Assembly (NCBI RefSeq): GCF_012720115.1
Contig: NZ_VNWN01000002.1
Span: 372,001 to 436,000, forward strand
Direction: 5' to 3'
DNA from: Sneathiella chinensis
Lineage (GTDB): Bacteria > Pseudomonadota > Alphaproteobacteria > Sneathiellales > Sneathiellaceae
Length of the DNA: 64,000 nt
Part shown: positions 1 through 64,000 of the stretch, one piece after another
How the letters are laid out: each line of letters opens with the position of its first letter
Numbering within the stretch: the first letter of the stretch is position 1
Made by a program: the position numbers and the translations under genes
The notes under the pieces: model-generated
Told to the model about the DNA's origin: nothing
The model's input: only the letters and a program-made list of their open reading frames with translations
Database searches by the model: none

Positions 1-1
1 G

Positions 2-958
2 AAAGACCTGATCCGGCAATCGGACCTGCTGGTTCACAACATGCGGGCGCAGGCGATTGAGCGGCTGGGCTTTGGGTATGAGGCGGTGCGGGACATTAAT
101 CCGGGGATTGTCTATTGCGCTGCCATTGGCTTTGGTCAGGACGGCCCCTATGCCGAATTCCCGGCCTTTGACGATGTGATTCAGGCCTGGTCCGGGCTGG
201 CCGATGTAAACGGCCGGTTGCGCGGCCGTCCCACCTTTGTGCCGGTTGCCATTGCCGACAAGGTGGTCGGGTTGATGCTGGGGCAGGCCATGCTGGCAGG
301 ATTGCATCGCCAGCAAAGCACCGGCGAGGGCAGCTATATCGAGACCCCCATGTTCGAGGCCATGGTATCCGTGGTCCTGAACCAGCATCTGAACGGCCAT
401 ACCTTTCAGCCCCCGATTGATGATCTGGGATACAAGCGGGTGATGAGCCCGCATCGTCATCCGTCCCCGACCAAGGACGGGTTTCTGGTGCATGGGGTGT
501 ATAAATTTGAACACTGGCAGAAATTCCTGGAGGCGGTGGACAGGCACGACATCCTGAACGGCCCGCTGATGGAAAGCCGGGCGGCCATGGCCTCGGGCAT
601 CACCGAGTTATATGCCCTTGCCGCCAACGAAATCATGCCGACCCGGACCACCGCTGAATGGCAGGGTTTGCTGGAGGAACTGGATATCCCTTCCGCGCCG
701 GTTAAAACGCTGGAGGATCTGGAGGAGGACCCGCATCTTCAGGCGGTTGGCCTGTTCGAGGATTACGAGCATCCAACACGGGGACCCATGCGGCAGGTAC
801 GCTCCCCCGTCACCGCCCGGGATGTGGAGCAGGGGCCGGACCGCTATCCGCCGGAACTGGGCCAGCACGGGGCGGAAATCCTGTCAGAGTTCGGCTATTC
901 CGAGGAGCGGATCAGCGACCTTGAAAACCGCGGTATCGTTGGCCGCTTTTCGGCTTGA
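2..958 (+). CDS. CaiB/BaiF family (class III) CoA-transferase, 5' end cut off by the window
   Basis: The frame is open from the first bases, so the N-terminus lies outside the window; 318 residues are visible. The start of the visible part matches the CaiB/BaiF fold (an SDLLVHNM segment followed by an INPGIVYCAAIGFGQDGPYA-type stretch), and a G-E-G-S-Y-I-E-T-P-like segment follows at the usual place in the middle. Family members move CoA between carboxylic acids in the cytoplasm; the substrate cannot be read from the sequence. The next gene, a crotonase-fold protein, begins 17 bases after the stop, so the two probably form one operon. A second family member lies at 2621-3736 on the other strand. 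Confidence 0.9.
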   Translation, partial: KDLIRQSDLLVHNMRAQAIERLGFGYEAVRDINPGIVYCAAIGFGQDGPYAEFPAFDDVIQAWSGLADVNGRLRGRPTFVPVAIADKVVGLMLGQAMLAGLHRQQSTGEGSYIETPMFEAMVSVVLNQHLNGHTFQPPIDDLGYKRVMSPHRHPSPTKDGFLVHGVYKFEHWQKFLEAVDRHDILNGPLMESRAAMASGITELYALAANEIMPTRTTAEWQGLLEELDIPSAPVKTLEDLEEDPHLQAVGLFEDYEHPTRGPMRQVRSPVTARDVEQGPDRYPPELGQHGAEILSEFGYSEERISDLENRGIVGRFSA

Positions 959-975
959 GGCAGGAGGACAGGATC

Positions 976-1746
976 ATGACGTCCGTATCCGGTTCCGACA
1001 TTCTGGTAGAGCGCGACGGGTATCTCGGGATTGTCACCCTGAACCGTCCGCCCCACAATTTCTTCAGTACCGAAATGTTTGCGGCGCTGGAGGCGGCATT
1101 CCGCGATCTTGCGGCCTCGCCGGATTGCCGTGCGATTGTCCTGCAGGCCAGCGGCCGCAGTTTCTGTGCCGGGGCCGATTTCAACGGGTCCGGCCTTAAT
1201 CTGGATCAGGTGTTTGCTGTCTATCAGGCCGCTGTTGGCTTGTTTTCATTGCCCCTTCCCATTGTGGCCAGAATTCAGGGCCCGGCGGTTGGCGGCGGGC
1301 TGGGGCTGGCCTTGCTGGCGGACTTCCGCATTGCCGGGCCGGGGGCACGGTTTTCTGCCAATTTTTCCCGGCTGGGCCTGCATTGTGGTTTCGGTATCAG
1401 CGCCACCCTGCCCCGGGTTGTCGGACGTCAGGCGGCGGCGGATTTACTTTTGACCGGCCGTCGTATAAAACCGGATGAAGCCAAGGCCATGGGACTGGTT
1501 GACCGTCTGGTGGAGGACGAGGCACTGGAGCGTGTGACCCTGGATTTCGCCGGGGAAATTGCCGCCGGTGCCCCGCTTGCGGTTCAATCCATGCGGCAGG
1601 CCCTGTTTGGAGATCGGGCAGAGCATGTCCAGAAGGCGGTCCAGCGGGAATTGGCGGAACAGAAGGTACAGATACAGACAGAGGATTTCCGGGAAGGGGT
1701 GCGGGCATATGCCGAAAGGCGCGCTGCGAACTTCACCGGTCGATAA
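976..1746 (+). CDS. Enoyl-CoA hydratase/isomerase (crotonase-fold) family protein, atypical active site
   Basis: This 256-residue crotonase-fold protein has the oxyanion-hole segments SFCAGADF (about 62-69) and GPAVGGGLG (about 102-110). I chose ATG 976 because AGGAGGA lies just upstream; a TTG start at 955 would also be in frame but overlaps the previous stop. Aligned by eye with rat mitochondrial hydratase, the two catalytic glutamates (Glu144, Glu164) are replaced by Gly110 and Phe130. The aspartate used by PaaG-type isomerases is also missing (Gly138). Simple hydratase activity is therefore unlikely. Its neighbours are a CoA-transferase upstream and a GntR regulator 4 bases downstream, so it acts on a CoA thioester of unknown identity. 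Confidence 0.85.
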   Translation: MTSVSGSDILVERDGYLGIVTLNRPPHNFFSTEMFAALEAAFRDLAASPDCRAIVLQASGRSFCAGADFNGSGLNLDQVFAVYQAAVGLFSLPLPIVARIQGPAVGGGLGLALLADFRIAGPGARFSANFSRLGLHCGFGISATLPRVVGRQAAADLLLTGRRIKPDEAKAMGLVDRLVEDEALERVTLDFAGEIAAGAPLAVQSMRQALFGDRAEHVQKAVQRELAEQKVQIQTEDFREGVRAYAERRAANFTGR

Positions 1747-1750
1747 CCAT

Positions 1751-2569
1751 ATGACAGACAAGGTTTCTTCTCTTCCCGGGCAGGATGGGCATTCTTTGCG
1801 CTCTGGCGATGGAATCCCGTTGTACCTGAAACTGGCCAGTGTCTTTCGTGAAAAGATCACGAGAGGGGAATGGCCCGCCGGCGAACAGATCGCAACCCTG
1901 CCTGACCTGAAGCAGCAATATGGCGTGGCCCGGGCCACGGTCCAGCAGGCCATCCGTATCCTGAGCGAAGAGGGCTTGCTGTCCAGCTCGCGCGGGCGGG
2001 GAACCTTTGTCATTCCGCAGGCGGAACGACAAAACGCGGATCAACCGCCCCCCTATGACCAGCTTGAACTGGACCCCCGCTTCAACATTCGCATCCTGTC
2101 CCGCACCCTGTGCCATGAATGCCGGGATGTGGTGCGCCCGCTGGCCCCGGACATGGGGCCGTTCATCCATATTCGTAAGCAGCATCTCTTCTTCGAGATG
2201 CCGTATTCGCTGGTTGATCTTTATGTGCCAAAGGACGTGTTCGACAAGATCCCGTCCGATGCGGACCAGACCCGGCTTTATGCCCAGCTTGTCCGCGATT
2301 ATTCCGATTTCAAGAATCTGGACGGAAAACAGAGCATCACCATTGTGCAGGCGGATCATGAAAGCGCTGTTGCGCTGGGGGTGACCCTGGCCTCGCCGCT
2401 GGCCCGGATTGATTCCACCCTTGTAACCGATCAGGATATTGCCGTCATGTCCCACCGGGCCCTGATCCGCAGTGACCTGTTTCAGGCCCGCCGCACCGTG
2501 CGGGATTTTTTCTCGGCCGATCCGAAAAACTGGCGCCCCACGGCAAAAACACCGAACCCCGAAAACTAG
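1751..2569 (+). CDS. GntR family transcriptional regulator, HutC/UTRA type
   Basis: The 272-residue protein has an N-terminal winged helix (about 22-90, beginning IPLYLKLASVFREKI and including a VARATVQQAIRIL recognition helix and GRGTFV wing) and a C-terminal ligand domain of the UTRA type. The open frame extends far upstream inside the preceding gene; ATG 1751, four bases after that gene's stop, is the sensible start although no clear Shine-Dalgarno sequence precedes it. It is the last gene of the rightward CoA-transferase/crotonase operon and probably controls it, and perhaps the convergent TRAP operon. The ligand is probably the transported acid or its CoA ester; this is inference. Confidence 0.88.
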   Translation: MTDKVSSLPGQDGHSLRSGDGIPLYLKLASVFREKITRGEWPAGEQIATLPDLKQQYGVARATVQQAIRILSEEGLLSSSRGRGTFVIPQAERQNADQPPPYDQLELDPRFNIRILSRTLCHECRDVVRPLAPDMGPFIHIRKQHLFFEMPYSLVDLYVPKDVFDKIPSDADQTRLYAQLVRDYSDFKNLDGKQSITIVQADHESAVALGVTLASPLARIDSTLVTDQDIAVMSHRALIRSDLFQARRTVRDFFSADPKNWRPTAKTPNPEN

Positions 2570-2620
2570 AAACGGGAAGGTTTCGCTTTCAGGGTCCGGG
2601 TTTTGTGAGGGCTGGGTTGT

Positions 2621-3736
2621 TCAGGATCGGGGAACGGCCACTTCGCCAATGGCCGGTGCCGCAGAACGGATTTTCGGCCTCTCCCCGTTGAAGGAAACAG
2701 GAAGTGCCATCATGGCCACGTCTTTCAGGCCGGGCAGCGGTTGCAAGATATCCAGTGCCTGCACCTGCGAATCCTCAAGGACTTGCGGCATGGTGCGGAT
2801 CGGGGCGTTGGGAACCCCGGCACTGTTAAGTTTTTCTTCCAGTTCCGCCATGGGCATGGGCCGGATGACACCGGCGATCAGGCCGATGATTTCCTCTTTA
2901 TGCTTGCGGCGAAGCTCGTTGTTCAGGAAGCGGGGGTCTTCCGCCCATTCCGGATGACCAAGGGCGCCGACAAGGGCCTTGAACAGGCGGTCATTGCCGG
3001 GCGCGATCACCAGCGGGCCATCCTGTGTCTCGAACGCCTGATAGGGAACCAGAAGGGGATGACCGGTGCCATGCCGCGCCGGAATAAATCCGCTGGTGAC
3101 ATAGGTCGCCAGATGGGACGCCCCCCACATCAGCGCGGTTTCCAGAAGCGAGGTGTTGACAATGCACCCCTTGCCGGTGCGGGCCCGGTTCCACAGGGCG
3201 GCAAGCGCCCCGATGGCAGTCCACATACCGGTGCCAAGATCCACGACCGAGGCCCCGATCCGGGCTTCCGGCCCGTCCGGGTGTCCGTTGACGCTGACCA
3301 GTCCGGCGAAGGCCTGCATCAGGGGCTCATAGCCGGGCCGGTTGCGAAGCGGTCCCTTGTGACCAAACGCCCCCATGTCACAATAGATCAGGTGCGGGAA
3401 TTGGGCGGTCAGGGTCTGGCCATCAAGGCCAAGCGCCGCCATGGTTCCGGGGCGCATATTGTGAATAAGGATATCGCTTTCGGCGATCAGGGAGCGCAGT
3501 TGCGCCTTGCCCTGTTCCTCCTTCAGGTTCAGGACGACCGAGCTTTTGCCCCGGTTCATCAGGTGAAAGATGGCCGACGAATCCGGGGAAATGGGTGGTC
3601 CCCATTTCCGGGCATCGTCGCCGTCCTGTTTCTCGATTTTCTCGACCGTTGCCCCAAGGTCAGCCAGAATGGCTCCGGCAAACGGCCCCGACAGGTTCTG
3701 GCCAATTTCCAGAACGCGGATATCAGATAACATCAT
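2621..3736 (-). CDS. CaiB/BaiF family (class III) CoA-transferase
   Basis: This is a complete 371-residue family III CoA-transferase, with the N-terminal VLEIGQNLSGPFAGAILADLGA segment typical of CaiB/BaiF proteins and a GKGCIVNTSLLETAL stretch in the middle. The longest frame starts at 3778, but ATG 3736 (or the adjacent ATG 3733) is preceded by AAGGAGAAA and gives the normal N-terminus. It is the last gene of a leftward operon: the TRAP large permease gene ends 14 bases upstream. It probably activates the TRAP-imported carboxylate as a CoA thioester by transfer from another CoA ester. The other CoA-transferase (2-958) converges on it. Confidence 0.9.
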   Translation of the reverse strand: MMLSDIRVLEIGQNLSGPFAGAILADLGATVEKIEKQDGDDARKWGPPISPDSSAIFHLMNRGKSSVVLNLKEEQGKAQLRSLIAESDILIHNMRPGTMAALGLDGQTLTAQFPHLIYCDMGAFGHKGPLRNRPGYEPLMQAFAGLVSVNGHPDGPEARIGASVVDLGTGMWTAIGALAALWNRARTGKGCIVNTSLLETALMWGASHLATYVTSGFIPARHGTGHPLLVPYQAFETQDGPLVIAPGNDRLFKALVGALGHPEWAEDPRFLNNELRRKHKEEIIGLIAGVIRPMPMAELEEKLNSAGVPNAPIRTMPQVLEDSQVQALDILQPLPGLKDVAMMALPVSFNGERPKIRSAAPAIGEVAVPRS

Positions 3737-3750
3737 CAGTTCGTTTCTCC

Positions 3751-5049
3751 TTAAAAACCGGCCACGGCGGGAAGCCACAGGGACAGTCCCGGCACCAGAA
3801 TAAGCAGGACAAGAATGATCAGTTCGGTCAGCAGGAACGGCCAGACCCCCTTGAAAATCCTGCTGGGGGGGACTTTCGTGGTGCTGCTGACGATGAAGAC
3901 GTTCAGGCCCATGGGCGGGGTGATCAACCCGATTTCGGCTGTTTTCACAAACAGGATCCCCAGCCAGACCGCATCAAATTCCAGCCCGGCCATCAGCGGA
4001 TAGATCAGTGGCAAGGTCAGGACGAGAATGGCAAGCTGGTCCAGAAAGAACCCCAGGATCATCAACAGCAGCAGAACCGCCGCAAGAACCACATACCGGT
4101 TCACGTCCGCTTCCTGGATCATGAACAGCAATTCCTGGGTCAGCCCTGTCATGGTGATGAAAACGCCAAAGATGGCCGCACAGGCAATGATCGCCAGAAT
4201 CATGGCACTGTTACCGGTCGCAGATTTCAGGGCATTCAGGAAATCGCGCCATCCCATACGCCGCATGGACAGGGCCAGCAGCATGGCAAGGAAAGCACCA
4301 ACGGCCCCGATCTCGGTGGGGGTTACCACGCCGGAATAAATGGTGCCCACGATGATGACCATCAGGGTCAGGACCGGCCAGACCGTTTTCAGGGTTTGGA
4401 CCCGTTCCTTCATGGTGGCCCGTTCTGCGGAATGGGGGGCGATTTCAGGACGCCGCCGGATCATCAGGTTGATGGTCACCGCATAGCCGAGCGCGGTGAT
4501 GGCACCGGGAACAAACCCCGCCACCAGCAGCTTCCCGACCGAGGTTTCCGTGATCACCCCGTAAAAGACCAGTCCGATGCTGGGCGGGACCATGATGGCA
4601 AGGGTGCCGATCACCGCAAGGGCAGCGGTTGAAAATCTGTCTTCATAGCCATACCGCTTCATTTCAGGATAGGCGGCAGAGGCAAGGGTTCCTGCAGCAG
4701 CGGAGGAAGACCCGGAAATGGCGGCCAGCAACACACCACCGGCAATGGCGGAATAGGCCACCCCGCCCCGGAAGTGCCCCAGCCATTTGTCAGAGGCGGC
4801 GAACAGGTCTCGCGTAAAGCGGCCTGAATTCAGGAATTCCGCCATCAGGATAAACATGGGCAGGGTGGTCAGGGTATAGCTGGCCACATGCTCATAGGGG
4901 GCCGCTTTCAGGATTCCGGCCAGCGGATAGTGGCCCGCCACCAGAAAAAGACCGGTTGCGCCGGATACCAGCATGGCAAAGGCAACCGGCATGCCATTGA
5001 GAAGCAGCAGGAACAGAAACAGGATAATAGCAAGGGCTGTCAGGGTCAT
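3751..5049 (-). CDS. TRAP transporter large permease subunit (DctM family)
   Basis: The 432-residue protein is hydrophobic throughout, with about a dozen membrane segments, and shows DctM hallmarks such as GAVGAFLAM and a C-terminal LITPPMGLNVFIV stretch. The longer frame adds 62 unlikely residues; ATG 5049 overlaps the stop of the small permease as ATGA, which indicates translational coupling. It is the sodium-coupled transport subunit of a tripartite ATP-independent periplasmic transporter in the inner membrane. Together with the two upstream genes it forms a complete TRAP system, followed by a CoA-transferase, so the substrate is probably an organic acid activated after uptake. Confidence 0.93.
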   Translation of the reverse strand: MTLTALAIILFLFLLLLNGMPVAFAMLVSGATGLFLVAGHYPLAGILKAAPYEHVASYTLTTLPMFILMAEFLNSGRFTRDLFAASDKWLGHFRGGVAYSAIAGGVLLAAISGSSSAAAGTLASAAYPEMKRYGYEDRFSTAALAVIGTLAIMVPPSIGLVFYGVITETSVGKLLVAGFVPGAITALGYAVTINLMIRRRPEIAPHSAERATMKERVQTLKTVWPVLTLMVIIVGTIYSGVVTPTEIGAVGAFLAMLLALSMRRMGWRDFLNALKSATGNSAMILAIIACAAIFGVFITMTGLTQELLFMIQEADVNRYVVLAAVLLLLMILGFFLDQLAILVLTLPLIYPLMAGLEFDAVWLGILFVKTAEIGLITPPMGLNVFIVSSTTKVPPSRIFKGVWPFLLTELIILVLLILVPGLSLWLPAVAGF

Positions 5050-5558
5050 GCCGTGTCTCCTGCTGCGTGGGTTTGCGGACGGGTGGGAAAGAAGATTTCC
5101 AGAAACAGGCGCACAGTCAGCAGGCCGCATCCCAGCGGCACCCAGACATAGCTCCAGTATAACGGGAACTGGATGGCGCCAAAGGTGGTGTCCAGCTTGA
5201 TGAATTTCTCGATGGCTTCCCCGGCGCTGAACCATGTCAGCAGGCCAAAGGCCGCCGCGCTGAGCAGGGCGTTTAGGCGGGCCGAGATTTTTCCCGGCAG
5301 TTGTTCAAGCCAGCTGGTCAGCACATCCAGCCTGACCATGCCCCCCCGGGCATAGGTGGCGGGCATGCTGAGAAAGGCAACGATGACCATGAGATAGAGA
5401 GAGGTAAATTCAAAACTGCCGCTGAGAGGGATTCCGACGGCGTAACGTCCAAGCGCATCGACCGTGATACAGATCATCATGACAAAAAGGGCCAATTGGG
5501 CCACTCGCAGGAAAACGGTATCAAAAAAGCCGAGCACGACATTCATCTGTCTGTGCAT
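5046..5558 (-). CDS. TRAP transporter small permease subunit (DctQ family)
   Basis: This 170-residue protein has four hydrophobic segments in the DctQ arrangement, with the DALGRYAVGIPLSGSFE segment after the first and a C-terminal VPLGCGLLTVRLFLEI stretch. ATG 5558 has AAGGGAA seven bases upstream and fits the family length; the open frame is 50 residues longer but runs back through the intergenic stem-loop into the binding-protein gene. The stop overlaps the DctM start by four bases. Small subunits bridge the binding protein and the large permease in the inner membrane. Confidence 0.9.
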   Translation of the reverse strand: MHRQMNVVLGFFDTVFLRVAQLALFVMMICITVDALGRYAVGIPLSGSFEFTSLYLMVIVAFLSMPATYARGGMVRLDVLTSWLEQLPGKISARLNALLSAAAFGLLTWFSAGEAIEKFIKLDTTFGAIQFPLYWSYVWVPLGCGLLTVRLFLEIFFPTRPQTHAAGDTA

Positions 5559-5578
5559 TGTATATTCCCTTGCATCCG

Positions 5579-5618
5579 GAACCGGTGGAAATGACCCACG
5601 GTCATCCCGCACCGGTTC
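5579..5618 (-). terminator. Stem-loop between the TRAP binding-protein gene and the small permease gene
   Basis: GAACCGGTG (5579-5587) pairs perfectly with CACCGGTTC (5610-5618), and inside the loop ATGACC (5591-5596) pairs with GGTCAT (5600-5605). No T tract follows on the minus strand. It is better read as a 3' stabilising or attenuating hairpin that keeps binding-protein message more abundant than permease message than as a full terminator. Confidence 0.6.
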
Positions 5619-5626
5619 TGTTGCAT

Positions 5627-6655
5627 TTACTGTTTGGCGAGGTGGGCTTTGAAGGCGTCCAGCATGTCCTGACCGGGCAGGTTTCTGGCTTCCATCTGGG
5701 AGACCCATTCCCTGGCCACGGTTTGCAGGCGTTCTTCAAACTGACCAAGCACCGCACCGGAAAGCGCAAACGGTTTTACGCCAGCCTTCTCCAGTTTCGG
5801 ATAGGACTGGTCGTTGAAGGTCTGGAACTGGCTGGACATGCTGGTGCGAAGCTCGTCGGCGACGGTCATCAGTTGTGTCTTTACGTCGTCCGGCAGGCCC
5901 TGCCAGACGTCCTCGTTGATCAGGGTTGCAAAGGCAACGGCGCCAAGGCTGGCATTGGTGGAAACGCTTGCCAGGACTTCATCAATTTTATAGGCGAAGG
6001 TGCTGGGCGGGTTATAGATGGCCCCGTCCACGGTACCGCGCTGCAGGGCAAGATACAGGTCGGCCGCAGGAACCTTGACCGGGACGGCACCCAATGATTT
6101 GGCGATCATTTCCCCGGTGGCGCCCGCAGTCCTCAGTTTCAGGTTGTCGATGTCCTTGATATCGCCAAGGCTGTCCCCCTTGCGCAGCATAAGCTGGTAG
6201 GGCGGGGTGATGAAGCCCCACAGGGGCCGGACATTGTTGGACAGGTATTCCCGTTCCAGAAGCTCGGTCTTGATATAGGCGTCAAATGCGGCACTGCCCT
6301 TGACGGAATCGGTGAACAGGCCCGGCAGTTCGGCGGCACTGGTCAGGGGAACCTTGTCCGTCACATACACCACGCCGACCACGGCAATATCCACGACCCG
6401 GTTACGGACCGCATCGAACAGGCCGGCGGCTTTGGAAATCTGTTCCGCCGGGAACATGCGAATATTGATGCGCCCCTCGCTTTTTTCCTCGATGGTTTTC
6501 TTGAAGGTTTGCATGCCCAGTTTTGACGCCACATGGGTCAGGGGAAACTGGTCCGCCATTTTCAGGGTGATCGTTTCATTCGCCTGGGCATTCCAGCCGA
6601 ACAGGGAAAGCGCAGCGGCAAAACCGGCCACTTTCATCGGGTTTGTCAGTTTCAT
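5627..6655 (-). CDS. TRAP transporter substrate-binding protein (DctP family)
   Basis: The 342-residue protein has a cleavable signal peptide (about 1-24, ending before NETITLKMADQFPLTH) and a DctP fold, including a LKLRTAGATGEM segment with the arginine that binds substrate carboxylate in this family. ATG 6655 follows GAGGAGGAAAAC, a strong ribosome binding site; the 13 residues further upstream would spoil the signal peptide. It is the periplasmic receptor of the TRAP system encoded downstream. The ligand is unknown; genes for CoA-transferases and crotonase-fold proteins around it suggest a carboxylic acid. Confidence 0.92.
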   Translation of the reverse strand: MKLTNPMKVAGFAAALSLFGWNAQANETITLKMADQFPLTHVASKLGMQTFKKTIEEKSEGRINIRMFPAEQISKAAGLFDAVRNRVVDIAVVGVVYVTDKVPLTSAAELPGLFTDSVKGSAAFDAYIKTELLEREYLSNNVRPLWGFITPPYQLMLRKGDSLGDIKDIDNLKLRTAGATGEMIAKSLGAVPVKVPAADLYLALQRGTVDGAIYNPPSTFAYKIDEVLASVSTNASLGAVAFATLINEDVWQGLPDDVKTQLMTVADELRTSMSSQFQTFNDQSYPKLEKAGVKPFALSGAVLGQFEERLQTVAREWVSQMEARNLPGQDMLDAFKAHLAKQ

Positions 6656-6724
6656 GTTTTCCTCCTCTGTTATGATCACAAATCCAGCACACACATCGTC
6701 TTTGTGACTTTTCTTTTGAGACGT

Positions 6725-7516
6725 TTATTCCGACCACTTGAAGCGGGGCGGTTTCTTGTTCAGGAAGCGATTGGCCGCGTCCTTGTGGTATTCACTGGCA
6801 AAACACAGGGCCTGTCCGGCGGCTTCGGCCTCGACAACCTGCCGCATATCCATGGCGAAGCTTTGGTCCAGCAGGGTCTTGCTGACCCCGACGGCAAGCG
6901 GGGACGCGCCCCGAAACCCTTCGGCAAGGTCTTTTGCCGCCTCCAGTACGCTGCCGGTTTGCACAACCCGGTAGGCAAGGCCAAGGGACAGGGCTTCCTC
7001 TGCCCCGATCATCCGGGCCGAGAAAAGAATTTCCTTGGCCGCGGCCAGACCAACCCGTCTTGGCAGGGAATAATGCAGGCCGAAATCCCCGATCAGGCCC
7101 AGTTTGGCAAAGGACGCACAAAAGGTTGCCGTCGGGCCCGCCAGTACGAAATCCGCCGCAAGAGCCATTCCGAACCCGGCCCCGAAGGCCGGACCTTCCA
7201 CGGCGGCAATCAGCGGTTTGTCCAGCGTGGCCATCTGAACGGCGAAGGCACCGGTGCGGCGCATCCGGTCCCGGCCCGTGGTCACGCCATCCTTCATTTC
7301 CCGCATGACTGAAATGTCACCACCGGCGCAGAAACTGCCCCCGGCACCGGTCAGAATGATGGCAAAGACCTGTTCGTCCGATGTCAGGTCCCGAAGGGCA
7401 TCGGGAAGCTCTTCGCGCATGCGTAAATCAATGGCGTTCTTTTTATCGGGGCGGTTCAGGGTCAGGATGGCAAGGCCGTCCTGTTTTTCCAGGCGGATTG
7501 TTTCATACTCAGCCAC
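6725..7516 (-). CDS. Enoyl-CoA hydratase/isomerase family protein, PaaG-like active site
   Basis: This 263-residue crotonase-fold protein shows SFCAGGD (about 61-67) and GPAFGAGFG (about 108-116). I chose GTG 7516, preceded by GGGGGGAGG, over the ATG 36 bases upstream. The two hydratase glutamates are replaced by Gly116 and Phe136. Asp144, in LIGDFG, falls where PaaG-type isomerases carry their catalytic aspartate, so an isomerase role is more likely than hydration. It is the first gene of the leftward operon that continues into the TRAP transporter (gap 69 bases) and CoA-transferase 2. Confidence 0.87.
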   Translation of the reverse strand: MAEYETIRLEKQDGLAILTLNRPDKKNAIDLRMREELPDALRDLTSDEQVFAIILTGAGGSFCAGGDISVMREMKDGVTTGRDRMRRTGAFAVQMATLDKPLIAAVEGPAFGAGFGMALAADFVLAGPTATFCASFAKLGLIGDFGLHYSLPRRVGLAAAKEILFSARMIGAEEALSLGLAYRVVQTGSVLEAAKDLAEGFRGASPLAVGVSKTLLDQSFAMDMRQVVEAEAAGQALCFASEYHKDAANRFLNKKPPRFKWSE

Positions 7517-7662
7517 AGCAAGCCTCCCCCCGTGTTTCAGGCGCGGATACAAGCGGCGCGGGACCGCACGGTCCGTTGAGGATTTTGGGATAAAAGGCGA
7601 GGCAGGAGGTAGAACCAGACATTGGGTATTCCCCGTTTTCTTATTATTCTTTTATAAAGACC

Positions 7663-7692
7663 TATATACTGTTCTTTTGTTATTTTCAACAA
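7663..7692 (-). promoter_or_regulatory. Candidate promoter for the crotonase/TRAP operon
   Basis: On the minus strand TTGTTG (7687-7692) is separated by 18 bases from TATATA (7663-7668); TTGAAA (7684-7689) at 15 bases is an alternative -35 element. It lies in the only AT-rich stretch upstream of the gene starting at 7516. This is a visual match only. Confidence 0.3.
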
Positions 7693-7879
7693 ACTTCATG
7701 AAGGGTTTATTGTTTTTGTTGGCAAGGAGAGCATGAGAGGAGGCGGCTTGCCCTGAATGATCGGGGGCGGGCGGCGACAGGGAACAGGTCGGGAGCAGGC
7801 CGGGAGCAGGTGGCCCGAAAGGGGTAATCTTTTGGGGGAGAGAGCGGAATAGCACGCGCCCGAACGGGCAGGGGGGGCA

Positions 7880-7902
7880 GGCCCGGACGATGCGCCCGGG
7901 CC
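7880..7902 (-). terminator. Possible hairpin downstream of the MaoC gene
   Basis: GGCCCGG (7880-7886) pairs with CCGGGCC (7896-7902), 17 bases past the MaoC stop. A second small palindrome, GCCCGAACGGGC, follows. Neither has a T tract, so a factor-independent terminator is doubtful. Confidence 0.3.
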
Positions 7903-7918
7903 CCGGTATTTATGCGTT

Positions 7919-8368
7919 TTACGCCGGATTGACGCGGACCAGAACATCGGACCGGCCGCTATGGACGACCTCGCCTTTCTGGTCGATCAGTTCGAAAAGA
8001 CGTCCGATCCGTCCGGTATTGCCGGATTTGCCCAGTTCCTTTTCAAGGATCGTGAGGCGCAGGTGCAGGGTATCGCCGATAAAGATCGGTTTCTTGAACT
8101 GCCAGTCGGATACCCCCAGCATGGCCACGGCACTGTCCTCGAAGATGCCAAGGCCGTGCATCAGGCCAAGGGCAAGGCCAATCCCAAAGGCCCCGTGGAT
8201 CAGCCTTTCGCCGTATTTTGTCTTGCTGGCAAACTCGCTGTCATTATGGACCGGGTTCCAGTCTCCCGTCAGCATGGAGAACATGGTCAGGTCCGTTTCG
8301 GTCATGGTTCTCGCCTGCGAGGTAAAGACCTGTCCTTCCTCGAAATCGGCGTAGTAATAAGTGCTCAT
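7919..8368 (-). CDS. MaoC family (R)-specific enoyl-CoA hydratase-like protein
   Basis: The 149-residue protein has the single hot-dog domain of (R)-specific hydratases. The active-site signature TGDWNPVHND is present with Asp36 and His41 in the positions of the catalytic Asp/His pair, followed by RLIHGAFG. The enzyme would hydrate an enoyl-CoA to a 3-hydroxyacyl-CoA or act on a related thioester in the cytoplasm. It is the last gene of the leftward Liv-type operon, nine bases after the acyl-CoA synthetase, so the acid taken up by the ABC transporter is probably ligated to CoA and then hydrated. The substrate is unknown. Confidence 0.9.
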   Translation of the reverse strand: MSTYYYADFEEGQVFTSQARTMTETDLTMFSMLTGDWNPVHNDSEFASKTKYGERLIHGAFGIGLALGLMHGLGIFEDSAVAMLGVSDWQFKKPIFIGDTLHLRLTILEKELGKSGNTGRIGRLFELIDQKGEVVHSGRSDVLVRVNPA

Positions 8369-8377
8369 GTGATTTTC

Positions 8378-9982
8378 CTAGTCCCCGGCAGTGATGATCT
8401 GTTCCGCCTGCTCGCGCAGTTTGTTCTTCTGGATTTTCAGGCCGTTTGCGCTTTCGGTTGTGGGAAAGGCGTCAAGCTGAATGATCCGCACCGGGATCTT
8501 GTAATGGGCCAGACGGGCCGACGCCTGTTCCAGAATGGCCGCTTCCTCAAGCGGGCCGTTTTCCGAGACAACAAAGGCAAAGGTCCGGGTTTTGCCGTCG
8601 ACGGGAATACCGACCACCTGACATTTTTCCACACCGGGAAATCCTTCGATGACTTCCTCGATTTCTTTCGGGTCTGTCAGGAAGCCGGACAACCGCAGGA
8701 AGTCGCCGTTGCGGGCGAGATAGACAAAGCTGCCATCTTCCCGGAGGTACCCCGCATCCCCGCTGTTGAAATAGCCTTCCTCGTCGATGGCTTTTTCCGT
8801 TGCTTCCGGGTTGCGGTAATAGCCGACAAAGTTGCCAGCCGTCCTGAATTCAAGAATTCCCACCTCGTTCGCGGGACAGAGTTCCCCTGTTTCGGGGTTC
8901 CGAACCCGGATGGAGGCGTCCTTCCCGGCAGCAGGCTGTCCGCCGCCCCGCAACCGTTCCGCAACGGGCAGGTCAAGGGACTGGATCGAATAGAGTGCGT
9001 TCAGTTCGCTGGCCCCATACAGACCGGCAAGGGGAACCCCCGTTGCCGCGATGCGGGCCAGTTTTTCCTCGATCCCTGGGGTGAAGGAGGCAAAACCACA
9101 GATGCGGGCCACATCAAAGGCGCTTTTGTCTGTTTCCCACATCTGCACGAACATGTCGTCGCTTCCGAACATGTGCGTGATGGCATTGTCCTTGGCGGTT
9201 TTGAGTGCAAGGCCCAGATTGAACACCTCGTTCAGGTAAATGGGGGCCCCGCTGGCGATACTCGTCAGCGTGGGGACAATCCCGAAGACCCCGCAGAAGG
9301 GCATAACCGCCATATAGCGGGCGGTGGGTTCGTCAAAGCCGAACGCCGAAACACACTGGTTTGCATGCCAGCCAACGGTTCGTTGCAGATGCAGGACCAG
9401 CTTGGGCAGGTTGGTGGTGCCCGAAGTGGTGAACAGGATCAGCGGGCTATCTGCCGTTCCGGTCCGTGTCACCGTGCGGCCGGGCAGGGCATGCCGGCCG
9501 AAATGCTGAACGGGCAGGCCGCCCACGGGGGCCAGCCTGTCCGCATTCGGGTCCAGCGAGACAAGCGCCTTCAGGTCCGGCAGCTTGCTGAAATCCAGCT
9601 CCCCGATCATCCCGTAGAAATCGGAATGCTGGCTTTTGGCATCAAAGATCAGCATACGGGCGCCGCTGGACGACAGGATATGGGAAAGCTCCGCGGTTCT
9701 GTAGCGGGTGTTGACGGCGGCAACGGTGGCGCCGATCCGCGCGCACCCGAACAGCAGCATCATCCATTCCAGCTTGTTGGGCAGCCAGACCGCCACCCGA
9801 TCGCCCGCCGTGATGCCCTGATCCAGCAGCCATGCGGCGGTTCCCTCCACCAGCGTGTCAAACGCATCCGGCAGGACGGCGTGACCGGTTTCCTCGACAA
9901 AGACGGGGCGGTCATCGCCGGCCTGTTGCCACGCCAGACGGTCGGCAAGGGCACTGTCGAAACTCAGGTCTGAAAAGGCCAT
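8378..9982 (-). CDS. AMP-dependent acyl-CoA synthetase/ligase
   Basis: The 534-residue protein belongs to the ANL adenylate-forming superfamily. The phosphate-binding motif LFTTSGTTNLPK lies near residue 190, the SGDAGYLREDGSF hinge region near 410, and a C-terminal NGLKIQKNKLRE segment provides the catalytic lysine. Residue 1 overlaps the stop of livF by one base, so it is translated as part of the Liv operon. It would form a CoA thioester from the acid imported by that transporter. Chain length or aromatic preference cannot be told by eye. Confidence 0.92.
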   Translation of the reverse strand: MAFSDLSFDSALADRLAWQQAGDDRPVFVEETGHAVLPDAFDTLVEGTAAWLLDQGITAGDRVAVWLPNKLEWMMLLFGCARIGATVAAVNTRYRTAELSHILSSSGARMLIFDAKSQHSDFYGMIGELDFSKLPDLKALVSLDPNADRLAPVGGLPVQHFGRHALPGRTVTRTGTADSPLILFTTSGTTNLPKLVLHLQRTVGWHANQCVSAFGFDEPTARYMAVMPFCGVFGIVPTLTSIASGAPIYLNEVFNLGLALKTAKDNAITHMFGSDDMFVQMWETDKSAFDVARICGFASFTPGIEEKLARIAATGVPLAGLYGASELNALYSIQSLDLPVAERLRGGGQPAAGKDASIRVRNPETGELCPANEVGILEFRTAGNFVGYYRNPEATEKAIDEEGYFNSGDAGYLREDGSFVYLARNGDFLRLSGFLTDPKEIEEVIEGFPGVEKCQVVGIPVDGKTRTFAFVVSENGPLEEAAILEQASARLAHYKIPVRIIQLDAFPTTESANGLKIQKNKLREQAEQIITAGD

Positions 9983-10698
9983 TAATACAGCTCCATCAGT
10001 TTCTGGTTGTCCTGCAAATCCTCTGGCAGGCCCTCCCAGATCATGGAGCCGGATTTCATCACCACCACCCGGTCCGAAATTTTCAGGGCCTCGCGCACGT
10101 TTTGCTCAACCAGCAGAATGGACAATCCTTCGCGCTGCTGCAACTCCCGGATTGGGGCCAGCAGGTCCTGAAACAGTTTGGGGGCCAAGCCGATGGACGG
10201 TTCATCCATCAGCAGGATACGCGGTCGGTTCAGCAGGGCCCGGCCAATGGAGACCATTTGCTGCTGCCCCCCGGACAGGTTCCCCGCCGGGCGCAGCATA
10301 AACTCGCGAATGGCCGGCAGAATATCCAGAACCCAGTCAACCCGGTCCTGTTGTTCCGCTTTGGGCACTCCGGTCGCGCGCATCCCAAGGGTGAAGATAT
10401 CCCGTACCGTCAGGCTGGGAAAAATACCCCGCCCTTCCGGCACCATGGCAACGCCCCGATCGGCGCGGTCCCTCGGGCTTTGGGGGGTGACATCCTCACC
10501 GTCAATGCGGACCTGCCCGGACAGGGGGGGCAGCAGACCGAACAGGCTTTTCAGCAGGGTGGACTTGCCGGCCCCGTTATGGCCGATCAGGCACAGGACC
10601 TCATCATTTCGCAGGGTGACGGAAATATCATTGATGACCGGACGACCGCCATAGCCAACGGTAATGGCATCGGCTTTCAAGACCTCGCTGGTACTCAT
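9982..10698 (-). CDS. Branched-chain amino acid-type ABC transporter ATPase (LivF family)
   Basis: The 238-residue ABC ATPase has Walker A GHNGAGKST, signature LSGGQQQMVSIGRAL and Walker B ILLMDEPSIGL, and the LivF-type MVPEGRGIFPSLTV segment. Its start overlaps the stop of livG by four bases (ATGA). It forms the cytoplasmic energising pair with LivG. Liv-type systems outside enteric bacteria often carry aromatic or other carboxylic acids; the acyl-CoA synthetase directly downstream favours such a substrate here. Confidence 0.93.
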   Translation of the reverse strand: MSTSEVLKADAITVGYGGRPVINDISVTLRNDEVLCLIGHNGAGKSTLLKSLFGLLPPLSGQVRIDGEDVTPQSPRDRADRGVAMVPEGRGIFPSLTVRDIFTLGMRATGVPKAEQQDRVDWVLDILPAIREFMLRPAGNLSGGQQQMVSIGRALLNRPRILLMDEPSIGLAPKLFQDLLAPIRELQQREGLSILLVEQNVREALKISDRVVVMKSGSMIWEGLPEDLQDNQKLMELY

Positions 10699-11459
10699 GC
10701 GCGTTCTCCAAAATAGATGGCTGTCAGTTCAGGATCGTTGAGAACGGTTTCCGGGTCTCCGTCCGCCAGCAACCGTCCCCGGTCCAGAAAGGCGATCCGG
10801 TCGGAAATGCTGATCACGATATCAAGGTTGTGCTCGATGATGCACACCGTGACCCCCTTTTTTACCTCGACCCGCAGGATATCCAGAAACCGGTCATAGG
10901 ACTGGGGGTCCAGCCCCGACGCCGGTTCATCCAGCAACCAAAGCCGGGCATCGGTGGCAAGGATACGGGCCATGGACAGGAATTTCCGTTCCGCATAGGC
11001 CAGATCATTGGCAAGGGTATGCCGCTTGTCGGCCAGTCCGGTCCGCTCCAGGGCATACTCAACCCGTTCCTGCTGCTCTGCCCGTTGGGCGCGGGTGCGG
11101 AAGGTGGGGAAGGACATGGGCTCGATCGAGGTCAGGATATTTTCCTCGACGGTCATGTCGTTGAACAGGCGCAGGTCCTGAAAGGTCCGAAGAATGCCTT
11201 TTCGGGCGGCCTGATAGGGTTTGATCCGGTCGATCTTCTGTCCCAGCCAGCGGATTGACCCGGTATCCTTGGTCAGTTCCCCGGTGATCAGGTTGAAAAA
11301 GGTGGTTTTTCCCGCCCCGTTCGGACCGACCAGCGTGGTGACGATGCCGGCCCGCAGGTCCATGGAAACCTCATCAACGGCCTTGACCCCGCCAAAGGAT
11401 TTGTTCAATCCCCGGATTTCCAGCAGAACATCGGAGGAAGATGTGTGTGTATCGGTCAT
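10695..11459 (-). CDS. Branched-chain amino acid-type ABC transporter ATPase (LivG family)
   Basis: This 254-residue ATPase has Walker A GPNGAGKTT, a LivG-type TFQDLRLFNDMTVEENI segment and Walker B LWLLDEPASGLD. The signature motif is unusual: where LivG proteins normally read LAYGQQ or LAYGDQ, this one reads LAYAERK, losing the glycine and the glutamine. It overlaps both neighbours by four bases in ATGA arrangement. Whether the altered signature weakens ATP hydrolysis at one site is unknown. Confidence 0.92.
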   Translation of the reverse strand: MTDTHTSSSDVLLEIRGLNKSFGGVKAVDEVSMDLRAGIVTTLVGPNGAGKTTFFNLITGELTKDTGSIRWLGQKIDRIKPYQAARKGILRTFQDLRLFNDMTVEENILTSIEPMSFPTFRTRAQRAEQQERVEYALERTGLADKRHTLANDLAYAERKFLSMARILATDARLWLLDEPASGLDPQSYDRFLDILRVEVKKGVTVCIIEHNLDIVISISDRIAFLDRGRLLADGDPETVLNDPELTAIYFGERA

Positions 11460-12349
11460 TTGCTTCCCCCGGCTGATGTGACTTTTTTCCGGCCGATAAT
11501 GCCGCCCGGTCGGTAAATCATGAGCAGCGCCATGCCCAGACCATAGATAATCTGCTGGATCGAGCCGATTTCCGTTTGCGGCAGGAAGTCCAGATAGCTG
11601 ATGACGCTGGGCAACAGCAGCAGAAGCGCGGCCCCGACGATGGGTCCGGCCTGTGTGCCGGTACCGCCAATAATGACCATGGCCATGATCAGCACCGATG
11701 TGTCGAGCATGAAGCTTTCCACGTTGATGAAGGCCAGATAGCTGGCATAGAGGGCGCCCGCCACAGCCGTCAGCGCGGCAGAGATGACCACCGAAATGGT
11801 CTTGATCAGGGGCACGTTCTTGCCAAAGGCTGCCGCCGCGCTTTCACTGTCCCGGATGGCCTGAAGGCTGCGGCCGAAACTGGAATGGACAAGGCGGTTG
11901 ATGACCACCAGAACGACAATCAGGGTGACGACAGTCAGGAAAATAAACTCGCCGGGTTTGTAGATTTCCAGCCCGGCGATATTGACGGGCGGAATGCCGA
12001 TCAGGCCGCCGATCCCCCCGGTTACGCCTTTCCATTCGGAAAAAATGGTAACCGCAAGGACTTGCAGGCCAAGGGAGGCCGCGACGAAATATTCACCGCG
12101 CACCCGCAGCGCCGGAAGCGCCAGCACAAGCGAAAGGGCGGCCCCGATGGCCATGGCCACCGGCAGGGTTATAAAGATCGATGCCGAAAAATTCAGGGCC
12201 GTATAGGAACTGGCATAGGCGCCGATGCCGAAAAACACGGCATGGGCCAGCGAATAGATGCCGGCATAGCCCATGATGAAATTCAGGGTGACGGCAAGAA
12301 TGGAATAGATCGAGATCAGGATGGCGAGGTTCAGCAGATAGGCTTCCAC
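11456..12349 (-). CDS. Branched-chain amino acid-type ABC transporter permease (LivM family)
   Basis: The 297-residue membrane protein shows the LivM pattern, with many hydrophobic segments, SLAHAVFFGIGAYA near the N-terminus, LRVRGEYFVAASLG, and the conserved RDSESAAAAFG cytoplasmic loop that contacts the ATPase. I chose GTG 12349, preceded by AAAGGAAG, over the longer frame from 12451, which runs into livH. It is co-translated with livG (four-base overlap). Confidence 0.92.
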   Translation of the reverse strand: MEAYLLNLAILISIYSILAVTLNFIMGYAGIYSLAHAVFFGIGAYASSYTALNFSASIFITLPVAMAIGAALSLVLALPALRVRGEYFVAASLGLQVLAVTIFSEWKGVTGGIGGLIGIPPVNIAGLEIYKPGEFIFLTVVTLIVVLVVINRLVHSSFGRSLQAIRDSESAAAAFGKNVPLIKTISVVISAALTAVAGALYASYLAFINVESFMLDTSVLIMAMVIIGGTGTQAGPIVGAALLLLLPSVISYLDFLPQTEIGSIQQIIYGLGMALLMIYRPGGIIGRKKVTSAGGSK

Positions 12350-12363
12350 GGTTCTTCCTTTCT

Positions 12364-13233
12364 CTAGTGTGTTGCGGAACGGCCAAGCAGGCCGGACGGG
12401 CGAAGAAGGATGAACAGGAACAGGATGGCGAAGGTCACCGCCTCGGTCCACTGCGATTCCACATAGAGGAGGGCGAGGCTCTCGGCGAGGCCAAGGACCA
12501 GTCCCGCGATCAGGGTTCCAGGAACGCTGCCGATCCCGCCGACGATGGTCGCGGCAAGGGAAATCAGCATCACATGGTGACCCATGGCCGGGTTAAGCCC
12601 CTGCGTTGCCCCCGAAATGATCGCGGCGGGCACCACCAGAAGCGATCCGATGGCAAAGGCACAGGCCGAGATGAATTTGGGGTTGAGACCAAAGACACGG
12701 ACCAGTTCCGGGTTGTCGGACAGGGCCCGAAGCGCCATGCCGGTGGTGCTGAAGCGCAGGAAATACCAAAGCGCGGCAAAAAAGACGGTGGCACACAGCA
12801 CCGCAATCCAGGCAAGAGGGGCCACATACAGCCCCTCTGCCAGTTCCACGGACTTTGACAGGGATGTTTGCACCGCGACATAACCGCGACCGAAAACCAT
12901 GCCGATCACGTTCTGCACCACAATGCCAATGCCGAACGAGGCGACAAAGACGGTGAAGAACGATCCTTCATCCCGTTGGATGGGCACATAGATAAACCGG
13001 TACATCAACAGCCCGAAGACAATGGCGCCGCTGGCGGCGGCCAGAATGGCCGGGATGACACCGTATCCGCTGACATCAACGAAATAGAAAAGATAGGCGG
13101 CGATAATAAAGGTGGCCCCATGCGAGAAATGGAAGATGCGGGTTGACCCGAAAATCAGGGAGAACCCCACTGCCGTGAGCGCATAGATAGCCCCTGTTTG
13201 AAGGCCGGTTATGGCCAACTGCAGAGCAAGCAT
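12364..13233 (-). CDS. Branched-chain amino acid-type ABC transporter permease (LivH family)
   Basis: The 289-residue permease starts with ITGLQTGAIYALTAVGFSLIFG, the usual LivH N-terminus, has multiple membrane segments, and carries the RALSDNPELVRVFGL coupling loop near residue 185. It lies 18 bases after the binding-protein gene and 14 bases before livM, forming the membrane channel with LivM. Confidence 0.93.
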   Translation of the reverse strand: MLALQLAITGLQTGAIYALTAVGFSLIFGSTRIFHFSHGATFIIAAYLFYFVDVSGYGVIPAILAAASGAIVFGLLMYRFIYVPIQRDEGSFFTVFVASFGIGIVVQNVIGMVFGRGYVAVQTSLSKSVELAEGLYVAPLAWIAVLCATVFFAALWYFLRFSTTGMALRALSDNPELVRVFGLNPKFISACAFAIGSLLVVPAAIISGATQGLNPAMGHHVMLISLAATIVGGIGSVPGTLIAGLVLGLAESLALLYVESQWTEAVTFAILFLFILLRPSGLLGRSATH

Positions 13234-13251
13234 CGATAATGTCCGTGTGTT

Positions 13252-14391
13252 TTAGTTGAAGGTAACCGTCTTCAGCGTTTCGGTTTTACCCGCTTTCAGC
13301 GTGTTGATCTTGATGGGGAACAGCAAGGTGCCGTTTTCCTGGAAGGAAACGGTGCCGCCTACAAGGTCAAATGACGGGGTTTCCAGACGCTTCTTCAGAA
13401 GGTTTTCGCCGGTCACGTCTTTTCCTTCCGCTTCCAGTGCCTGTGCCAGCAGGGCAAACAGACGGGTCGCGTTATAGTAGTTGACGTTATAGGCGTTTGG
13501 TTCCCGATTGTGCTTGGCGGTGAAGTCCTTGACGAAACGCTGGGTTACCGGGTCTTCAGACGTGAAATCGACGCTCTGTCCGGTAAAGATCATGCCTTCG
13601 GATTCCGGCAGGGCGATGGCATCCGGAACGGCATAGCCGGAATAGGTCACCAACAGGGAATCCACACCATTGTCCCGCAACTGCTTGACGATCTGGATTT
13701 GCTGCGCGCCATAACTGGCGACATAGACGGCATCGGCCTTCGCGGCACGAACCTTGGCGGCAACGCCGGAGAATTGCTGCGCGGTTGTCGGCACGGACAG
13801 GGTGTCGATCAGCTCACCGCCGGCTTTTTCCAGCTCGGATTCCAGTTCTTCCAAAATGGAGTTTCCGAACGGATCATCGATGTAAACCAGAACGATGCGC
13901 TTGATATCCCGTTCCTTGACCAGATAGGGAACCGCCGCCCGGACTTCCAGATTGACCAGCGGGATCACGTTCCAGAAATATTCGCCAAGCTGGGCCAGAT
14001 CGGGGCCCACACCGCCGCCGTTCACGGCCACAACCGAATTCCGCTGGCCGATGGTTGAAATCGCCTTGGAAACACCCGTGAAGGCGGACAGTGTGTAGGG
14101 AACGTTTGTCACATTGACCAGCTTTGTCATACCGATGACGGCTGGCTGCGGCAGGCCCTGACTGTCTTCATAGGCAATGGACAGTTTTCCGTTCAGGAGA
14201 TTGTCTGCGTTTACATGCTCAACCGCCAGATCGGAACCGGCCATGAACACATCGCCATAGACGGCGTTTGGTCCGCTCAGCGGAAACAGGGCCCCGATTG
14301 TCTGGTCCGCGGCAAGGGCGCTCCCCATTGCGGAAAATCCAAGGCATGCTGTAAGAGAAACCTTACCCACGAAAGCAAAGATGCTTTTCAT
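13252..14391 (-). CDS. Branched-chain amino acid-type ABC transporter substrate-binding protein (LivK family)
   Basis: The 379-residue periplasmic protein has a signal peptide (about 1-28, cleaved after GSALAAD) and the type I periplasmic fold with IGALFPLSGPNAVYGDVF at the N-terminus and a central NVIPLVNLEVRAAVPYL segment. It is the first gene of the seven-gene Liv/acyl-CoA synthetase/MaoC operon. Unlike most other transport binding-protein genes in this window it is not followed by a stem-loop; livH starts after only 18 bases. The ligand is inferred to be an organic acid activated by the downstream ligase. Confidence 0.92.
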   Translation of the reverse strand: MKSIFAFVGKVSLTACLGFSAMGSALAADQTIGALFPLSGPNAVYGDVFMAGSDLAVEHVNADNLLNGKLSIAYEDSQGLPQPAVIGMTKLVNVTNVPYTLSAFTGVSKAISTIGQRNSVVAVNGGGVGPDLAQLGEYFWNVIPLVNLEVRAAVPYLVKERDIKRIVLVYIDDPFGNSILEELESELEKAGGELIDTLSVPTTAQQFSGVAAKVRAAKADAVYVASYGAQQIQIVKQLRDNGVDSLLVTYSGYAVPDAIALPESEGMIFTGQSVDFTSEDPVTQRFVKDFTAKHNREPNAYNVNYYNATRLFALLAQALEAEGKDVTGENLLKKRLETPSFDLVGGTVSFQENGTLLFPIKINTLKAGKTETLKTVTFN

Positions 14392-14477
14392 TGTTTTTCC
14401 ATCCCATTTATTTGTTTTTGATTATACTTCTTGGGTATTTTGCAGGCGTTTTGTTTATGTTTTTTGCCTGATCGTGA

Positions 14478-14506
14478 TGATTGCGTGAAAGCAGATTCAC
14501 TGTCAA
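14478..14506 (-). promoter_or_regulatory. Candidate promoter upstream of the Liv operon
   Basis: On the minus strand a consensus -35 element TTGACA (14501-14506) is followed after 17 bases by only a weak -10 match, CAATCA (14478-14483). The spacer contains the dyad GTGAA-N6-TTCAC, which could bind a regulator. It lies about 90 bases upstream of the binding-protein start. Confidence 0.3.
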
Positions 14507-14592
14507 CTTCTTTTCAGAAGCGAACATCCATGCAGCGGGAGCGGGTATTCCCTCTGCTGCCTGTGAAAAGGCCTCCCGACCGGGCCGGGCTA

Positions 14593-15561
14593 TTAGCCGT
14601 AAATTCGGTCCTCGATGGGGGTGCTGTCGATGAGGGCGTGGATAATCCGGCAGAAGGCTTGTTCTGCCCTGTTTAGCTGGGCTTTCGGGTTCTCCACCAC
14701 ATACACATCAATGGCTGGCGGCGATACATAGGGGGGCAGGCGCCAGAGGATGCCGTTGTCAACGTCCCGCTTGGCCACATGAATAGGCAGGGGACCGATG
14801 CCGAGCCCGGCAATGATCATGCGGCGGACCTCTTCCAGATTGGCGGATGTCCCCACAATACGGTCGGCCAGATCCGCCTGCGCCCGCATCAGGGCGACCT
14901 GCCGTAGGGCATCGCCCATCTGGTCGGTGACAAAGCTGACACTGGAATGGCCGGCAAGATCGCTGGATGTCAGGTTTTCCTTGCCAAACAGGGGGTGTTC
15001 CGGGCCGCAGAATAATCCGAAATGTTCGCGAAACAGGCGCTTGTAATTCAGCTTGGGGCTGCGGTCCTTGACCAGACAGATGGCAACGCTTGCCTTGCGG
15101 GCCATGAGATTTTCAATGGCATGGCGACTGGCGGAAATTTCGATCGACAAGGTGGCATTGGGATGCTGCTGGTGAAACTGGGACAGGGCGTTGTCAAAGA
15201 ACGGGCATTCCACATGGCTGGCCATGGCAATGCGGACATGGCCCCGGATTTCATCCTCCGTATCCCGCAGCAAGGTTTCAAGGCGCAGGATTGTGCCGTG
15301 GATTTCCACAATTTCCCGTTCCAGCAATTCGCCCGCCCGGGTCAGGCGGAAATTGCCGGGGCTCCGTTCGATCAGCTTTTTCCCCAGCCTTTCTTCCAGC
15401 CGTTTCAGCGAAGCAGAGACTGATGGCTGGCGCAACCGCAGGGTGTTGGCCGCGTCGGTGATGCTTTTGGACTTGGCGATCACCTGAAAGGTTTTCAGCA
15501 AGTTCCAGTCCAGATCCCGGGCCAGACGTTCCGGTGTGAATTTGATTGAGTCACCAGTCAT
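14593..15561 (-). CDS. LysR family transcriptional regulator
   Basis: The 322-residue protein has a LysR winged helix at about 18-77 (DWNLLKTFQVIAKSKSITDAANTLRLRQPSVSASLKRLEERLG) and a type II periplasmic-like effector domain after residue 100. It is divergent from the polyamine-type transport and catabolic operon, with 88 bases between the starts, so it almost certainly controls that operon. No Shine-Dalgarno sequence precedes ATG 15561, and the dyad TAGTTT-C-AAACTA directly abuts the start codon, so the message may be leaderless or autoregulated. Confidence 0.92.
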   Translation of the reverse strand: MTGDSIKFTPERLARDLDWNLLKTFQVIAKSKSITDAANTLRLRQPSVSASLKRLEERLGKKLIERSPGNFRLTRAGELLEREIVEIHGTILRLETLLRDTEDEIRGHVRIAMASHVECPFFDNALSQFHQQHPNATLSIEISASRHAIENLMARKASVAICLVKDRSPKLNYKRLFREHFGLFCGPEHPLFGKENLTSSDLAGHSSVSFVTDQMGDALRQVALMRAQADLADRIVGTSANLEEVRRMIIAGLGIGPLPIHVAKRDVDNGILWRLPPYVSPPAIDVYVVENPKAQLNRAEQAFCRIIHALIDSTPIEDRIYG

Positions 15562-15609
15562 AGTTTCAAACTATACACACTATTTCAATTATCTATTTGA
15601 TCTATACAC
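15561..15609. promoter_or_regulatory. Candidate LysR binding region between the regulator and the polyamine-type operon
   Basis: TAGTTTCAAACTA (15561-15573) is a perfect dyad of the T-N11-A form typical of LysR sites. The octamer CTATACAC occurs twice, at 15571-15578 and 15602-15609, starting 31 bases apart. The second copy contains TATACA, which could act as the -10 element of the rightward operon. Confidence 0.45.
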
Positions 15610-15649
15610 GGGTATTTGGCAGCCTTCAACTCAATTGTGGGGGAGGGGT

Positions 15650-16516
15650 ATGTCAATTGAAAAGCGTGAGGCCAGACAGCCATGGGTGCTATTGTCCCCG
15701 GCGCTGGTCTCGATCCTGTTACTGTTGATCGTGCCACTGATGTTCATTGTGGTGTATTCCTTCTGGTTACGGACAGCGACCGGGGCCGATCAGGTCGGCT
15801 TTTATCTGGATAACTGGATCGAGGTGCTGACCGATGAGTTCTATCGGGATATTCTTCTGCAAACCCTGCGCATTGCTTCGGTGACCACAATCGTGTGCGC
15901 CGTCATGGGGTATCCAGCGGCCTATTTCATTGCCCGCTCACGCGGGAACAAGGCCATCTTGCTGTTGCTCCTGATGCTGCCTTTCTGGATCAGCTACATC
16001 ATTCGGACCATGTCCTGGATCAATATTCTGGGGGTGTCCGGCGCCTTTAACAGCGTTCTCATGATGCTGGGGATAATCGATGAGCCGTTGCAGCTGCTGT
16101 ATAACGAGGTGACGGTGATCCTCGGGCTTGTCCATTTCCTGCTGCCCTTCATGATCCTCAATATCTATGTGAGTCTGGAGGATATCGACCGCAATCTGGA
16201 AGATGCCGCCTGCTCGCTGGGAGCCCATAGAGGGCGCACTTTTCTGGAGATTACGCTGCCCCTGTCCCTGCCCGGTTTGGCGGCGGGGGGCTTGCTGTGC
16301 TTCGTGCTGGGCGCGGGCACCTATATCACGCCGGTCATTCTGGGAGGACCGCGGGATGCCATGTTCGCCAACCTCGTGTTCGAGGCCATTATCACACAGC
16401 TCGACTGGCCGTTGGGGTCGGTCCTGTCGCTGGTTCTGATTGCCGTACTGGGATCGATCGTCCTTGTTTACAACCGCTTTCTGGGAATGCGGCAATTGAT
16501 GAAGGGGTTGGCATGA
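15650..16516 (+). CDS. Spermidine/putrescine-type ABC transporter permease (PotB family)
   Basis: The 288-residue membrane protein has six hydrophobic segments and the EAA-type cytoplasmic loop EDAACSLGAHRGRTFLEITLPLS at about residue 180-205 that contacts the ATPase. ATG 15650 follows GGGGGAGGGG; the longer frame begins inside the LysR gene and is not credible. It is the first gene of a rightward operon with a second permease, binding protein and ATPase. The family carries polyamines and similar cationic compounds. Confidence 0.93.
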   Translation: MSIEKREARQPWVLLSPALVSILLLLIVPLMFIVVYSFWLRTATGADQVGFYLDNWIEVLTDEFYRDILLQTLRIASVTTIVCAVMGYPAAYFIARSRGNKAILLLLLMLPFWISYIIRTMSWINILGVSGAFNSVLMMLGIIDEPLQLLYNEVTVILGLVHFLLPFMILNIYVSLEDIDRNLEDAACSLGAHRGRTFLEITLPLSLPGLAAGGLLCFVLGAGTYITPVILGGPRDAMFANLVFEAIITQLDWPLGSVLSLVLIAVLGSIVLVYNRFLGMRQLMKGLA

Positions 16517-17301
16517 TGGGATGGGGGGTTATTCGTCTCTGGACTATTCTTGTCTATATTTTCATGTTCCTGCCGGTGGCCGTTGTGGTGCTGCTCAGCT
16601 TCAATGCCAATCAGTTTGGCAGCTTTCCGGTGACCGGATTGTCGTTTCGCTGGTTTGTGGAACTGGCTGAGAATGAGGCCATCATCCGGGCCTTCAAGAC
16701 ATCCCTGCTGCTGGGGGTTCTGACGGCGTTCATTTCGACGACGCTGGGGGTGCTCGCAAGTCTTGCCCTTGTGCGCTACAAGGTGCCGGGCGGCAATTTT
16801 ATCAGCACCCTGCTGATCGCCCCCATTCTTGTCCCCGAGGTGGTTCTGGCCGTGGCGTTGCTGCTGTTCCTGAACTTCCTGTCCGTTCATAAAAGCTTTT
16901 TCATGTTGCTGATGGGGCATGTGATCTTCACCTTGCCGTTCGTGGTTCTGGTGGTACAGGCGCGCCTGATCGGGATCCGCCGGGATGTGGAGGAGGCCGC
17001 CATGAGCCTTGGGGCCACACCGGTTCAGACCTTTTTCCAGATCACCCTGCCGCTGCTGGCCCCGGCCGTGTTCGCCGGCATGCTGTTTTCCTTCACCATC
17101 AGCTTTGACGATATCACGGGGACCCTGTTCTGGAAGCCGGGTGGCGTGGAAACGGTTCCCACGCAGATTTTCGCCATGTTGCGCAATTCCATTTCACCGG
17201 AAATCAACGCACTTGGCTCCGTCATGATTTTCTTCACCGTCGGCGTTCCCTTGCTTGGAGCTGCCATCGCCCGGCGGCTTGGGAACCATCAAGGTCGCTA
17301 G
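16513..17301 (+). CDS. Spermidine/putrescine-type ABC transporter permease (PotC family)
   Basis: This 262-residue permease has six hydrophobic segments and the EAA loop EEAAMSLGATPVQTFFQITLPLL near residue 160-185. The start ATG 16513 overlaps the preceding stop as ATGA; the adjacent ATG 16516 is equally possible. It pairs with the upstream permease to form the membrane channel of the uptake system. Confidence 0.93.
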   Translation: MMGWGVIRLWTILVYIFMFLPVAVVVLLSFNANQFGSFPVTGLSFRWFVELAENEAIIRAFKTSLLLGVLTAFISTTLGVLASLALVRYKVPGGNFISTLLIAPILVPEVVLAVALLLFLNFLSVHKSFFMLLMGHVIFTLPFVVLVVQARLIGIRRDVEEAAMSLGATPVQTFFQITLPLLAPAVFAGMLFSFTISFDDITGTLFWKPGGVETVPTQIFAMLRNSISPEINALGSVMIFFTVGVPLLGAAIARRLGNHQGR

Positions 17302-17340
17302 ACGGCACAGATGGCGCACACTAACAGAGAGGAGAGACCA

Positions 17341-18480
17341 ATGGATAATACGAAACGGTATGAGCGGTTACTTGAAAGATACAGGAACGGGGATCTGGAT
17401 CGCCGCAAGTTTCTGGGCCTGATGGGGGCCGCCGGTCTGGCATATGGCCTGCACACACCCTTTGCCAAATCGGCATTGGCTGCCGTGAGTGAGGTTCGCT
17501 TTGACGGTTGGGGCGGGGTTGTTTCCGAGGCGTTTCGAAAACACGCCTTTGACCCTTTTGCACAGAAAACCGGCATCAAGGTTGTGGATGGCACCTTTGG
17601 CAGCGGCGATGAATATTTGTCCCGCGTCAAGGCCAGTCAGGGCGGCGAGTATAACATTGCCCATCTGTCCGGCGTTTTTGACTACGCACGCTATCACGGG
17701 CTGGGTCTGACTAGTGAATTGAACGAAGACAATATTCCCAACCTGAAATATGTCATCCCGAAATTGTCTGATGTGTTCCGCAAAATCACGAACGGAAAAC
17801 TTTCCTGTGTTCCCTACGATTATGGAACCACGGGTCTTGCCTATAACCGCAAGCATATTTCCGATGATGAAATGAAGGAAAAAGGTGCGAAAATCCTGCT
17901 TGAGGAGCGGCTGAAGGGGAAAATCGGTGGCTGGAGCGATTGGCGCACCCGGATCTGGTATGCCTCCTTGCAAACCGGACAGGACCCCAACGGGGCAACG
18001 GACATGGAGGCGATCTGGGATACCCTGCGTACCCACCGTGACCTGCTGCTGAAATATTGGGGGTCCGGGGCGGAACTGATGAGTCTGCTTGCGGAAGAGG
18101 AGATTTATGTCACCGAAGCATGGTCCGGCCGGGTGTATGCGTTGCAGGAGCAGGGGCATGACATCGGCTATATGGATCCGCCAAACGGGTTCGGCTGGCA
18201 GGAATGCCTGTTCGTGATCAAGGGATCACCGATGGAGGCCTGTGAAGAGTTGTTGAACTTCATGCTGGCACCGGAAACATCCATTGCCGTGGCCGAGGGG
18301 CAAAATTATCCCCCCGCCCTGGATCCGACCAAGGTCGATCTTGGCAAGAAAATCCCCACGCTTCCCGCCTTTGATCCGAAAGGCACACTGGAAGGTCTGA
18401 CCTTTGCCGATCCGGAATATTGGAACACCAACGAGCAGGAGTGGTCCAAGAAGTTCGGTCGTATTCAAAAAGGGTACTAA
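17341..18480 (+). CDS. Spermidine/putrescine-type ABC transporter substrate-binding protein (PotD family), Tat-type signal
   Basis: The 379-residue binding protein carries a twin-arginine export signal, with DRRKFLGLMG at about 20-29 followed by a short hydrophobic stretch and an AKSALA cleavage region. The rest matches the PotD/PotF-like fold (VPYDYGTTGLAYNR near 155, EAWSGRVYALQEQG near 260). ATG 17341 follows GAGAGGAGAGACC. It lies 39 bases after the permease gene and is followed by a strong stem-loop. The ligand could be an acetylated polyamine or a related amine, judged only from the downstream enzymes. Confidence 0.9.
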   Translation: MDNTKRYERLLERYRNGDLDRRKFLGLMGAAGLAYGLHTPFAKSALAAVSEVRFDGWGGVVSEAFRKHAFDPFAQKTGIKVVDGTFGSGDEYLSRVKASQGGEYNIAHLSGVFDYARYHGLGLTSELNEDNIPNLKYVIPKLSDVFRKITNGKLSCVPYDYGTTGLAYNRKHISDDEMKEKGAKILLEERLKGKIGGWSDWRTRIWYASLQTGQDPNGATDMEAIWDTLRTHRDLLLKYWGSGAELMSLLAEEEIYVTEAWSGRVYALQEQGHDIGYMDPPNGFGWQECLFVIKGSPMEACEELLNFMLAPETSIAVAEGQNYPPALDPTKVDLGKKIPTLPAFDPKGTLEGLTFADPEYWNTNEQEWSKKFGRIQKGY

Positions 18481-18487
18481 TTCCTCT

Positions 18488-18514
18488 CCCCCTCGCTGCA
18501 TGGGCAGCGGGGGG
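18488..18514 (+). terminator. Stem-loop between the PotD-like and PotA-like genes
   Basis: CCCCC-T-CGCTGC (18488-18499) pairs with GCAGCGGGGGG (18504-18514) with one bulged T and a four-base loop. It starts eight bases after the binding-protein stop. No T tract follows, so it may protect upstream message from 3' decay rather than stop transcription. Confidence 0.65.
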
Positions 18515-18543
18515 AACCGGACAGAGGCGGAAAGGGATTATCT

Positions 18544-19623
18544 GTGAGCGCTGTAAAATTACACAATATCGTCAAGAAGTTCGGGGCTTTCACGGCTGTG
18601 CACCCGATGTCTCTGGATATCCCGGAGCGCAGTTTCGTGACGCTTCTGGGGCCGTCAGGCTGCGGTAAAACAACAACCTTGCGGATGGTTGCCGGGCTTC
18701 TGGACCCGACAGAAGGGGATATTCTGGTTGCCGGGCGGCAGATCAATGATGTGCCGATCCACAAGCGGAATCTGGGGATTGTTTTTCAGAATTATGCCCT
18801 GTTCCCGCACAAGACAGTTGCGGACAATGTGGCCTTTGGCCTGAAGCACCGGAACATTCCGAAAGAGGAGCGGAACCGCCGGGTGGCCGAGGCGCTGGAA
18901 CTGGTGCAACTGCCGCATTTGGCGAACAGTTATCCGAAACAGCTTTCCGGGGGACAGCAGCAGCGGATTGCGCTGGCCCGGGCCATCGTCATTGAACCGG
19001 ATGTCCTGTTGCTGGACGAGCCGCTGTCCGCGCTGGATGCGAACCTGCGCGAGGACATGCGGGTGGAACTGAAGCGCATTCAGGAACAGATTGGCATTAC
19101 GACCATTTTTGTCACACATGACCAGTCGGAAGCTCTGGCCATGTCCGACATACTGGTGGTCATGTCCAATGGCCGTGTGGAACAGGTCGGGGCGCCAAAG
19201 GAAATCTATTCCAATCCGACCAGTCGCTTCGTCGCCGATTTTCTCGGAACGTCGAATATTCTTGAGGCGGAGATTACCTCTGAGGGCGGGCAATCCGGGT
19301 TGACCGCCGCGGCCGTCGGGTTTGTCCCGCTTCGCGATGAACAGATGGCAAAGCTGGCCGGACGGGCGAAGGCCTATCTGGTCATTCGGGCGGAAAAGAT
19401 AGACATCCTGCCGCTGGACGCCGGGCCCGATGCCCGACTTTCTTTCGAAGGGACAATCGAGGCGGTGGATTATCAGGGACAACTGGTGCGCTATTTCGTG
19501 GATGTGCAGGGCATGAAGTTTCAGGTGCTGAACATGCTGAGCGGCACCACCTCCTTTGAGGACGGAGACAGGGTTTCCGTTCGTTTTGACAGTCAGGATT
19601 GTGTGGCAGTAGGAGAGGACTGA
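18544..19623 (+). CDS. Spermidine/putrescine-type ABC transporter ATPase (PotA family)
   Basis: The 359-residue ATPase has Walker A GPSGCGKTT, signature [15 protein letters not shown], Walker B VLLLDEPLSALD and a C-terminal TOBE domain (about 285-355), the PotA/MalK-type arrangement. GTG 18544 is the start, preceded by GGAAAGGGA. It energises the two permeases encoded upstream. The aminotransferase gene begins four bases after its stop, binding transport to catabolism in one transcript. Confidence 0.94.
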   Translation: MSAVKLHNIVKKFGAFTAVHPMSLDIPERSFVTLLGPSGCGKTTTLRMVAGLLDPTEGDILVAGRQINDVPIHKRNLGIVFQNYALFPHKTVADNVAFGLKHRNIPKEERNRRVAEALELVQLPHLANSYPKQLSGGQQQRIALARAIVIEPDVLLLDEPLSALDANLREDMRVELKRIQEQIGITTIFVTHDQSEALAMSDILVVMSNGRVEQVGAPKEIYSNPTSRFVADFLGTSNILEAEITSEGGQSGLTAAAVGFVPLRDEQMAKLAGRAKAYLVIRAEKIDILPLDAGPDARLSFEGTIEAVDYQGQLVRYFVDVQGMKFQVLNMLSGTTSFEDGDRVSVRFDSQDCVAVGED

Positions 19624-19626
19624 TCA

Positions 19627-20970
19627 ATGGTCAGCCATCTGTTTTATCAAACGGGAAGCAAGCGCCCCGTTCTTGCGGAAGCGCGCGGCATTTATATGTG
19701 GGATGTGGAAGGCCGCCGTTATCTGGACGGCTCTTCCGGGGCCATGGTGTGCAATATTGGTCATTCCAACCCCAATGTTCTTGCGGCAATGCGCCGGCAA
19801 ATGGAAAAGTCCACATTCGGGTATCGCCTGCATTTTGAAACGGAACCGTCCGAACATCTGGCGGCCAAGGTGGCGGCCCATGCCCCGGCGGGGCTGGAGA
19901 AGGTCTTTTTTGTCTCCGGCGGGTCGGAAGCCGTTGAAAGCGCCATCAAGATCGCCCGTCAATATGCCACGGTGACAGGGCAGGAAAAACGGTGGAAAGT
20001 CATCTCCCGCCTGCCAAGTTATCATGGCTGTACCCTTGGGGCGCTGGCATTGACCGGATATGCCCCCCTGACGGAACCCTTTGCGCCCATGTATCGGGAC
20101 ATGCCCAAGATTCCGGCGCCGACGGCCTATCTGGATGGGATGGATCCCGCTGATCCGGCAACGGGCCTGCATTACGCCAACATGCTGGAGGAAAAAATCC
20201 TGGCGGAGGGGCCGGAAAGTGTTCTGGCATTTATTGTTGAACCTGTCGGCGGGGCCTCGACGGGGGCGCTTGTGCCTCCCTCCGGCTATATGGAGCGTAT
20301 CCGCGACATCTGTACCCAATACGGGCTTTTGCTGATCTATGATGAAGTCATGACCGGCGGCGGCCGGACAGGGCGGTTTTTTGCGACGGACCACTGGAAC
20401 GCCCGCCCGGATATCATCACCTTTTCGAAGGGCTTCGCCGCCGGGTATTCGCCGCTTGGGGCCATGATCGTGGATGAGCCGATTGTCGATGCGGTGATCA
20501 AAAGCGGCGGCTTCCTGCATGGATTTACCTATGCCGGCAATCCGCTTGCCTGTTCTGCCGGGGTTGCGGTGCTGGAAGAAATCCAGCGTCAGGACATGGT
20601 GGCCAATGCAACCGCCATGGGAACGCTTTTAAAGGCCCGGCTGACCAGCCTGATGGACCGCTATCCTTTCATTGGGGATGTGCGCGGGGAAGGGCTGCTT
20701 CTGGCGTTTGAACTGGTCGCTGATCGCGGCACCATGGAGCCTTTGCCGCGGGACATGAACGCCTATTTGCGGCTGGTGGATATCGCCTATGCAAACGGGC
20801 TGATCATCTATTCCCGAAGAACCCGCAACGGATTGGCGGGGGACCATTTTCTGGTCTGCCCGCCGCTGATTATCACGAAAGAGCAGATTGACCAGATCAT
20901 GGAGATGCTGGTGCTGTCCCTCGATCAGTTTGCAAAAGAAAACCATCTCCCCATTGAACAGAACCCGTAA
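19627..20970 (+). CDS. Class III (omega-type) PLP-dependent aminotransferase
   Basis: The 447-residue enzyme has the class III fold, with SGGSEAVESAIKIARQY at about 97-113, the PLP-binding DEVMTGGGRTG near 238-248, and the Schiff-base lysine in FSKGFAAGYSPLG near 265-277. AGGAGAGG lies upstream of ATG 19627. Class III members transfer amino groups from omega- or beta-amino compounds to pyruvate or 2-oxoglutarate. Next to a BKACE enzyme the attractive idea is that it oxidises a beta-amino acid to a beta-keto acid, or a terminal amine to an aldehyde; this is inference. Confidence 0.92.
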   Translation: MVSHLFYQTGSKRPVLAEARGIYMWDVEGRRYLDGSSGAMVCNIGHSNPNVLAAMRRQMEKSTFGYRLHFETEPSEHLAAKVAAHAPAGLEKVFFVSGGSEAVESAIKIARQYATVTGQEKRWKVISRLPSYHGCTLGALALTGYAPLTEPFAPMYRDMPKIPAPTAYLDGMDPADPATGLHYANMLEEKILAEGPESVLAFIVEPVGGASTGALVPPSGYMERIRDICTQYGLLLIYDEVMTGGGRTGRFFATDHWNARPDIITFSKGFAAGYSPLGAMIVDEPIVDAVIKSGGFLHGFTYAGNPLACSAGVAVLEEIQRQDMVANATAMGTLLKARLTSLMDRYPFIGDVRGEGLLLAFELVADRGTMEPLPRDMNAYLRLVDIAYANGLIIYSRRTRNGLAGDHFLVCPPLIITKEQIDQIMEMLVLSLDQFAKENHLPIEQNP

Positions 20971-20980
20971 CGAGGCAACC

Positions 20981-21907
20981 ATGAGCAAGATTATCATTAC
21001 CTGTGCGGTAACCGGTTCTATTCACACCCCGTCCATGTCGGATCATCTTCCGGTTACCGGTGAGGAAATTGCCCGTCATTCCGTTGAGGCTGCCGAAGCA
21101 GGCGCGGCCATTATCCATCTTCATGCCCGGGACCCGGAAAGCGGTCGCCCCTCGTCACGGGCAGAGGATTTCATGGCCTTCCTTCCGGTGATCAATGCGG
21201 GCACGGACGCGGTCATCAATATCTCGACGGGAGGCAGCGCCCTCATGCCGCTGGAGGAACGTCTGGCCGCCCCCTTCATTGTGGAGCCGGAGATGTGTTC
21301 CCTGAACATGGGAACCATGAATTTCGCGCTGTATCCGTTGGCGGAACGGATTACGGACTGGAAACATAACTGGGAAAAGCCGTTTCTGGATAATTCCGAT
21401 GATCTGGTGTTCAAGAACACCCCCCGCGATATTGCCTATGTTCTGGATCAGATGGGCCGTCAGCGCGGTGCCCGGTTCGAATTTGAATGCTATGACGTCG
21501 GTCATCTTTACATGCTGCGTCATTTCGTGGACCGGGGTCTGGTGCAAAAGCCCCTGTTCATTCAATTCGTGTTCGGCGTTCTTGGGGGGATCGGGGCGGA
21601 CCCTGAAAATCTGGTTCATATGAAGCGGATTTCTGACAAGCTGTTCGGCGCGGACTATGAATTTTCGGTTCTGGCAGCGGGCCGTCACCAGATTCCGCTG
21701 GCGACCATGGCGGCCACCATGGGCGGGCATGTGCGCGTGGGATTGGAAGACAACCTTTATATTGGCAAGGGGAAGCTGGCCCAATCCAATGCCGAACAGG
21801 TTGCCAAAATTCGCACGATCGTCGAGGCGCTGGGCCGTGAGGTGGCCAGTCCGGCGGAAACGCGGGAACTGCTGTCCCTGAAAGGGGCGGAAAAGACAAA
21901 ATTCTGA
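20981..21907 (+). CDS. BKACE (DUF849) beta-keto acid cleavage enzyme
   Basis: The 308-residue protein belongs to the family whose founding member, Kce, cleaves 3-keto-5-aminohexanoate with acetyl-CoA to acetoacetate and an aminoacyl-CoA. Visible hallmarks are ITCAVTGSIHTPSMS at the N-terminus and the zinc-binding IIHLHARDP (His46, His48), then a central NMGTMNF stretch. ATG 20981 follows a short CGAGG; the longer frame begins inside the aminotransferase gene. The family contains many subgroups with different beta-keto acid substrates, and I cannot assign one by eye. Its place after an aminotransferase suggests that the substrate is made from a beta-amino acid. Confidence 0.92.
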   Translation: MSKIIITCAVTGSIHTPSMSDHLPVTGEEIARHSVEAAEAGAAIIHLHARDPESGRPSSRAEDFMAFLPVINAGTDAVINISTGGSALMPLEERLAAPFIVEPEMCSLNMGTMNFALYPLAERITDWKHNWEKPFLDNSDDLVFKNTPRDIAYVLDQMGRQRGARFEFECYDVGHLYMLRHFVDRGLVQKPLFIQFVFGVLGGIGADPENLVHMKRISDKLFGADYEFSVLAAGRHQIPLATMAATMGGHVRVGLEDNLYIGKGKLAQSNAEQVAKIRTIVEALGREVASPAETRELLSLKGAEKTKF

Positions 21908-22383
21908 TGTCCGGGATCACAATCAGGCTGGCCGAGGCTGAGGATGTCCCGGCCATTGATACGGCCCTTCGCAAGCTGTCCGACCATCTGGGAGATACCC
22001 ATGTCCTCCGTCAGGAAGAACTGGGCGCCCTGTTGTTTCAGGAGCCCATCGGAATTCGGGTGCTGCTGGCCGAGACGGCAGGAAAGCTGGTCGGTGTGGT
22101 GATGTTCTCGTCTTATGTTTCAACAACGGCAGGCGGGCTTGGGGTGTATGTTTCTGACCTTTGGGTGGACGCATCCGTTCGCGGGCAGGGGATAGGCCCC
22201 CGGTTATTGGTGGCCATTCTGGACCTTGGCCCCTTTCCCATAAAGACGATGTTCCTGAACGTCTATCAGGACAATATAGCGGCTCGCAAGACGTACCTGC
22301 GTCTTGGGTTCAAGGCGAACAGCCTAGCCGACGACCTGTCGCTTGACGAAAGCGACTTTCACAAAATCCGAGGAAAAGTATGA
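21907..22383 (+). CDS. GNAT family N-acetyltransferase
   Basis: The 158-residue protein is a single GNAT domain, with the acetyl-CoA-binding loop VRGQGIGPRLL near residue 90-100 and the C-terminal YQDNIAARKTYLRLGF strand-helix. Its ATG shares one base with the BKACE stop (TGATG), so translation is coupled. The acceptor is unknown. Beside an acetylpolyamine amidohydrolase-like protein it might acetylate or detoxify an amine intermediate, but a role on an antibiotic or a protein cannot be excluded. Confidence 0.9.
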   Translation: MSGITIRLAEAEDVPAIDTALRKLSDHLGDTHVLRQEELGALLFQEPIGIRVLLAETAGKLVGVVMFSSYVSTTAGGLGVYVSDLWVDASVRGQGIGPRLLVAILDLGPFPIKTMFLNVYQDNIAARKTYLRLGFKANSLADDLSLDESDFHKIRGKV

Positions 22384-23402
22384 AAGCGGTATTTGACGAA
22401 CGACAATGGAAACATGATCCCCAGAATTTTATGGCCAATGGTCAGCCCTTGCGCAACCCGGAACAGCCGGAACGCATTCGCCATCTGAAGGATGGGGCCA
22501 GTCGGGCAGGGGCCGTTTTTCAGGCGCCCCGGGATCATGGGCGCGGCCCCATTGCCGCCGTGCATTCCCCGGAATATTTGACCTTTTTGGAAAATATTCA
22601 TGCGCGCTGGAAACGGATTGAGGGCGCCTCGGACGAGGTGATCCCGAATATTCACCCGGATAGCCGGGGGGCCAATTATCCAAAATCGGCGGTTGGACAG
22701 GCCGGATATCATCAGGCGGATACGGCCTGCCCGATTGCCGAGGGTACGTGGGAGGCGGCCTACTGGTCCGCCCAGACGGCGCTGGAAGGGGCGGACTTGT
22801 TGCTGGGGGGCGAACGGGCGGCCTATTCCCTGTGCCGTCCGCCGGGACATCACGCCTTTGCCGATCTGGCGGGCGGGTTCTGTTTTTTGAACAATTCCGC
22901 GATTGCCGCCGATTACCTGCGTCAGCAGGGGTTGAAGCCCGCCATTCTGGATGTGGATGTTCATCACGGAAACGGGACGCAGGGGATCTTTTACAAACGC
23001 AACGATGTCCTGACCATTTCCCTGCATGCGGACCCGGATCGTTTTTACCCGTTTTTCTGGGGAAGTGCGCAGGAACGCGGCGAAGGATTGGGGGAGGGGT
23101 ATAATCTCAACCTGCCCTTGCCGCGGGGAACCGGCGATGACGACTATCTTGCCGTGTTGAAGACGGCGCTTGCCAGAGTGCGGAATTTCGGGGCGGATGT
23201 GGTGGTGATCGCCCTTGGACTGGATTCCCACGAGAATGACCCCTTGCAGGGCCTGAGCATTACCACCCCCGGCTTTGCCCGGTTGGGGGCTGCCATTTCA
23301 ACCCTTGGGGTGCCCACCCTGCTGGTTCAGGAAGGTGGCTATCTGTCCGACGATCTTGGCAACAATATCGAGAATTTCCTGACAGGGTTTGAAGGCGGAT
23401 AA
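22380..23402 (+). CDS. Histone deacetylase superfamily amidohydrolase, acetylpolyamine amidohydrolase-like
   Basis: The 340-residue protein matches the length and layout of bacterial acetylpolyamine amidohydrolases. Catalytic and zinc motifs are present: LCRPPGHHA (about 142-150), AILDVDVHHGNG (about 187-198, with the Asp and His ligands) and LGLDSHENDP (about 278-287, with the third Asp ligand), then QEGGY. It overlaps the GNAT stop as ATGA. The enzyme would remove an acetyl (or other short acyl) group from an amine in the cytoplasm. Next to a polyamine-type importer the likely substrate is an N-acetylated polyamine or amino acid. Confidence 0.9.
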   Translation: MKAVFDERQWKHDPQNFMANGQPLRNPEQPERIRHLKDGASRAGAVFQAPRDHGRGPIAAVHSPEYLTFLENIHARWKRIEGASDEVIPNIHPDSRGANYPKSAVGQAGYHQADTACPIAEGTWEAAYWSAQTALEGADLLLGGERAAYSLCRPPGHHAFADLAGGFCFLNNSAIAADYLRQQGLKPAILDVDVHHGNGTQGIFYKRNDVLTISLHADPDRFYPFFWGSAQERGEGLGEGYNLNLPLPRGTGDDDYLAVLKTALARVRNFGADVVVIALGLDSHENDPLQGLSITTPGFARLGAAISTLGVPTLLVQEGGYLSDDLGNNIENFLTGFEGG

Positions 23403-23422
23403 CGCCGGAAAGCCCCGGCAGA

Positions 23423-24328
23423 CTAGCCGTCTTCAGAATCCGTGAATTCGCTATGGTGATAGCCCTGAAAATAGAGGAGCGCGGTCAGGTCTGCGTGGTT
23501 GATGTGACGCGGTGTTTGCTCAACAACGATGGGCTGGCCGTGATAGGCAACCCCAAGACCCGCCGTTTGCAGCATGGGGATATCGTTGGCGCCATCGCCC
23601 ACCGCGGCGGCATCCAGGGGGGTGAGGCCCCGCTGACGACACAGCCGTGTCAGCAGGTCCGCCTTTGACGCGGGGCCAAGGATTTCCGGTCCGAGGGTTC
23701 CAAGGATTTTATCCTCCTTGATGGGCAGCGGATTGGCGTGATGTTCATGAAACCCCAGCGCCTTTGCCACCACCTCGGTGGTAAAGGTGAACCCGCCCGA
23801 GATCAGCGCCGTGTAGGCACCGTACTTCCTCATGGTCTGGATCAGGGTTTTCGCACCCGGTAGATAGGAAATCCGGCCAACCAGATCGTCAAGGGCGGCT
23901 GCCGGTTTGCCTGCCAGCAGGCTCACCCGCGCGCGAAGGGATTGTTCAAAATTCAGGGTGCCTTGCATGCTCTGTTCTGTAAGGGCCCGCACCGCCGCCC
24001 CGACCCCCAGCGCGTCGGCCATCACATCAAGGCTTTCCATGTCGATCATGGTGCTGTCCATATCCGAGACCAGAAGCCGTTTTCGCCGGTTTTCATTGGG
24101 CTGGACGGTGCAGTCATAGTCCCCCTTGAGCGGGGCAAGAATGCTTTCCGCCGCGTCCATGCCTTCCGCGTCAAAAAAGCAGTCGAAAGCAACCCCCTCG
24201 TTCAGCCACCTGAACGTCATGTTGCGGGCGCCTTCTGCGGCCAGTTGGGAGGCAAGCTGATCCTGCAGAGAGGAGGTAAGATCGGATTTGTCGGGATGGG
24301 TGACAACGGTGGCAACGTGGTTTTTCAT
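23423..24328 (-). CDS. serB: Phosphoserine phosphatase
   Basis: The 301-residue HAD-superfamily protein has the nucleophile motif DMDSTMID (DxDxT) near residue 88, a SGGFTFTTEVVA motif II region, and GDGANDIPML (motif IV) near 250; an ACT-like N-terminal region precedes the catalytic domain, as in proteobacterial SerB. I prefer ATG 24328, which gives the family N-terminus, over ATG 24373. It performs the last step of serine synthesis, releasing phosphate. It lies downstream of a Na/Pi cotransporter-like gene and sdaA, an odd pairing of serine synthesis and breakdown on one strand. It converges with the deacetylase gene, 20 bases apart. Confidence 0.93.
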   Translation of the reverse strand: MKNHVATVVTHPDKSDLTSSLQDQLASQLAAEGARNMTFRWLNEGVAFDCFFDAEGMDAAESILAPLKGDYDCTVQPNENRRKRLLVSDMDSTMIDMESLDVMADALGVGAAVRALTEQSMQGTLNFEQSLRARVSLLAGKPAAALDDLVGRISYLPGAKTLIQTMRKYGAYTALISGGFTFTTEVVAKALGFHEHHANPLPIKEDKILGTLGPEILGPASKADLLTRLCRQRGLTPLDAAAVGDGANDIPMLQTAGLGVAYHGQPIVVEQTPRHINHADLTALLYFQGYHHSEFTDSEDG

Positions 24329-24374
24329 CAGGGGTCCAGTCTTTTTCGGGCAGGAACGGCCCTGTTCCGCCATG

Positions 24375-26018
24375 CTAGCGGGACAGAGCCTGATCCTGAT
24401 TCAGGATCGGATAGGCAGTGGCGGCAATATGGGAATTGATGCGCCGGAAATCGCGCAGGATATCAAGATGGATGCGGCTTGTTTCAAGGCTTTCCGTCAC
24501 GCCCTTGCGAAGCCGGTCGATATGGTTTTCCGTGGCATTGAACAGCAGGTCGCGGAAGGCTTTTTTCTCGGCCAGAAGCTGCAGGGCCACATCCTCGTCC
24601 CGGGACATGAACAGGTCGATGGAAAGCTGGAAATTATTGACCATCATGCGATGAAGCTGCAGCAGTTCGTCCCGCCCTTCCTGTGAGAAAGACATCTTGG
24701 ACTTGTGCAGGTTACGGGCAAGTTCCGCCAGATTGCTGTCAATGATATCCCCGATATGCTCCAGATTCATGGTCAGTGTAAAAACCTCCACGGACCGGTG
24801 CATGTCATCCTCGCTCATATGGTCGCGCTTGATATTGGCGATATAAAGCGTGGCTTCCCGGTGCAGGAACTCGACAATATCGTCGGCTTTCTGTATGCGG
24901 TCGATTTCCGTGCAATCATCAAAGGCCCGAAGGCTCTGGTCCAGCATGGAATAGACAACATTTGCCATCCTGAGGGTCTCGCGGGCCACATTGGACAGGG
25001 CCTTTCCGGGATTGTTGCTATCCTGCGGTGACAGATACAGGCACCGCATTTCGTCATTCTCCGCATCGGTATCAGACCCGGCTTTCAGATATGTGACGAT
25101 TTTTGCGACCAGCGGCAAAACCGGCAGGAACATCACGGCCAGTGCTGTATTGAACAGGATGTGAAAGACCGCGACCAGTTGTCCGTGCTGTATGCCAGTA
25201 TCCAGCAGCAGCCGGGTAATCGGGGCCAGCAGGGCGCTGAAGACAAGCACGCCAATCAGCCTGAAGACAAGATTACCAAGGGTCAGCCTTTGCGCGGCGA
25301 CGGGTTCGTTCAGTGTCATGATGACGGCGGGAATGGCGGCCCCGAGGTTGGCCCCCAGTATGAAGACAATCCCAAGCTCCAGCGGGATGACGCTGCTGGA
25401 TACAAGGGTGACCACCAGCAGAACGATGGCGAGACTGGAATGGGCCAGCCATGTGATGACCATGGCCACCGCGATGGCCAGCAATGTATCATTTTCAAAG
25501 ACACCCATCATGCCGCCCACCGCCTCGCTTGAGCGGAAAATCGCCGTATTCATGGCGATCAGCTTCAGGGCCAGCAGGACAAATCCGAGCCCGATCAGAA
25601 CCCGCCCCGTATTGCGCACGGTCTTGGAGGAGGCGCTGAGAAAAACAATCAGGCCGATGGCAAGGAAGATGGGGCTGAGGAATTTCACGTCATAGCTGAG
25701 AAGCTGGGCGGCGATGCTGGTGCCGATATCGGCCCCAAGGACAAGGGCCAGTCCGGGGACCAGAAGCAAGGCCCCGCGCGCTGCAAACCCGGAGGCCATG
25801 ACAATCACAGCGGTGGAGGATTGCAGGCAAGCCGCCATTCCGGCCCCGGCCAGCAGGGCACTGAACCGGTTGCCGGCCATCCGCGCCATGATGCGCCTGA
25901 GATCGGCACCGAACAGGCGTTCAATGCCGGTGCGCACCATGCGGACCCCCCATAACAGGATTGCCACCGCACCGAACAGTTCAATTATGATCAATGACCC
26001 CTGACCCATGTCATTCAC
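24375..26018 (-). CDS. Na/Pi cotransporter family protein with PhoU-like C-terminal domain
   Basis: The 547-residue inner-membrane protein has two inverted repeats carrying the family motif, CLQSSTAVIVM near residue 65 and the variant AHSSLAIVLL near 190, plus about eight membrane segments up to residue 310. A helical C-terminal part (about 340-540) resembles PhoU. Members move phosphate with sodium. It starts 12 bases after sdaA and precedes serB, so it is probably in the same transcript. Direction of phosphate transport and any regulatory role of the PhoU part are unknown. Confidence 0.9.
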   Translation of the reverse strand: MNDMGQGSLIIIELFGAVAILLWGVRMVRTGIERLFGADLRRIMARMAGNRFSALLAGAGMAACLQSSTAVIVMASGFAARGALLLVPGLALVLGADIGTSIAAQLLSYDVKFLSPIFLAIGLIVFLSASSKTVRNTGRVLIGLGFVLLALKLIAMNTAIFRSSEAVGGMMGVFENDTLLAIAVAMVITWLAHSSLAIVLLVVTLVSSSVIPLELGIVFILGANLGAAIPAVIMTLNEPVAAQRLTLGNLVFRLIGVLVFSALLAPITRLLLDTGIQHGQLVAVFHILFNTALAVMFLPVLPLVAKIVTYLKAGSDTDAENDEMRCLYLSPQDSNNPGKALSNVARETLRMANVVYSMLDQSLRAFDDCTEIDRIQKADDIVEFLHREATLYIANIKRDHMSEDDMHRSVEVFTLTMNLEHIGDIIDSNLAELARNLHKSKMSFSQEGRDELLQLHRMMVNNFQLSIDLFMSRDEDVALQLLAEKKAFRDLLFNATENHIDRLRKGVTESLETSRIHLDILRDFRRINSHIAATAYPILNQDQALSR

Positions 26019-26030
26019 TTTCCGGGAAAA

Positions 26031-27416
26031 TCAACATTCAACGAAATTGACGGCAAGGCCCCCAAGCGAGGTTTCCTTGTATTTTGTCTGCATGTCCGCC
26101 CCCGTTTGACGCATGGTTTCAATGACCGCATCCAGCGATATCTTGTGGGTGCCATCCCCTTTCAGGGCCAGCCGTGAGGCCTGCACCGCCTTGACCGCGC
26201 CGACAGCGTTTCGCTCGATACAGGGGATTTGCACAAGCCCGCCCACGGGATCGCAGGTCAGGCCCAGATTATGCTCCATGCCGATTTCAGCGGCGTTTTC
26301 AATCTGGGCGTTGGTGCCCCCGAGCACGGCGGTCAGTCCCGCTGCCGCCATGGAACAGGCCACCCCGATTTCGCCCTGACAGCCAACCTCGGCCCCGGAA
26401 ATGGCGGCATTTTTCTTGTACAGGCTGCCGATGGCGGCGGCCGTCAGAAGAAAGGTTGCAACGTCTTTCCGGTCCTCTCCGCCGCAATGGCGTATGTGAT
26501 AGGCAAGGACGGCCGGTATGATCCCGGCGGCGCCGTTGGTTGGGGCCGTGACCACCCGGCCCCCGCAGGCATTTTCCTCGTTCACGGCAAGGGCATACAG
26601 GTTGATCCAGTCCAGCCCGGAAAGCGCATCCTCCCCCTTTGTTTCCTGCTGGCGGACAAGGTTTGCCCGCAGGTTCGCGGCGCGCCGGGGAACGTTCAGT
26701 CCCCCCGGCAGGGTTCCGCTTTCGTTGCATCCGCGCTCGATGCACTGCTCCATGGCCTGCCAGATGTCATCCAGTCCTTGTAAAACCTGTTCCTCCGGTC
26801 TTTGCGCACATTCATTTTTCAGAACCAGCTCCGCAATACTGAGGGCGTTTTCTTCCGCCAATTGCAGCAGGTGGCGGGCATTCCTGAAGGGATAGGGGGG
26901 CGGTGCCGATGCCGTGATCCGGTGTTGCAGGGCCTGCCCGTCCCCCTTAATGACGAACCCGCCGCCGATGGAATAATAGGTCCCGCTTTTCAGCAGGGCG
27001 CCATCCTTGTCAAAGGCGGCGAAGGTCATTCCGTTGGTATGGCCCGGCAAAAGCTGGTCGCGAAGTTCCAGATAGTGTTCCGCAGGATCAAGGGAAATGA
27101 TGTGTTTTCCGGCCAGTTTCAGACAGTGCGTGCGGCGGATGTTCTCCAGCATGGCTGGAACCTCAGCCGGGTCAACCAGATGGGGCTGCTCGCCGGACAG
27201 GCCCAGTAAAATGGCATGATCCGTGGCATGTCCCCGACCGGTAAGGGCGAGGGAGCCGTATGTCTTGATTAAAAGGCGGCAGACATCCGTCAAAACACCG
27301 GATTGATCCAGACCTTGTACAAAATGGTTGGCCGCCACCATGGGCCCGACCGTATGGGAACTGGACGGGCCAATGCCAATCTTGAACAGGTCAAAAACAC
27401 TGATGTTTGAGGGCAT
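26031..27416 (-). CDS. sdaA: L-serine ammonia-lyase (iron-sulfur, single-chain)
   Basis: The 461-residue protein has the N-terminal beta domain starting [19 protein letters not shown] and a C-terminal alpha domain with the cluster cysteines in [12 protein letters not shown] and [19 protein letters not shown], matching oxygen-sensitive [4Fe-4S] serine deaminases. It converts L-serine to pyruvate and ammonia. It begins 14 bases after the aapP stop, so serine brought in by the Aap transporter could go straight to pyruvate. Confidence 0.95.
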
Positions 27417-27430
27417 GGTGGCTTTCTGGG

Positions 27431-28228
27431 TCAGTTATGCAGGATCTGGCTCAGGAAGGCCTGTGTCCGGTCCACTTGCGGGTTGTCGAAAAATTCCGTT
27501 GGGGTGTTCTGTTCCACGATTTCGCCGCCATCCATGAAAATCACCCGGTCGGCGACCGATTTCGCAAATCCCATTTCATGGGTCACGCACAACATGGTCA
27601 TGCCTTCTTCAGCAAGTTCCGCCATCACATCCAGAACCTCCTTGATCATTTCCGGATCAAGGGCGGATGTGGGTTCATCAAACAGCATGATCTTTGGCGC
27701 CATGCAAAGAGAGCGGGCAATGGCCACCCGCTGTTGCTGGCCGCCCGACAATTGTCCCGGATACTTGTGGGCCTGTTCGGCGATATTGACCCGGTTCAGG
27801 TAATGCATGGCTGTCTCGACCGCCTCGGCCCGTGGCATTTTCCGAACCCAGATGGGGGCGAAGATCAGGTTTTCCAGAATGGTCATGTGGGGGAACAGGT
27901 TGAAATGCTGAAAACACATGCCGACCTCGCGGCGGATATGGCCGATATTCTTCGTGTTGTCGTTCAGTTCGACCCCGTCCACCAGAATGGTGCCGCCCTG
28001 ATGTTCTTCCAGCCGGTTCACACAGCGGATAAGCGTTGATTTCCCGGACCCGGACGGGCCGCAAATGACAATGCGTTCCCCCTTGCGAACGGCCAGATCC
28101 ACATTCTTCAGGACATGAAAGTCCCCATACCACTTGTTGACCTTGTCCAGCAGGATAATGGGCTGTTCAGCCTGTGACCCGGTCCGGCTGTCTGCTGATT
28201 GCGGGTTGGAGTGTGAAATAGTCATCAT
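27431..28228 (-). CDS. aapP: General L-amino acid ABC transporter ATPase (AapP)
   Basis: The 265-residue ATPase has Walker [10 protein letters not shown], signature [15 protein letters not shown] and Walker [13 protein letters not shown], and is of the polar amino acid (GlnQ/AapP) type. The frame is open to 28312, overlapping aapM; ATG 28228, 25 bases after the aapM stop, fits better though its ribosome binding site is modest. It energises the AapQ/AapM permeases. Confidence 0.92.
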
Positions 28229-28253
28229 GAAGTCTTGTCTTTCAGGTGAACGA

Positions 28254-29342
28254 TCAGCGATAGGCGGCGTAGCCACGTTTTTCGAGTGAGTTGCCATACC
28301 GGCTGAGGCCAAAGCATAAAATCCAGTAGATCAGGGCACAGAACACAAAGGCCTCGGCATCGAAGCCCAGCCATTCCGGGTCTTGTGACGCAGCCTTTGA
28401 GATACCGAGGAAATCCAGCAGCCCGACCACAATGACCAGCGAGGTATCTTTCAACAGTGCAATGCAGCGGCCAATCAGCGGCGGCAGAACCTTGGTCAGG
28501 GCCTGCGGCAGAATGATAAACAGCATGGTCACCCAGGGATGCAGCCCGAGGGAGGCGGCGGCCTCGCTCTGTCCGCTTTCAACGCCCTGCAATCCGCCGC
28601 GCACGACCTCGGCGATATAGGCGGAAGAAAACAGGATGATGCCGATCTGGACACGGTACAGGATGCCGATCTCCATCCCGCTGGGAAGGAACAGCGGCAG
28701 CATGATTGAGGCCATGAACAGGATCGTGACCAGGGGGACACCGCGCACGGTCTCGATCAGGGCGATACACAGCCCCTTGATCAGCTTGATGTTTGACCGG
28801 CGGCCCAAGGCCAGCAGGATACCAAGGGGAACAGATACCAAAATCCCGACCACGGACAGAACCAGCGTCAACAGCAACCCGCCCCATTTGGAGGTATCCA
28901 CACTTTCCAGCCCGAAGCCGCCCCCGACCAGCCAATAGATGGGCAGCGGCAGCAGCAGCCAGAACACTACGGCGACCTTGCCGGGCATAAGTTGACGGGC
29001 CGTTGCAATAAACAGGGCCAGCAACAGAAGACCGGCGGCGATGGGGCGCCATGCCAGTTCCTGCGGGTAGGAGCCGATCATGAACAGCCGGAACTGGGCC
29101 TGCACAAAGGACCAGCACGCCCCGCCCGCCGCCCGGCATTCATCGGCATTGCCAACGAATGTGGCGTTGAGGACAAACCAGTCCAGAAGCGGGGGAATGA
29201 TCGCAAGAATGATACCGACCCCGAGAAAGGTCAGGATGGTATTTTTAACCGAACTGAAAAAGTGATCCCGCAGCCATTTGATGACCCCGCGCTGGGTCGG
29301 CGGGGCCGGTTGGTCTGGTGAGGGTTGAAAGATGATCGTCAT
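28254..29342 (-). CDS. aapM: General L-amino acid ABC transporter permease (AapM)
   Basis: The 362-residue permease has an extended N-terminal part with a long periplasmic loop, as in AapM/BztC, and the C-terminal permease domain with the EAA-type loop [25 protein letters not shown] near 280-305. Only two bases separate it from aapQ. It forms the heteromeric channel with AapQ. Confidence 0.93.
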
Positions 29343-29344
29343 GA

Positions 29345-30526
29345 TTAACGCTCCACCAGTTGGAATTTCTTGTTGGCCACATTCATCAGCACGGAAATGA
29401 CCAGATTGATGGAAAGATAGACCAGCATCCAGATGCCGATCACCTCAATGGCCTGCCCGTTCTGGCCGATCATGGTGCCGCCAATGGACACCATGTCCGG
29501 ATAGCCGATGGCGATGGCAAGGGAACTGTCCTTGACCAGACTGGCGTAATCGTTTGTTGTGGCGGGAATGATGGTGCGAAGGGCCTGCGGCAGGATTACA
29601 CCGCGCATGATGCGGGAGGGCGGCACCCCAAGGGCGGCGGCCGCTTCATTCTGTCCCTTGCTGACGGCCATGATGCCGCTTCGGACATTTTCGGCGATGA
29701 AGGCCCCCCGATAGAGCGCCAACCCGATGACCAGAGCGAGAAATTCCGGCCGGAAAACCGCTCCGCCGGAAAAATTGAACCCTTTCAAGGCCGGATAATC
29801 CCAACTGACCGGGCCGCCCGCCATCCAAAAGACCGACAGGGGAACCAGTGTCAGGATCGCCGTGCCCAGCCAGAAGAGCGGCAGGGAGCGGCCTGTCAGG
29901 TTCTGGCGCTTCTTGGCCCATCTCACCATCAGGATGGTCAGCCCGATGGCGACCAGAAAGGCCATGGCGACCCAGATGAAGCCGTCTTCGGGGATGGCGC
30001 GGGGGAAATACAGGCCGCGCTGGCTCAGGAAGGTGCCGGGGAAAATCTCGACCGCCTGCTTGACCGATGGCAATCCGGCGAGGGCGACACCATAGACAAA
30101 TAGCAGGATCAGTAGAACGGGAACATTCCGCAGGATTTCCACATAGGTTTTGGCGATTTTGGCAATCAGAAGATTGTCGGAAACCTGTGCCACGCCCACA
30201 ATGACACCCACCACCGTGGCCAGAATGATGCACAGGATTGCCGTATAAAGGGTGTTGATGATCCCGACCAGCAGGGCATATCCGTAACTGTCGCTGGATT
30301 GATAGTCGATCAGGGAATCGCCAATGGGAAAGCCGGCCTCTTGCGAGAGGAAGGCAAAGCCCGTTTCAATATGACGGGCCGCCAGATTTTCCTGTGTCGA
30401 AAGAAACAGATAATAGGCGCCCCCGATTGCCGCCGCGACCATGAGCAATTGCACAAGGTTGGACAGCAGGTTCCGAGGGGTGAAGAAAGTGCTCAGCATT
30501 CCTGCCAAATCTGATTGTGTCGACAT
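29345..30526 (-). CDS. aapQ: General L-amino acid ABC transporter permease (AapQ)
   Basis: The 393-residue permease has the AapQ/BztB layout, with a first membrane segment near 25-45, a long insert, and the EAA-type loop QNEAAAALGVPPSRIMRGVILPQAL near 310-335. ATG 30526 follows AAGGTGA; a GTG nine bases upstream is in frame. It lies downstream of aapJ across a terminator-like hairpin, so its expression is probably lower than that of the binding protein. Confidence 0.93.
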   Translation of the reverse strand: MSTQSDLAGMLSTFFTPRNLLSNLVQLLMVAAAIGGAYYLFLSTQENLAARHIETGFAFLSQEAGFPIGDSLIDYQSSDSYGYALLVGIINTLYTAILCIILATVVGVIVGVAQVSDNLLIAKIAKTYVEILRNVPVLLILLFVYGVALAGLPSVKQAVEIFPGTFLSQRGLYFPRAIPEDGFIWVAMAFLVAIGLTILMVRWAKKRQNLTGRSLPLFWLGTAILTLVPLSVFWMAGGPVSWDYPALKGFNFSGGAVFRPEFLALVIGLALYRGAFIAENVRSGIMAVSKGQNEAAAALGVPPSRIMRGVILPQALRTIIPATTNDYASLVKDSSLAIAIGYPDMVSIGGTMIGQNGQAIEVIGIWMLVYLSINLVISVLMNVANKKFQLVER

Positions 30527-30579
30527 AAACGTCACCTTGCCTTGCAGGCCGGTCGGGTAACACCGGGTAAGGATCAGGG

Positions 30580-30614
30580 AAAAAGCCGGGCCGCCGTTCA
30601 GTCAGGCGGCCCGG
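30580..30614 (-). terminator. Terminator-like hairpin between aapJ and aapQ
   Basis: CCGGGCCGCC (30586-30595) pairs perfectly with GGCGGCCCGG (30605-30614). On the minus strand it is followed by CTTTTTCCC, so it has the form of a factor-independent terminator. Since aapQMP follow on the same strand, it is probably a partial terminator that sets a high AapJ to permease ratio. Confidence 0.75.
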
Positions 30615-30630
30615 GGTATGCGGGACAGTG

Positions 30631-31644
30631 TTAGCGAAGCGGTGCCACGTAAAGCAGGCCACCCTTGGTCCACAGGGCGTTCTTGCCGCGCGGCATGTTC
30701 AGGGGGCTTTCGCTGCCAAGGTTGCGGTCGTAAATTTCGCCGTAGTTACCGACCGCCTTGATGGCATTGTACAGCCAGTCATTTTCAAGACCGAGATAGC
30801 TGCCGTAATCCCCGGTGACACCCAGCATACGCTGAACCGTCGGGTTCTTGGAGGAGGCTTTCTGCTCGCTGGCGTTGCCCTGTGTCACGCCGGTTTCCTC
30901 GGCGGTGATCAGGCCGTTGATGGTCCAGGTTACAAGGTCTTTCCACGCGTTGTCGCCGTGCTTGACCAGCGGGGCCAGCGGCTCTTTCGAGAAGATTTCA
31001 GGCAGAATGACATGTTCTGCCGGGTCCGGCATGGTGATGCGGAAGGCGGCAAGCTGGCTGGCATCTGTTGTCAGCGCGTCGCAGCGACCGGAACGATAGG
31101 CGTTTACGGCCTCTTTCTTGCCTTCAAAGACAACCGGTTCGAATTCCAGGCTGTTGGCCCGGGCAAAGTCTTCAAGGTTCAGCTCAGTGGTGGTGCCGGC
31201 TGTTACGCAGACGGTGGCCCCGTTCAGGTCCATGGCGCTGGCCGCCCCGTTTTGCTTGCGGGTCATGAAACCCTGACCGTCAAAGAACACGACCGAGGTA
31301 AAGTCAACGCCTTCCTTGGTGTCGCGCTTCATGGTCCAGGTTGTTGTCCGGGAGGTCAGGTCCACCTGACCGGTCACAACCGCCAGTACTTTCTGTTTTG
31401 AGGCAAGGGGCACAAACTTGATTTTTGTCGGATCGTTGAAGATTGCCGCAGACAAGGCGCGGCACATATCCACGTCAAAGCCCTTCCAGTCCCCTTCCGC
31501 ATTCGGGTTGGAGAAGCCGGGTACGCCTTCACTGACACCGCAATTGATGAAACCGCGTGCCTTCACATCATCCAGTGTTGCCGCCATTGCCTGACCGGCG
31601 AACAGGGCAAAACCAGCGGCCAGCAGACCAGTTATCTTTTTCAT
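30631..31644 (-). CDS. aapJ: General L-amino acid ABC transporter substrate-binding protein (AapJ)
   Basis: The 337-residue periplasmic binding protein has a signal peptide (about 1-22, ending GQAMAA) and the AapJ/BztA family pattern: GFINCGVSEGVPGFSNPN, RTTTWTMKRDT, TICV-type VCVTAGTTTELNLEDF and a C-terminal NYGEIYDRNLG. ATG 31644 follows GGAGG. It is the first gene of aapJQMP-sdaA-NaPi-serB. A diverged paralogue sits at 31966-32994, facing away. Confidence 0.94.
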   Translation of the reverse strand: MKKITGLLAAGFALFAGQAMAATLDDVKARGFINCGVSEGVPGFSNPNAEGDWKGFDVDMCRALSAAIFNDPTKIKFVPLASKQKVLAVVTGQVDLTSRTTTWTMKRDTKEGVDFTSVVFFDGQGFMTRKQNGAASAMDLNGATVCVTAGTTTELNLEDFARANSLEFEPVVFEGKKEAVNAYRSGRCDALTTDASQLAAFRITMPDPAEHVILPEIFSKEPLAPLVKHGDNAWKDLVTWTINGLITAEETGVTQGNASEQKASSKNPTVQRMLGVTGDYGSYLGLENDWLYNAIKAVGNYGEIYDRNLGSESPLNMPRGKNALWTKGGLLYVAPLR

Positions 31645-31965
31645 TGAAACCTCCATTAACGTTTCGTTTTACGCCCCCGGAATGGATGGCGGCCTTTCAC
31701 CACATGCTCCTTGTTAATGGGGGATGTGGCCCAGATGCGCGTGTGTTGACCCTGTGTTGTTTTTGTTGGCAACGATGCGCATGATTGCATGTTCCACGGT
31801 ATTGGCCGGGATATCTATTACCCGGAAGTCGCCCTTCTCTATCAAAGGTCATATGCCGAGCTTCCTGTATTGGACCAAAGTCGTGTGCGGTATGGAAAAT
31901 TTCCCAAGGCTGTTGCGATTGCGCTAATGTCATTGCGGGTTATTCTGGAAAAACGGACAACTGCG
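31645..31965. other. Divergent intergenic region between aapJ and the sensor operon
   Basis: About 320 bases with no convincing gene. It must hold the promoters of the leftward aap operon and the rightward binding protein/histidine kinase operon. An in-frame extension upstream of 31966 exists (to 31789, with ATG at 31927), but it would bury the signal peptide. I could not pick out strong -35/-10 pairs by eye. Confidence 0.5.
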
Positions 31966-32994
31966 ATGCGCTTTCTTCGTATGATGATCATGGGATATAT
32001 GCTGGTCTGGGCCGCGTCCGGCCCGGCTCTGGCAGAGGGGGAGGGCACCCTTCAGAAAGTGCGGGAGCGCGGCTATCTCCTGTGCGGTGTCGGCGATCAT
32101 GATTTCGGATTTGCAGAGCGGGATACCAACGGAAAATGGCACGGGTTTGATGTTGATTTATGCCGCGCCATCGCAACAGCTACCCTTGGCGAGCCGGACA
32201 AGGTCCGCTTTATCCCCGTCGACAGTCAAAGCCGGTTGCCCGCGCTTCTGGCCGGGGAAATTGATGTACTGTTTCGCACGACCACCTGGACAATGCAGCG
32301 GGACAGCACCATCGCGATCGATTTCACCCGTGTGATGCTGTTCGAGGTGCAGGGGGTTATCGCCCGCGGGGAACTGGGCATCACCAGCCTTAAGGAGGTC
32401 CGGCAGGGAACCATTTGTGTCAATGCCGGCACCACCAGTCACCTGAACCTGCGGGAATATCTGGAGGTGCATAACCCCGGTCTGGATATTCTGGTACTGG
32501 AAACGCAGGAGGGGCGGTGGCAGGCCTTCTTTAACGGGCGATGCGATCTCATGTCGTCAGACCTGATGGACCTACAGGCGGGCAAGGTGATGCTGGCCCC
32601 GAGCTCCGAGGATATGACGCTGTTGACGGATATTATCTCGAAGGAGCCGCTGGCCCCGGCTGTGCGCAATGAGGATGCCGCGTGGTTTGACATCATCAAG
32701 TGGGTTCTGAACGGGGTTATCGCCCTTGAGGAGAACCGTATCTCCTCCACCAATATTGATGAGCGCCTGACAGGGTTGAGCGGCGAGGCAAAGCGGATGT
32801 TGGGGCCGGATGTGACCCTTGGGAAAACACTGGGGCTGGATGCGGGATGGCTGGAGCGTATTGCCCGCGATGTGGGAAATTATGGCGAGATTTTCGAGCG
32901 CAACCTTGGTCAGGCCTCCCCGTTCAAGATAGAGCGCAAGCATAACCGATTATGGACAGAGGGCGGGTTGATTTACGCCATGCCCCTTCGCTAA
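31966..32994 (+). CDS. AapJ-like periplasmic binding protein linked to a sensor kinase
   Basis: The 342-residue protein has a signal peptide (about 1-24, cleaved near GPALAEG) and is a diverged paralogue of AapJ, keeping RTTTWTMQRDS, TICVNAGTTSHLNLREY and the C-terminal NYGEIFERNLG. ATG 31966 is chosen because it gives a proper signal peptide; ATG 31927 is an alternative. It has no transporter genes of its own: a histidine kinase with a large periplasmic domain begins four bases after its stop. Inference: it binds an amino acid and presents it to the kinase rather than to a permease. It lacks the stem-loop that follows aapJ. Confidence 0.88.
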   Translation: MRFLRMMIMGYMLVWAASGPALAEGEGTLQKVRERGYLLCGVGDHDFGFAERDTNGKWHGFDVDLCRAIATATLGEPDKVRFIPVDSQSRLPALLAGEIDVLFRTTTWTMQRDSTIAIDFTRVMLFEVQGVIARGELGITSLKEVRQGTICVNAGTTSHLNLREYLEVHNPGLDILVLETQEGRWQAFFNGRCDLMSSDLMDLQAGKVMLAPSSEDMTLLTDIISKEPLAPAVRNEDAAWFDIIKWVLNGVIALEENRISSTNIDERLTGLSGEAKRMLGPDVTLGKTLGLDAGWLERIARDVGNYGEIFERNLGQASPFKIERKHNRLWTEGGLIYAMPLR

Positions 32995-32998
32995 GCCC

Positions 32999-35701
32999 AT
33001 GGATCGCTCCATGAAATCATTCCGGCCGGGCGTTTTTTTCAGGGTTTTTGCCGGTCTTGGCATCATCGGTATCCTGATCATCAGCGCCGGTGTTGTGTCG
33101 GTCAAATCTTTCAATGAGTTCAGCAGCGGCTTGCGCTCTTTTTCCACCCGCGACCTGCCGGTGGTGATTGACGGCTCGAAACTGAACCAGCTCAGCGCCA
33201 ATCTTGCCTCCTTTGCGCCGGCCCTGATTGCGGCCGACAGCCCCGGCACCCGCAAATCCATCTTTCTTCGGATCAAGGATCAGGTTGCGTGGCTGGATGA
33301 AATTCTTCTCAATCTGGAGGAAACCGAGAATTCAAGCCGGGACCTGAGTGAGTTCAGAACCCTTAAAACCAATCTGGTCGACAATCTTCACCATATTTCC
33401 GATCTGGTAAAGGAACGGAACGTGATTTTGGAGCAGTCCGATACCCTGTTGAAGACGGTCCCGGATCTCAACTCGAAATCCTTCGTCATCAGCAACCGGT
33501 TCCTGCAGAACAATAACAGTCCCGATCTAATCTATGTCCTTCAGGAATGGCACCGTTTGAATACGGATGCGCTTCTGCTTGTGCCGCTGGCGGCGACGGT
33601 GGATCAGTTCACCGAACTGAACGATATCTCGGTAAGGTTTTCCGGCATTCTGGCGCAGATCGACGCCATGACGGCCCGTTTGCCGGACGCGGTCCAGCTT
33701 GAACTGGGCACGTTCAGAAAGGAACTGATCGCCCTCGGGCAGGAGGAAAACGGCATCATTCGTCTTCATGAAAAGGCGCTGGAGCTGAACGGGAAGGTGC
33801 AGGGGACCCTCAGCCAGAACAAGCTGATCGCCAACCGGTTCATTGCCTCTTCCTCCAGCCTGACCCGGAACATTCGCGATGAAATCCTGCATAAAAGCGA
33901 TCTTCTGGATCAATCCACGCAGGAACGCAGCCTCTACTTCATCATCATCACCTTCCTCTGTATTTCGGGGGCAGTGCTGGTTTTCGTCTATATCAACAAA
34001 TCCGTGATCCAGCGGCTGAGCGGCCTGCAGAAAAACATGCTGAATTATGCCGCCGGGAAAAGCGAAACCATTGCCACCGTGGGAAATGACGAAATCACCG
34101 ACATGGCCAAGGCCTTCAAATATTTCGTCCAGACCATTCAGGAGCGTGAGGCCGCCCTGCAGGTGGCCAACAGGCAGGTGGCCGAGGTGCAGGCCCGGCT
34201 TGTGGATGCTATTCAGAACATATCAGAAGGGTTCGTCCTGTTTGACAGCAAGCACCAACTTGTTCTTTGCAATGACAATTATCGTCAGTTGTATGGATAT
34301 CAGCCGGACGATGTTCAGCCGGGAACACCTTATGAAACCCTGCTCCGGGCGGATCTGTCGCGGGGGATTGCCGCCGATAATTCATCCTATCGCCGGGCCC
34401 GGCTGGCCCCGCTGGAAACCGCGCGGGCTGCGGTTGAGATACAGCTTGCCGATGGCCGCTGGCTGTCCATTCAGGATCGGGCTACGGCGGCGGGGGGGAT
34501 CGTCGGCATTCATGCGGATATCACCGGCAAGAAGGAGGCCGAGGCAGCTCTTCGCGTGGCAAAGGACAGGGCCGAGCGGGCCGATCAGGCAAAATCCCGC
34601 TTTCTGGCCGCCGCCAGTCATGACCTGCGCCAACCGTTACATGCGGTGGGGTTGTTCGCGGCGGCGCTTTTGAACCGGACGCAGGATCCGCATATGCGCG
34701 ATATAACCGGGAATATTGAACGCTCGCTCTTGCATATGAACGATCTTTTTGAATCCATCCTTGATTTCTCCCAGTTGGAAATCGGGGACCTGCAGCCTGA
34801 TCTGTCCTCTATCTCCCTGAAATCCATGGTGGATAATGTGGCGCGTGACTTTACCCTTCAGGCAGAGGAAAAATCTCTGGGTTTTCGGCTTGTCATGCCG
34901 GATGTCCATGTGTTCAGTGACGCCCTGATGCTGGATCGCATCCTGCGGAATTTGGTGTCGAACGCCATTCGCTATACGGATCAGGGGCGCATTCTGATCG
35001 GCGGTCGCCGCCAGGGGCAGCAGATCCGCATCGAGGTCTGGGATACCGGATGCGGGATTGCCCCGGAACAGCAGGAAAAGATTTTCTCCGACTTTTACCG
35101 GGGCGGAGAGACGCGGGCCGAGGATAGGGGTCTCGGGCTTGGGCTCTCCATTGCGGCGCAGATGGCCGGGCTCCTGAAAACGCGGATCGAGATGCACTCC
35201 CGCCCCGGGCAGGGCTCCTGTTTCAGTGTGACCGTGCCGCTCAGCGATGCCGGTGCCAGCCTGCCGGGTCACACCCCGGAACTGGAGCCGCCGAAACTGG
35301 AGACCGGCACCGTCCTGTCGGGAGAGCGGGTGTTGGTGATTGATGATGATCCGCAAATCCTGAAGGCGACGGAAAAGCTCCTGCAGCGCTGGGGTTGTCA
35401 GGTGAGGACGGCGCAAAATCTGGCCGCAGCGGAAACCTGCCTTGCAGAGGGCGCAGGGCCGTTTCTGGCTATTCTCGCGGACTACCAGATCAGCCGCCAC
35501 GAAACCGGTCTTGATTTTCTGGAGCGTCTACCGGAATACGGGGACAGGGGGGTGATTATCAGCGGGAATACGGACCCGGACATTGCCGCCCAGGTCAAGG
35601 CGGCGGGCTATCCCTTTTTCCAGAAACCGCTCAAGCCGGCCAAGCTGGCGGCCCTGCTTCGGCATTTGAAAAGAACGCAAGCGGCGACCGGAGCGGGCTA
35701 G
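32999..35701 (+). CDS. Hybrid sensor histidine kinase with PAS and receiver domains
   Basis: The 900-residue protein has a membrane segment at about 13-36, a largely helical periplasmic domain (about 37-310), a second membrane segment (about 312-334), a HAMP linker (335-385), a PAS domain (about 397-513), a HisKA domain with phospho-acceptor His541 in SHDLRQPLHAVG, a HATPase domain (about 640-755, N box NLVSNAIRYTDQG), and a C-terminal receiver (about 776-895) with Asp828. It starts four bases after the binding-protein gene and its stop overlaps the convergent response-regulator stop by four bases. The probable path is binding protein, kinase, own receiver, then NarL-type regulator; the last link is inferred from position. 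Confidence 0.92.
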   Translation: MDRSMKSFRPGVFFRVFAGLGIIGILIISAGVVSVKSFNEFSSGLRSFSTRDLPVVIDGSKLNQLSANLASFAPALIAADSPGTRKSIFLRIKDQVAWLDEILLNLEETENSSRDLSEFRTLKTNLVDNLHHISDLVKERNVILEQSDTLLKTVPDLNSKSFVISNRFLQNNNSPDLIYVLQEWHRLNTDALLLVPLAATVDQFTELNDISVRFSGILAQIDAMTARLPDAVQLELGTFRKELIALGQEENGIIRLHEKALELNGKVQGTLSQNKLIANRFIASSSSLTRNIRDEILHKSDLLDQSTQERSLYFIIITFLCISGAVLVFVYINKSVIQRLSGLQKNMLNYAAGKSETIATVGNDEITDMAKAFKYFVQTIQEREAALQVANRQVAEVQARLVDAIQNISEGFVLFDSKHQLVLCNDNYRQLYGYQPDDVQPGTPYETLLRADLSRGIAADNSSYRRARLAPLETARAAVEIQLADGRWLSIQDRATAAGGIVGIHADITGKKEAEAALRVAKDRAERADQAKSRFLAAASHDLRQPLHAVGLFAAALLNRTQDPHMRDITGNIERSLLHMNDLFESILDFSQLEIGDLQPDLSSISLKSMVDNVARDFTLQAEEKSLGFRLVMPDVHVFSDALMLDRILRNLVSNAIRYTDQGRILIGGRRQGQQIRIEVWDTGCGIAPEQQEKIFSDFYRGGETRAEDRGLGLGLSIAAQMAGLLKTRIEMHSRPGQGSCFSVTVPLSDAGASLPGHTPELEPPKLETGTVLSGERVLVIDDDPQILKATEKLLQRWGCQVRTAQNLAAAETCLAEGAGPFLAILADYQISRHETGLDFLERLPEYGDRGVIISGNTDPDIAAQVKAAGYPFFQKPLKPAKLAALLRHLKRTQAATGAG

Positions 35702-36330
35702 GTATCCCATTTCAGGGCGATGGCCTTGGCCCGGCTGGTGACCGACAGGGATTTCAGGATGGCCGTAACATGGGCCTTCACGGTGCCCTCCGTGCAGCCG
35801 GCCTCGCGAGCGATTTCCTTGTTTGACAGCCCGGTTTGCATCAGGGCAAAGATTTCCTGCTGGCGGGCGGTCAGGTTGAACGGATGCGGGGCGGGTTTGT
35901 CCGGCTCCTGCGGGGTTTCTTCCGCGGGATCGGCAGACAGCAGCAGGGACGGGATATAAATCTCCCCTGCCAGAACAAGGCGAATGGCATTCAGCATGAC
36001 TTCCTTGCGGGATGCCTTGGGAATATAGCCATCGGCGCCGCTATCAAGGGCCTGCTGCACCAGATTACGGTGGTTGTAGGCGGAAAGAATGGCAACTGCC
36101 ACATCCGGCGCAGCCTGTTTCAACGCCTGCAGGGTTTCAATTCCTTTCATGCCGGGCATTTTCAGGTCCAGCAGAATGAGGTCCAGATCAATCCCCTGAT
36201 CCAGCAACCGGTAAATGCCGTCCAGATCCTCAGCCTCAAAAATATCAAGCGCATCCCCAAGATCGGCCAACGCCGACTTGACCCCCTCGCGCACCATCTG
36301 GTGATCGTCTGCTATCAATATCCTTATCAT
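35698..36330 (-). CDS. NarL/LuxR family response regulator
   Basis: The 210-residue protein has an N-terminal receiver (about 1-120; acidic Asp9-Asp10, phospho-acceptor Asp55 in LLDLKMPGM) and a C-terminal LuxR helix-turn-helix (about 148-207; LTARQQEIFALMQTGLSNKEIA and GTVKAHVTAILKSL). Its 3' end overlaps that of the hybrid kinase by four bases in convergent orientation, which makes it the likely output partner. A linker rich in Pro and Glu separates the domains. Targets may include the aap operon or the adjacent region; not shown by sequence. Confidence 0.9.
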   Translation of the reverse strand: MIRILIADDHQMVREGVKSALADLGDALDIFEAEDLDGIYRLLDQGIDLDLILLDLKMPGMKGIETLQALKQAAPDVAVAILSAYNHRNLVQQALDSGADGYIPKASRKEVMLNAIRLVLAGEIYIPSLLLSADPAEETPQEPDKPAPHPFNLTARQQEIFALMQTGLSNKEIAREAGCTEGTVKAHVTAILKSLSVTSRAKAIALKWDT

Positions 36331-36602
36331 GATCCGACCAACTTACCCTTTTTTCGGCCCCATGTAAGAAAATTCATGATCCTTTGGTGATCTTAATAGG
36401 GAGCAAAGGCAAGATGTTTGGCTCAATAAATCAGAAAGCTGGACATTTTCCGATAAAATGGTGGAGAAGAGGCATAGCACCGTTGCACAACAAGAAGGGA
36501 ATGCTGATCTGATCCCCTCCGAGTGAGCTGAAGGGGGGAGCCATTTCGCGGTTTTCAGAAAGCCAGGTGTCCCGCGATGATTGAAGGGCAAGAACTGGTG
36601 GT
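36331..36602. other. Intergenic region with a possible gene remnant; left edge of the low-GC region
   Basis: About 270 bases without a convincing gene. A stop-bounded frame of about 48 residues without a start codon (rightward, ending at a TGA near 36528) might be a decayed gene end, but I recognise nothing in it. Composition drops noticeably here compared with the response-regulator gene to its left. Confidence 0.35.
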
Positions 36603-37394
36603 TTACCTGTAGATGGCGTGCAGCTTTTCGACCATTTCGACCAGTCTTGGACCAATATCTGTGCGTAACTGCTCTTCGGTCAGGTGGGATGCAGGACCTG
36701 CACAGTTAAATGCCAGCGGAGGTGTCCCATCTTTTGGTGTAAAGGGAACGCCGATTGAGTTGATATCCGGTTTCCATTCGCCAATTGACAGGCAGTACCC
36801 ATGTTCTTGATAACATTCGAATGACTTTTCGAAATTTTGGTAGAGCATATCCCAATTTTCTGCGTCTTGTTCTTTGATACTTTCCAGCAATGTGGTTCGT
36901 TCCTCAGCCGTGCGACCAGCCAGGAAACCCCGACCGATACCGCTGGTGATCAGATCAACATGCGCCCCTATGGGAATGGAAAGGGTGACCGGATTGCTGC
37001 CGGTGCATCGATCAATATAGATGATGGTAAGACCATCTTGCCCTCCTGCTGCAACGGGCATTCCACAATGAGTGGCGATTTCCTGCATCATGGGTTTTGC
37101 CATTTCGATGGCAGAGAGCCCGTGCAGGCAGGAGTAGCCAAGGGCGAGAACCGGTGGAGCCAAACGATATCGCGCGGTATCGGGATCAAACTCCATATAG
37201 CCAAGCTTCCATAATGTGTATGTAAGGCGAGAGACTGTTGAGTTGCTCAAGCCTGTTCGCTGGGCAAAATCTTTGTTCCCAAGGCCCTTATCTTCACGCT
37301 TGAAGCAGCGCAATAACTGAAGGCCACGAGCCAGTGCAGTGACAAAATCTCTGTCTTTCGCATTGGGGTCCTTTTGTTGATTCCTTGGTCGCAT
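36603..37394 (-). CDS. IclR family transcriptional regulator
   Basis: The 263-residue protein has an N-terminal winged helix (about 15-75; FVTALARGLQLLRCF, then TGLSNSTVSRLTYTLWKLGY) and a C-terminal IclR effector domain (about 90-255) with GRGFLAG and SIGEW-type segments. It is divergent from the TRAP operon starting at 37517, with 122 bases between the starts, and probably represses or activates that operon in response to the transported compound. A pair of ATGCGGAA repeats just upstream of the TRAP start could be its site. Confidence 0.92.
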   Translation of the reverse strand: MRPRNQQKDPNAKDRDFVTALARGLQLLRCFKREDKGLGNKDFAQRTGLSNSTVSRLTYTLWKLGYMEFDPDTARYRLAPPVLALGYSCLHGLSAIEMAKPMMQEIATHCGMPVAAGGQDGLTIIYIDRCTGSNPVTLSIPIGAHVDLITSGIGRGFLAGRTAEERTTLLESIKEQDAENWDMLYQNFEKSFECYQEHGYCLSIGEWKPDINSIGVPFTPKDGTPPLAFNCAGPASHLTEEQLRTDIGPRLVEMVEKLHAIYR

Positions 37395-37428
37395 GAATTG
37401 GCTCTCTACAGATAATCGTAATTTTATG

Positions 37429-37457
37429 TTGCCTTGTTTAGTACCATTCTATATGAA
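37429..37457 (+). promoter_or_regulatory. Candidate promoter of the TRAP operon
   Basis: TTGCCT (37429-37434) and TATGAA (37452-37457) are 17 bases apart, each matching four of six consensus bases. Transcription would begin near 37464, just before the ATGCGGAA repeats. Confidence 0.35.
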
Positions 37458-37467
37458 TTAAATCAAG

Positions 37468-37495
37468 ATGCGGAATAAAAAACCGCTATGCGGAA
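37468..37495 (+). promoter_or_regulatory. Candidate IclR-family operator
   Basis: ATGCGGAA occurs twice, at 37468-37475 and 37488-37495, starting exactly 20 bases apart (two helix turns). The second copy is also the right arm of CCGC-TAT-GCGG. The repeats lie between the proposed transcription start and the start codon, a place suited to repression. Confidence 0.45.
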
Positions 37496-37516
37496 AATAA
37501 TAGCCGGGGGCCACTC

Positions 37517-38521
37517 ATGAACCAAATGAAACTGAGCAAAATCGTTGCAGCTTTTACCGTATTGTTGGGCGCAACAACAGCGCATGCTGAAGATGTAAAA
37601 TGGCGATTTGCGAGTGTGACACCGATCGAGTCCCCTGAAGGGCAAGTTTTCCAAAAGTTCGCTGAGCAGGTTGAAAAGTATTCTGGCGGGTCCTTGAAAA
37701 TTACAATCTATCCCAATGAACAGCTTGGAAAAGTGGATGCGGTGCTTGAGCAGTTGCAACGGGGAACAGTGCATATGTTCGCCGAGGGATCGAGCTTCAT
37801 GCGAAAATGGTCTCCCGACATCAGTTTTGTAGGTTCCAGTTTCCTGTTTGACGATCGTGAGCATTGGGTGCGTTTCATGAATTCGGGGATGGTGGCCAAC
37901 TGGTATAGGGAAATTGAAAAGCAGCAAGGTATATCCGTCCTTGGCGATCCCACTGAAGTCGTGAGGGGACCCTATAGGGTCATGGTTTCCAATAAACCGC
38001 TGAATAATTTTGATGATGTCCAAGGGGTGAAACTTCGAATGCATCCGTCCAAGCTTGCTTTGGCGATGTGGTCGCATATGGGGGCCGATGTGCGCACCCT
38101 GGCTTGGACCGATGTGTATCAATCAATTTCCAAAGGTATTGTGGAGGCTGTGAATAGCCCGATTGCCTTGGTGGAAACCATGCGGTTTTATGAGGTTGCG
38201 CCTTACCTTATGAGGCATGACGAATTCTACCAATCCATTGCGTTCATGGTGAATAAAAAGGCGCTGGATGCCTTGACGGACGAGCAGCGAGAGGCGCTCC
38301 TGAAAGCTCATAAGGATGCCGGGAAGGTCAGTCACGAGATTATGAATGCGGTTGCGGCTGAATCTGTGGAGCGGATGCAGTCCAAGCATGATGTAAAAAT
38401 GGTGTCGGTTGATCGGGCGCCGTTTGTCGAGGCGATGAAGTCTTTTTATGCGGAGCGGGACAAGGCAGGTGAGTTGCCGGAAGGGTTCCTCGCCGAGGTT
38501 GAGGCCACCCGAAACCAATAA
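37517..38521 (+). CDS. TRAP transporter substrate-binding protein (DctP family)
   Basis: The 334-residue protein has a signal peptide (about 1-24, cleaved after TTAHA) and a DctP fold, including GVKLRMHPSKLALAMW with the substrate arginine and an AVNSPIALVETMRFYEV region. It is the first gene of a TRAP operon divergent from the IclR regulator and is not close to the DctP of the first TRAP system (5627-6655) by eye. A stem-loop follows its stop. The ligand is unknown. Confidence 0.92.
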   Translation: MNQMKLSKIVAAFTVLLGATTAHAEDVKWRFASVTPIESPEGQVFQKFAEQVEKYSGGSLKITIYPNEQLGKVDAVLEQLQRGTVHMFAEGSSFMRKWSPDISFVGSSFLFDDREHWVRFMNSGMVANWYREIEKQQGISVLGDPTEVVRGPYRVMVSNKPLNNFDDVQGVKLRMHPSKLALAMWSHMGADVRTLAWTDVYQSISKGIVEAVNSPIALVETMRFYEVAPYLMRHDEFYQSIAFMVNKKALDALTDEQREALLKAHKDAGKVSHEIMNAVAAESVERMQSKHDVKMVSVDRAPFVEAMKSFYAERDKAGELPEGFLAEVEATRNQ

Positions 38522-38538
38522 TTCTCTTTTAATCTTCA

Positions 38539-38567
38539 GCATCCCAATCCGCTGCCGGTTGGGATGC
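38539..38567 (+). terminator. Stem-loop after the second TRAP binding-protein gene
   Basis: GCATCCCAA (38539-38547) pairs perfectly with TTGGGATGC (38559-38567) around an 11-base loop, 17 bases past the binding-protein stop and 37 before the next start. No T tract follows. Confidence 0.65.
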
Positions 38568-38604
38568 GCCTGATCTATCAAACTTGCTGTCGAGGAAGGG
38601 TGAA

Positions 38605-39141
38605 ATGCTAGCTGTTGTGGCTTACGGCGTTGTTTTCTTGCGCCTATTTTCAGGGATTTTTAAGAGATGCGCGAACATCTGTCTGGTGTTGATGTTGCTT
38701 GGGACAGCCGCGACGATCATTCTTCGCCCATTGGGGATTTCATTCTATTGGATTTGGCCCTGGACGATCGTGTGCTTCGTATGGATGGTCTTTTTCGGAA
38801 TGACGCCTGTCTACCATGAGAAGAAGGATATCACGGTAGAGGTCGTGGTGGACTGGCTCGGCGGTTGGGCACAGAAAGTCACCCGCTTTATTGCACCAAT
38901 GGTCACTGCCGCGGTGGTTGGAACCATTCTTTGGCAGGCGCCGGAGGCATTATCTTCCCAGGTTGGGCCGTTTGAGGGAGCGGTCTTTCCGTGGGGCGGT
39001 GAGGTGGAGCGATTTTACCTGTCGTTACCTCTATTTGCCTCCTGCGTGTTGATCATGCTTGAATCCGGCCTCGATATCCTGAAAGCCATTGCCGGGGTGC
39101 CGGAGCCGCAAAAATCCCACCTTCTGGATGCGGAGGGTTAG
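38605..39141 (+). CDS. TRAP transporter small permease subunit (DctQ-like)
   Basis: The 178-residue membrane protein has four hydrophobic segments, a length and position consistent with a DctQ-type subunit, though its sequence is divergent from the first system's small permease. ATG 38605 follows GAGGAAGGGTGA and is preferred over TTG 38584. The large permease starts three bases after its stop. Confidence 0.82.
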   Translation: MLAVVAYGVVFLRLFSGIFKRCANICLVLMLLGTAATIILRPLGISFYWIWPWTIVCFVWMVFFGMTPVYHEKKDITVEVVVDWLGGWAQKVTRFIAPMVTAAVVGTILWQAPEALSSQVGPFEGAVFPWGGEVERFYLSLPLFASCVLIMLESGLDILKAIAGVPEPQKSHLLDAEG

Positions 39142-39144
39142 GGG

Positions 39145-40428
39145 ATGGGCTTTGTGCTGTTTCTGACATTTATCGGGCTGATCCTTATCCGGATCCCTGT
39201 TGCGATGGCCATCGGGGCCGCCATTATCCTGACATTTCTGGTAAGCCCCTTCAGCGATAGTCTGTACATCATTCCGCAGCAAATCCTTGAGGGGGTTGTC
39301 AAGCCATCCCTGATTGCGGTTCCCTTGTTTATTCTGGCTGGGAATCTGATGAATGCGGCAGGCATTACGGATCGTATCTTTAATTTCGCCGATGCACTTG
39401 TGGGACATCTAAAGGCCGGTCTGGCGCAGGTGAACGTGTTGTCGTCGATGATTTTTGCAGGGATTTCCGGCGCCGCCGTCGCAGATTGTGCTGGACTGGG
39501 AGCCGTTGAAGTCAAGGCGATGAAAGAGCGGGGATATACGCCCGAATTTTCAGCAGCCGTAACGGTGGCCTCTTCGATAGTCGGGCCTTTGATCCCGCCC
39601 TCCATTGGTTTGGTGATCTATGCGTTCCTTGCCCAGCAGTCCATTGAACGAATGTTTCTGGCAGGGCTGGTCCCGGGGCTGTTGGTTGGTCTGTTTCTCA
39701 TGCTTTATAATCGGATTGCGGCGGTAAAGTATGATTTCCCCGTGCAGGAGCGGGCGCCTGTCAAACGGGTGGTTTCCACAGGCTTCGACGGTATATTCGC
39801 ACTGGGTGCCCCGGTCATCATTGTGACGGCAATTCTGACAGGCTGGGTTACGGCGACAGAAGCGGGTGCGCTCGCTTGCCTCTATACGATGGTAATCGGT
39901 GTTTTCATCTATAAAAGCCTGAACATTCAAAAGTTCTGGTCCGCTGTGTCCGATACCATGATCACAACAGCCGTGATTATGCTCGTCATCAGCTTTTCCA
40001 TTGCCATGGGGTGGCTGCTTGCAATCGAGCAGGTTCCGCAAACCCTTGCGACAACACTCTTTGCGATAACAGAAGACAAGCATGTCTTTCTGGCGCTGCT
40101 GATTGTCTTCCTCTTGCTGATCGGAATGGTCGTTGAAGGGGTCCCGGCGAAATTGTTGCTTGTCCCCATTCTGCTGCCGGTTGTGGATTCTTATGGAATT
40201 GACCGTGTGCAGTTTGGTGTCATCGTCCAACTTGCCCTTTTGATCGGTATTGCAACGCCTCCCATGGGGATTGGATTGTATATCATGGTGGAGGTGGGAA
40301 AAGTTCCTTTTGAGAAAGTCGCAATCGCGGTCCTTCCCTTTCTCGTTCCCCTCATTGCTGCCCTCATCCTCATCGCGTTTGTGCCGCAGGTTGTCCTTTG
40401 GTTGCCGAACCTCGCGCTCGGCCCGTAA
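39145..40428 (+). CDS. TRAP transporter large permease subunit (DctM family)
   Basis: The 427-residue membrane protein has the DctM pattern: VPLFILAGNLMNAAGITDRIF near 55-75, SSIVGPLIPPSIGLVIYAF near 145-163, TEAGALACLY near 235 and a C-terminal GIATPPMGIGLYIM. It completes the second TRAP system. The next gene, a TetR regulator, begins 54 bases downstream and may be co-transcribed. Confidence 0.93.
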   Translation: MGFVLFLTFIGLILIRIPVAMAIGAAIILTFLVSPFSDSLYIIPQQILEGVVKPSLIAVPLFILAGNLMNAAGITDRIFNFADALVGHLKAGLAQVNVLSSMIFAGISGAAVADCAGLGAVEVKAMKERGYTPEFSAAVTVASSIVGPLIPPSIGLVIYAFLAQQSIERMFLAGLVPGLLVGLFLMLYNRIAAVKYDFPVQERAPVKRVVSTGFDGIFALGAPVIIVTAILTGWVTATEAGALACLYTMVIGVFIYKSLNIQKFWSAVSDTMITTAVIMLVISFSIAMGWLLAIEQVPQTLATTLFAITEDKHVFLALLIVFLLLIGMVVEGVPAKLLLVPILLPVVDSYGIDRVQFGVIVQLALLIGIATPPMGIGLYIMVEVGKVPFEKVAIAVLPFLVPLIAALILIAFVPQVVLWLPNLALGP

Positions 40429-40482
40429 GGCTTGGCGCCCTCATCCCAAGCTGCAGAAACTGAAAATAATAAAGGTGACGTC

Positions 40483-41070
40483 ATGACAGCATCAAACCCA
40501 CACGCCAATGACTTGAGAGCAAGTATTCTGGCCTCGGTAATGAGACTAATTACCCGGAATGGTTACTACAATATCACGGATGAGAGCGTGGCCCGTGAAG
40601 CGGGGTTGAGCGTTCAGGAACTGGGTAAATTCTATCCCTCCTTTGCGCAGTTGTTGGCTGCCTCTTTCGGATATCAACTGGATTTATGGGAGCAGGAGCG
40701 CAACGCGGAAATTCAGAAGCGAGACGGCAAAATCTCAGCCGAGGATTATGTGGAACTGCTTTGGAACGGCATGTTTCGCCAACCTGAATATGTGGCGTCT
40801 CTGGAGCTTCTCATGGGGGCGCGTGGCGATCTTGAACTCCGTGAGGCGATGGAGCAGCAAAAGGATCGCCTTCTCAAGTTTCGAAACGGTGTGCGCGAGT
40901 TCATTGGTCATTCCGACCAAACGGAAGAAGAGCGGTCTGCTCTTGTGTCCAAGGTTGTCGCGCTTCTGCGCGGGTTAAGCATTCAGAATATGGTTACCCC
41001 CGAGAAGCGGAGGTTTCATGACGATCTTGTGCGGGGGTTGTCCAATTCAGGGGGGATCTCACCTTTTTGA
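40483..41070 (+). CDS. TetR family transcriptional regulator
   Basis: The 195-residue protein has a TetR-type helix-turn-helix at about 10-55 (RASILASVMRLITRNGYYNITDESVAREAGLSVQELGKFYPS) followed by an all-helical ligand domain. ATG 40483 follows AAAGGTGAC; a TTG 51 bases upstream is in frame but poorly placed. It sits between the TRAP operon and a Dpp-type peptide operon on the same strand and could regulate either. The final residues are unusually Gly/Ser-rich. Confidence 0.85.
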   Translation: MTASNPHANDLRASILASVMRLITRNGYYNITDESVAREAGLSVQELGKFYPSFAQLLAASFGYQLDLWEQERNAEIQKRDGKISAEDYVELLWNGMFRQPEYVASLELLMGARGDLELREAMEQQKDRLLKFRNGVREFIGHSDQTEEERSALVSKVVALLRGLSIQNMVTPEKRRFHDDLVRGLSNSGGISPF

Positions 41071-41114
41071 GGTCGCAAAAAACTTAAATTTTCAGGGAAA
41101 TCAGGGAGATAGGA

Positions 41115-42671
41115 ATGATGGGAAAATTACGGGAGAAAAGACCTGAAGGCGTAGCCGGGAGACGCCGGCTTTTGGCGGCAGGCGCGGCTGGGTTGATGTT
41201 CATATCAAGTGGAATTGCCAACGCAGGCAAATCAGATGATACGTTGAATATCGCTGTTGATGGGGAGATCGCAACGCTTGACTATTATATGTCCTCGGGC
41301 CGTTCTGCGATCATCATGTCGCATCATATTTTTGATACGCTGATTTATAAAGATACGCAAAGCGGAGAATTCGTTCCTGCCTTGGCAGAAAGTTTCGAAT
41401 TCGAGAATGAAACAACCCTGAAATTTGTTATGCGGGACGGCGTCAAATTCCATGATGGGTCTGACCTGACCGCAGAAGATGTGGTTTATACAATCAATAA
41501 AGTCACGGACCCTGCCTATGGGGCTGTTTATCAGACCGCTATTAAATGGATTGAAAAGGCGGAGCAACGGGACGATCGCACCGTTATCATCAAATTGAAA
41601 AAAGCCTATCCCGCCGCCCTCGAATGGGTCGCAGGGTTTCTGCCGATATATCCCAGTGATTATTATGAAAAGGCGGGCAAAGAAGGAATGGCTTTGGCAC
41701 CCGTCGGAAGCGGTCCTTACAAGGTTGAGGCTGTGGAGGCAGGTAACCGCTGGAAGCTAAAGCGGTTTGAGGAACACTATCAAGGCAGTCCAAAGCAGGC
41801 TTCTATCGGCTCTCTTGATATGCGCGTCTATCCGGAAGTGAATACCCAGCTAACGGGTTTGATGACAGGCAATATTGATTTTATGTGGAAATTCTCCTCT
41901 GACGTGGCAGAGCGTCTAGAGGCAACCGGTAAAGTCCGTTTGGGGAATGAACCCATCATGCGGATTGTCTTTCTGGCGCTGGACGCCACGGAAGAAGGGC
42001 CTGTAAAGAATGTGAAAGTGCGTCAGGCCATCAACCATGCGATCAACAGAGACGCTATTCGTGCCAGTTTGTTCGGCGGGGCAACGCAATTGATCCCGAC
42101 CGCTTGTAATCCCGTCCAGTTTGGATGTTCTACGAATGTCAAAACTTATGAATATGACGTTGAAAAGGCAAAGTCCTTATTGGCGGACGCTGGTTACAAA
42201 AACGGGTTTGAGCTGGATCTGCTTCAGGTGAAATCGGGATCTGTTCCTCGTGCCTTTGCGGAAGCCATTATTTCAGATCTCGCGAAAGTGGGGGTGAAGG
42301 TCAATATTGAGGTCCAGCCGTGGGCTGCATCTCGGGACAAGTGGAGTGGCGGTGATGGGGACGCCTTGCTGATGAGCTGGGGATCCTGGGGCATTGCGGA
42401 TACAGCCATGATTACCAGTTATTGGTTCGGGGGCGGAAAGATCAACCGGGCAGGGGACAGCGACGTTACGGAGCATCTGCTGCTTGCCGACAATTCTATC
42501 GACCGCAAGGAACGTCAGGCCAGCTATGAAATTGCCCTGCAACGGATTGCCGATCAGGCCTATTGGGTTCCTCTTTGGACCTATTCGGTGAATTACGCGA
42601 CCAATCCGGATTTGAACCTCAAGGTTGATAGCGACGAAATTGTCCGTTTCTTCAACGCCAGTTGGAAATAA
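41115..42671 (+). CDS. Peptide/nickel-type ABC transporter substrate-binding protein (SBP_bac_5 family)
   Basis: The 518-residue protein has an N-terminal arginine-rich export signal (GRRRLLAAGAAGL at about 16-28, possibly Tat) and the family 5 fold, including LKFVMRDGVKFHDGSDLTAEDVVY near 95-118 and VRQAINHAINRDAI near 303-316. ATG 41115 or 41118 follows GGGAGATAGGA. It is the first gene of a complete Dpp/Opp-type operon with two permeases and two ATPases, followed by a dipeptidase-like gene. A dipeptide, oligopeptide or modified amino acid is the likely ligand. Confidence 0.92.
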   Translation: MMGKLREKRPEGVAGRRRLLAAGAAGLMFISSGIANAGKSDDTLNIAVDGEIATLDYYMSSGRSAIIMSHHIFDTLIYKDTQSGEFVPALAESFEFENETTLKFVMRDGVKFHDGSDLTAEDVVYTINKVTDPAYGAVYQTAIKWIEKAEQRDDRTVIIKLKKAYPAALEWVAGFLPIYPSDYYEKAGKEGMALAPVGSGPYKVEAVEAGNRWKLKRFEEHYQGSPKQASIGSLDMRVYPEVNTQLTGLMTGNIDFMWKFSSDVAERLEATGKVRLGNEPIMRIVFLALDATEEGPVKNVKVRQAINHAINRDAIRASLFGGATQLIPTACNPVQFGCSTNVKTYEYDVEKAKSLLADAGYKNGFELDLLQVKSGSVPRAFAEAIISDLAKVGVKVNIEVQPWAASRDKWSGGDGDALLMSWGSWGIADTAMITSYWFGGGKINRAGDSDVTEHLLLADNSIDRKERQASYEIALQRIADQAYWVPLWTYSVNYATNPDLNLKVDSDEIVRFFNASWK

Positions 42672-42678
42672 CACTCAC

Positions 42679-42715
42679 CTGGCGGTCTTGACCGGGTTCA
42701 CGTTGGGACCGCCAG
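42679..42715 (+). terminator. Stem-loop after the peptide binding-protein gene
   Basis: CTGGCGGTC (42679-42687) pairs perfectly with GACCGCCAG (42707-42715), eight bases past the stop and 18 bases before the permease start. The loop is long (19 bases) and no T tract follows. Confidence 0.6.
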
Positions 42716-42733
42716 AATTTCTGGAATATTAAA

Positions 42734-43654
42734 ATGCTTTTTTACACGGTCAAACGACTGGGAATGGCGCTGCTTGTTGCCTTTACAGTATCGTTTCTGA
42801 CGTTTGCATTGCTGTATGTGGCCGGAGATCCCGCAACTGCGATTTTGGGGCCGAATGCAACGGATGTGGATATCGCTTATATTCGAAAGCACTATGGTTT
42901 TGATCAGCCATTGCTTGTTCAGTTTATCCAATGGTTGGGGCGGATTGTTCAGGGTGATCTGGGGTATAGTTATTTCTTTCAGGTGCCTGTAAGCGATATA
43001 TTGCTGCAGCGGTTGCCGATCACTATTCAACTGGGTTTGCTGGCCTTTTCCCTGGCTCTCCTGATTGCGCTTCCGCTCGGGATTGCTGCCGCAGCGCGGC
43101 CAAACAGTCTGGTGGACCGGTTGGCTCTATTTCTTTCTGTGGCCGGGCAGGCGATCCCTTCCTTCTGGATGGGGTTGATGATGATTGTCATTTTCAGTGT
43201 CAATCTGGGGCTTTTGCCTTCGTCTGGAAATGATAGTTGGCGGCATTTTATTTTGCCCACTGTTGTCCTTGGATATTACGCAACGCCGGCGATTATGCGG
43301 TTGACCAGATCCAGCATGTTGGAGGTGCTTTCATCTGACTATGTGCGAACTGCCAAATCGAAAGGCCTGAGCCGGACAACGGTGCTTTACAAGCATGCGC
43401 TCAGGAATGCAGTCATACCCGTGGTCAGTCTTGCGGCTGCACAACTTGGCTTCATGCTGGCGGGTTCCGTCGTTATTGAAAGTGTTTTCTCGCTACAAGG
43501 TGCGGGCATGTTGGCATGGCAATCCATTTCAAGAGGGGACTTGCCGACAGTACAGGCCATTGTCCTGCTTTTCTCCATTGCGTATGTGGCTCTCACGTTG
43601 CTTGCCGATCTTTTTAACGCTTGGCTGGACCCGCAGGTAAGGATGGCGCAATGA
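42734..43654 (+). CDS. Peptide-type ABC transporter permease (DppB family)
   Basis: The 306-residue permease has the DppB/OppB N-terminus (KRLGMALLVAFTVSFLTFALLYVAGDPA), six membrane segments and the cytoplasmic loop VRTAKSKGLSRTTVLYKHALRNAV near 205-228. Its stop overlaps the next permease start by four bases (ATGA). Confidence 0.94.
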   Translation: MLFYTVKRLGMALLVAFTVSFLTFALLYVAGDPATAILGPNATDVDIAYIRKHYGFDQPLLVQFIQWLGRIVQGDLGYSYFFQVPVSDILLQRLPITIQLGLLAFSLALLIALPLGIAAAARPNSLVDRLALFLSVAGQAIPSFWMGLMMIVIFSVNLGLLPSSGNDSWRHFILPTVVLGYYATPAIMRLTRSSMLEVLSSDYVRTAKSKGLSRTTVLYKHALRNAVIPVVSLAAAQLGFMLAGSVVIESVFSLQGAGMLAWQSISRGDLPTVQAIVLLFSIAYVALTLLADLFNAWLDPQVRMAQ

Positions 43655-44553
43655 CCGATACAACAGATTTCAGAACCATTCCGGAATTGCCGGCACCCTC
43701 GCCCTCAGAAGTATTGCGTCAGCGAATTTTCCAGCATCGGGGCTTGATGATTGGAGGGGGAATTCTGGCGGTTATTGTGCTTGGTGCACTGTTTGCGCCG
43801 GTGTTGGCCCCTTATGACCCCTATTTGCAAGATCTTGCAAATAGGACTGTCCCCCCTGTCTGGATGGACGGCGGGAGTTGGGCTCATGTGCTGGGAACAG
43901 ATCAATTGGGCAGGGATTATTTGACACGCCTGCTCTACGGTGCCCGCATTTCCCTTTTGATTGGTTTGGCTACTGCCGCCATTTCCGGGGTGATCGGCAT
44001 CTCGCTTGGCTTGATCGCCGGTTATTTCGGTGGCCGTGTGGATAATGTCATCATGTTCCTGATTACAACCCGATTGGCCATGCCGGTCATTCTGGTTGCC
44101 CTGGCAGTGGTCGCGCTCATTGGCAGTTCCCTAACCACAGTTATTCTGGTTCTCGGGTTTCTTCTGTGGGAACGGTTCGCTTTGGTGATCAGAGCCTCGA
44201 CCATGCGTTTGAGAACGCTTGAATATGTGGATGCGGCGAAGGCTCAAGGGGCGGGTTCCGTCTGGATCCTGATCAGGGAACTGATCCCCAATCTTGCAAA
44301 CAGCATAATCGTGGTCGCCACGCTAGAGATGGCACATGCCATCATTCTGGAGGCCGCTCTATCCTTTCTGGGGTTGGGAATTCAGCCGCCACTGCCCTCT
44401 TGGGGGTTGATGGTTTCTGAAGGGCGTGAACTGCTGTTGTTTGTTCCGTGGCTTATTACAATTCCCGGTGTCTTTCTTTTTCTACTGGTTCTCTCGATCA
44501 ATCTGGTTGGGGATGGACTGAGAGATGTGACAGCGCCCGATGGAAAGAACTGA
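43651..44553 (+). CDS. Peptide-type ABC transporter permease (DppC family)
   Basis: The 300-residue permease has the DppC N-terminal extension, six membrane segments, LGTDQLGRDYLTRLLYGARISL near 80-101 and a coupling loop EYVDAAKAQGAGSVWILIRELIPN near 190-213. ATG 43651 overlaps the dppB-like stop; the upstream part of the longer frame lies inside that gene. Confidence 0.94.
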   Translation: MTDTTDFRTIPELPAPSPSEVLRQRIFQHRGLMIGGGILAVIVLGALFAPVLAPYDPYLQDLANRTVPPVWMDGGSWAHVLGTDQLGRDYLTRLLYGARISLLIGLATAAISGVIGISLGLIAGYFGGRVDNVIMFLITTRLAMPVILVALAVVALIGSSLTTVILVLGFLLWERFALVIRASTMRLRTLEYVDAAKAQGAGSVWILIRELIPNLANSIIVVATLEMAHAIILEAALSFLGLGIQPPLPSWGLMVSEGRELLLFVPWLITIPGVFLFLLVLSINLVGDGLRDVTAPDGKN

Positions 44554-44563
44554 GAGGGTGGTT

Positions 44564-45565
44564 ATGACTTCACTTCTTTCGATACAAGGACTTCAGGTCG
44601 ATATCGCGACACCGGGAGGCACTTTGCAAGCAGTCAAAAATCTCAATCTGGATGTTCAGAGGGGAGAGACACATTGCATTGTGGGCGAGTCTGGTTGCGG
44701 CAAATCAATAACGGCTTTGGCAATGATTGGGTTGTTGCCGGAAAAAGCCAGAATAACAGCTGGCAGCATCCTTTTTGAGCAACAGAACCTGGCCTGCTTG
44801 AATGAAGCAGGGCTTTCGAACCTGCGCGGAAATCGCATGGCGATGATTTTTCAGGAGCCGATGACCTGCCTAAATCCAACGCTGACAATCGGAACTCAGT
44901 TGACCGAAGGCTTTCTGCGGCATGGAAAAGGCAACAGAAAGGCCGCCTATGAACGCGCCATAATGCTGCTGGAGAAAGTTGGGATCAGTGCTGCGGACAA
45001 AAGGTTCCATCAATACCCCTACAGTCTTTCTGGTGGGTTGCGCCAACGGGTCATGATTGCCATGGCGTTGATGTGCGAACCGGACCTGATCATCGCGGAT
45101 GAACCCACAACGGCACTGGATGTTACCGTTCAGGCGCAGATACTGGCAACTTTGTCCGAGCTTAAATCTGAAATGGGCTTGTCGTTGATTGTGATTACGC
45201 ATGATTTGGGGGTGGTTGCGCGGATCGCAGACAATGTCACGGTTATGTATGCGGGAGAGGCCGTCGAAACAGGGACGGTCAGCCAGGTCTTTGGAAATCC
45301 GGGGCATCCTTACACGGTCGGCCTTCAGAAAAGCGTTGTTGGCTCCGCAGACAGAGATAGTCAGCGACTATCCGTCATTCCGGGCCGGGTTCCCTCACTG
45401 GTGGGTGGATTAACCGGGTGCCGTTTTCGCAATCGCTGCCCGCATGCGATCCCCAAATGTGCCGAAGCGGATATAGATATGTCGGAGCTAGAGGCGGACC
45501 ATACATATCGCTGTTTGCGGAATGTGAGCGCCGGGCGGCCTGAAATGACGGGAGGGGTACTGTGA
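44564..45565 (+). CDS. Peptide-type ABC transporter ATPase (DppD family)
   Basis: The 333-residue ATPase has Walker [11 protein letters not shown], signature [15 protein letters not shown], Walker [13 protein letters not shown] and the C-terminal cysteine-containing region [14 protein letters not shown] typical of OppD/DppD. I chose ATG 44564, preceded by GAGAGG; ATG 44540, inside the end of the permease gene, is possible. Confidence 0.93.
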
Positions 45566-46548
45566 AACTCGCTTCAAAAGGAATGTCGGTTCTGGAGCTT
45601 CAGGATATTCAGAAATGCTATGACGTCCGTCTTGGCATGTTTGGCGGACGGGCGAAATTACAGGCGGTTCGCGATGTCTCCCTAAATCTCTGTAAAGGGG
45701 AAACGCTGGGTGTTGTGGGTGAGTCCGGTTGCGGAAAAAGTACGCTCGCCAAAATTCTGATGGGGCTCCTGAAACCAAGTCAGGGAAAGGTTTTAATTGA
45801 TGGGCAGCCGCTTGAAGGTTTCAGCCCCAAAGACCTGTCGAGAAAAGTTCAGCCTGTCTTTCAAAACCCGTATTCCTCTTTAAACCCGCGCAAGAAAATA
45901 TTCGACATCATATCCATGCCGCTGGAGTTACATGAGCTTGGCACCAAGGCGGATCGCCGGAAAACCGTGATGGATATGATCGAGAAGGTGGGGTTGCCCC
46001 CGTCTATCGCGGAGAGATTCCCAAGCCAGTTATCCGGCGGGCAGCGCCAGCGGATTGCAATTGCCAGAGCCTTGGTTGTCCGGCCTGAGGTGGTCATTCT
46101 CGATGAACCAACTTCTGCGCTGGATGTCTCTGTGCAAGCGCAGATCCTCAATCTCTTGAAGGATCTGCAACAGGAATACGGGCTGACATATCTGATGATT
46201 AGCCATGATCTGTCTGTCATTGAGTATCTCGCTGACAGGGTGGCGGTCATGTATCTCGGGGCGATCGTCGAGGTTGCCTCGGTTGATAAGGTTTTTAAGG
46301 CTCCCCAGCATCCTTACACACAGGCGCTCCTCGACTCGGTCTTGACGCCGGAGCCGGGTCTGGGATTACCACATGTCAATTTGACCGCAGGGTTTCCCAA
46401 TCCCTTAAATCCTCCCAGTGGCTGTGCCTTTCATCCCAGATGCGTTTCCGCTCTCCCGGAATGCGCCCAACATCGGCCGCAACTGACAAGCACCTCCCTG
46501 GGGGATGTTGCCTGCCTTTTGAAAACAGACTTTCAACAGAAAATATGA
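45562..46548 (+). CDS. Peptide-type ABC transporter ATPase (DppF family)
   Basis: The 328-residue ATPase has Walker [10 protein letters not shown], signature LSGGQRQRIAIARAL, Walker [13 protein letters not shown] and the C-terminal GCAFHPRCVSALPEC region of the OppF/DppF type. GTG 45562 overlaps the previous stop as GTGA and has GGGAGGGG upstream, so it is preferred to ATG 45583. The dipeptidase-like gene follows after 15 bases. Confidence 0.93.
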   Translation: MKLASKGMSVLELQDIQKCYDVRLGMFGGRAKLQAVRDVSLNLCKGETLGVVGESGCGKSTLAKILMGLLKPSQGKVLIDGQPLEGFSPKDLSRKVQPVFQNPYSSLNPRKKIFDIISMPLELHELGTKADRRKTVMDMIEKVGLPPSIAERFPSQLSGGQRQRIAIARALVVRPEVVILDEPTSALDVSVQAQILNLLKDLQQEYGLTYLMISHDLSVIEYLADRVAVMYLGAIVEVASVDKVFKAPQHPYTQALLDSVLTPEPGLGLPHVNLTAGFPNPLNPPSGCAFHPRCVSALPECAQHRPQLTSTSLGDVACLLKTDFQQKI

Positions 46549-46563
46549 AGAGGGGTTTATACG

Positions 46564-47571
46564 ATGTCGCTGTCGAGTAAAGAGTTACATGAAGAGTCGA
46601 TAATAGTGGACGCATGCTGTCCATTGCTTGTTATGAAGGATTATGTGGATTGGTATCGTGAGGGCGGGGTAACCGTTGCCTGCCCAACCGTTGGCGGTTT
46701 TCACAGGGCAATGGATACCTTCAAATTCATTGGCTCTTGGCTTCAGTTTATAAAAGAGCGTGATGATCTTGTTCTGATCCGCACCGCCGGTGATATCAAG
46801 AAAGCGAAAGCCGAGGGCAAGCTGGGCGTTCTGATGCATTTTCAAGGGACCGACCCCATTGAGGACTGTCTGGATCTTGTGAATGTTTTCAAATCCTTGG
46901 GGGTGAGCATTATGCAGCTTACCTACAATGTTAAAAACAGAATTGGGGATGGTATTCAGGAGCGGACCGATGCGGGCTTGAGCACATTTGGTGCAAATTT
47001 CATTCACCGGTGCAATCAGCAGGGCGTAATCGTGGATTGCTCCCATACGGGGTATCAAACCTCAATGGAAGCCATTGAAGTGTCAGAGCAGCCGGTTATT
47101 CTGTCCCATGCAAATCCTCGCGGTGTTTTTGACCGATCTCGCAATGTTCCGGACGATTTGATCCGGGCGATCGCGAAGAATGGCGGTGTCATCGGTGTTG
47201 TTGGATATCCGGGTTTTGTCGCGGACAGCCCCCGGCCGACACTCAATCAATTCATGGATCATATCGACTATCTGGTAAATATTGCCGGTATTGATCATGT
47301 GGGACTTGGCATCGACTATTACGCTGGCATGCATGGGGTGGCTGATTTAAAAATGGCCATGCAGGCTTATCAGGAGGCCAAAGCCTCTGGCCGATGGAGT
47401 GGAGACGCGTATCCGCCGCCGCCTTATTACTATCCTGAAGGAATTGAAACGCCGCAAACGTTGTCAAATCTTACTGCAGGATTGATGGAACGGGGATACT
47501 CGGAACAAGATACCCGGAAAATTCTGGGGTCCAACTGGACCCGCGTTTATGAGACCGTACTGGGCGAGTAA
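46564..47571 (+). CDS. Peptidase M19 (membrane dipeptidase) family protein with altered metal site
   Basis: The 335-residue protein has the M19 beta/alpha-barrel pattern, including DCSHTGYQTS near 160, PVILSHANPRGVFD near 177, and DHVGLGIDYYAGMHG near 245. The usual N-terminal zinc motif DGHND is replaced by DACCP at about 18-22, and the position of the bridging glutamate reads HFQGT rather than IEGG. The two C-terminal histidine ligands are kept. Catalysis may therefore use a different metal site or substrate, or be lost. It ends the Dpp operon, so a role on the imported compound is likely. Confidence 0.85.
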   Translation: MSLSSKELHEESIIVDACCPLLVMKDYVDWYREGGVTVACPTVGGFHRAMDTFKFIGSWLQFIKERDDLVLIRTAGDIKKAKAEGKLGVLMHFQGTDPIEDCLDLVNVFKSLGVSIMQLTYNVKNRIGDGIQERTDAGLSTFGANFIHRCNQQGVIVDCSHTGYQTSMEAIEVSEQPVILSHANPRGVFDRSRNVPDDLIRAIAKNGGVIGVVGYPGFVADSPRPTLNQFMDHIDYLVNIAGIDHVGLGIDYYAGMHGVADLKMAMQAYQEAKASGRWSGDAYPPPPYYYPEGIETPQTLSNLTAGLMERGYSEQDTRKILGSNWTRVYETVLGE

Positions 47572-47591
47572 GGCCCAGAAGGTTGTCGAGT

Positions 47592-47625
47592 GGGCTGCAG
47601 GGCTCTTCCAAAAGCGCTGCAGCCC
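47592..47625 (+). terminator. Probable transcription end of the Dpp/dipeptidase operon
   Basis: GGGCTGCAG (47592-47600) pairs perfectly with CTGCAGCCC (47617-47625), starting 20 bases after the stop. The following bases are TAATAAATC, without a real T run, so its efficiency is uncertain. Confidence 0.5.
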
Positions 47626-47838
47626 TAATAAATCATCGGCCTGAATATCCGGCACGACCGGTTCAACATTGTGCCCCATTGGATCCCGCTTTGATTATCC
47701 GCCGTTATTTGAAAAGGCGGAATTGATCCGACATGAAGAGGTCCTGACCCTGAATTTTGTCTGTTTAGACCGCTGCAGGACCTAAGTCTAATGCTCTATC
47801 GGGGGGCTTTTGACTTGAAATTGAAAACGATCAGAAGT

Positions 47839-47852
47839 TTGTGCAAGCGCAA
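47839..47852. promoter_or_regulatory. Probable NnrR-type (CRP/FNR family) binding site of the nos operon
   Basis: TTGTGCAAGCGCAA reads on the minus strand as TTGCG-CTTG-CACAA, which matches the TTGCG-N4-CACAA consensus known for NnrR in Rhodobacter. Its centre (47845.5) lies 41.5 bases before the start predicted from the -10 element at 47875-47880, the classical class II activator position. The likely regulator is encoded at 56762-57445. Confidence 0.72.
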
Positions 47853-47874
47853 ATAACGCGATTTTGATCCCGCC

Positions 47875-47880
47875 TATAGT
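47875..47880 (+). promoter_or_regulatory. -10 element of the nosR promoter
   Basis: TATAGT matches five of six consensus bases. No -35 element is evident at the usual distance; the NnrR-type site takes that place. Predicted start is near 47887, giving a leader of about 88 bases. Confidence 0.55.
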
Positions 47881-47974
47881 CCTTTTCAACAGCATTTGAT
47901 TTCGCAAGATACTCTCATAAATGGCTTAGAGGGAGTGGCATTTCAAATGCAATTCGTTGTCAGGGGGCTATGGG

Positions 47975-50203
47975 ATGGCGTTGTCTTCATATTATATCCG
48001 TCAGCTTGTGTCTTGTATCCCAATAATGTTGGCTTGCCTTCTGGTGGTTGCAGTCCCGGCAAAAGCCTCGGAAACCATACAGGATGTTCTTCAGAATACG
48101 CCGGTCACGAGTTTCTTTCCAGATGCGGATCGCTGGGAAGCCGTTGGGGGCGGACAACCGATCCATGCAGCGAAAGAGCAGGAGAAAACGGTCGGCTATG
48201 CGTTTTTGAACACTGATTTTGTTGGCGCTGTTGGGTATTCCGGAAAGCCGATCGTTGTGCTCGTCGCCCTTGATGCAAACGGTCAGATTGTGAATGCAAA
48301 GCTGGTCCATCACGCTGAACCTATTGTTCTTTCCGGTATTCCTGAGCAGAAGATTGTTGATTTTATCGAGGGGTACCGAGGGACAGATATTCTGAAAATG
48401 GCGCGGGAAAAAGGAGGGGAACCTCCCCCCGTTGATATTGTCTCTGGCGCCACCGTGACTGTTATGGTCATAGACGACAGCATCAAGCGGGCGTCCGTAC
48501 GGGTCGCCAAGATCCTGGGTTTGGCCGGAATGACTGCCGATGATCCGACTGAACGGATCAAGCGGACCCTTATCCTGAAAGACGATGAGATTTATGATTG
48601 GGACACGCTTGTCGGGAACGGATCTGTCCGTAGGTTGCATCTGAGCCTTGGGGATATCAACAAGGGGTTTCGGGCGCATGGCAACGCGAAAGCCATTGCA
48701 AGGCCGGAAAAAGGAAAGCCTGAAGGAACCTATATTGATTTGTATGTGGCGTCTTTGGCCGTTCCTGAAATTGCGCGCAGTCTTCTCGGGAAATTTGAGT
48801 ATCGAAACTATGAGAAGCGAATTCAGGAAGGACAAAACGCCTTTCTGATCATGGGGCGTGGACAATATTCCTTCCGCGGGTCGGGGTATGTGCGGGGCGG
48901 AATATTCGATCGGATCCAGATCGTTCAGGATGGAGAAACCATTCGGTTTATTGATCGCTTCTATAAAAATCTGGGCCGTATCGAGGCTGAAAACGCCCCT
49001 CGTTTTGATGAAGTCGGTCTTTTCTATACACCGCCTGATACTGTCTTCAATCCAGCAGACCCCTGGCAGTTGCAACTGTTGGTCCAGAGGGCCGTGGGTG
49101 CCCTGGAGAAAGTCTTCATTGCCTATGACATTTCCTATCAGTTGCCTGACGCCTATGTGAAGGTGACCGCGCCACAGGTTGCTGCCCAGCCTGTTGTTTC
49201 CACACGAACCGCCGAAGAGATCGCGGCCTCAAATGCACTTTGGCAGCGGATCTGGATGCAAAAGCTGCCCGAAATCGGAATTCTGATCGGGGCGATCACT
49301 CTCTTAACCCTTGTCTTCTTTGTTCAAAACCAGATCGTGCGTAGAACCATTCTGACAGACCGACTGAGAATTGCGTTTCTGCTTTTCACGCTGTTCTGGA
49401 TCGGGTTCTACGCGCAAGCGCAACTGTCTGTCGTGAATGTTTTGGTCTTTGCCAATGCCTTGCTGACAGATTTCCAATGGCAGTTTTTCCTGATGGAGCC
49501 ATTGATCTTTATTCTGTGGTGTTCCGTCGCTGTTTCCTTGCTGTTCTGGGGGCGGGGAGCCTTTTGTGGATGGTTATGCCCGTTCGGGGCCCTGCAGGAG
49601 TTGCTGAACAAGCTGGCGCGCCGTGTCGGAATTAAACAGGTGACCGTGCCCTGGTGGCTTCATGAGCGGCTCTGGCCAATCAAGTATATTATCTTTTTGG
49701 CTCTTCTTGGTGTTTCTGTCTATTCCCTGCATCTTGCAGAAACACTGTCAGAAATTGAACCATTCCGGACATCAATTGTTCTGAGATTTATGCGCGGCTG
49801 GCCTTATCTGTTGTTTGTTTTTTCCCTGTTGGCCGCAGGATTGTTCATTGAAAGATTTTACTGTCGTTACCTGTGCCCGTTGGGTGCCGCGCTCGCCATT
49901 CCCGGCAAGCTTGCCATGTTTAACTGGCTGAAACGGTACAACAATTGTGGCGATCCCTGCCAGAAATGTGCGCAGGACTGCATGGTTCAGGCAATCGATC
50001 CGCAGGGTAATATCAATCCCAATGAATGTCTCTACTGTTTGAACTGCCAGCAGCTTTACTACGACAAGGATGTTTGTCCGGTCGTGATTCATGCCCTTGC
50101 AAAAGCGCGCAAATCGGATCCCAAAGCCAATGCGACAGTAGCCGACGGGGATTCCCAGTATCGCAGACCTCGGCGCCTCAATCAGCCGAGACCTTTTGAG
50201 TGA
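47975..50203 (+). CDS. nosR: NosR, nitrous oxide reductase electron donor/expression protein
   Basis: The 742-residue membrane protein has a signal/first membrane segment (about 8-32), a periplasmic FMN-binding domain with the covalent-flavin motif SGATVT near residue 157, five or more membrane segments from about 430, two CxxxCP motifs (CGWLCPFG and CRYLCPLG), and a C-terminal ferredoxin-like region with [12 protein letters not shown] and CLYCLNC cysteines. ATG 47975 has CAGGGGGC upstream. NosR passes electrons from quinol toward NosZ and is needed for nosZ expression and activity. It is the first gene of the nosRZDFYLX operon. Confidence 0.96.
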
Positions 50204-50238
50204 AAATTCTGTGTCTTATTTTTATTAGGAGAAACGAA

Positions 50239-52140
50239 ATGAAAGACGACACTGAGAAAATGGCAGATGTATCCCGGCGCTCTCTATTGAGTGGTTCTGC
50301 TGCAGTGGCAGGTCTGGGCGCGTTTGGGGGAGCAGCTTTGATGACGTCTCCGAAGCTTGCGCGCGCAGCTACGGGGAGTGCAGAAGTGGCTCCGGGTGAT
50401 CTGGACGAATATTACGGTTTCTGGAGTGGGGGGCAATCTGGCGAAGTCCGGATCCTGGGGGTGCCGTCCATGCGAGAACTGATGCGGATCCCCGTGTTCA
50501 ATCGCTGTAGTGCAACCGGGTGGGGACAGACCGACGAAAGTGTCAAAATCCTGACTGAGCATATGCTCCCCAAGGAAAAGGAGTTCTGGAAGGATAAAGG
50601 GGGGTTCCCGCTGAATGGTGATACCCATCATCCGCATATGTCCTTTACAAACGGGACCTATGATGGTCGGTATATCTGGGTCAATGACAAAGCCAATACC
50701 CGGGTTGCCCGGATCCGCTGTGATATCATGAAGGTGGACAAGATCATTTCCATCCCGAATGCTGCGGATATCCACGGGATGCGGCCCCAGAAATATCCAA
50801 AAACAAAATATATCTTCGCAAATGGTGAGCACCGGGTGCCGCTTCCCAATGACGGGTCTGTTCTGGATGACCCTTCAAAATATCATGCCGTATTTTCTGC
50901 GGTTGATGGGGAGAAAATGGAGGTGGCCTGGCAGGTCATTGTCAGTGGTAACCTCGATAATGTGGAAGCTGACTATCAGGGTAAATATGCCATCTCCAGT
51001 TGCTACAATTCCGAAGAAGGCGTGACCCTTGCCGAAATGACAGCCAATGAGCAGGACTGGGCCATCGTTTTTGATATCGAAGCGATTGAAGCCGGTGTTG
51101 CCGCCGGGGATTTCAAAACCTATGAGGGAGATGTTCCTGTTCTTGATGGACGGAAGGGTTCCAAATACACGCGCTATATCCCCATTTCCAACAGTCCCCA
51201 CGGCGTGAACGCGTCACCGGACGGAAAATACATGATGATCAATGGAAAGCTGTCCCCAACGGTTTCCGTGATCGAGATGGCGAAGCTTCCGGATGTTTTC
51301 AAGGACAAGATCAAGCCCCGGGATGCTGTTGTTGCTGAACCGGAACTGGGTTTGGGGCCGCTCCACACGGCCTTTGATGGACGGGGGAATGCCTATACAA
51401 CGTTGTTCCTGGATAGTCAGATTTGTAAGTGGGATATTGAGAAGGCCATACAGAAATTTGCCGGTCAGGATGTTGATCCCATTTTGGAGAAACTGGATGT
51501 TCAGTATCAGCCGGGACACAATCACACCTCCATGGGGGAAACCAGTGACGCGGATGGCAAGTGGCTGATTTCCCTGAATAAGTTTTCCAAGGATCGGTAC
51601 ATTAACGTTGGGCCACTGAAACCTGAAAATGATCAGCTGATTGATATTTCCGGTGACAAGATGAAGGTGGTTCACGATGGGCCGACTTTTGCGGAACCGC
51701 ATGATTGTATCATTGTGCATCGCTCTATCGTAAATCCACGGCAGGTTTATGACCGGGAAGATCCCATGTTCGACGAGATCAAGGCTCGTGCGAAAGCGGA
51801 TGGGGTTGAAGACCTTGAGTATGCGGACCAGGTCATTCGGGACGGCAATAAAGTCCGCGTTTACATGTTCTCGGCTGCCCCGACCTTCTCTCTTGAAAAG
51901 TTTACGGTCAAACAGGGGGACGAGGTCACGATTACCGTCACAAATATTGACGATGTGGATGACTTGACCCACGGTTTAACGATTTCAAACTATGGCGTTG
52001 CCATGGAAATCGGTCCGCAACAAACCGCCTCCGTCACCTTCAAGGCTGACTATCCGGGGGTTCACTGGTTCTATTGTCAATGGTTCTGTCATGCACTGCA
52101 TATGGAAATGCGGGGCAGAATGCTGGTGGAGCCCAAGTAA
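50239..52140 (+). CDS. nosZ: Nitrous oxide reductase, clade I (Tat-exported)
   Basis: The 633-residue enzyme reduces N2O to N2 in the periplasm. A twin-arginine signal (SRRSLLSGS near residue 12) marks clade I. The beta-propeller carries the CuZ histidines in DTHHPHM, DIHG, SPHGVN, GPLHT, GHNHTS and EPHD segments. The C-terminal cupredoxin domain has the full CuA set: His578, Cys613, Trp615, Cys617, His621, Met624. ATG 50239 follows TTAGGAGAAACGAA; the longer frame begins inside nosR. It lies 35 bases after nosR and is followed directly by the maturation genes nosDFYL. Confidence 0.98.
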
Positions 52141-52141
52141 G

Positions 52142-53416
52142 ATGAAAAATCGTCCCGGATATATCTCAGGACGGTTCTGGAGGGCGGCAGCCGTTGCGGT
52201 TGCCGCGCTTCTCCTCTCGTTATCCATGGCTCATGCTGAAGATGTCCATGTTGACGGATCGCTGCAGGATGCCCTTGCAAAAGCCAGGGATGGCGACGCC
52301 CTGCATCTTCAGGACGGTGTTTATCAGGGGCCATTGACGATTACCAAATCCGTTCAAATCATTGGGGCTGGAGAAACAGTCATTCAAGGAAATGGTCACG
52401 GGTCGGTGATTACGGTGCAGGCCCCGGATGTGAAACTGTTTAATTTGACCATAACCGGCTCCGGATTATCTCTGGAAGCACAGGATAGTGGAATATTTCT
52501 CGATAAAACCGCCGAGAATGCACTGGTTGAGGGAAACAAGGTGCTCGACAACCTGATTGGTGTCTATGTTTCCGGAGCCAAAAACAGCGTTGTTCGCAAA
52601 AACCATATTCTGGGCCGTCAGGATCTCAGAATGAACGAGCGCGGGAATGGTGTGCAAATCTGGAATGCACCCGGAACGGTGATCGAGAACAATGTCATTG
52701 AATATGGTCGCGACGGGATTTTTGTGACCACCAGCAAGAAGAATGTTTTTAGAGACAACAGGATGGAAAACCTCAGGTTTGCCATCCACTATATGTACAC
52801 AAACCGCAGTACAGTCTCTGGCAACCTCTCAATCGGGAACCACATTGGATATGCGTTGATGTCGTCAACTGACCTGATCGTCGAGAATAATATCTCGCGG
52901 GAAGATCGGGATCATGGCTTTCTATTGAATTACGCCAACCGCATGACCATGACCCGGAATGTGGTGAGTGGTGGGACCGATAAATGTATTTTTATCTATA
53001 ACTCTCACCGCAATCATATCCGGCAAAACCTGCTGTCCGATTGCTTGATCGGCATTCATTTCACGGCCGGTTCTCAAAAGAACATGATTTCAGAAAATGC
53101 GTTTGTCAGCAATCAAACCCAGGTCAAGTATGTGGGAACCAGATGGCTGGAATGGTCCGTTGATGGTGTCGGCAATTACTGGTCTGACCATGTGGCTTTT
53201 GATCTGGACAAAAACGGGATAGCGGATGCTGTCTACCGGCCAAATGACCTGACGGATCAAATCATATGGAAGTACCCCACTGCTCGGCTTTTGATGAATA
53301 GCCCGGCTGTGCAGGTCCTTAAATATGCCCAAACCCAGTTCCCGGCATTGCATCCGGGAGGCGTGATTGACAGCGCCCCGCTGATGCAGGTGCCTGCAAG
53401 TTTGGAGCGGAGGTGA
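52142..53416 (+). CDS. nosD: NosD, periplasmic copper-cluster maturation protein
   Basis: The 424-residue protein has a signal peptide (about 1-31, ending SMAHA) and a right-handed beta-helix of carbohydrate-binding/PbH1-type repeats, with N-rich turns such as NVIEYGRDGIFVTTSKKNVFRDN. NosD works with the NosFY transporter and NosL to supply the CuZ cluster. ATG 52142 is one base past the nosZ stop; the longer frame is a nosZ overlap artefact. Confidence 0.94.
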   Translation: MKNRPGYISGRFWRAAAVAVAALLLSLSMAHAEDVHVDGSLQDALAKARDGDALHLQDGVYQGPLTITKSVQIIGAGETVIQGNGHGSVITVQAPDVKLFNLTITGSGLSLEAQDSGIFLDKTAENALVEGNKVLDNLIGVYVSGAKNSVVRKNHILGRQDLRMNERGNGVQIWNAPGTVIENNVIEYGRDGIFVTTSKKNVFRDNRMENLRFAIHYMYTNRSTVSGNLSIGNHIGYALMSSTDLIVENNISREDRDHGFLLNYANRMTMTRNVVSGGTDKCIFIYNSHRNHIRQNLLSDCLIGIHFTAGSQKNMISENAFVSNQTQVKYVGTRWLEWSVDGVGNYWSDHVAFDLDKNGIADAVYRPNDLTDQIIWKYPTARLLMNSPAVQVLKYAQTQFPALHPGGVIDSAPLMQVPASLERR

Positions 53417-54363
53417 CAAGGATGAAAATGTCTATCAAACCAGTAGTCTCTGCCCTTGGCGTTTCGAAGAATTTTGGTCAGGTCAAGGCGTTGCAAGACG
53501 TGTCGTTGACCTTGGGCAAGGGAGAGTGTCTGGCCCTGGTCGGTCACAATGGCGCTGGGAAAAGCACATTGATCAAGATCCTGCTGGGCTTGATACCTCC
53601 CACCCGAGGCATGGTGCATGTCATGGGGGCGGATGTCCAAAAGCGTGGTTTTAAAAAGTGCCGGCAGCATATTGGCTTTTTGCCGGAACAAATCCTCTTC
53701 CAGAAGAATATGACGGGACGAGAATTGCTGCTTTTTTACGCCAAGCTGAAGGGGGCCCCCGGTTCACAGGTGAATGACCTGTTTCGGAAATTTGAACTTG
53801 AAGCCGCCGCTGACTACCGGATTTCCACCTATTCAAAGGGGATGCGTCAGAAACTTGGATTGGCTCAAGCCTTGCTGGGGGAGCCGGAATTTCTCATTCT
53901 GGATGAACCCACGTCCGGGCTGGACCCCATGGCGCGGCAAAAAATCTACCATATTCTTGGTGAGGAAAAACAAAAAGGCACATCCATTCTGATTTCCTCT
54001 CATGTTCTTACTGAAATTGATGATCGGGTTGATCGTGCGGTCATCCTGAATTCGGGGCGTGTCGTTGGGGATGGTACCCTGACAGGCCTAACCCAACAGC
54101 TTGCGATCCAGTCCCGAATTGTTATCGAGGCGACACCTGCCGCCTGTGAACGCATTAAAACAGTTTTCGCCCACGAACTTGATATTCAACAAACAACACA
54201 AAGGCATGTGGTTATACATTGTGAACAAGCGCGCAAGGTTCCAATTTTAAACAGCATTTATGCTTTGGGAATCCAGTTTAGTGACATTCGGATAATTGAT
54301 CCGACACTGGAGGAAATTTTCGGAGCCTACATGCATATGGATAGGGGAGGGGCCAATGGCTAA
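53413..54363 (+). CDS. nosF: NosF, ABC transporter ATPase for NosZ maturation
   Basis: The 316-residue ATPase has Walker A GHNGAGKST, the NosF/NatA-type signature YSKGMRQKLGLAQAL and Walker B LILDEPTSGLD, followed by a C-terminal regulatory part. GTG 53413 overlaps the nosD stop and has GGAGCGGAG upstream; ATG 53422 is an alternative. It powers the NosY permease. Confidence 0.95.
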   Translation: MTRMKMSIKPVVSALGVSKNFGQVKALQDVSLTLGKGECLALVGHNGAGKSTLIKILLGLIPPTRGMVHVMGADVQKRGFKKCRQHIGFLPEQILFQKNMTGRELLLFYAKLKGAPGSQVNDLFRKFELEAAADYRISTYSKGMRQKLGLAQALLGEPEFLILDEPTSGLDPMARQKIYHILGEEKQKGTSILISSHVLTEIDDRVDRAVILNSGRVVGDGTLTGLTQQLAIQSRIVIEATPAACERIKTVFAHELDIQQTTQRHVVIHCEQARKVPILNSIYALGIQFSDIRIIDPTLEEIFGAYMHMDRGGANG

Positions 54364-55189
54364 TCTCTTGACCCTGGTGGCAAAGGAAATAAGAGACAGC
54401 TATCGCAACCGCTGGGTTGCGACGGCTATCCTCATCATGACTGCCTTGGCACTGGTGCTGAGTTTTATTGGGAGTGCGCCTGTCGGCAGCACCAGCATCA
54501 GTCCCTTGACGGTCACTGTCGTCAGCCTGTCCTCACTGAGCGTATTCTTCATTCCGCTGATTGCGCTGCTCTTGTCATACAACTCGATTGTTGGTGAGGA
54601 AGAGCGCGGAACACTGATGTTATTGCTTACCTATCCGGTCTCACGAATTTGGATTGCGCTTGGAAAGTTTATCGGTCAGTTGGCGGTTCTGTCTCTGGCG
54701 ATCCTGATTGGATACGGGGTGGCTGCCCTCACAGTTGTCTGGGCGGGGGATCTTGCGTTTGGTCAGTATGACTGGGGTGTGTTTGGAAAACTTATCCTGT
54801 CCTCTGTGATGCTGGGTGCCGTTTTCCTCGGTATTGGAATCTTCATGAGTTCGGTGTTGAAGGAAAGTGCGACAGCGGCGGCGTGGGCTATTGGAATATG
54901 GCTGGTTTTTGTCGTTCTTTTTGATTTGGGACTGCTCGGCTTGCTGTCCTCTCCCGCAGCGAACTACCTGCCTGATATGGTTGTGAAATGGGTAATGATC
55001 GCGAACCCGGCAGATGCCTATCGGATGTTTAATCTGGCAACTTCAGAAGACACGGCGTTGCTTTCCGGCATGGCCGGATTGAGGGCTGATCAAACTGTTA
55101 CGGCGGAAGTGATGTTAAGTGTGTTGATGGCTTGGATTGCTTTACCCGTCCTTGCGTTCTGTTGGTCTTTCCAAAGGAGGAAGGTATGA
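54356..55189 (+). CDS. nosY: NosY, ABC transporter permease for NosZ maturation
   Basis: The 277-residue membrane protein has six hydrophobic segments and the ABC-2-type pattern VAKEIRDSYRNRWV at the N-terminus, with NSIVGEEERGTLMLLLTYPVSR near 75-96. ATG 54356 overlaps the end of nosF by eight bases. It forms the NosDFY complex with its two upstream partners. Confidence 0.95.
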   Translation: MANLLTLVAKEIRDSYRNRWVATAILIMTALALVLSFIGSAPVGSTSISPLTVTVVSLSSLSVFFIPLIALLLSYNSIVGEEERGTLMLLLTYPVSRIWIALGKFIGQLAVLSLAILIGYGVAALTVVWAGDLAFGQYDWGVFGKLILSSVMLGAVFLGIGIFMSSVLKESATAAAWAIGIWLVFVVLFDLGLLGLLSSPAANYLPDMVVKWVMIANPADAYRMFNLATSEDTALLSGMAGLRADQTVTAEVMLSVLMAWIALPVLAFCWSFQRRKV

Positions 55190-55716
55190 ACAGGTTTCGT
55201 CTCTTGATGCTCTCCCTGCTTTTGAGTTTCAGCATTGGCGCCTGTCAAGAGGATCAGGGCGTTCTGCCAGAGCCTCTGGCGCTAACCAATGAAGTGGTCG
55301 GGACATATTGTGGCATGCTGCTTGCGGAGCATTCTGGCCCGAAAGCACAAGTATTTGAGAAACATAAGTCAAATCCGCAGTGGTTCAGTTCGGTTAAGGA
55401 TGCAATCACCTACCTTACCCTGCCGGGCGAAGCCCAGGATGCCGTCATCACCTATGTTCATGACATGGCCCGGGCAGAAAGCTGGGAAAAACCGCAAAAT
55501 GAGGGGATCTGGATTGATATCCGGCACGCCTATTTTGTGGTTGGAAGCCGCAAGCTCGGGGGGATGGGGATGCCTGAATTTGTTCCTTTCGGTCAGCAGG
55601 AAAAAGCAGAGATATTTGCCGATCAGTATGGGGGGCGTGTTGTTCGGTTATCGGAGATTACCAATGATGATCTGGACTTGGCGCATATGCCTCCTGTCAC
55701 CTTAACGCACCAATAA
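55186..55716 (+). CDS. nosL: NosL, outer-membrane or periplasmic copper chaperone lipoprotein
   Basis: The 176-residue protein has a lipoprotein signal with the lipobox SIGAC (Cys near residue 18) and the copper-binding CGMLL motif (near 41-45). ATG 55186 overlaps the nosY stop as ATGA, with GGAGGAAGGT upstream. NosL delivers Cu(I) to NosD for CuZ assembly. Confidence 0.94.
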   Translation: MNRFRLLMLSLLLSFSIGACQEDQGVLPEPLALTNEVVGTYCGMLLAEHSGPKAQVFEKHKSNPQWFSSVKDAITYLTLPGEAQDAVITYVHDMARAESWEKPQNEGIWIDIRHAYFVVGSRKLGGMGMPEFVPFGQQEKAEIFADQYGGRVVRLSEITNDDLDLAHMPPVTLTHQ

Positions 55717-55730
55717 GAGGAGCCTGTGGT

Positions 55731-56738
55731 ATGCAGCCAAAGTTGAATAAAAAGGCGTCTCGAAGATCATTCCTGATTATGGCATCGGCCTCATGCGCGG
55801 CGGCGGCATTGCCATTCTCGGGTGCTATGGCGAAAGAGCCGATCCGCTGGACCGGGGCAGCCCTTGGCGCGGAGGGGATGATTGAACTGCATCATCCAGA
55901 TCCTGTAAAAGCGCGATCTGTCCTCGCGCTATGTGAGCAGGAGATAGAACGGCTGGAAAATCTGTTTAGCCTCTATCGACCACATTCGTCTGTTTCCAAA
56001 CTGAATGGATCGGGCGCCCTCGACAATCCTGACTTCCAGTTGCTGGAACTGTTGTCGTCTGCACAATCCTTTGCGGCGCAAACGGACGGTGTGTTTGATG
56101 TAACAGTTCAGCCGCTCTGGCAGTTTTATGCAGATTATTTTGCGCAATCCGGGAACGGGAAGAAGGAACCTTCCTGGGAAGAGATCCAGCCTGTTTTGAA
56201 AATGGTAGGATACAAGGATCTTCTCCTGTCCCCCAGCCGGATTGAATTCAGGAAACCCGGAATGGCGATCACCCTCAACGGAATTGCCCAAGGGTATATT
56301 ACCGATCATATCAAATCAGTCCTACAATCCGCCGGTTTCAAGCATGTGTTGCTGTCCTTGGGGGAGGTCGCCGCAATTGGCCCAAAATCGGATGGGCACC
56401 CATGGCGGGTTGGTCTTGAGGCCGGAGAAGGGGACGGTGGAATTGCCACGTCGATTATTCCGCTCATGGATCAGGCCGTTGCAACCTCTGGCACCTATGC
56501 CAGTCCTTTTGCGGGCCAGAACAGTGCCAATCATTTGCTTAATCCAAAGACGGGTGGGTGGTCCACTGCGGAAGGTTCAATATCGGTCGTCTCCAAAAGC
56601 GCGATGATAGCCGATATGTATTCCACAGCCCTGTCACTCATGACCGGGAAAGAAAGAGCGCGCCTTCTTGCCGGGTCCGAGCAGGTTGATGCTGTTTACT
56701 TCTCATCTCAAGCCGAAGGCCCGAACTGGTTTGCATAG
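55731..56738 (+). CDS. nosX: FAD:protein FMN transferase, NosX type (ApbE family)
   Basis: The 335-residue protein has a twin-arginine signal (SRRSFLIMASA near residue 9) and the ApbE pattern: LENLFSLYRPHSSVSKLN near 70-87, TLNGIAQGYITDHI near 182-195, GHPWRVGLEAG near 222, and NHLLNPKTGGW near 264. It attaches FMN covalently to a threonine of NosR in the periplasm. It is the last gene of the nos operon, 14 bases after nosL, and converges with the CRP/FNR regulator gene. Confidence 0.94.
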   Translation: MQPKLNKKASRRSFLIMASASCAAAALPFSGAMAKEPIRWTGAALGAEGMIELHHPDPVKARSVLALCEQEIERLENLFSLYRPHSSVSKLNGSGALDNPDFQLLELLSSAQSFAAQTDGVFDVTVQPLWQFYADYFAQSGNGKKEPSWEEIQPVLKMVGYKDLLLSPSRIEFRKPGMAITLNGIAQGYITDHIKSVLQSAGFKHVLLSLGEVAAIGPKSDGHPWRVGLEAGEGDGGIATSIIPLMDQAVATSGTYASPFAGQNSANHLLNPKTGGWSTAEGSISVVSKSAMIADMYSTALSLMTGKERARLLAGSEQVDAVYFSSQAEGPNWFA

Positions 56739-56761
56739 GGGCCTTTGAATGGTGCCCCTGC

Positions 56762-57445
56762 TTACCGGTTGTAAAGGTTGGTCAATTTCACCTTGTCTGT
56801 AATGATGACTTTCTTGCGGCTGCTTTTGACCAGACCTGATTGTTCCCAACTGCTCAACAGGCGCGAAACTGTGTGAAGGGTTGTGCCTGACATGTCAGAA
56901 ACATCCTGACGTGTCAAAGGTATGTCTATCAGGATGCCCTCCTCTGTTTCCTTGCCAGCCTGTTCCAGTAACTTCAGAAGTGCGGCGGCGACACGGTGTT
57001 CAACCTGTTCAGTTGCAAGCTCAATAACGCGGTCCTGAACATCCATCAGCCGGTTGCCCAATGTTGCGCTTGCAGAATTTGCGAAGGAGGGAAACCGCTT
57101 CACCGTATCCGGCCAGAGAGACATGGGCCATGCAAGGGCGACACAATCGACAGCCGCAACTGCATTCGCGGGATAGGTATCGCGCCCAATGGCGGCGGCA
57201 ATTCCGAACAACTCATGGCTGGCGATATATCTGACGATAATCTGTTCCCCTGACGGGCTGATCCGTACAACCCGGATGTAGCCATCCAACAGCAGGTAAA
57301 ATGAACTGGCCGTTTCGCCTTCCGAGAAGAAATGGGTATTTTTCTCAACCCGTCTGGCAGAAGCTTGGCGAATAAAATCTTCCAATTCCACGCGGGAGAA
57401 ATCAGCAAAATTGGGCAGGTGAGAAATTAGTGCCACATCTAACAC
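56762..57445 (-). CDS. CRP/FNR family regulator, NnrR/Dnr-like
   Basis: The 227-residue protein has a cyclic-nucleotide-type beta-barrel (about 15-125), a dimerisation helix, and a C-terminal winged helix (about 165-220) with LTRQDVSDMSGTTLHTVSRLLSSWE. It has no N-terminal cysteine cluster of the FNR type, so it is not an oxygen-sensing iron-sulfur FNR. NO-sensing NnrR/Dnr proteins fit better. It lies between nosX and pseudoazurin and is the obvious candidate to bind the TTGCG-N4-CACAA site before nosR. GTG 57445 is the longest start; GTG 57436 is also possible. Confidence 0.87.
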   Translation of the reverse strand: MLDVALISHLPNFADFSRVELEDFIRQASARRVEKNTHFFSEGETASSFYLLLDGYIRVVRISPSGEQIIVRYIASHELFGIAAAIGRDTYPANAVAAVDCVALAWPMSLWPDTVKRFPSFANSASATLGNRLMDVQDRVIELATEQVEHRVAAALLKLLEQAGKETEEGILIDIPLTRQDVSDMSGTTLHTVSRLLSSWEQSGLVKSSRKKVIITDKVKLTNLYNR

Positions 57446-57466
57446 AGCCGGATTTCCACTTTTTGT

Positions 57467-57480
57467 TTGTTACACAGCAA
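57467..57480. promoter_or_regulatory. Imperfect NnrR-like site between the regulator and pseudoazurin genes
   Basis: TTGTTACACAGCAA keeps the outer TTG-N8-CAA of CRP/FNR-family sites but departs from TTGCG-N4-CACAA in the inner bases. Its centre is 41.5 bases before a start implied by TATCTG (57503-57508), a poor -10 match. It could serve the pseudoazurin gene or autoregulation. Confidence 0.4.
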
Positions 57481-57547
57481 CGTTCAGCCTCGCGAGTGAT
57501 GGTATCTGAAGTTTCAGTCAAAACAAACGGAATGTGGAGAATTTGAA

Positions 57548-57991
57548 ATGAAGGCCGTCGCTTACATCATCACACTGCTTTTATTGGGAATGACAATATC
57601 CGTAGTGCAAGCAGCCGAATATGAAGTGAAAATGCTGAACCGCGGTGAAAAAGGCGTCATGGTTTTTGAGCCGGACTTCGTAAAAGCTGAAGTTGGAGAT
57701 GTTATTCGGTTTGTTCCAACTGACAAGGGACATAATGTGGAGTCCATCAAGGGGATGCTGCCCAAAGGCGCGGAGACGTTCAGGAGTGCTTTTAATGAAG
57801 AATACGCCCTTGAGCTTACGGAAGAGGGGTTTTACGGGATTAAATGCAGCCCCCACTATCCGATGGGAATGGTTGCGTTAATTTCTGTCGGGACCCCAAA
57901 CAATACGGAACAGGCAAAAAAGGCAAAAAACCCTCCCAAAGCCAGAAAGCTGTTTGAAGAGCTGTTCAAAGGCGCTGAAGGTCAGAATTAA
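57548..57991 (+). CDS. Pseudoazurin
   Basis: The 147-residue protein has a signal peptide (about 1-22, ending VVQAA) and a cupredoxin domain with the type I copper ligands His62, Cys100, His103 and Met108; these are offset by exactly 22 residues from the His40, Cys78, His81, Met86 ligands of mature pseudoazurin. It is a soluble periplasmic electron carrier that donates to nitrous oxide reductase and copper nitrite reductase. The C-terminal tail is rich in Lys and Pro. Only nosZ is present in the window as a possible partner. Confidence 0.93.
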
Positions 57992-58038
57992 TTCCTTGGT
58001 GTTTTTGGTGACGGCATAAAAATCAGGAGTGATCGACC

Positions 58039-59217
58039 ATGCTTGGAAACCCCCGTAAAAAATATACCGGGCCCGCATTTTTGTCCTTTGGGTTTCGACC
58101 GTTCTTCATGATCGCCTCGGTGTATGCGGGGGTTTCCGTTCTGCTATGGCTCCCCCTTTTTATGGGGCATCTTGAAATCTCTTCCGTATTTGCGCCCGTT
58201 GATTGGCATATCCATGAAATGCTGTTCGGATTTGCAGCGGCCGCCGTTTGCGGGTTTCTTCTGACGGCGGTACCCAATTGGACAGGGCGAATGCCGGTAC
58301 AGGGCAGGCCTTTGTTGCTAATGACCATCTTGTGGTTGGTCGGCAGGCTGGCGGTAACCTATTCCGCGCATATCGGCTGGATCGCGGCGGCGGTTCTGGA
58401 CAGCCTGTTTTTACTTGTCTTGTCGCTGGTTATTGCAAGGGAAATTGTAAGAGGGAAGAATTGGCGCAACTTGAAGGTCTTGATCCCCCTTGGTGTTTTG
58501 CTCGGCGCAAACCTTCTCTTTCATCTGGAAGCGAATATCAGTGGTATGGCTGATTACAGTAAACGAATGGCGCTTGCGGCGATTATCGCTTTTATCCTGA
58601 TTATTGGTGGCCGGATAATACCGAGTTTTACACGCAACTGGCTGGTCAAGTTCAACCCGGGTCGGTTGCCGGCTGCTTTTGGCTCTTTTGAAAAGATCAA
58701 TCTGCTGGTTTCGATGGTGACGATGGTGGGGTGGATTGCGCTGCCAGAGCAAATGTTGGTGGGGTTCGGGTTTCTGATCGCGTCTGTGTTGTTGTTTGTG
58801 CAACTCGGGCGCTGGGCCGGCACCAGAACATTGGGGGAGCCACTGGTTTTGATCCTGCATGTCAGCTATCTATTCATCCCAATCGGATTTCTCTTGATCG
58901 GGCTCTCTATCCTGTTTCCCGATACCCTATTGCCCGTCGTTGGAATTCATGCCCTCGGTACCGGGGCGATAGGCGGGATGATCCTTGCTGTGATGATGCG
59001 GGCCAGCAAGGGCCATACTGGGAAGCCTTTGATCATGAGGAAAAGCGATAGTCTAATCTATACCGCCCTTCTCTTGTCCGTCGTCTTGAGGGTGCTATCA
59101 GCATTCTATCCGGACAGCGTATCCTGGCTGATAACCCTGTCAGGTGCTTTTTGGATCACCGCATTCCTTGGGTTCTCTGCTGCGTATGGAAGGTCCCTTC
59201 TGAAATCTGCGGCGTAA
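58039..59217 (+). CDS. nnrS: NnrS family protein
   Basis: The 392-residue membrane protein has about twelve hydrophobic segments and NnrS hallmarks: FLSFGFRPFFMIASVYAG near 14-31, HIHEMLFGF near 56-64, FLLTAVPNWTGR near 73-84, GGRIIPSFTRNWL near 194 and a HALGTGAIGGMILAVMMRAS stretch near 300. NnrS is a haem and copper protein linked to denitrification and protection from NO. CAGGAG precedes ATG 58039. It follows pseudoazurin by 47 bases and is probably co-transcribed. Confidence 0.94.
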   Translation: MLGNPRKKYTGPAFLSFGFRPFFMIASVYAGVSVLLWLPLFMGHLEISSVFAPVDWHIHEMLFGFAAAAVCGFLLTAVPNWTGRMPVQGRPLLLMTILWLVGRLAVTYSAHIGWIAAAVLDSLFLLVLSLVIAREIVRGKNWRNLKVLIPLGVLLGANLLFHLEANISGMADYSKRMALAAIIAFILIIGGRIIPSFTRNWLVKFNPGRLPAAFGSFEKINLLVSMVTMVGWIALPEQMLVGFGFLIASVLLFVQLGRWAGTRTLGEPLVLILHVSYLFIPIGFLLIGLSILFPDTLLPVVGIHALGTGAIGGMILAVMMRASKGHTGKPLIMRKSDSLIYTALLLSVVLRVLSAFYPDSVSWLITLSGAFWITAFLGFSAAYGRSLLKSAA

Positions 59218-59558
59218 CCTTATTCAATCTGGGCCAGATGCGATTGGCGGCGAGGATGGCATGGTGGTTTCCGATACGGCGGACGCCTTTTTCCTACGGA
59301 AAAATCGATCGGCCAAAGTGCGACCCTAGTGAAGGCTATGGGTGACGCGGGACCCCAATTTCTTTCCTTTGCCGTTGGGCAGGCTGGGAACAGCTCCCCG
59401 ATCCCAGATTTGCCGTCTCTGCCAATCAGTTCCACAGACTTTACCTCTCAGAAGCAGACTACCACCCCTCACTCCAGCCAAGAGGTCTTGCCGCTGAAAT
59501 GACCGTGTTCCAAACAGTAAAATCTGGAAGTTTCAAATGCTATCTAATGTAGGGGAAA
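59218..59558. other. Non-coding stretch between nnrS and tRNA-Arg
   Basis: About 340 bases with no convincing gene. TTTTTCC-TAC-GGAAAAA (59288-59304) is a perfect seven-base dyad, possibly a regulator site or weak bidirectional terminator after nnrS. The rest contains frames without start or recognisable product and might be decayed DNA at the edge of the low-GC region. Confidence 0.4.
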
Positions 59559-59561
59559 TGG

Positions 59562-59635
<74 letters not shown>

Positions 59636-59757
59636 TGAAGAGAGGGTCACCTATAACGTAACCGGGGCGGGAGTGCAATGGCAAAAACCGGGCGGGCGGG
59701 ATTCTGTGCCATTTTTTGGGGCTCTTGGCCCCTCCGCTACCCACTACTCACTACCGA

Positions 59758-59946
59758 CTACCCGCGGGCCATCCAGTCGGCCTTGTGGCGGTTCTGGGCG
59801 ATTTGCTTCTTCTGGCGGATCACGGTGTCGAGGTGCAGGCGATGTTCTGCGGCGGAGTGCGTGCGCATGATCTCCTCTTTCCGGGTCCGTTTCAGGGCGC
59901 GTTTCTTTTGCAGGGCCACACGGGCCATATCATGGCTCAATCCCAT
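59758..59946 (-). CDS. Small basic protein of unknown function
   Basis: A 62-residue frame starts at ATG 59946, with GGAGGCAGAA upstream, and has strongly G/C-ending codons like true genes of the surrounding background. The product is rich in Lys, Arg, His and Gln (for example ALQKKRALKRTRKEE), with no signal peptide or membrane segment. I do not recognise a family. Longer starts (to 60102) would run through the terminator hairpin at 60007-60051 and are unlikely. Confidence 0.5.
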   Translation of the reverse strand: MGLSHDMARVALQKKRALKRTRKEEIMRTHSAAEHRLHLDTVIRQKKQIAQNRHKADWMARG

Positions 59947-59998
59947 TTCTGCCTCCATCTGTTTGAATGGGCCTTTTCTGTTATGTAGGGCAGGGCAG

Positions 59999-60051
59999 AA
60001 AAAAATGAACCGGTGAGGGGAACCGCAATCGTTTTGCGGCCTCACCGGTTC
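59999..60051 (-). terminator. Factor-independent terminator of the amidohydrolase gene
   Basis: GAACCGGTGAGG (60007-60018) pairs with CCTCACCGGTTC (60040-60051), and the nested CCGCAA (60023-60028) pairs with TTGCGG (60034-60039), making one long hairpin. On the minus strand it is followed at once by ATTTTTTT. It lies about 65 bases past the amidohydrolase stop. Confidence 0.88.
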
Positions 60052-60115
60052 ATGGGCATTCCGGGATGGGAGGGCAGGGCCGGCGGATCGGCCCGGCACC
60101 ATCAGGTCGGCAGGA

Positions 60116-61306
60116 TTAGTCCAGATCGACCTTTTTGCCGTTCTTGTAGACGGCCCGGTGGTTTTCGGATCTGGCGGCCATCATGATGTCTTCTTCGGGG
60201 TTGCCGTTGACGATCAGCAGGTCGGCCTTGCAATCCGCGACGATCCGGCCCCGATCAGACAGGGTCATCAGGTCATGGGCAACCGAGGTGGCGCTTGTCA
60301 GGGAGTCGATGGCGCTCATGCCGCATTCGACCATGTAGGCCAGCTCAAGGGCGTTTTCACCATGCAGGTTGAACGGGGTTCCCGCATCGGTGCCCATGGC
60401 GATCTTGCCGCCGGCCTTGTAGAACATGGTGAAGCTTTCCTGATGGCGATCATAGACGCGAAGCGCCTTTTCCACCACATAGTCGGCAATGCCCTTGTCC
60501 TTGTTGTTGATGATGTTCTTCACCGCGGCGAGGGTGGGGACGAGGTAGGTGCCCCGCTCCAGCATGGCGTCAAGGCATTCCTGATCCATGAAGATGCCGT
60601 GTTCGATGGAGGTGATGCCGGCCAGAACCGCGTTCATGATCCCTTCGGCGCCTTGCGCGTGGGAGGCGGATGTCCGGCGGAAGCGACGGGCCTCGCCAAC
60701 GCCAGCGGCCATTTCCTCGGCGCTGTAATGGGCGTCTTCCGGGTCCACACCCTTGGTCATCACACCACCGGTGGCCATGATCTTGATCAGGTCACTGCCA
60801 GCGTGAACCTGTTCGCGAACGGCGCGGACAACATCGTCACACCCATCGGCCACACGGCCGTTTTCGTTGCCGTGACCGCCGGTCATGCAGATCATTTTAC
60901 CGGAGGCCATGATGTTCGGGCCCATGAAGCGGCCGCTGTTGCAGGCGTCGCGGACGGGGAATTCCAGATAGTCGCGGCCGCCGCAATCGCGAACGGCAGT
61001 GATGCCGGACTTGAGGGCGGTTTGGGCGTTTTCGAGAACGCGGAGGGTGATCTCGCCGGGGTTGGCGCCCTGAATGGCGCCGCGCGGGTTGGCTTCACCC
61101 TTATAGACCAGATGCACGTGGCAGTCGGCAATGCCGGGCATGAGGGTGCCGCCGGATGTGTCAACCGTGTCGCCCTGATAGTCCGCGTATTTCTCAGCGG
61201 GAGCGACATCCTTGATGGTATCCCCTTCAACGAGGACGGCGTGGTTTTTCAGGACCGAGCCGAGCCCGTCAAAGACATGGCCGCCGGTAAAGAGTTTGGT
61301 CGTCAT
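60116..61306 (-). CDS. Metal-dependent amidohydrolase (imidazolonepropionase/prolidase-like)
   Basis: The 396-residue enzyme has the amidohydrolase superfamily layout: N-terminal GTLMPGIADCHVHL with the HxH metal pair near 62-64, LIKIMATGG with the lysine near 174-176, later His ligands in SASHAQG and IEHG, and GTDAGTP with the final Asp near 309. A C-terminal GRIVADCKADLLIVNGNP closes the composite domain. Relatives hydrolyse imides, Xaa-Pro peptides or similar amides; the substrate is not known. It is a single-gene unit between two terminators. Confidence 0.9.
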   Translation of the reverse strand: MTTKLFTGGHVFDGLGSVLKNHAVLVEGDTIKDVAPAEKYADYQGDTVDTSGGTLMPGIADCHVHLVYKGEANPRGAIQGANPGEITLRVLENAQTALKSGITAVRDCGGRDYLEFPVRDACNSGRFMGPNIMASGKMICMTGGHGNENGRVADGCDDVVRAVREQVHAGSDLIKIMATGGVMTKGVDPEDAHYSAEEMAAGVGEARRFRRTSASHAQGAEGIMNAVLAGITSIEHGIFMDQECLDAMLERGTYLVPTLAAVKNIINNKDKGIADYVVEKALRVYDRHQESFTMFYKAGGKIAMGTDAGTPFNLHGENALELAYMVECGMSAIDSLTSATSVAHDLMTLSDRGRIVADCKADLLIVNGNPEEDIMMAARSENHRAVYKNGKKVDLD

Positions 61307-61385
61307 GATTAGGTCCTTGCCTCATACTCTGTGTTTTTTGTTTGGTTTCCATCAATATGGCACGAGAAAAGGGGGCGATGCCAAC

Positions 61386-61414
61386 AAAAAAAGCCGGCCT
61401 TTGAACGGGCCGGC
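61386..61414 (-). terminator. Factor-independent terminator of the ABC ATPase gene
   Basis: GCCGGCC (61393-61399) pairs with GGCCGGC (61408-61414); on the minus strand the stem is followed by TTTTTTT (61386-61392). It lies about 60 bases past the ATPase stop and before the amidohydrolase gene. Confidence 0.88.
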
Positions 61415-61473
61415 GGCGAGGGGATGACCGGGTTGGGCCGGTCTTTCGAGGATGCAAGCAGGGGCGGGGACTG

Positions 61474-62442
61474 TCAGCCCTTCGCTTTGCTGGAGGTCAT
61501 TTGCAGGAAGGCGTCTTCCAGATCAGGCTCTTCCGTGGAAAGGTCGGCAATACCCAGCCCGCTTTCGGCAACCGCGGCAAGAATTTTGCTGATTTCAACC
61601 TCGCTTGGCTTGTAGCAGATAGACAGCTTGCGCCCATGGGAAAGGGTGGCATTGAATTTTTCAAGTTCGGCCGGAACGGCGTCGATCTCGCGGTCCAGTA
61701 TCAGCGAGATGGTTTTGCTGTCCAGCTTGCCAAGCAAGGTTTCCGTAGGTTCGCAGGCAACGACCTCGCCGTGGTTGATGATGGCGATCTGATCGCAGAG
61801 TTCCTCGGCTTCCTCGAGATAGTGGGTGGTGAGAATGATGGTGGTGCCGCGGGCATTCAGCTCGCGAATATATTCCCAAAGCTGCTGACGAAGCTCGATA
61901 TCCACACCGGCGGTTGGCTCGTCAAGGATCAGCACGTCGGGTTGGTGTACCATGGCCTTGGCCACCAGAAGCCGCCGCCGCATGCCACCGGACAGGGTCC
62001 GGGCATAGGAATCCGCCTTGTCCGTCAGGCCCATGGCTTCCAGAATTTCCGCCGTCCGCCGTTTTGCCTTGGGCACACCATACAACCCGGCCTGAAACTC
62101 CATCACTTCGCGGGCGGAGAAAAACGCGTCGAGGTTCAATTCCTGCGGAACCACCCCAAGGGACAGCCGGGCCTGACGCATCTGGGCCTGAATGTCATAG
62201 CCGCAGACGCGGGCGGTGCCGGATGTCTTGTTGACCAGTCCGGCCAGAATGTTGATCAGGGTCGATTTACCGGCGCCGTTTGGTCCCAGCAGGCCAAAGA
62301 ACGACCCGCGCGGCACGTCCAGACTGATGCCTTTCAGCGCTTCCTTGTCCGGCACGGAGCCCTTTCCCTTGTAGATTTTGCGAAGATCGCGGACTTCAAG
62401 GGCGTTGGCGGGGGATGCGCTGGCAAGGGCGGAGGCATTCAT
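61474..62442 (-). CDS. ABC transporter ATPase (ABC-2 exporter type) without an adjacent permease
   Basis: The 322-residue ATPase has Walker A GPNGAGKST, signature LSGGMRRRLLVAKAM and Walker B VLILDEPTAGVD, with a C-terminal extension of about 90 residues, as in YadG/NatA/CcmA-like exporters. Such ATPases normally sit beside an ABC-2 permease, but here a terminator follows directly and the upstream neighbour is divergent. The permease partner must be elsewhere, or the protein has another role. A perfect dyad at 62469-62497 lies just before its start. Confidence 0.9.
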   Translation of the reverse strand: MNASALASASPANALEVRDLRKIYKGKGSVPDKEALKGISLDVPRGSFFGLLGPNGAGKSTLINILAGLVNKTSGTARVCGYDIQAQMRQARLSLGVVPQELNLDAFFSAREVMEFQAGLYGVPKAKRRTAEILEAMGLTDKADSYARTLSGGMRRRLLVAKAMVHQPDVLILDEPTAGVDIELRQQLWEYIRELNARGTTIILTTHYLEEAEELCDQIAIINHGEVVACEPTETLLGKLDSKTISLILDREIDAVPAELEKFNATLSHGRKLSICYKPSEVEISKILAAVAESGLGIADLSTEEPDLEDAFLQMTSSKAKG

Positions 62443-62468
62443 GACGGGTTTTCTCTTCGTTCAAACTG

Positions 62469-62497
62469 TTTCGCAACGTGATTTCAGGGTTGCGAAA
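62469..62497. promoter_or_regulatory. Perfect dyad upstream of the ABC ATPase gene
   Basis: TTTCGCAAC (62469-62477) and GTTGCGAAA (62489-62497) form an inverted repeat with an 11-base spacer, half-site centres 20 bases apart. It lies 27 bases upstream of the leftward ATPase start and about 110 bases before the rightward zinc-finger gene, so an operator for a dimeric regulator is likely. Confidence 0.5.
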
Positions 62498-62607
62498 GCA
62501 CGGGCAATCGATATCATCCGGTCCATGTCTGGACACCGCTAGAAGACTTAATGACTGCGGCGTTCCGATGCAAGCATTCTGAGAGATATTAGGAATTGGA
62601 ACCGGCC

Positions 62608-62787
62608 ATGGAAGCCCCTGAAAAAACCGAAGTTGAAACCCTGAAAGTAGCCTGTGACGGTGGAAAGGGCGCCCTGGGTCACCCGCGTGTGTATCTGAAT
62701 CTGGGCGACAAGGGACAGGTTGAATGCCCCTATTGTGGCCATCTTTTTGTTCTGAAAGAAGGCGCCAAGATCTCTGACGCCCACTGA
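62608..62787 (+). CDS. Small zinc-finger protein (CHCC type)
   Basis: The 59-residue protein has the alphaproteobacterial CHCC zinc-finger layout, with an N-terminal VACDGG, then HPRVYLNLG, then CPYCGHLFVL, giving a Cys/His/Cys/Cys metal set related to the mitochondrial complex I subunit NDUFS6. ATG 62608 is preceded by AGGAATTGGA. In alphaproteobacteria such genes are usually short and free-standing, as here. It is upstream of polA on the same strand. Confidence 0.85.
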   Translation: MEAPEKTEVETLKVACDGGKGALGHPRVYLNLGDKGQVECPYCGHLFVLKEGAKISDAH

Positions 62788-62852
62788 TCTCGTCCGGCCC
62801 GGCGATGCCGGGTCCCCCGACTGAACATACAGGAACAGAACAAGGCAGCCCC

Positions 62853-64000
62853 ATGCAGGAAGCAGACGTTACAGGCGATCCGAACCAGAAACACCGTGTG
62901 TATCTGGTGGACGGGTCCGGCTATATTTTTCGCGCCTATTTTGCGATGATCCGCGGGCGCGGGCCGTTGACCCGGTCTGACGGAACGCCAACCGGGGCGG
63001 TGCTCGGCTTCTCGAACATGTTGTTCAAGCTGATTCAGGATACCCAGCGCGACGGGCGGGTCAGCCATCTGGCCGTGATCTTTGATTCCAGCCGCAAAAC
63101 CTTCCGCAGCGAAATCTATCCTGACTACAAGGCCAACCGGGATGCCCCGCCGGAGGATCTGGTGCCGCAGTTCCCGCTGGTCCGGGATGCAACGCGGGCC
63201 TTTAATGTTCCGGCAATCGAGAAACCGGGTTTCGAGGCGGATGACATCATCGCCACCTATGCCCGGCAGGCCCGCGAGCGGGACATGGAATGCGTGATTG
63301 TCTCGTCCGACAAGGACCTGATGCAGCTTGTCGGCGGACCGGTGAGCATGCTGGACCCCATGAAGAACAAGTCGATCGGCACGGATGAGGTGTTCGAGAA
63401 ATTCGGCGTTGGCCCGGAACGGGTGGTGGATATTCAGTCCCTTGCGGGGGATAGCGTGGATAACGTCCCCGGTGTGCCCGGCATTGGCATCAAGACAGCG
63501 GCCCTGCTGATCAATGAATATGGGGATCTGGATACCCTGCTGGAGCGGGCCGGTGAAATCAAGCAGAAGGGACGCCGCGAAAAGCTGCTGGAACATGCGG
63601 ACATGGCGCGGATCAGTCGGGAGCTTGTCCGGCTGAAGGACGACGTGGATCTGGAGCAGGACGTGCTGGACCTGAACATCCAGTACCCGGACGCGGATGC
63701 CCTGATGGCGTTCCTGCATGAAAACGAGTTTTCCCAGTTGGTCGGGCGGGTCTCCTCCTTTTTCGGGGATGAATTCAAGGCGGCCGGTCAGGCCCTGCCC
63801 CAGACCCCGGCAAAACGGGAGGAGGGCGGAGCCGCCCCTGCCGTGGCGGTTGCCCCGGATGTGCTCTCGGCGGAAAAGGATTACAGCACGGTCACCACGC
63901 TGGAGGCCTTGCAGGAATGGGTCGACAGGGCACGGTATGTGGGGCATGTGGCTGTGGATACGGAAACCACCAGCCTGAACGCCATGCAGGCCGATCTTGT
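62853..64000 (+). CDS. polA: DNA polymerase I, N-terminal part (runs off the window)
   Basis: The reading frame from ATG 62853 stays open to the end of the window (382 residues visible). It opens with YLVDGSGYIFRAYFAM, followed by VIFDSSRKTFRSEIYPDYKANR, GFEADDIIATYA, VSSDKDLMQL and LAGDSVDNVPGVPGIGIKTAA, the 5'-3' exonuclease domain with its acidic metal ligands and helix-hairpin-helix. The last visible part, VAVDTETTSLN, begins the 3'-5' exonuclease domain with DxE intact, so proofreading is probably active. It serves replication and repair. Confidence 0.97.
   Translation, partial: MQEADVTGDPNQKHRVYLVDGSGYIFRAYFAMIRGRGPLTRSDGTPTGAVLGFSNMLFKLIQDTQRDGRVSHLAVIFDSSRKTFRSEIYPDYKANRDAPPEDLVPQFPLVRDATRAFNVPAIEKPGFEADDIIATYARQARERDMECVIVSSDKDLMQLVGGPVSMLDPMKNKSIGTDEVFEKFGVGPERVVDIQSLAGDSVDNVPGVPGIGIKTAALLINEYGDLDTLLERAGEIKQKGRREKLLEHADMARISRELVRLKDDVDLEQDVLDLNIQYPDADALMAFLHENEFSQLVGRVSSFFGDEFKAAGQALPQTPAKREEGGAAPAVAVAPDVLSAEKDYSTVTTLEALQEWVDRARYVGHVAVDTETTSLNAMQADL

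Follow-up and report, generated by a model that had tools for sequence, protein, structure and literature searches.

The window, a 64,000-nucleotide stretch of the Sneathiella chinensis genome, contains genes for a binding protein, a sensor kinase, and a response regulator next to an aap transport operon. The first, SBPsig (31966–32994, + strand), encodes a 342-aa AapJ-family binding protein of the sensory type with a signal peptide recognized by inspection; the open frame reaches back to an ATG at 31789, but the start that resembles a signal peptide lies at 31966. A gap of four bases (32995–32998) lies between its stop and the ATG of a hybrid histidine kinase gene (32999–35701, + strand; 900 aa), which has a second in-frame ATG at 33011. 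The kinase gene is convergent with a NarL/LuxR-type response regulator gene (35698–36330, − strand; 210 aa, Response_reg and GerE domains by Pfam), and the palindrome CTAG at 35698–35701 is common to both stop codons, giving a 4-base overlap. Divergent from SBPsig, with a start-to-start gap of 321 bp, is aapJ (30631–31644, − strand; in-frame ATG also at 31656), which belongs to a subtype specific to this gene set. Downstream of aapJ on the same strand follow, in order, aapQ (29345–30535), aapM (28254–29342), aapP (27431–28312), the L-serine ammonia-lyase gene sdaA (26031–27416; TIGR00720, 673 bits), a Na/Pi transporter gene with PhoU domains (24375–26018; Pfam Na_Pi_cotrans and PhoU), and serB (23423–24373), the genome's second phosphoserine phosphatase gene (TIGR00338, 185.4 bits, above the cut-off of 144.15). 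An earlier sequence-only reading of this DNA had described an AapJ-like gene four bases before a kinase gene, a 4-base overlap of stops, and a divergent aapJ, and this layout proved exact when we reread the coordinates.

The kinase consists of TM1, a TorS-like periplasmic helical domain, TM2, a weakly matched HAMP domain, PAS_7 (34211–34543), HisKA (34589–34780), HATPase (34919–35245), and a C-terminal receiver (35330–35659), all encoded on the + strand, with Pfam as the source of the domain matches. The same Pfam scan gave neither an Hpt match nor an SLC5/STAC input domain. The translations retain the residues needed for catalysis: His541 of the kinase (within SHDLRQP), glycine motifs in its ATPase domain, the receiver Asp, and Asp55 of the regulator. 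Over its C-terminal 365 residues, the kinase resembles the NahK/ErcS hybrid kinases, but it scores 350.4 bits against the NCBIfam C-terminal model NF041832, below the cut-off of 400, and its input is different.

By inspection, the periplasmic stretch between the two hydrophobic helices of the kinase is ~274 residues long. We modelled this sensor domain with AlphaFold2 (residues 31–312; 33089–33934, + strand; mean pLDDT 89.9) and compared it to the PDB with Foldseek, in which the five best matches were all TorS sensor domains (3o1i, 3i9y, 3o1h, 3o1j; TMq 0.68–0.74), four of the five being chains from TorT complexes. The Pfam TorS_sensor_domain matches the kinase at E 9e-4, below the family cut-off, and reaches E ≤ 0.01 in six of 12 aligned kinase members, the window's included. 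A profile of the sensor alignment searched against PDB chains places TorS 3o1h first, covering most of the domain (E 0.012), and the sensor sequence alone has a single match among PDB sequences (E 1.2). TorS takes its signal from the binding protein TorT (cited in PMC10384115). A TorS-type input fold therefore gives the adjacency of SBPsig and the kinase a structural rationale, and the modelled structure supports a kinase input domain of the TorS kind, the type read by a binding protein. Elsewhere, this genome encodes another kinase whose sensor stretch is TorS-like (G000:C12:1260327–1260923; L167), and none of the genome's four SBP_bac_3 matches is near it.

SBP_bac_3 is the sole Pfam family matched by SBPsig (2.2e-14). 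The protein keeps R112 and D199, which align with GlnBP R75 and D157, presumably the Arg and Asp that contact the alpha-carboxylate and alpha-amino groups of the ligand. With this domain and both residues, SBPsig fits the AapJ-family amino acid binding proteins, as far as its sequence can tell. It shares 40% identity over 330 columns with the adjacent aapJ product.

AapJ-family proteins adjoin kinases with TorS-like sensors in many genomes, and we used phylogenetic trees to relate these to transport AapJs. Duplicate loci (L111, L126, L169–L172, L175, L176) were dropped beforehand, and some labels were assigned by hand from gene maps: L070, L129, L134, and L135 as kinase-linked, and, in the smaller tree, L082 and L178 as permease-linked. 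In a 48-row tree, one branch with support 100/97 splits 26 kinase-linked rows from 22 others, i.e., a single change. In a 94-row tree that includes 57 transport proteins, the kinase label needs three changes (two of them forced by starred branches) versus 26 in shuffles, and the transport label needs five. The exceptions are L128, L130, and L131, which fall beside the transport branch, and L212, which falls inside it. A pure split into sensory and transport proteins thus held in 48 rows and was broken in 94. SBPsig groups with the sensory proteins of Kiloniella, an Oceanospirillaceae MAG, and genomes G1105 and G1070, not with the adjacent aapJ, which counters the idea that it is a local duplicate captured from the source operon. 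That idea, a duplicated transport protein taken over for signalling beside its parent, came from the sequence-only reading and has to be given up: aapJ is not the nearest relative of SBPsig, and the locus is far younger than the divide between sensory and transport branches. Altogether, the trees support an old sensory lineage, with kinase-linked AapJ-family proteins appearing almost separate from the transport AapJs.

These trees also bear on whether SBPsig might simply be a second transport binding protein for AapQM, with the kinase sensing its ligand directly or sensing something else. AapJ-family genes can indeed stand in series before one permease (L082), SBPsig retains the residues for the alpha-carboxylate and alpha-amino groups, and binding proteins encoded nearby are not always kinase partners: for Pseudomonas aeruginosa AgtS and AruS, PMC11113362 reports binding proteins encoded nearby that did not interact with the sensor domains of those kinases. 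This result is a caution against reading adjacency as partnership between SBPsig and its kinase. We nevertheless regard a second transport protein as improbable, given the near separation of kinase-linked from permease-linked proteins (three changes versus 26 in shuffles), and given that for 25 of the 31 kinase-linked rows no match to aapQ/M lies within reach (two of these are on ~3 kb contigs).

Several related loci are worth recording. At L064, L065, L069, L071, L074–L076, L129–L131, L134, L135, L158, L159, L162, and L168, the fetched stretch has an AapJ-family gene next to a kinase gene but lacks an aap permease; such genes make up a wide group of candidate sensor pairs in Proteobacteria. 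Two loci (L113, 8590–9228; L114, 4410–5048) have the same convergent kinase/regulator layout and a divergent AapJ-like gene; their maps show no aap operon, and their regulators are 37–38% identical to that of the window. In Kiloniella litopenaei (L061, 8350–8620), a frameshift affects the last part of the sensory gene, and the remainder reads on in another frame, as either sequencing error or decay could cause.

The full set, i.e., aapJQMP with the sensory protein, the kinase, and the ErdR-like regulator, was found in the window and in five other genomes: K. litopenaei (L111/G278), a Kiloniella MAG (L110/G448), an Oceanospirillaceae MAG (L112), Vibrio penaeicida (L115/G1105), and G1070, which has the same genus code as G1105. 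The arrangement differs among them. In the Kiloniella sets, the regulator is placed after aapP and serB; in the Oceanospirillaceae MAG, the transport and sensory genes run in the same direction with the regulator convergent; in G1105 and G1070, the regulator and serB lie 8–9 kb past the kinase. The window's aapJ is 79–80% identical to those of Kiloniella, and its regulator shares 48–58% identity with those of the other five sets. AapJ, SBPsig, AapQ, AapM, AapP, SerB, the regulator, and the kinase core all give the same six-member branching order (one AapP fork has support of only 53), which is also the split between alpha- and gammaproteobacteria. The six sets amount to about four lineages and are not six independent cases.

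The set is sparsely distributed. A match to the kinase sensor region at E < 1e-100 occurs in two of 61 genomes in the order of G278 and in two of 296 genomes sampled within the family of G618, where the query alignments contained G278 and, for the G618 family, also the Kiloniella MAG, L112, and V. penaeicida. In a class sample (n = 385), G278 has the sole close sensor match besides the window, and in a phylum sample (n = 398), the next-best match has E 6e-54 (G488), with no AapJ-family gene on the G488 map. Ten of the 16 matched loci (L110–L119) were mapped. Among 23 congeners (16 of them ≥90% complete), no aapJ exceeds 54% identity and no match to SBPsig exceeds 41%; the set-type aapJ is found in none of the 23. 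An ordinary aap operon is present elsewhere in the window genome (L081). Altogether, the paralogue, the kinase, the regulator, and this aapJQMP subtype recur together, and the recurrence of both the gene pair and the whole set in distant genomes means that the arrangement of the locus is more than chance.

Two other parts of the window match DNA beside these sets. Positions 15536–23402, with genes for an ABC transporter, a class-III aminotransferase, a beta-keto acid cleavage enzyme, and a histone-deacetylase-like hydrolase, are collinear at 65–85% identity with a stretch beside the Kiloniella MAG set (L126), so the island common to the window and this MAG exceeds the sensor/transporter set. 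Positions 44540–46548 hold two ABC ATPase genes of the peptide-transport kind that are 47–49% identical to a gene beside the V. penaeicida set (L115), possibly by chance, the family being a common one.

Turning to the output of the sensor, the best NCBIfam match of the regulator is ErdR (132.4 bits, below the cut-off of 390), so by sequence its nearest characterised family appears to be ErdR, also known as CrbR. The CrbR ACTU motif is an inverted repeat of a form similar to TACGACTTTAGT (PMC5715377). In Kiloniella, we spotted TACGACTTTAGT by eye ahead of aapJ; G1105 and G1070 have it in their SerB-RR gap. For a systematic search, we used a matrix of 20 of the 23 ACTU sites in Table 4 of that paper (PMC5715377), many of which its authors termed not significant; the matrix was not tuned on the sequences studied here. 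It identifies a candidate operator, CACGACTTTGGTCCAAT, between aapJ and SBPsig (31869–31885, − strand), which ranks first across the 64-kb window with a score of 17.6 and ranks second with a six-site matrix. The aapJ/SBPsig gap also ranks first in both Kiloniella loci (16.7 and 13.1). By comparison, in 35 control loci with ordinary aap genes, the best upstream site ranks first in only one, and the highest of the 12 scores listed is 11.0.

Not all sets give as clear a match. Sites in the SerB-RR gap score 11.4 and 11.6, barely over the best control score listed, and the match upstream of aapJ is weak in L112 and G1070. For the G1105 aapJ, the rank-3 matrix match differs from the element conserved between G1105 and G1070, and a core-motif scan of the L112 SerB-RR gap finds two one-mismatch sites. 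The core pattern YAYGACTTTRGTY occurs once in the 3.55-Mb window genome, in the aapJ/SBPsig gap, the pattern having been widened after that site was seen. Per genome, it has one to four matches with the set versus zero to four without it, and since there is no enrichment of the plain core pattern, only its place speaks. Our search for a sigma-70 promoter in 31560–32060 found none. Taken together, these motif matches support a putative operator of the regulator's nearest characterised family between aapJ and SBPsig. Downstream of the operator-like site in Kiloniella and G1105/G1070 (L110/L111 and L115/L178, upstream of aapJ), we also noticed by eye a second element, CCAATRCCTCT followed by CCAAT or CTAAT; the six-site matrix scores the CCAATRCCTCT element too in Kiloniella.

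The candidate operator lies 80 bp upstream of SBPsig and, on its other side, 224 bp upstream of aapJ, which raises the question of what the regulator controls. Being closer to SBPsig, the site would fit self-control alone, and we considered a self-contained sensor whose regulator acts on the sensory operon and unlinked targets only, with aapJQMP adjacent without being a target. The site is closer to the sensory gene in Kiloniella as well, and in G1105 and G1070 an exact core match lies in the SerB-RR gap, ~9 kb from the kinase gene and further still from aapJ. Against such a sensor, the aap subtype accompanies the sensory genes in six genomes and in several arrangements, and we think it unlikely.

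The binding pocket and the neighbouring genes offer some indication of the ligand. S87 and T105 are fixed in the sensory and transport binding proteins of the sets (12 of 12) and rare elsewhere (≤15%); they are the only two such columns among 314. They align with GlnBP F50 and G68, which we take to be ligand contacts. The chance of two random columns both falling within 14 pocket positions is 0.002, the positions having been named after the columns were seen. The sharing of these pocket residues suggests that SBPsig and the set's AapJ probably bind the same ligand. Judging by the company that the set keeps, serine or O-phosphoserine is the leading guess, ahead of amino acids at large. A serB gene is present in all six sets; in G1105 and G1070 it is ~18 kb from aapJ and adjoins the regulator.

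At its most specific, this guess becomes a set dedicated to uptake and sensing of O-phospho-L-serine, in which the AapJQMP subtype would import phosphoserine, the second SerB would release phosphate, the Na/Pi transporter would export phosphate, SdaA would deaminate the serine, and the sensory AapJ relative would report via the TorS-like kinase and the ErdR-like regulator. We offer this full scheme only tentatively and consider it rather doubtful. Asp46, which is fixed in the six sensory proteins at a pocket position, would be unsuited to phosphate and argues against a phosphate ligand. Among the open-licence PMC papers listed by our searches, no title or abstract concerned phosphoserine uptake or AapJ-linked kinases, which is a weak negative.

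A somewhat better prospect, short of probable, is that ligand recognition extends to L-amino acids broadly, as it does in ordinary AapJ, and that the second serB, sdaA, and the Na/Pi gene are neighbours with no functional tie. The backbone-binding residues are those of general amino acid binding proteins, sdaA is beside the set only in the window genome (one of six), and the Na/Pi gene is in three of six (the window, V. penaeicida G1105, and G1070). The SerBs of the sets were not resolved as one clade, making up one side of a branch in 22% of bootstrap trees, and L179 and L194 (the latter the same place as L230) carry S87 and T105 in the absence of the set and with no serB in the fetched stretch. 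The distribution of serB is harder to reconcile with unrelated neighbours: it is within 10 kb of aapJ in four of six sets versus none of 35 ordinary aap loci (flanks of about 6–10 kb, less at L096), and two SerBs score above the family cut-off in all five whole genomes with the set versus one in each of the four tested without it.

Among known systems, the arrangement is most readily compared to TorT/TorS/TorR, which responds to TMAO and in which a binding protein likewise accompanies a hybrid kinase whose periplasmic domain is helical and has the same fold. TorT is of another binding-protein class, TorR belongs to the OmpR type, and TorS carries a C-terminal Hpt domain. The window instead has an SBP_bac_3 binding protein, a GerE-type regulator, and no Hpt match. 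The acetate system CrbS/CrbR (= MxtR/ErdR) is alike in its regulator, which scores best against ErdR, and in the resemblance of the operator to the ACTU motif; however, CrbS takes its input through an SLC5 symporter and a STAC domain (PMC5715377), unlike the TorS-like domain and binding protein here. Mismatches in binding-protein class, regulator class, or kinase input place the set outside both the Tor and the Crb systems. A precedent for a second binding protein working as a sensor comes from Ruminiclostridium cellulolyticum, where, according to PMC10384115, tests showed that the binding protein CuaD, the kinase CuaS, and the regulator CuaR control an adjoining ABC transporter. The genes here similarly combine a second binding protein, a kinase, and a regulator beside an ABC transporter; the Cua system differs in that its ligand is cellobiose, its binding protein is acylated, and the sensor part of CuaS is without a predicted domain (PMC10384115). 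With the AapJQMP general L-amino acid permease, the set has in common the type of transport operon, and its sensory protein comes from the same family (nearest solved relative, 4z9n), but its aap genes form a subtype of their own, accompanied by a sensor and a second serB.

Computation thus yields the layout, the catalytic residues, the TorS-like fold, the sensory lineage, the recurrence, the operator match, the second serB, and the shared pocket residues. The reading that we prefer, and hold to be likely on this computational evidence, is a three-component sensor resembling TorT/TorS, with an AapJ-type antenna and an ErdR-like output that would set expression of the transporter, of itself, or of both. 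In this scheme, the exported AapJ-like protein would bind an extracellular L-amino acid in the periplasm, most likely L-serine or O-phospho-L-serine. Liganded SBPsig would then dock on the TorS-like helical domain and change the activity of the kinase, and phosphate would move from His541 to the convergent ErdR/CrbR-like regulator, either directly or through the C-terminal receiver. By binding the ACTU-like operator between aapJ and SBPsig, the regulator would activate the series of transporter genes, the sensor operon of its own system, or both. The sequence-only reading had proposed that an amino acid is sensed through the paralogue, kinase, and regulator to control the aap genes; that core idea gains support, by inference only, from the TorS-type input, the sensory grouping, the recurrence, and the operator-like site, while its account of origin by local capture does not.

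The AapJ look-alike is thus probably the antenna of a sensor kinase that controls the aap operon or itself. This suggests that TorS-type input domains also serve a second class of binding proteins and that a family of transport proteins contains an old sensory branch. It would also tie a type of regulator known from acetate control to amino acid uptake. If the ligand is phosphoserine, the set would make it possible to test directly how bacteria locate and exploit phosphate that is attached to amino acids.
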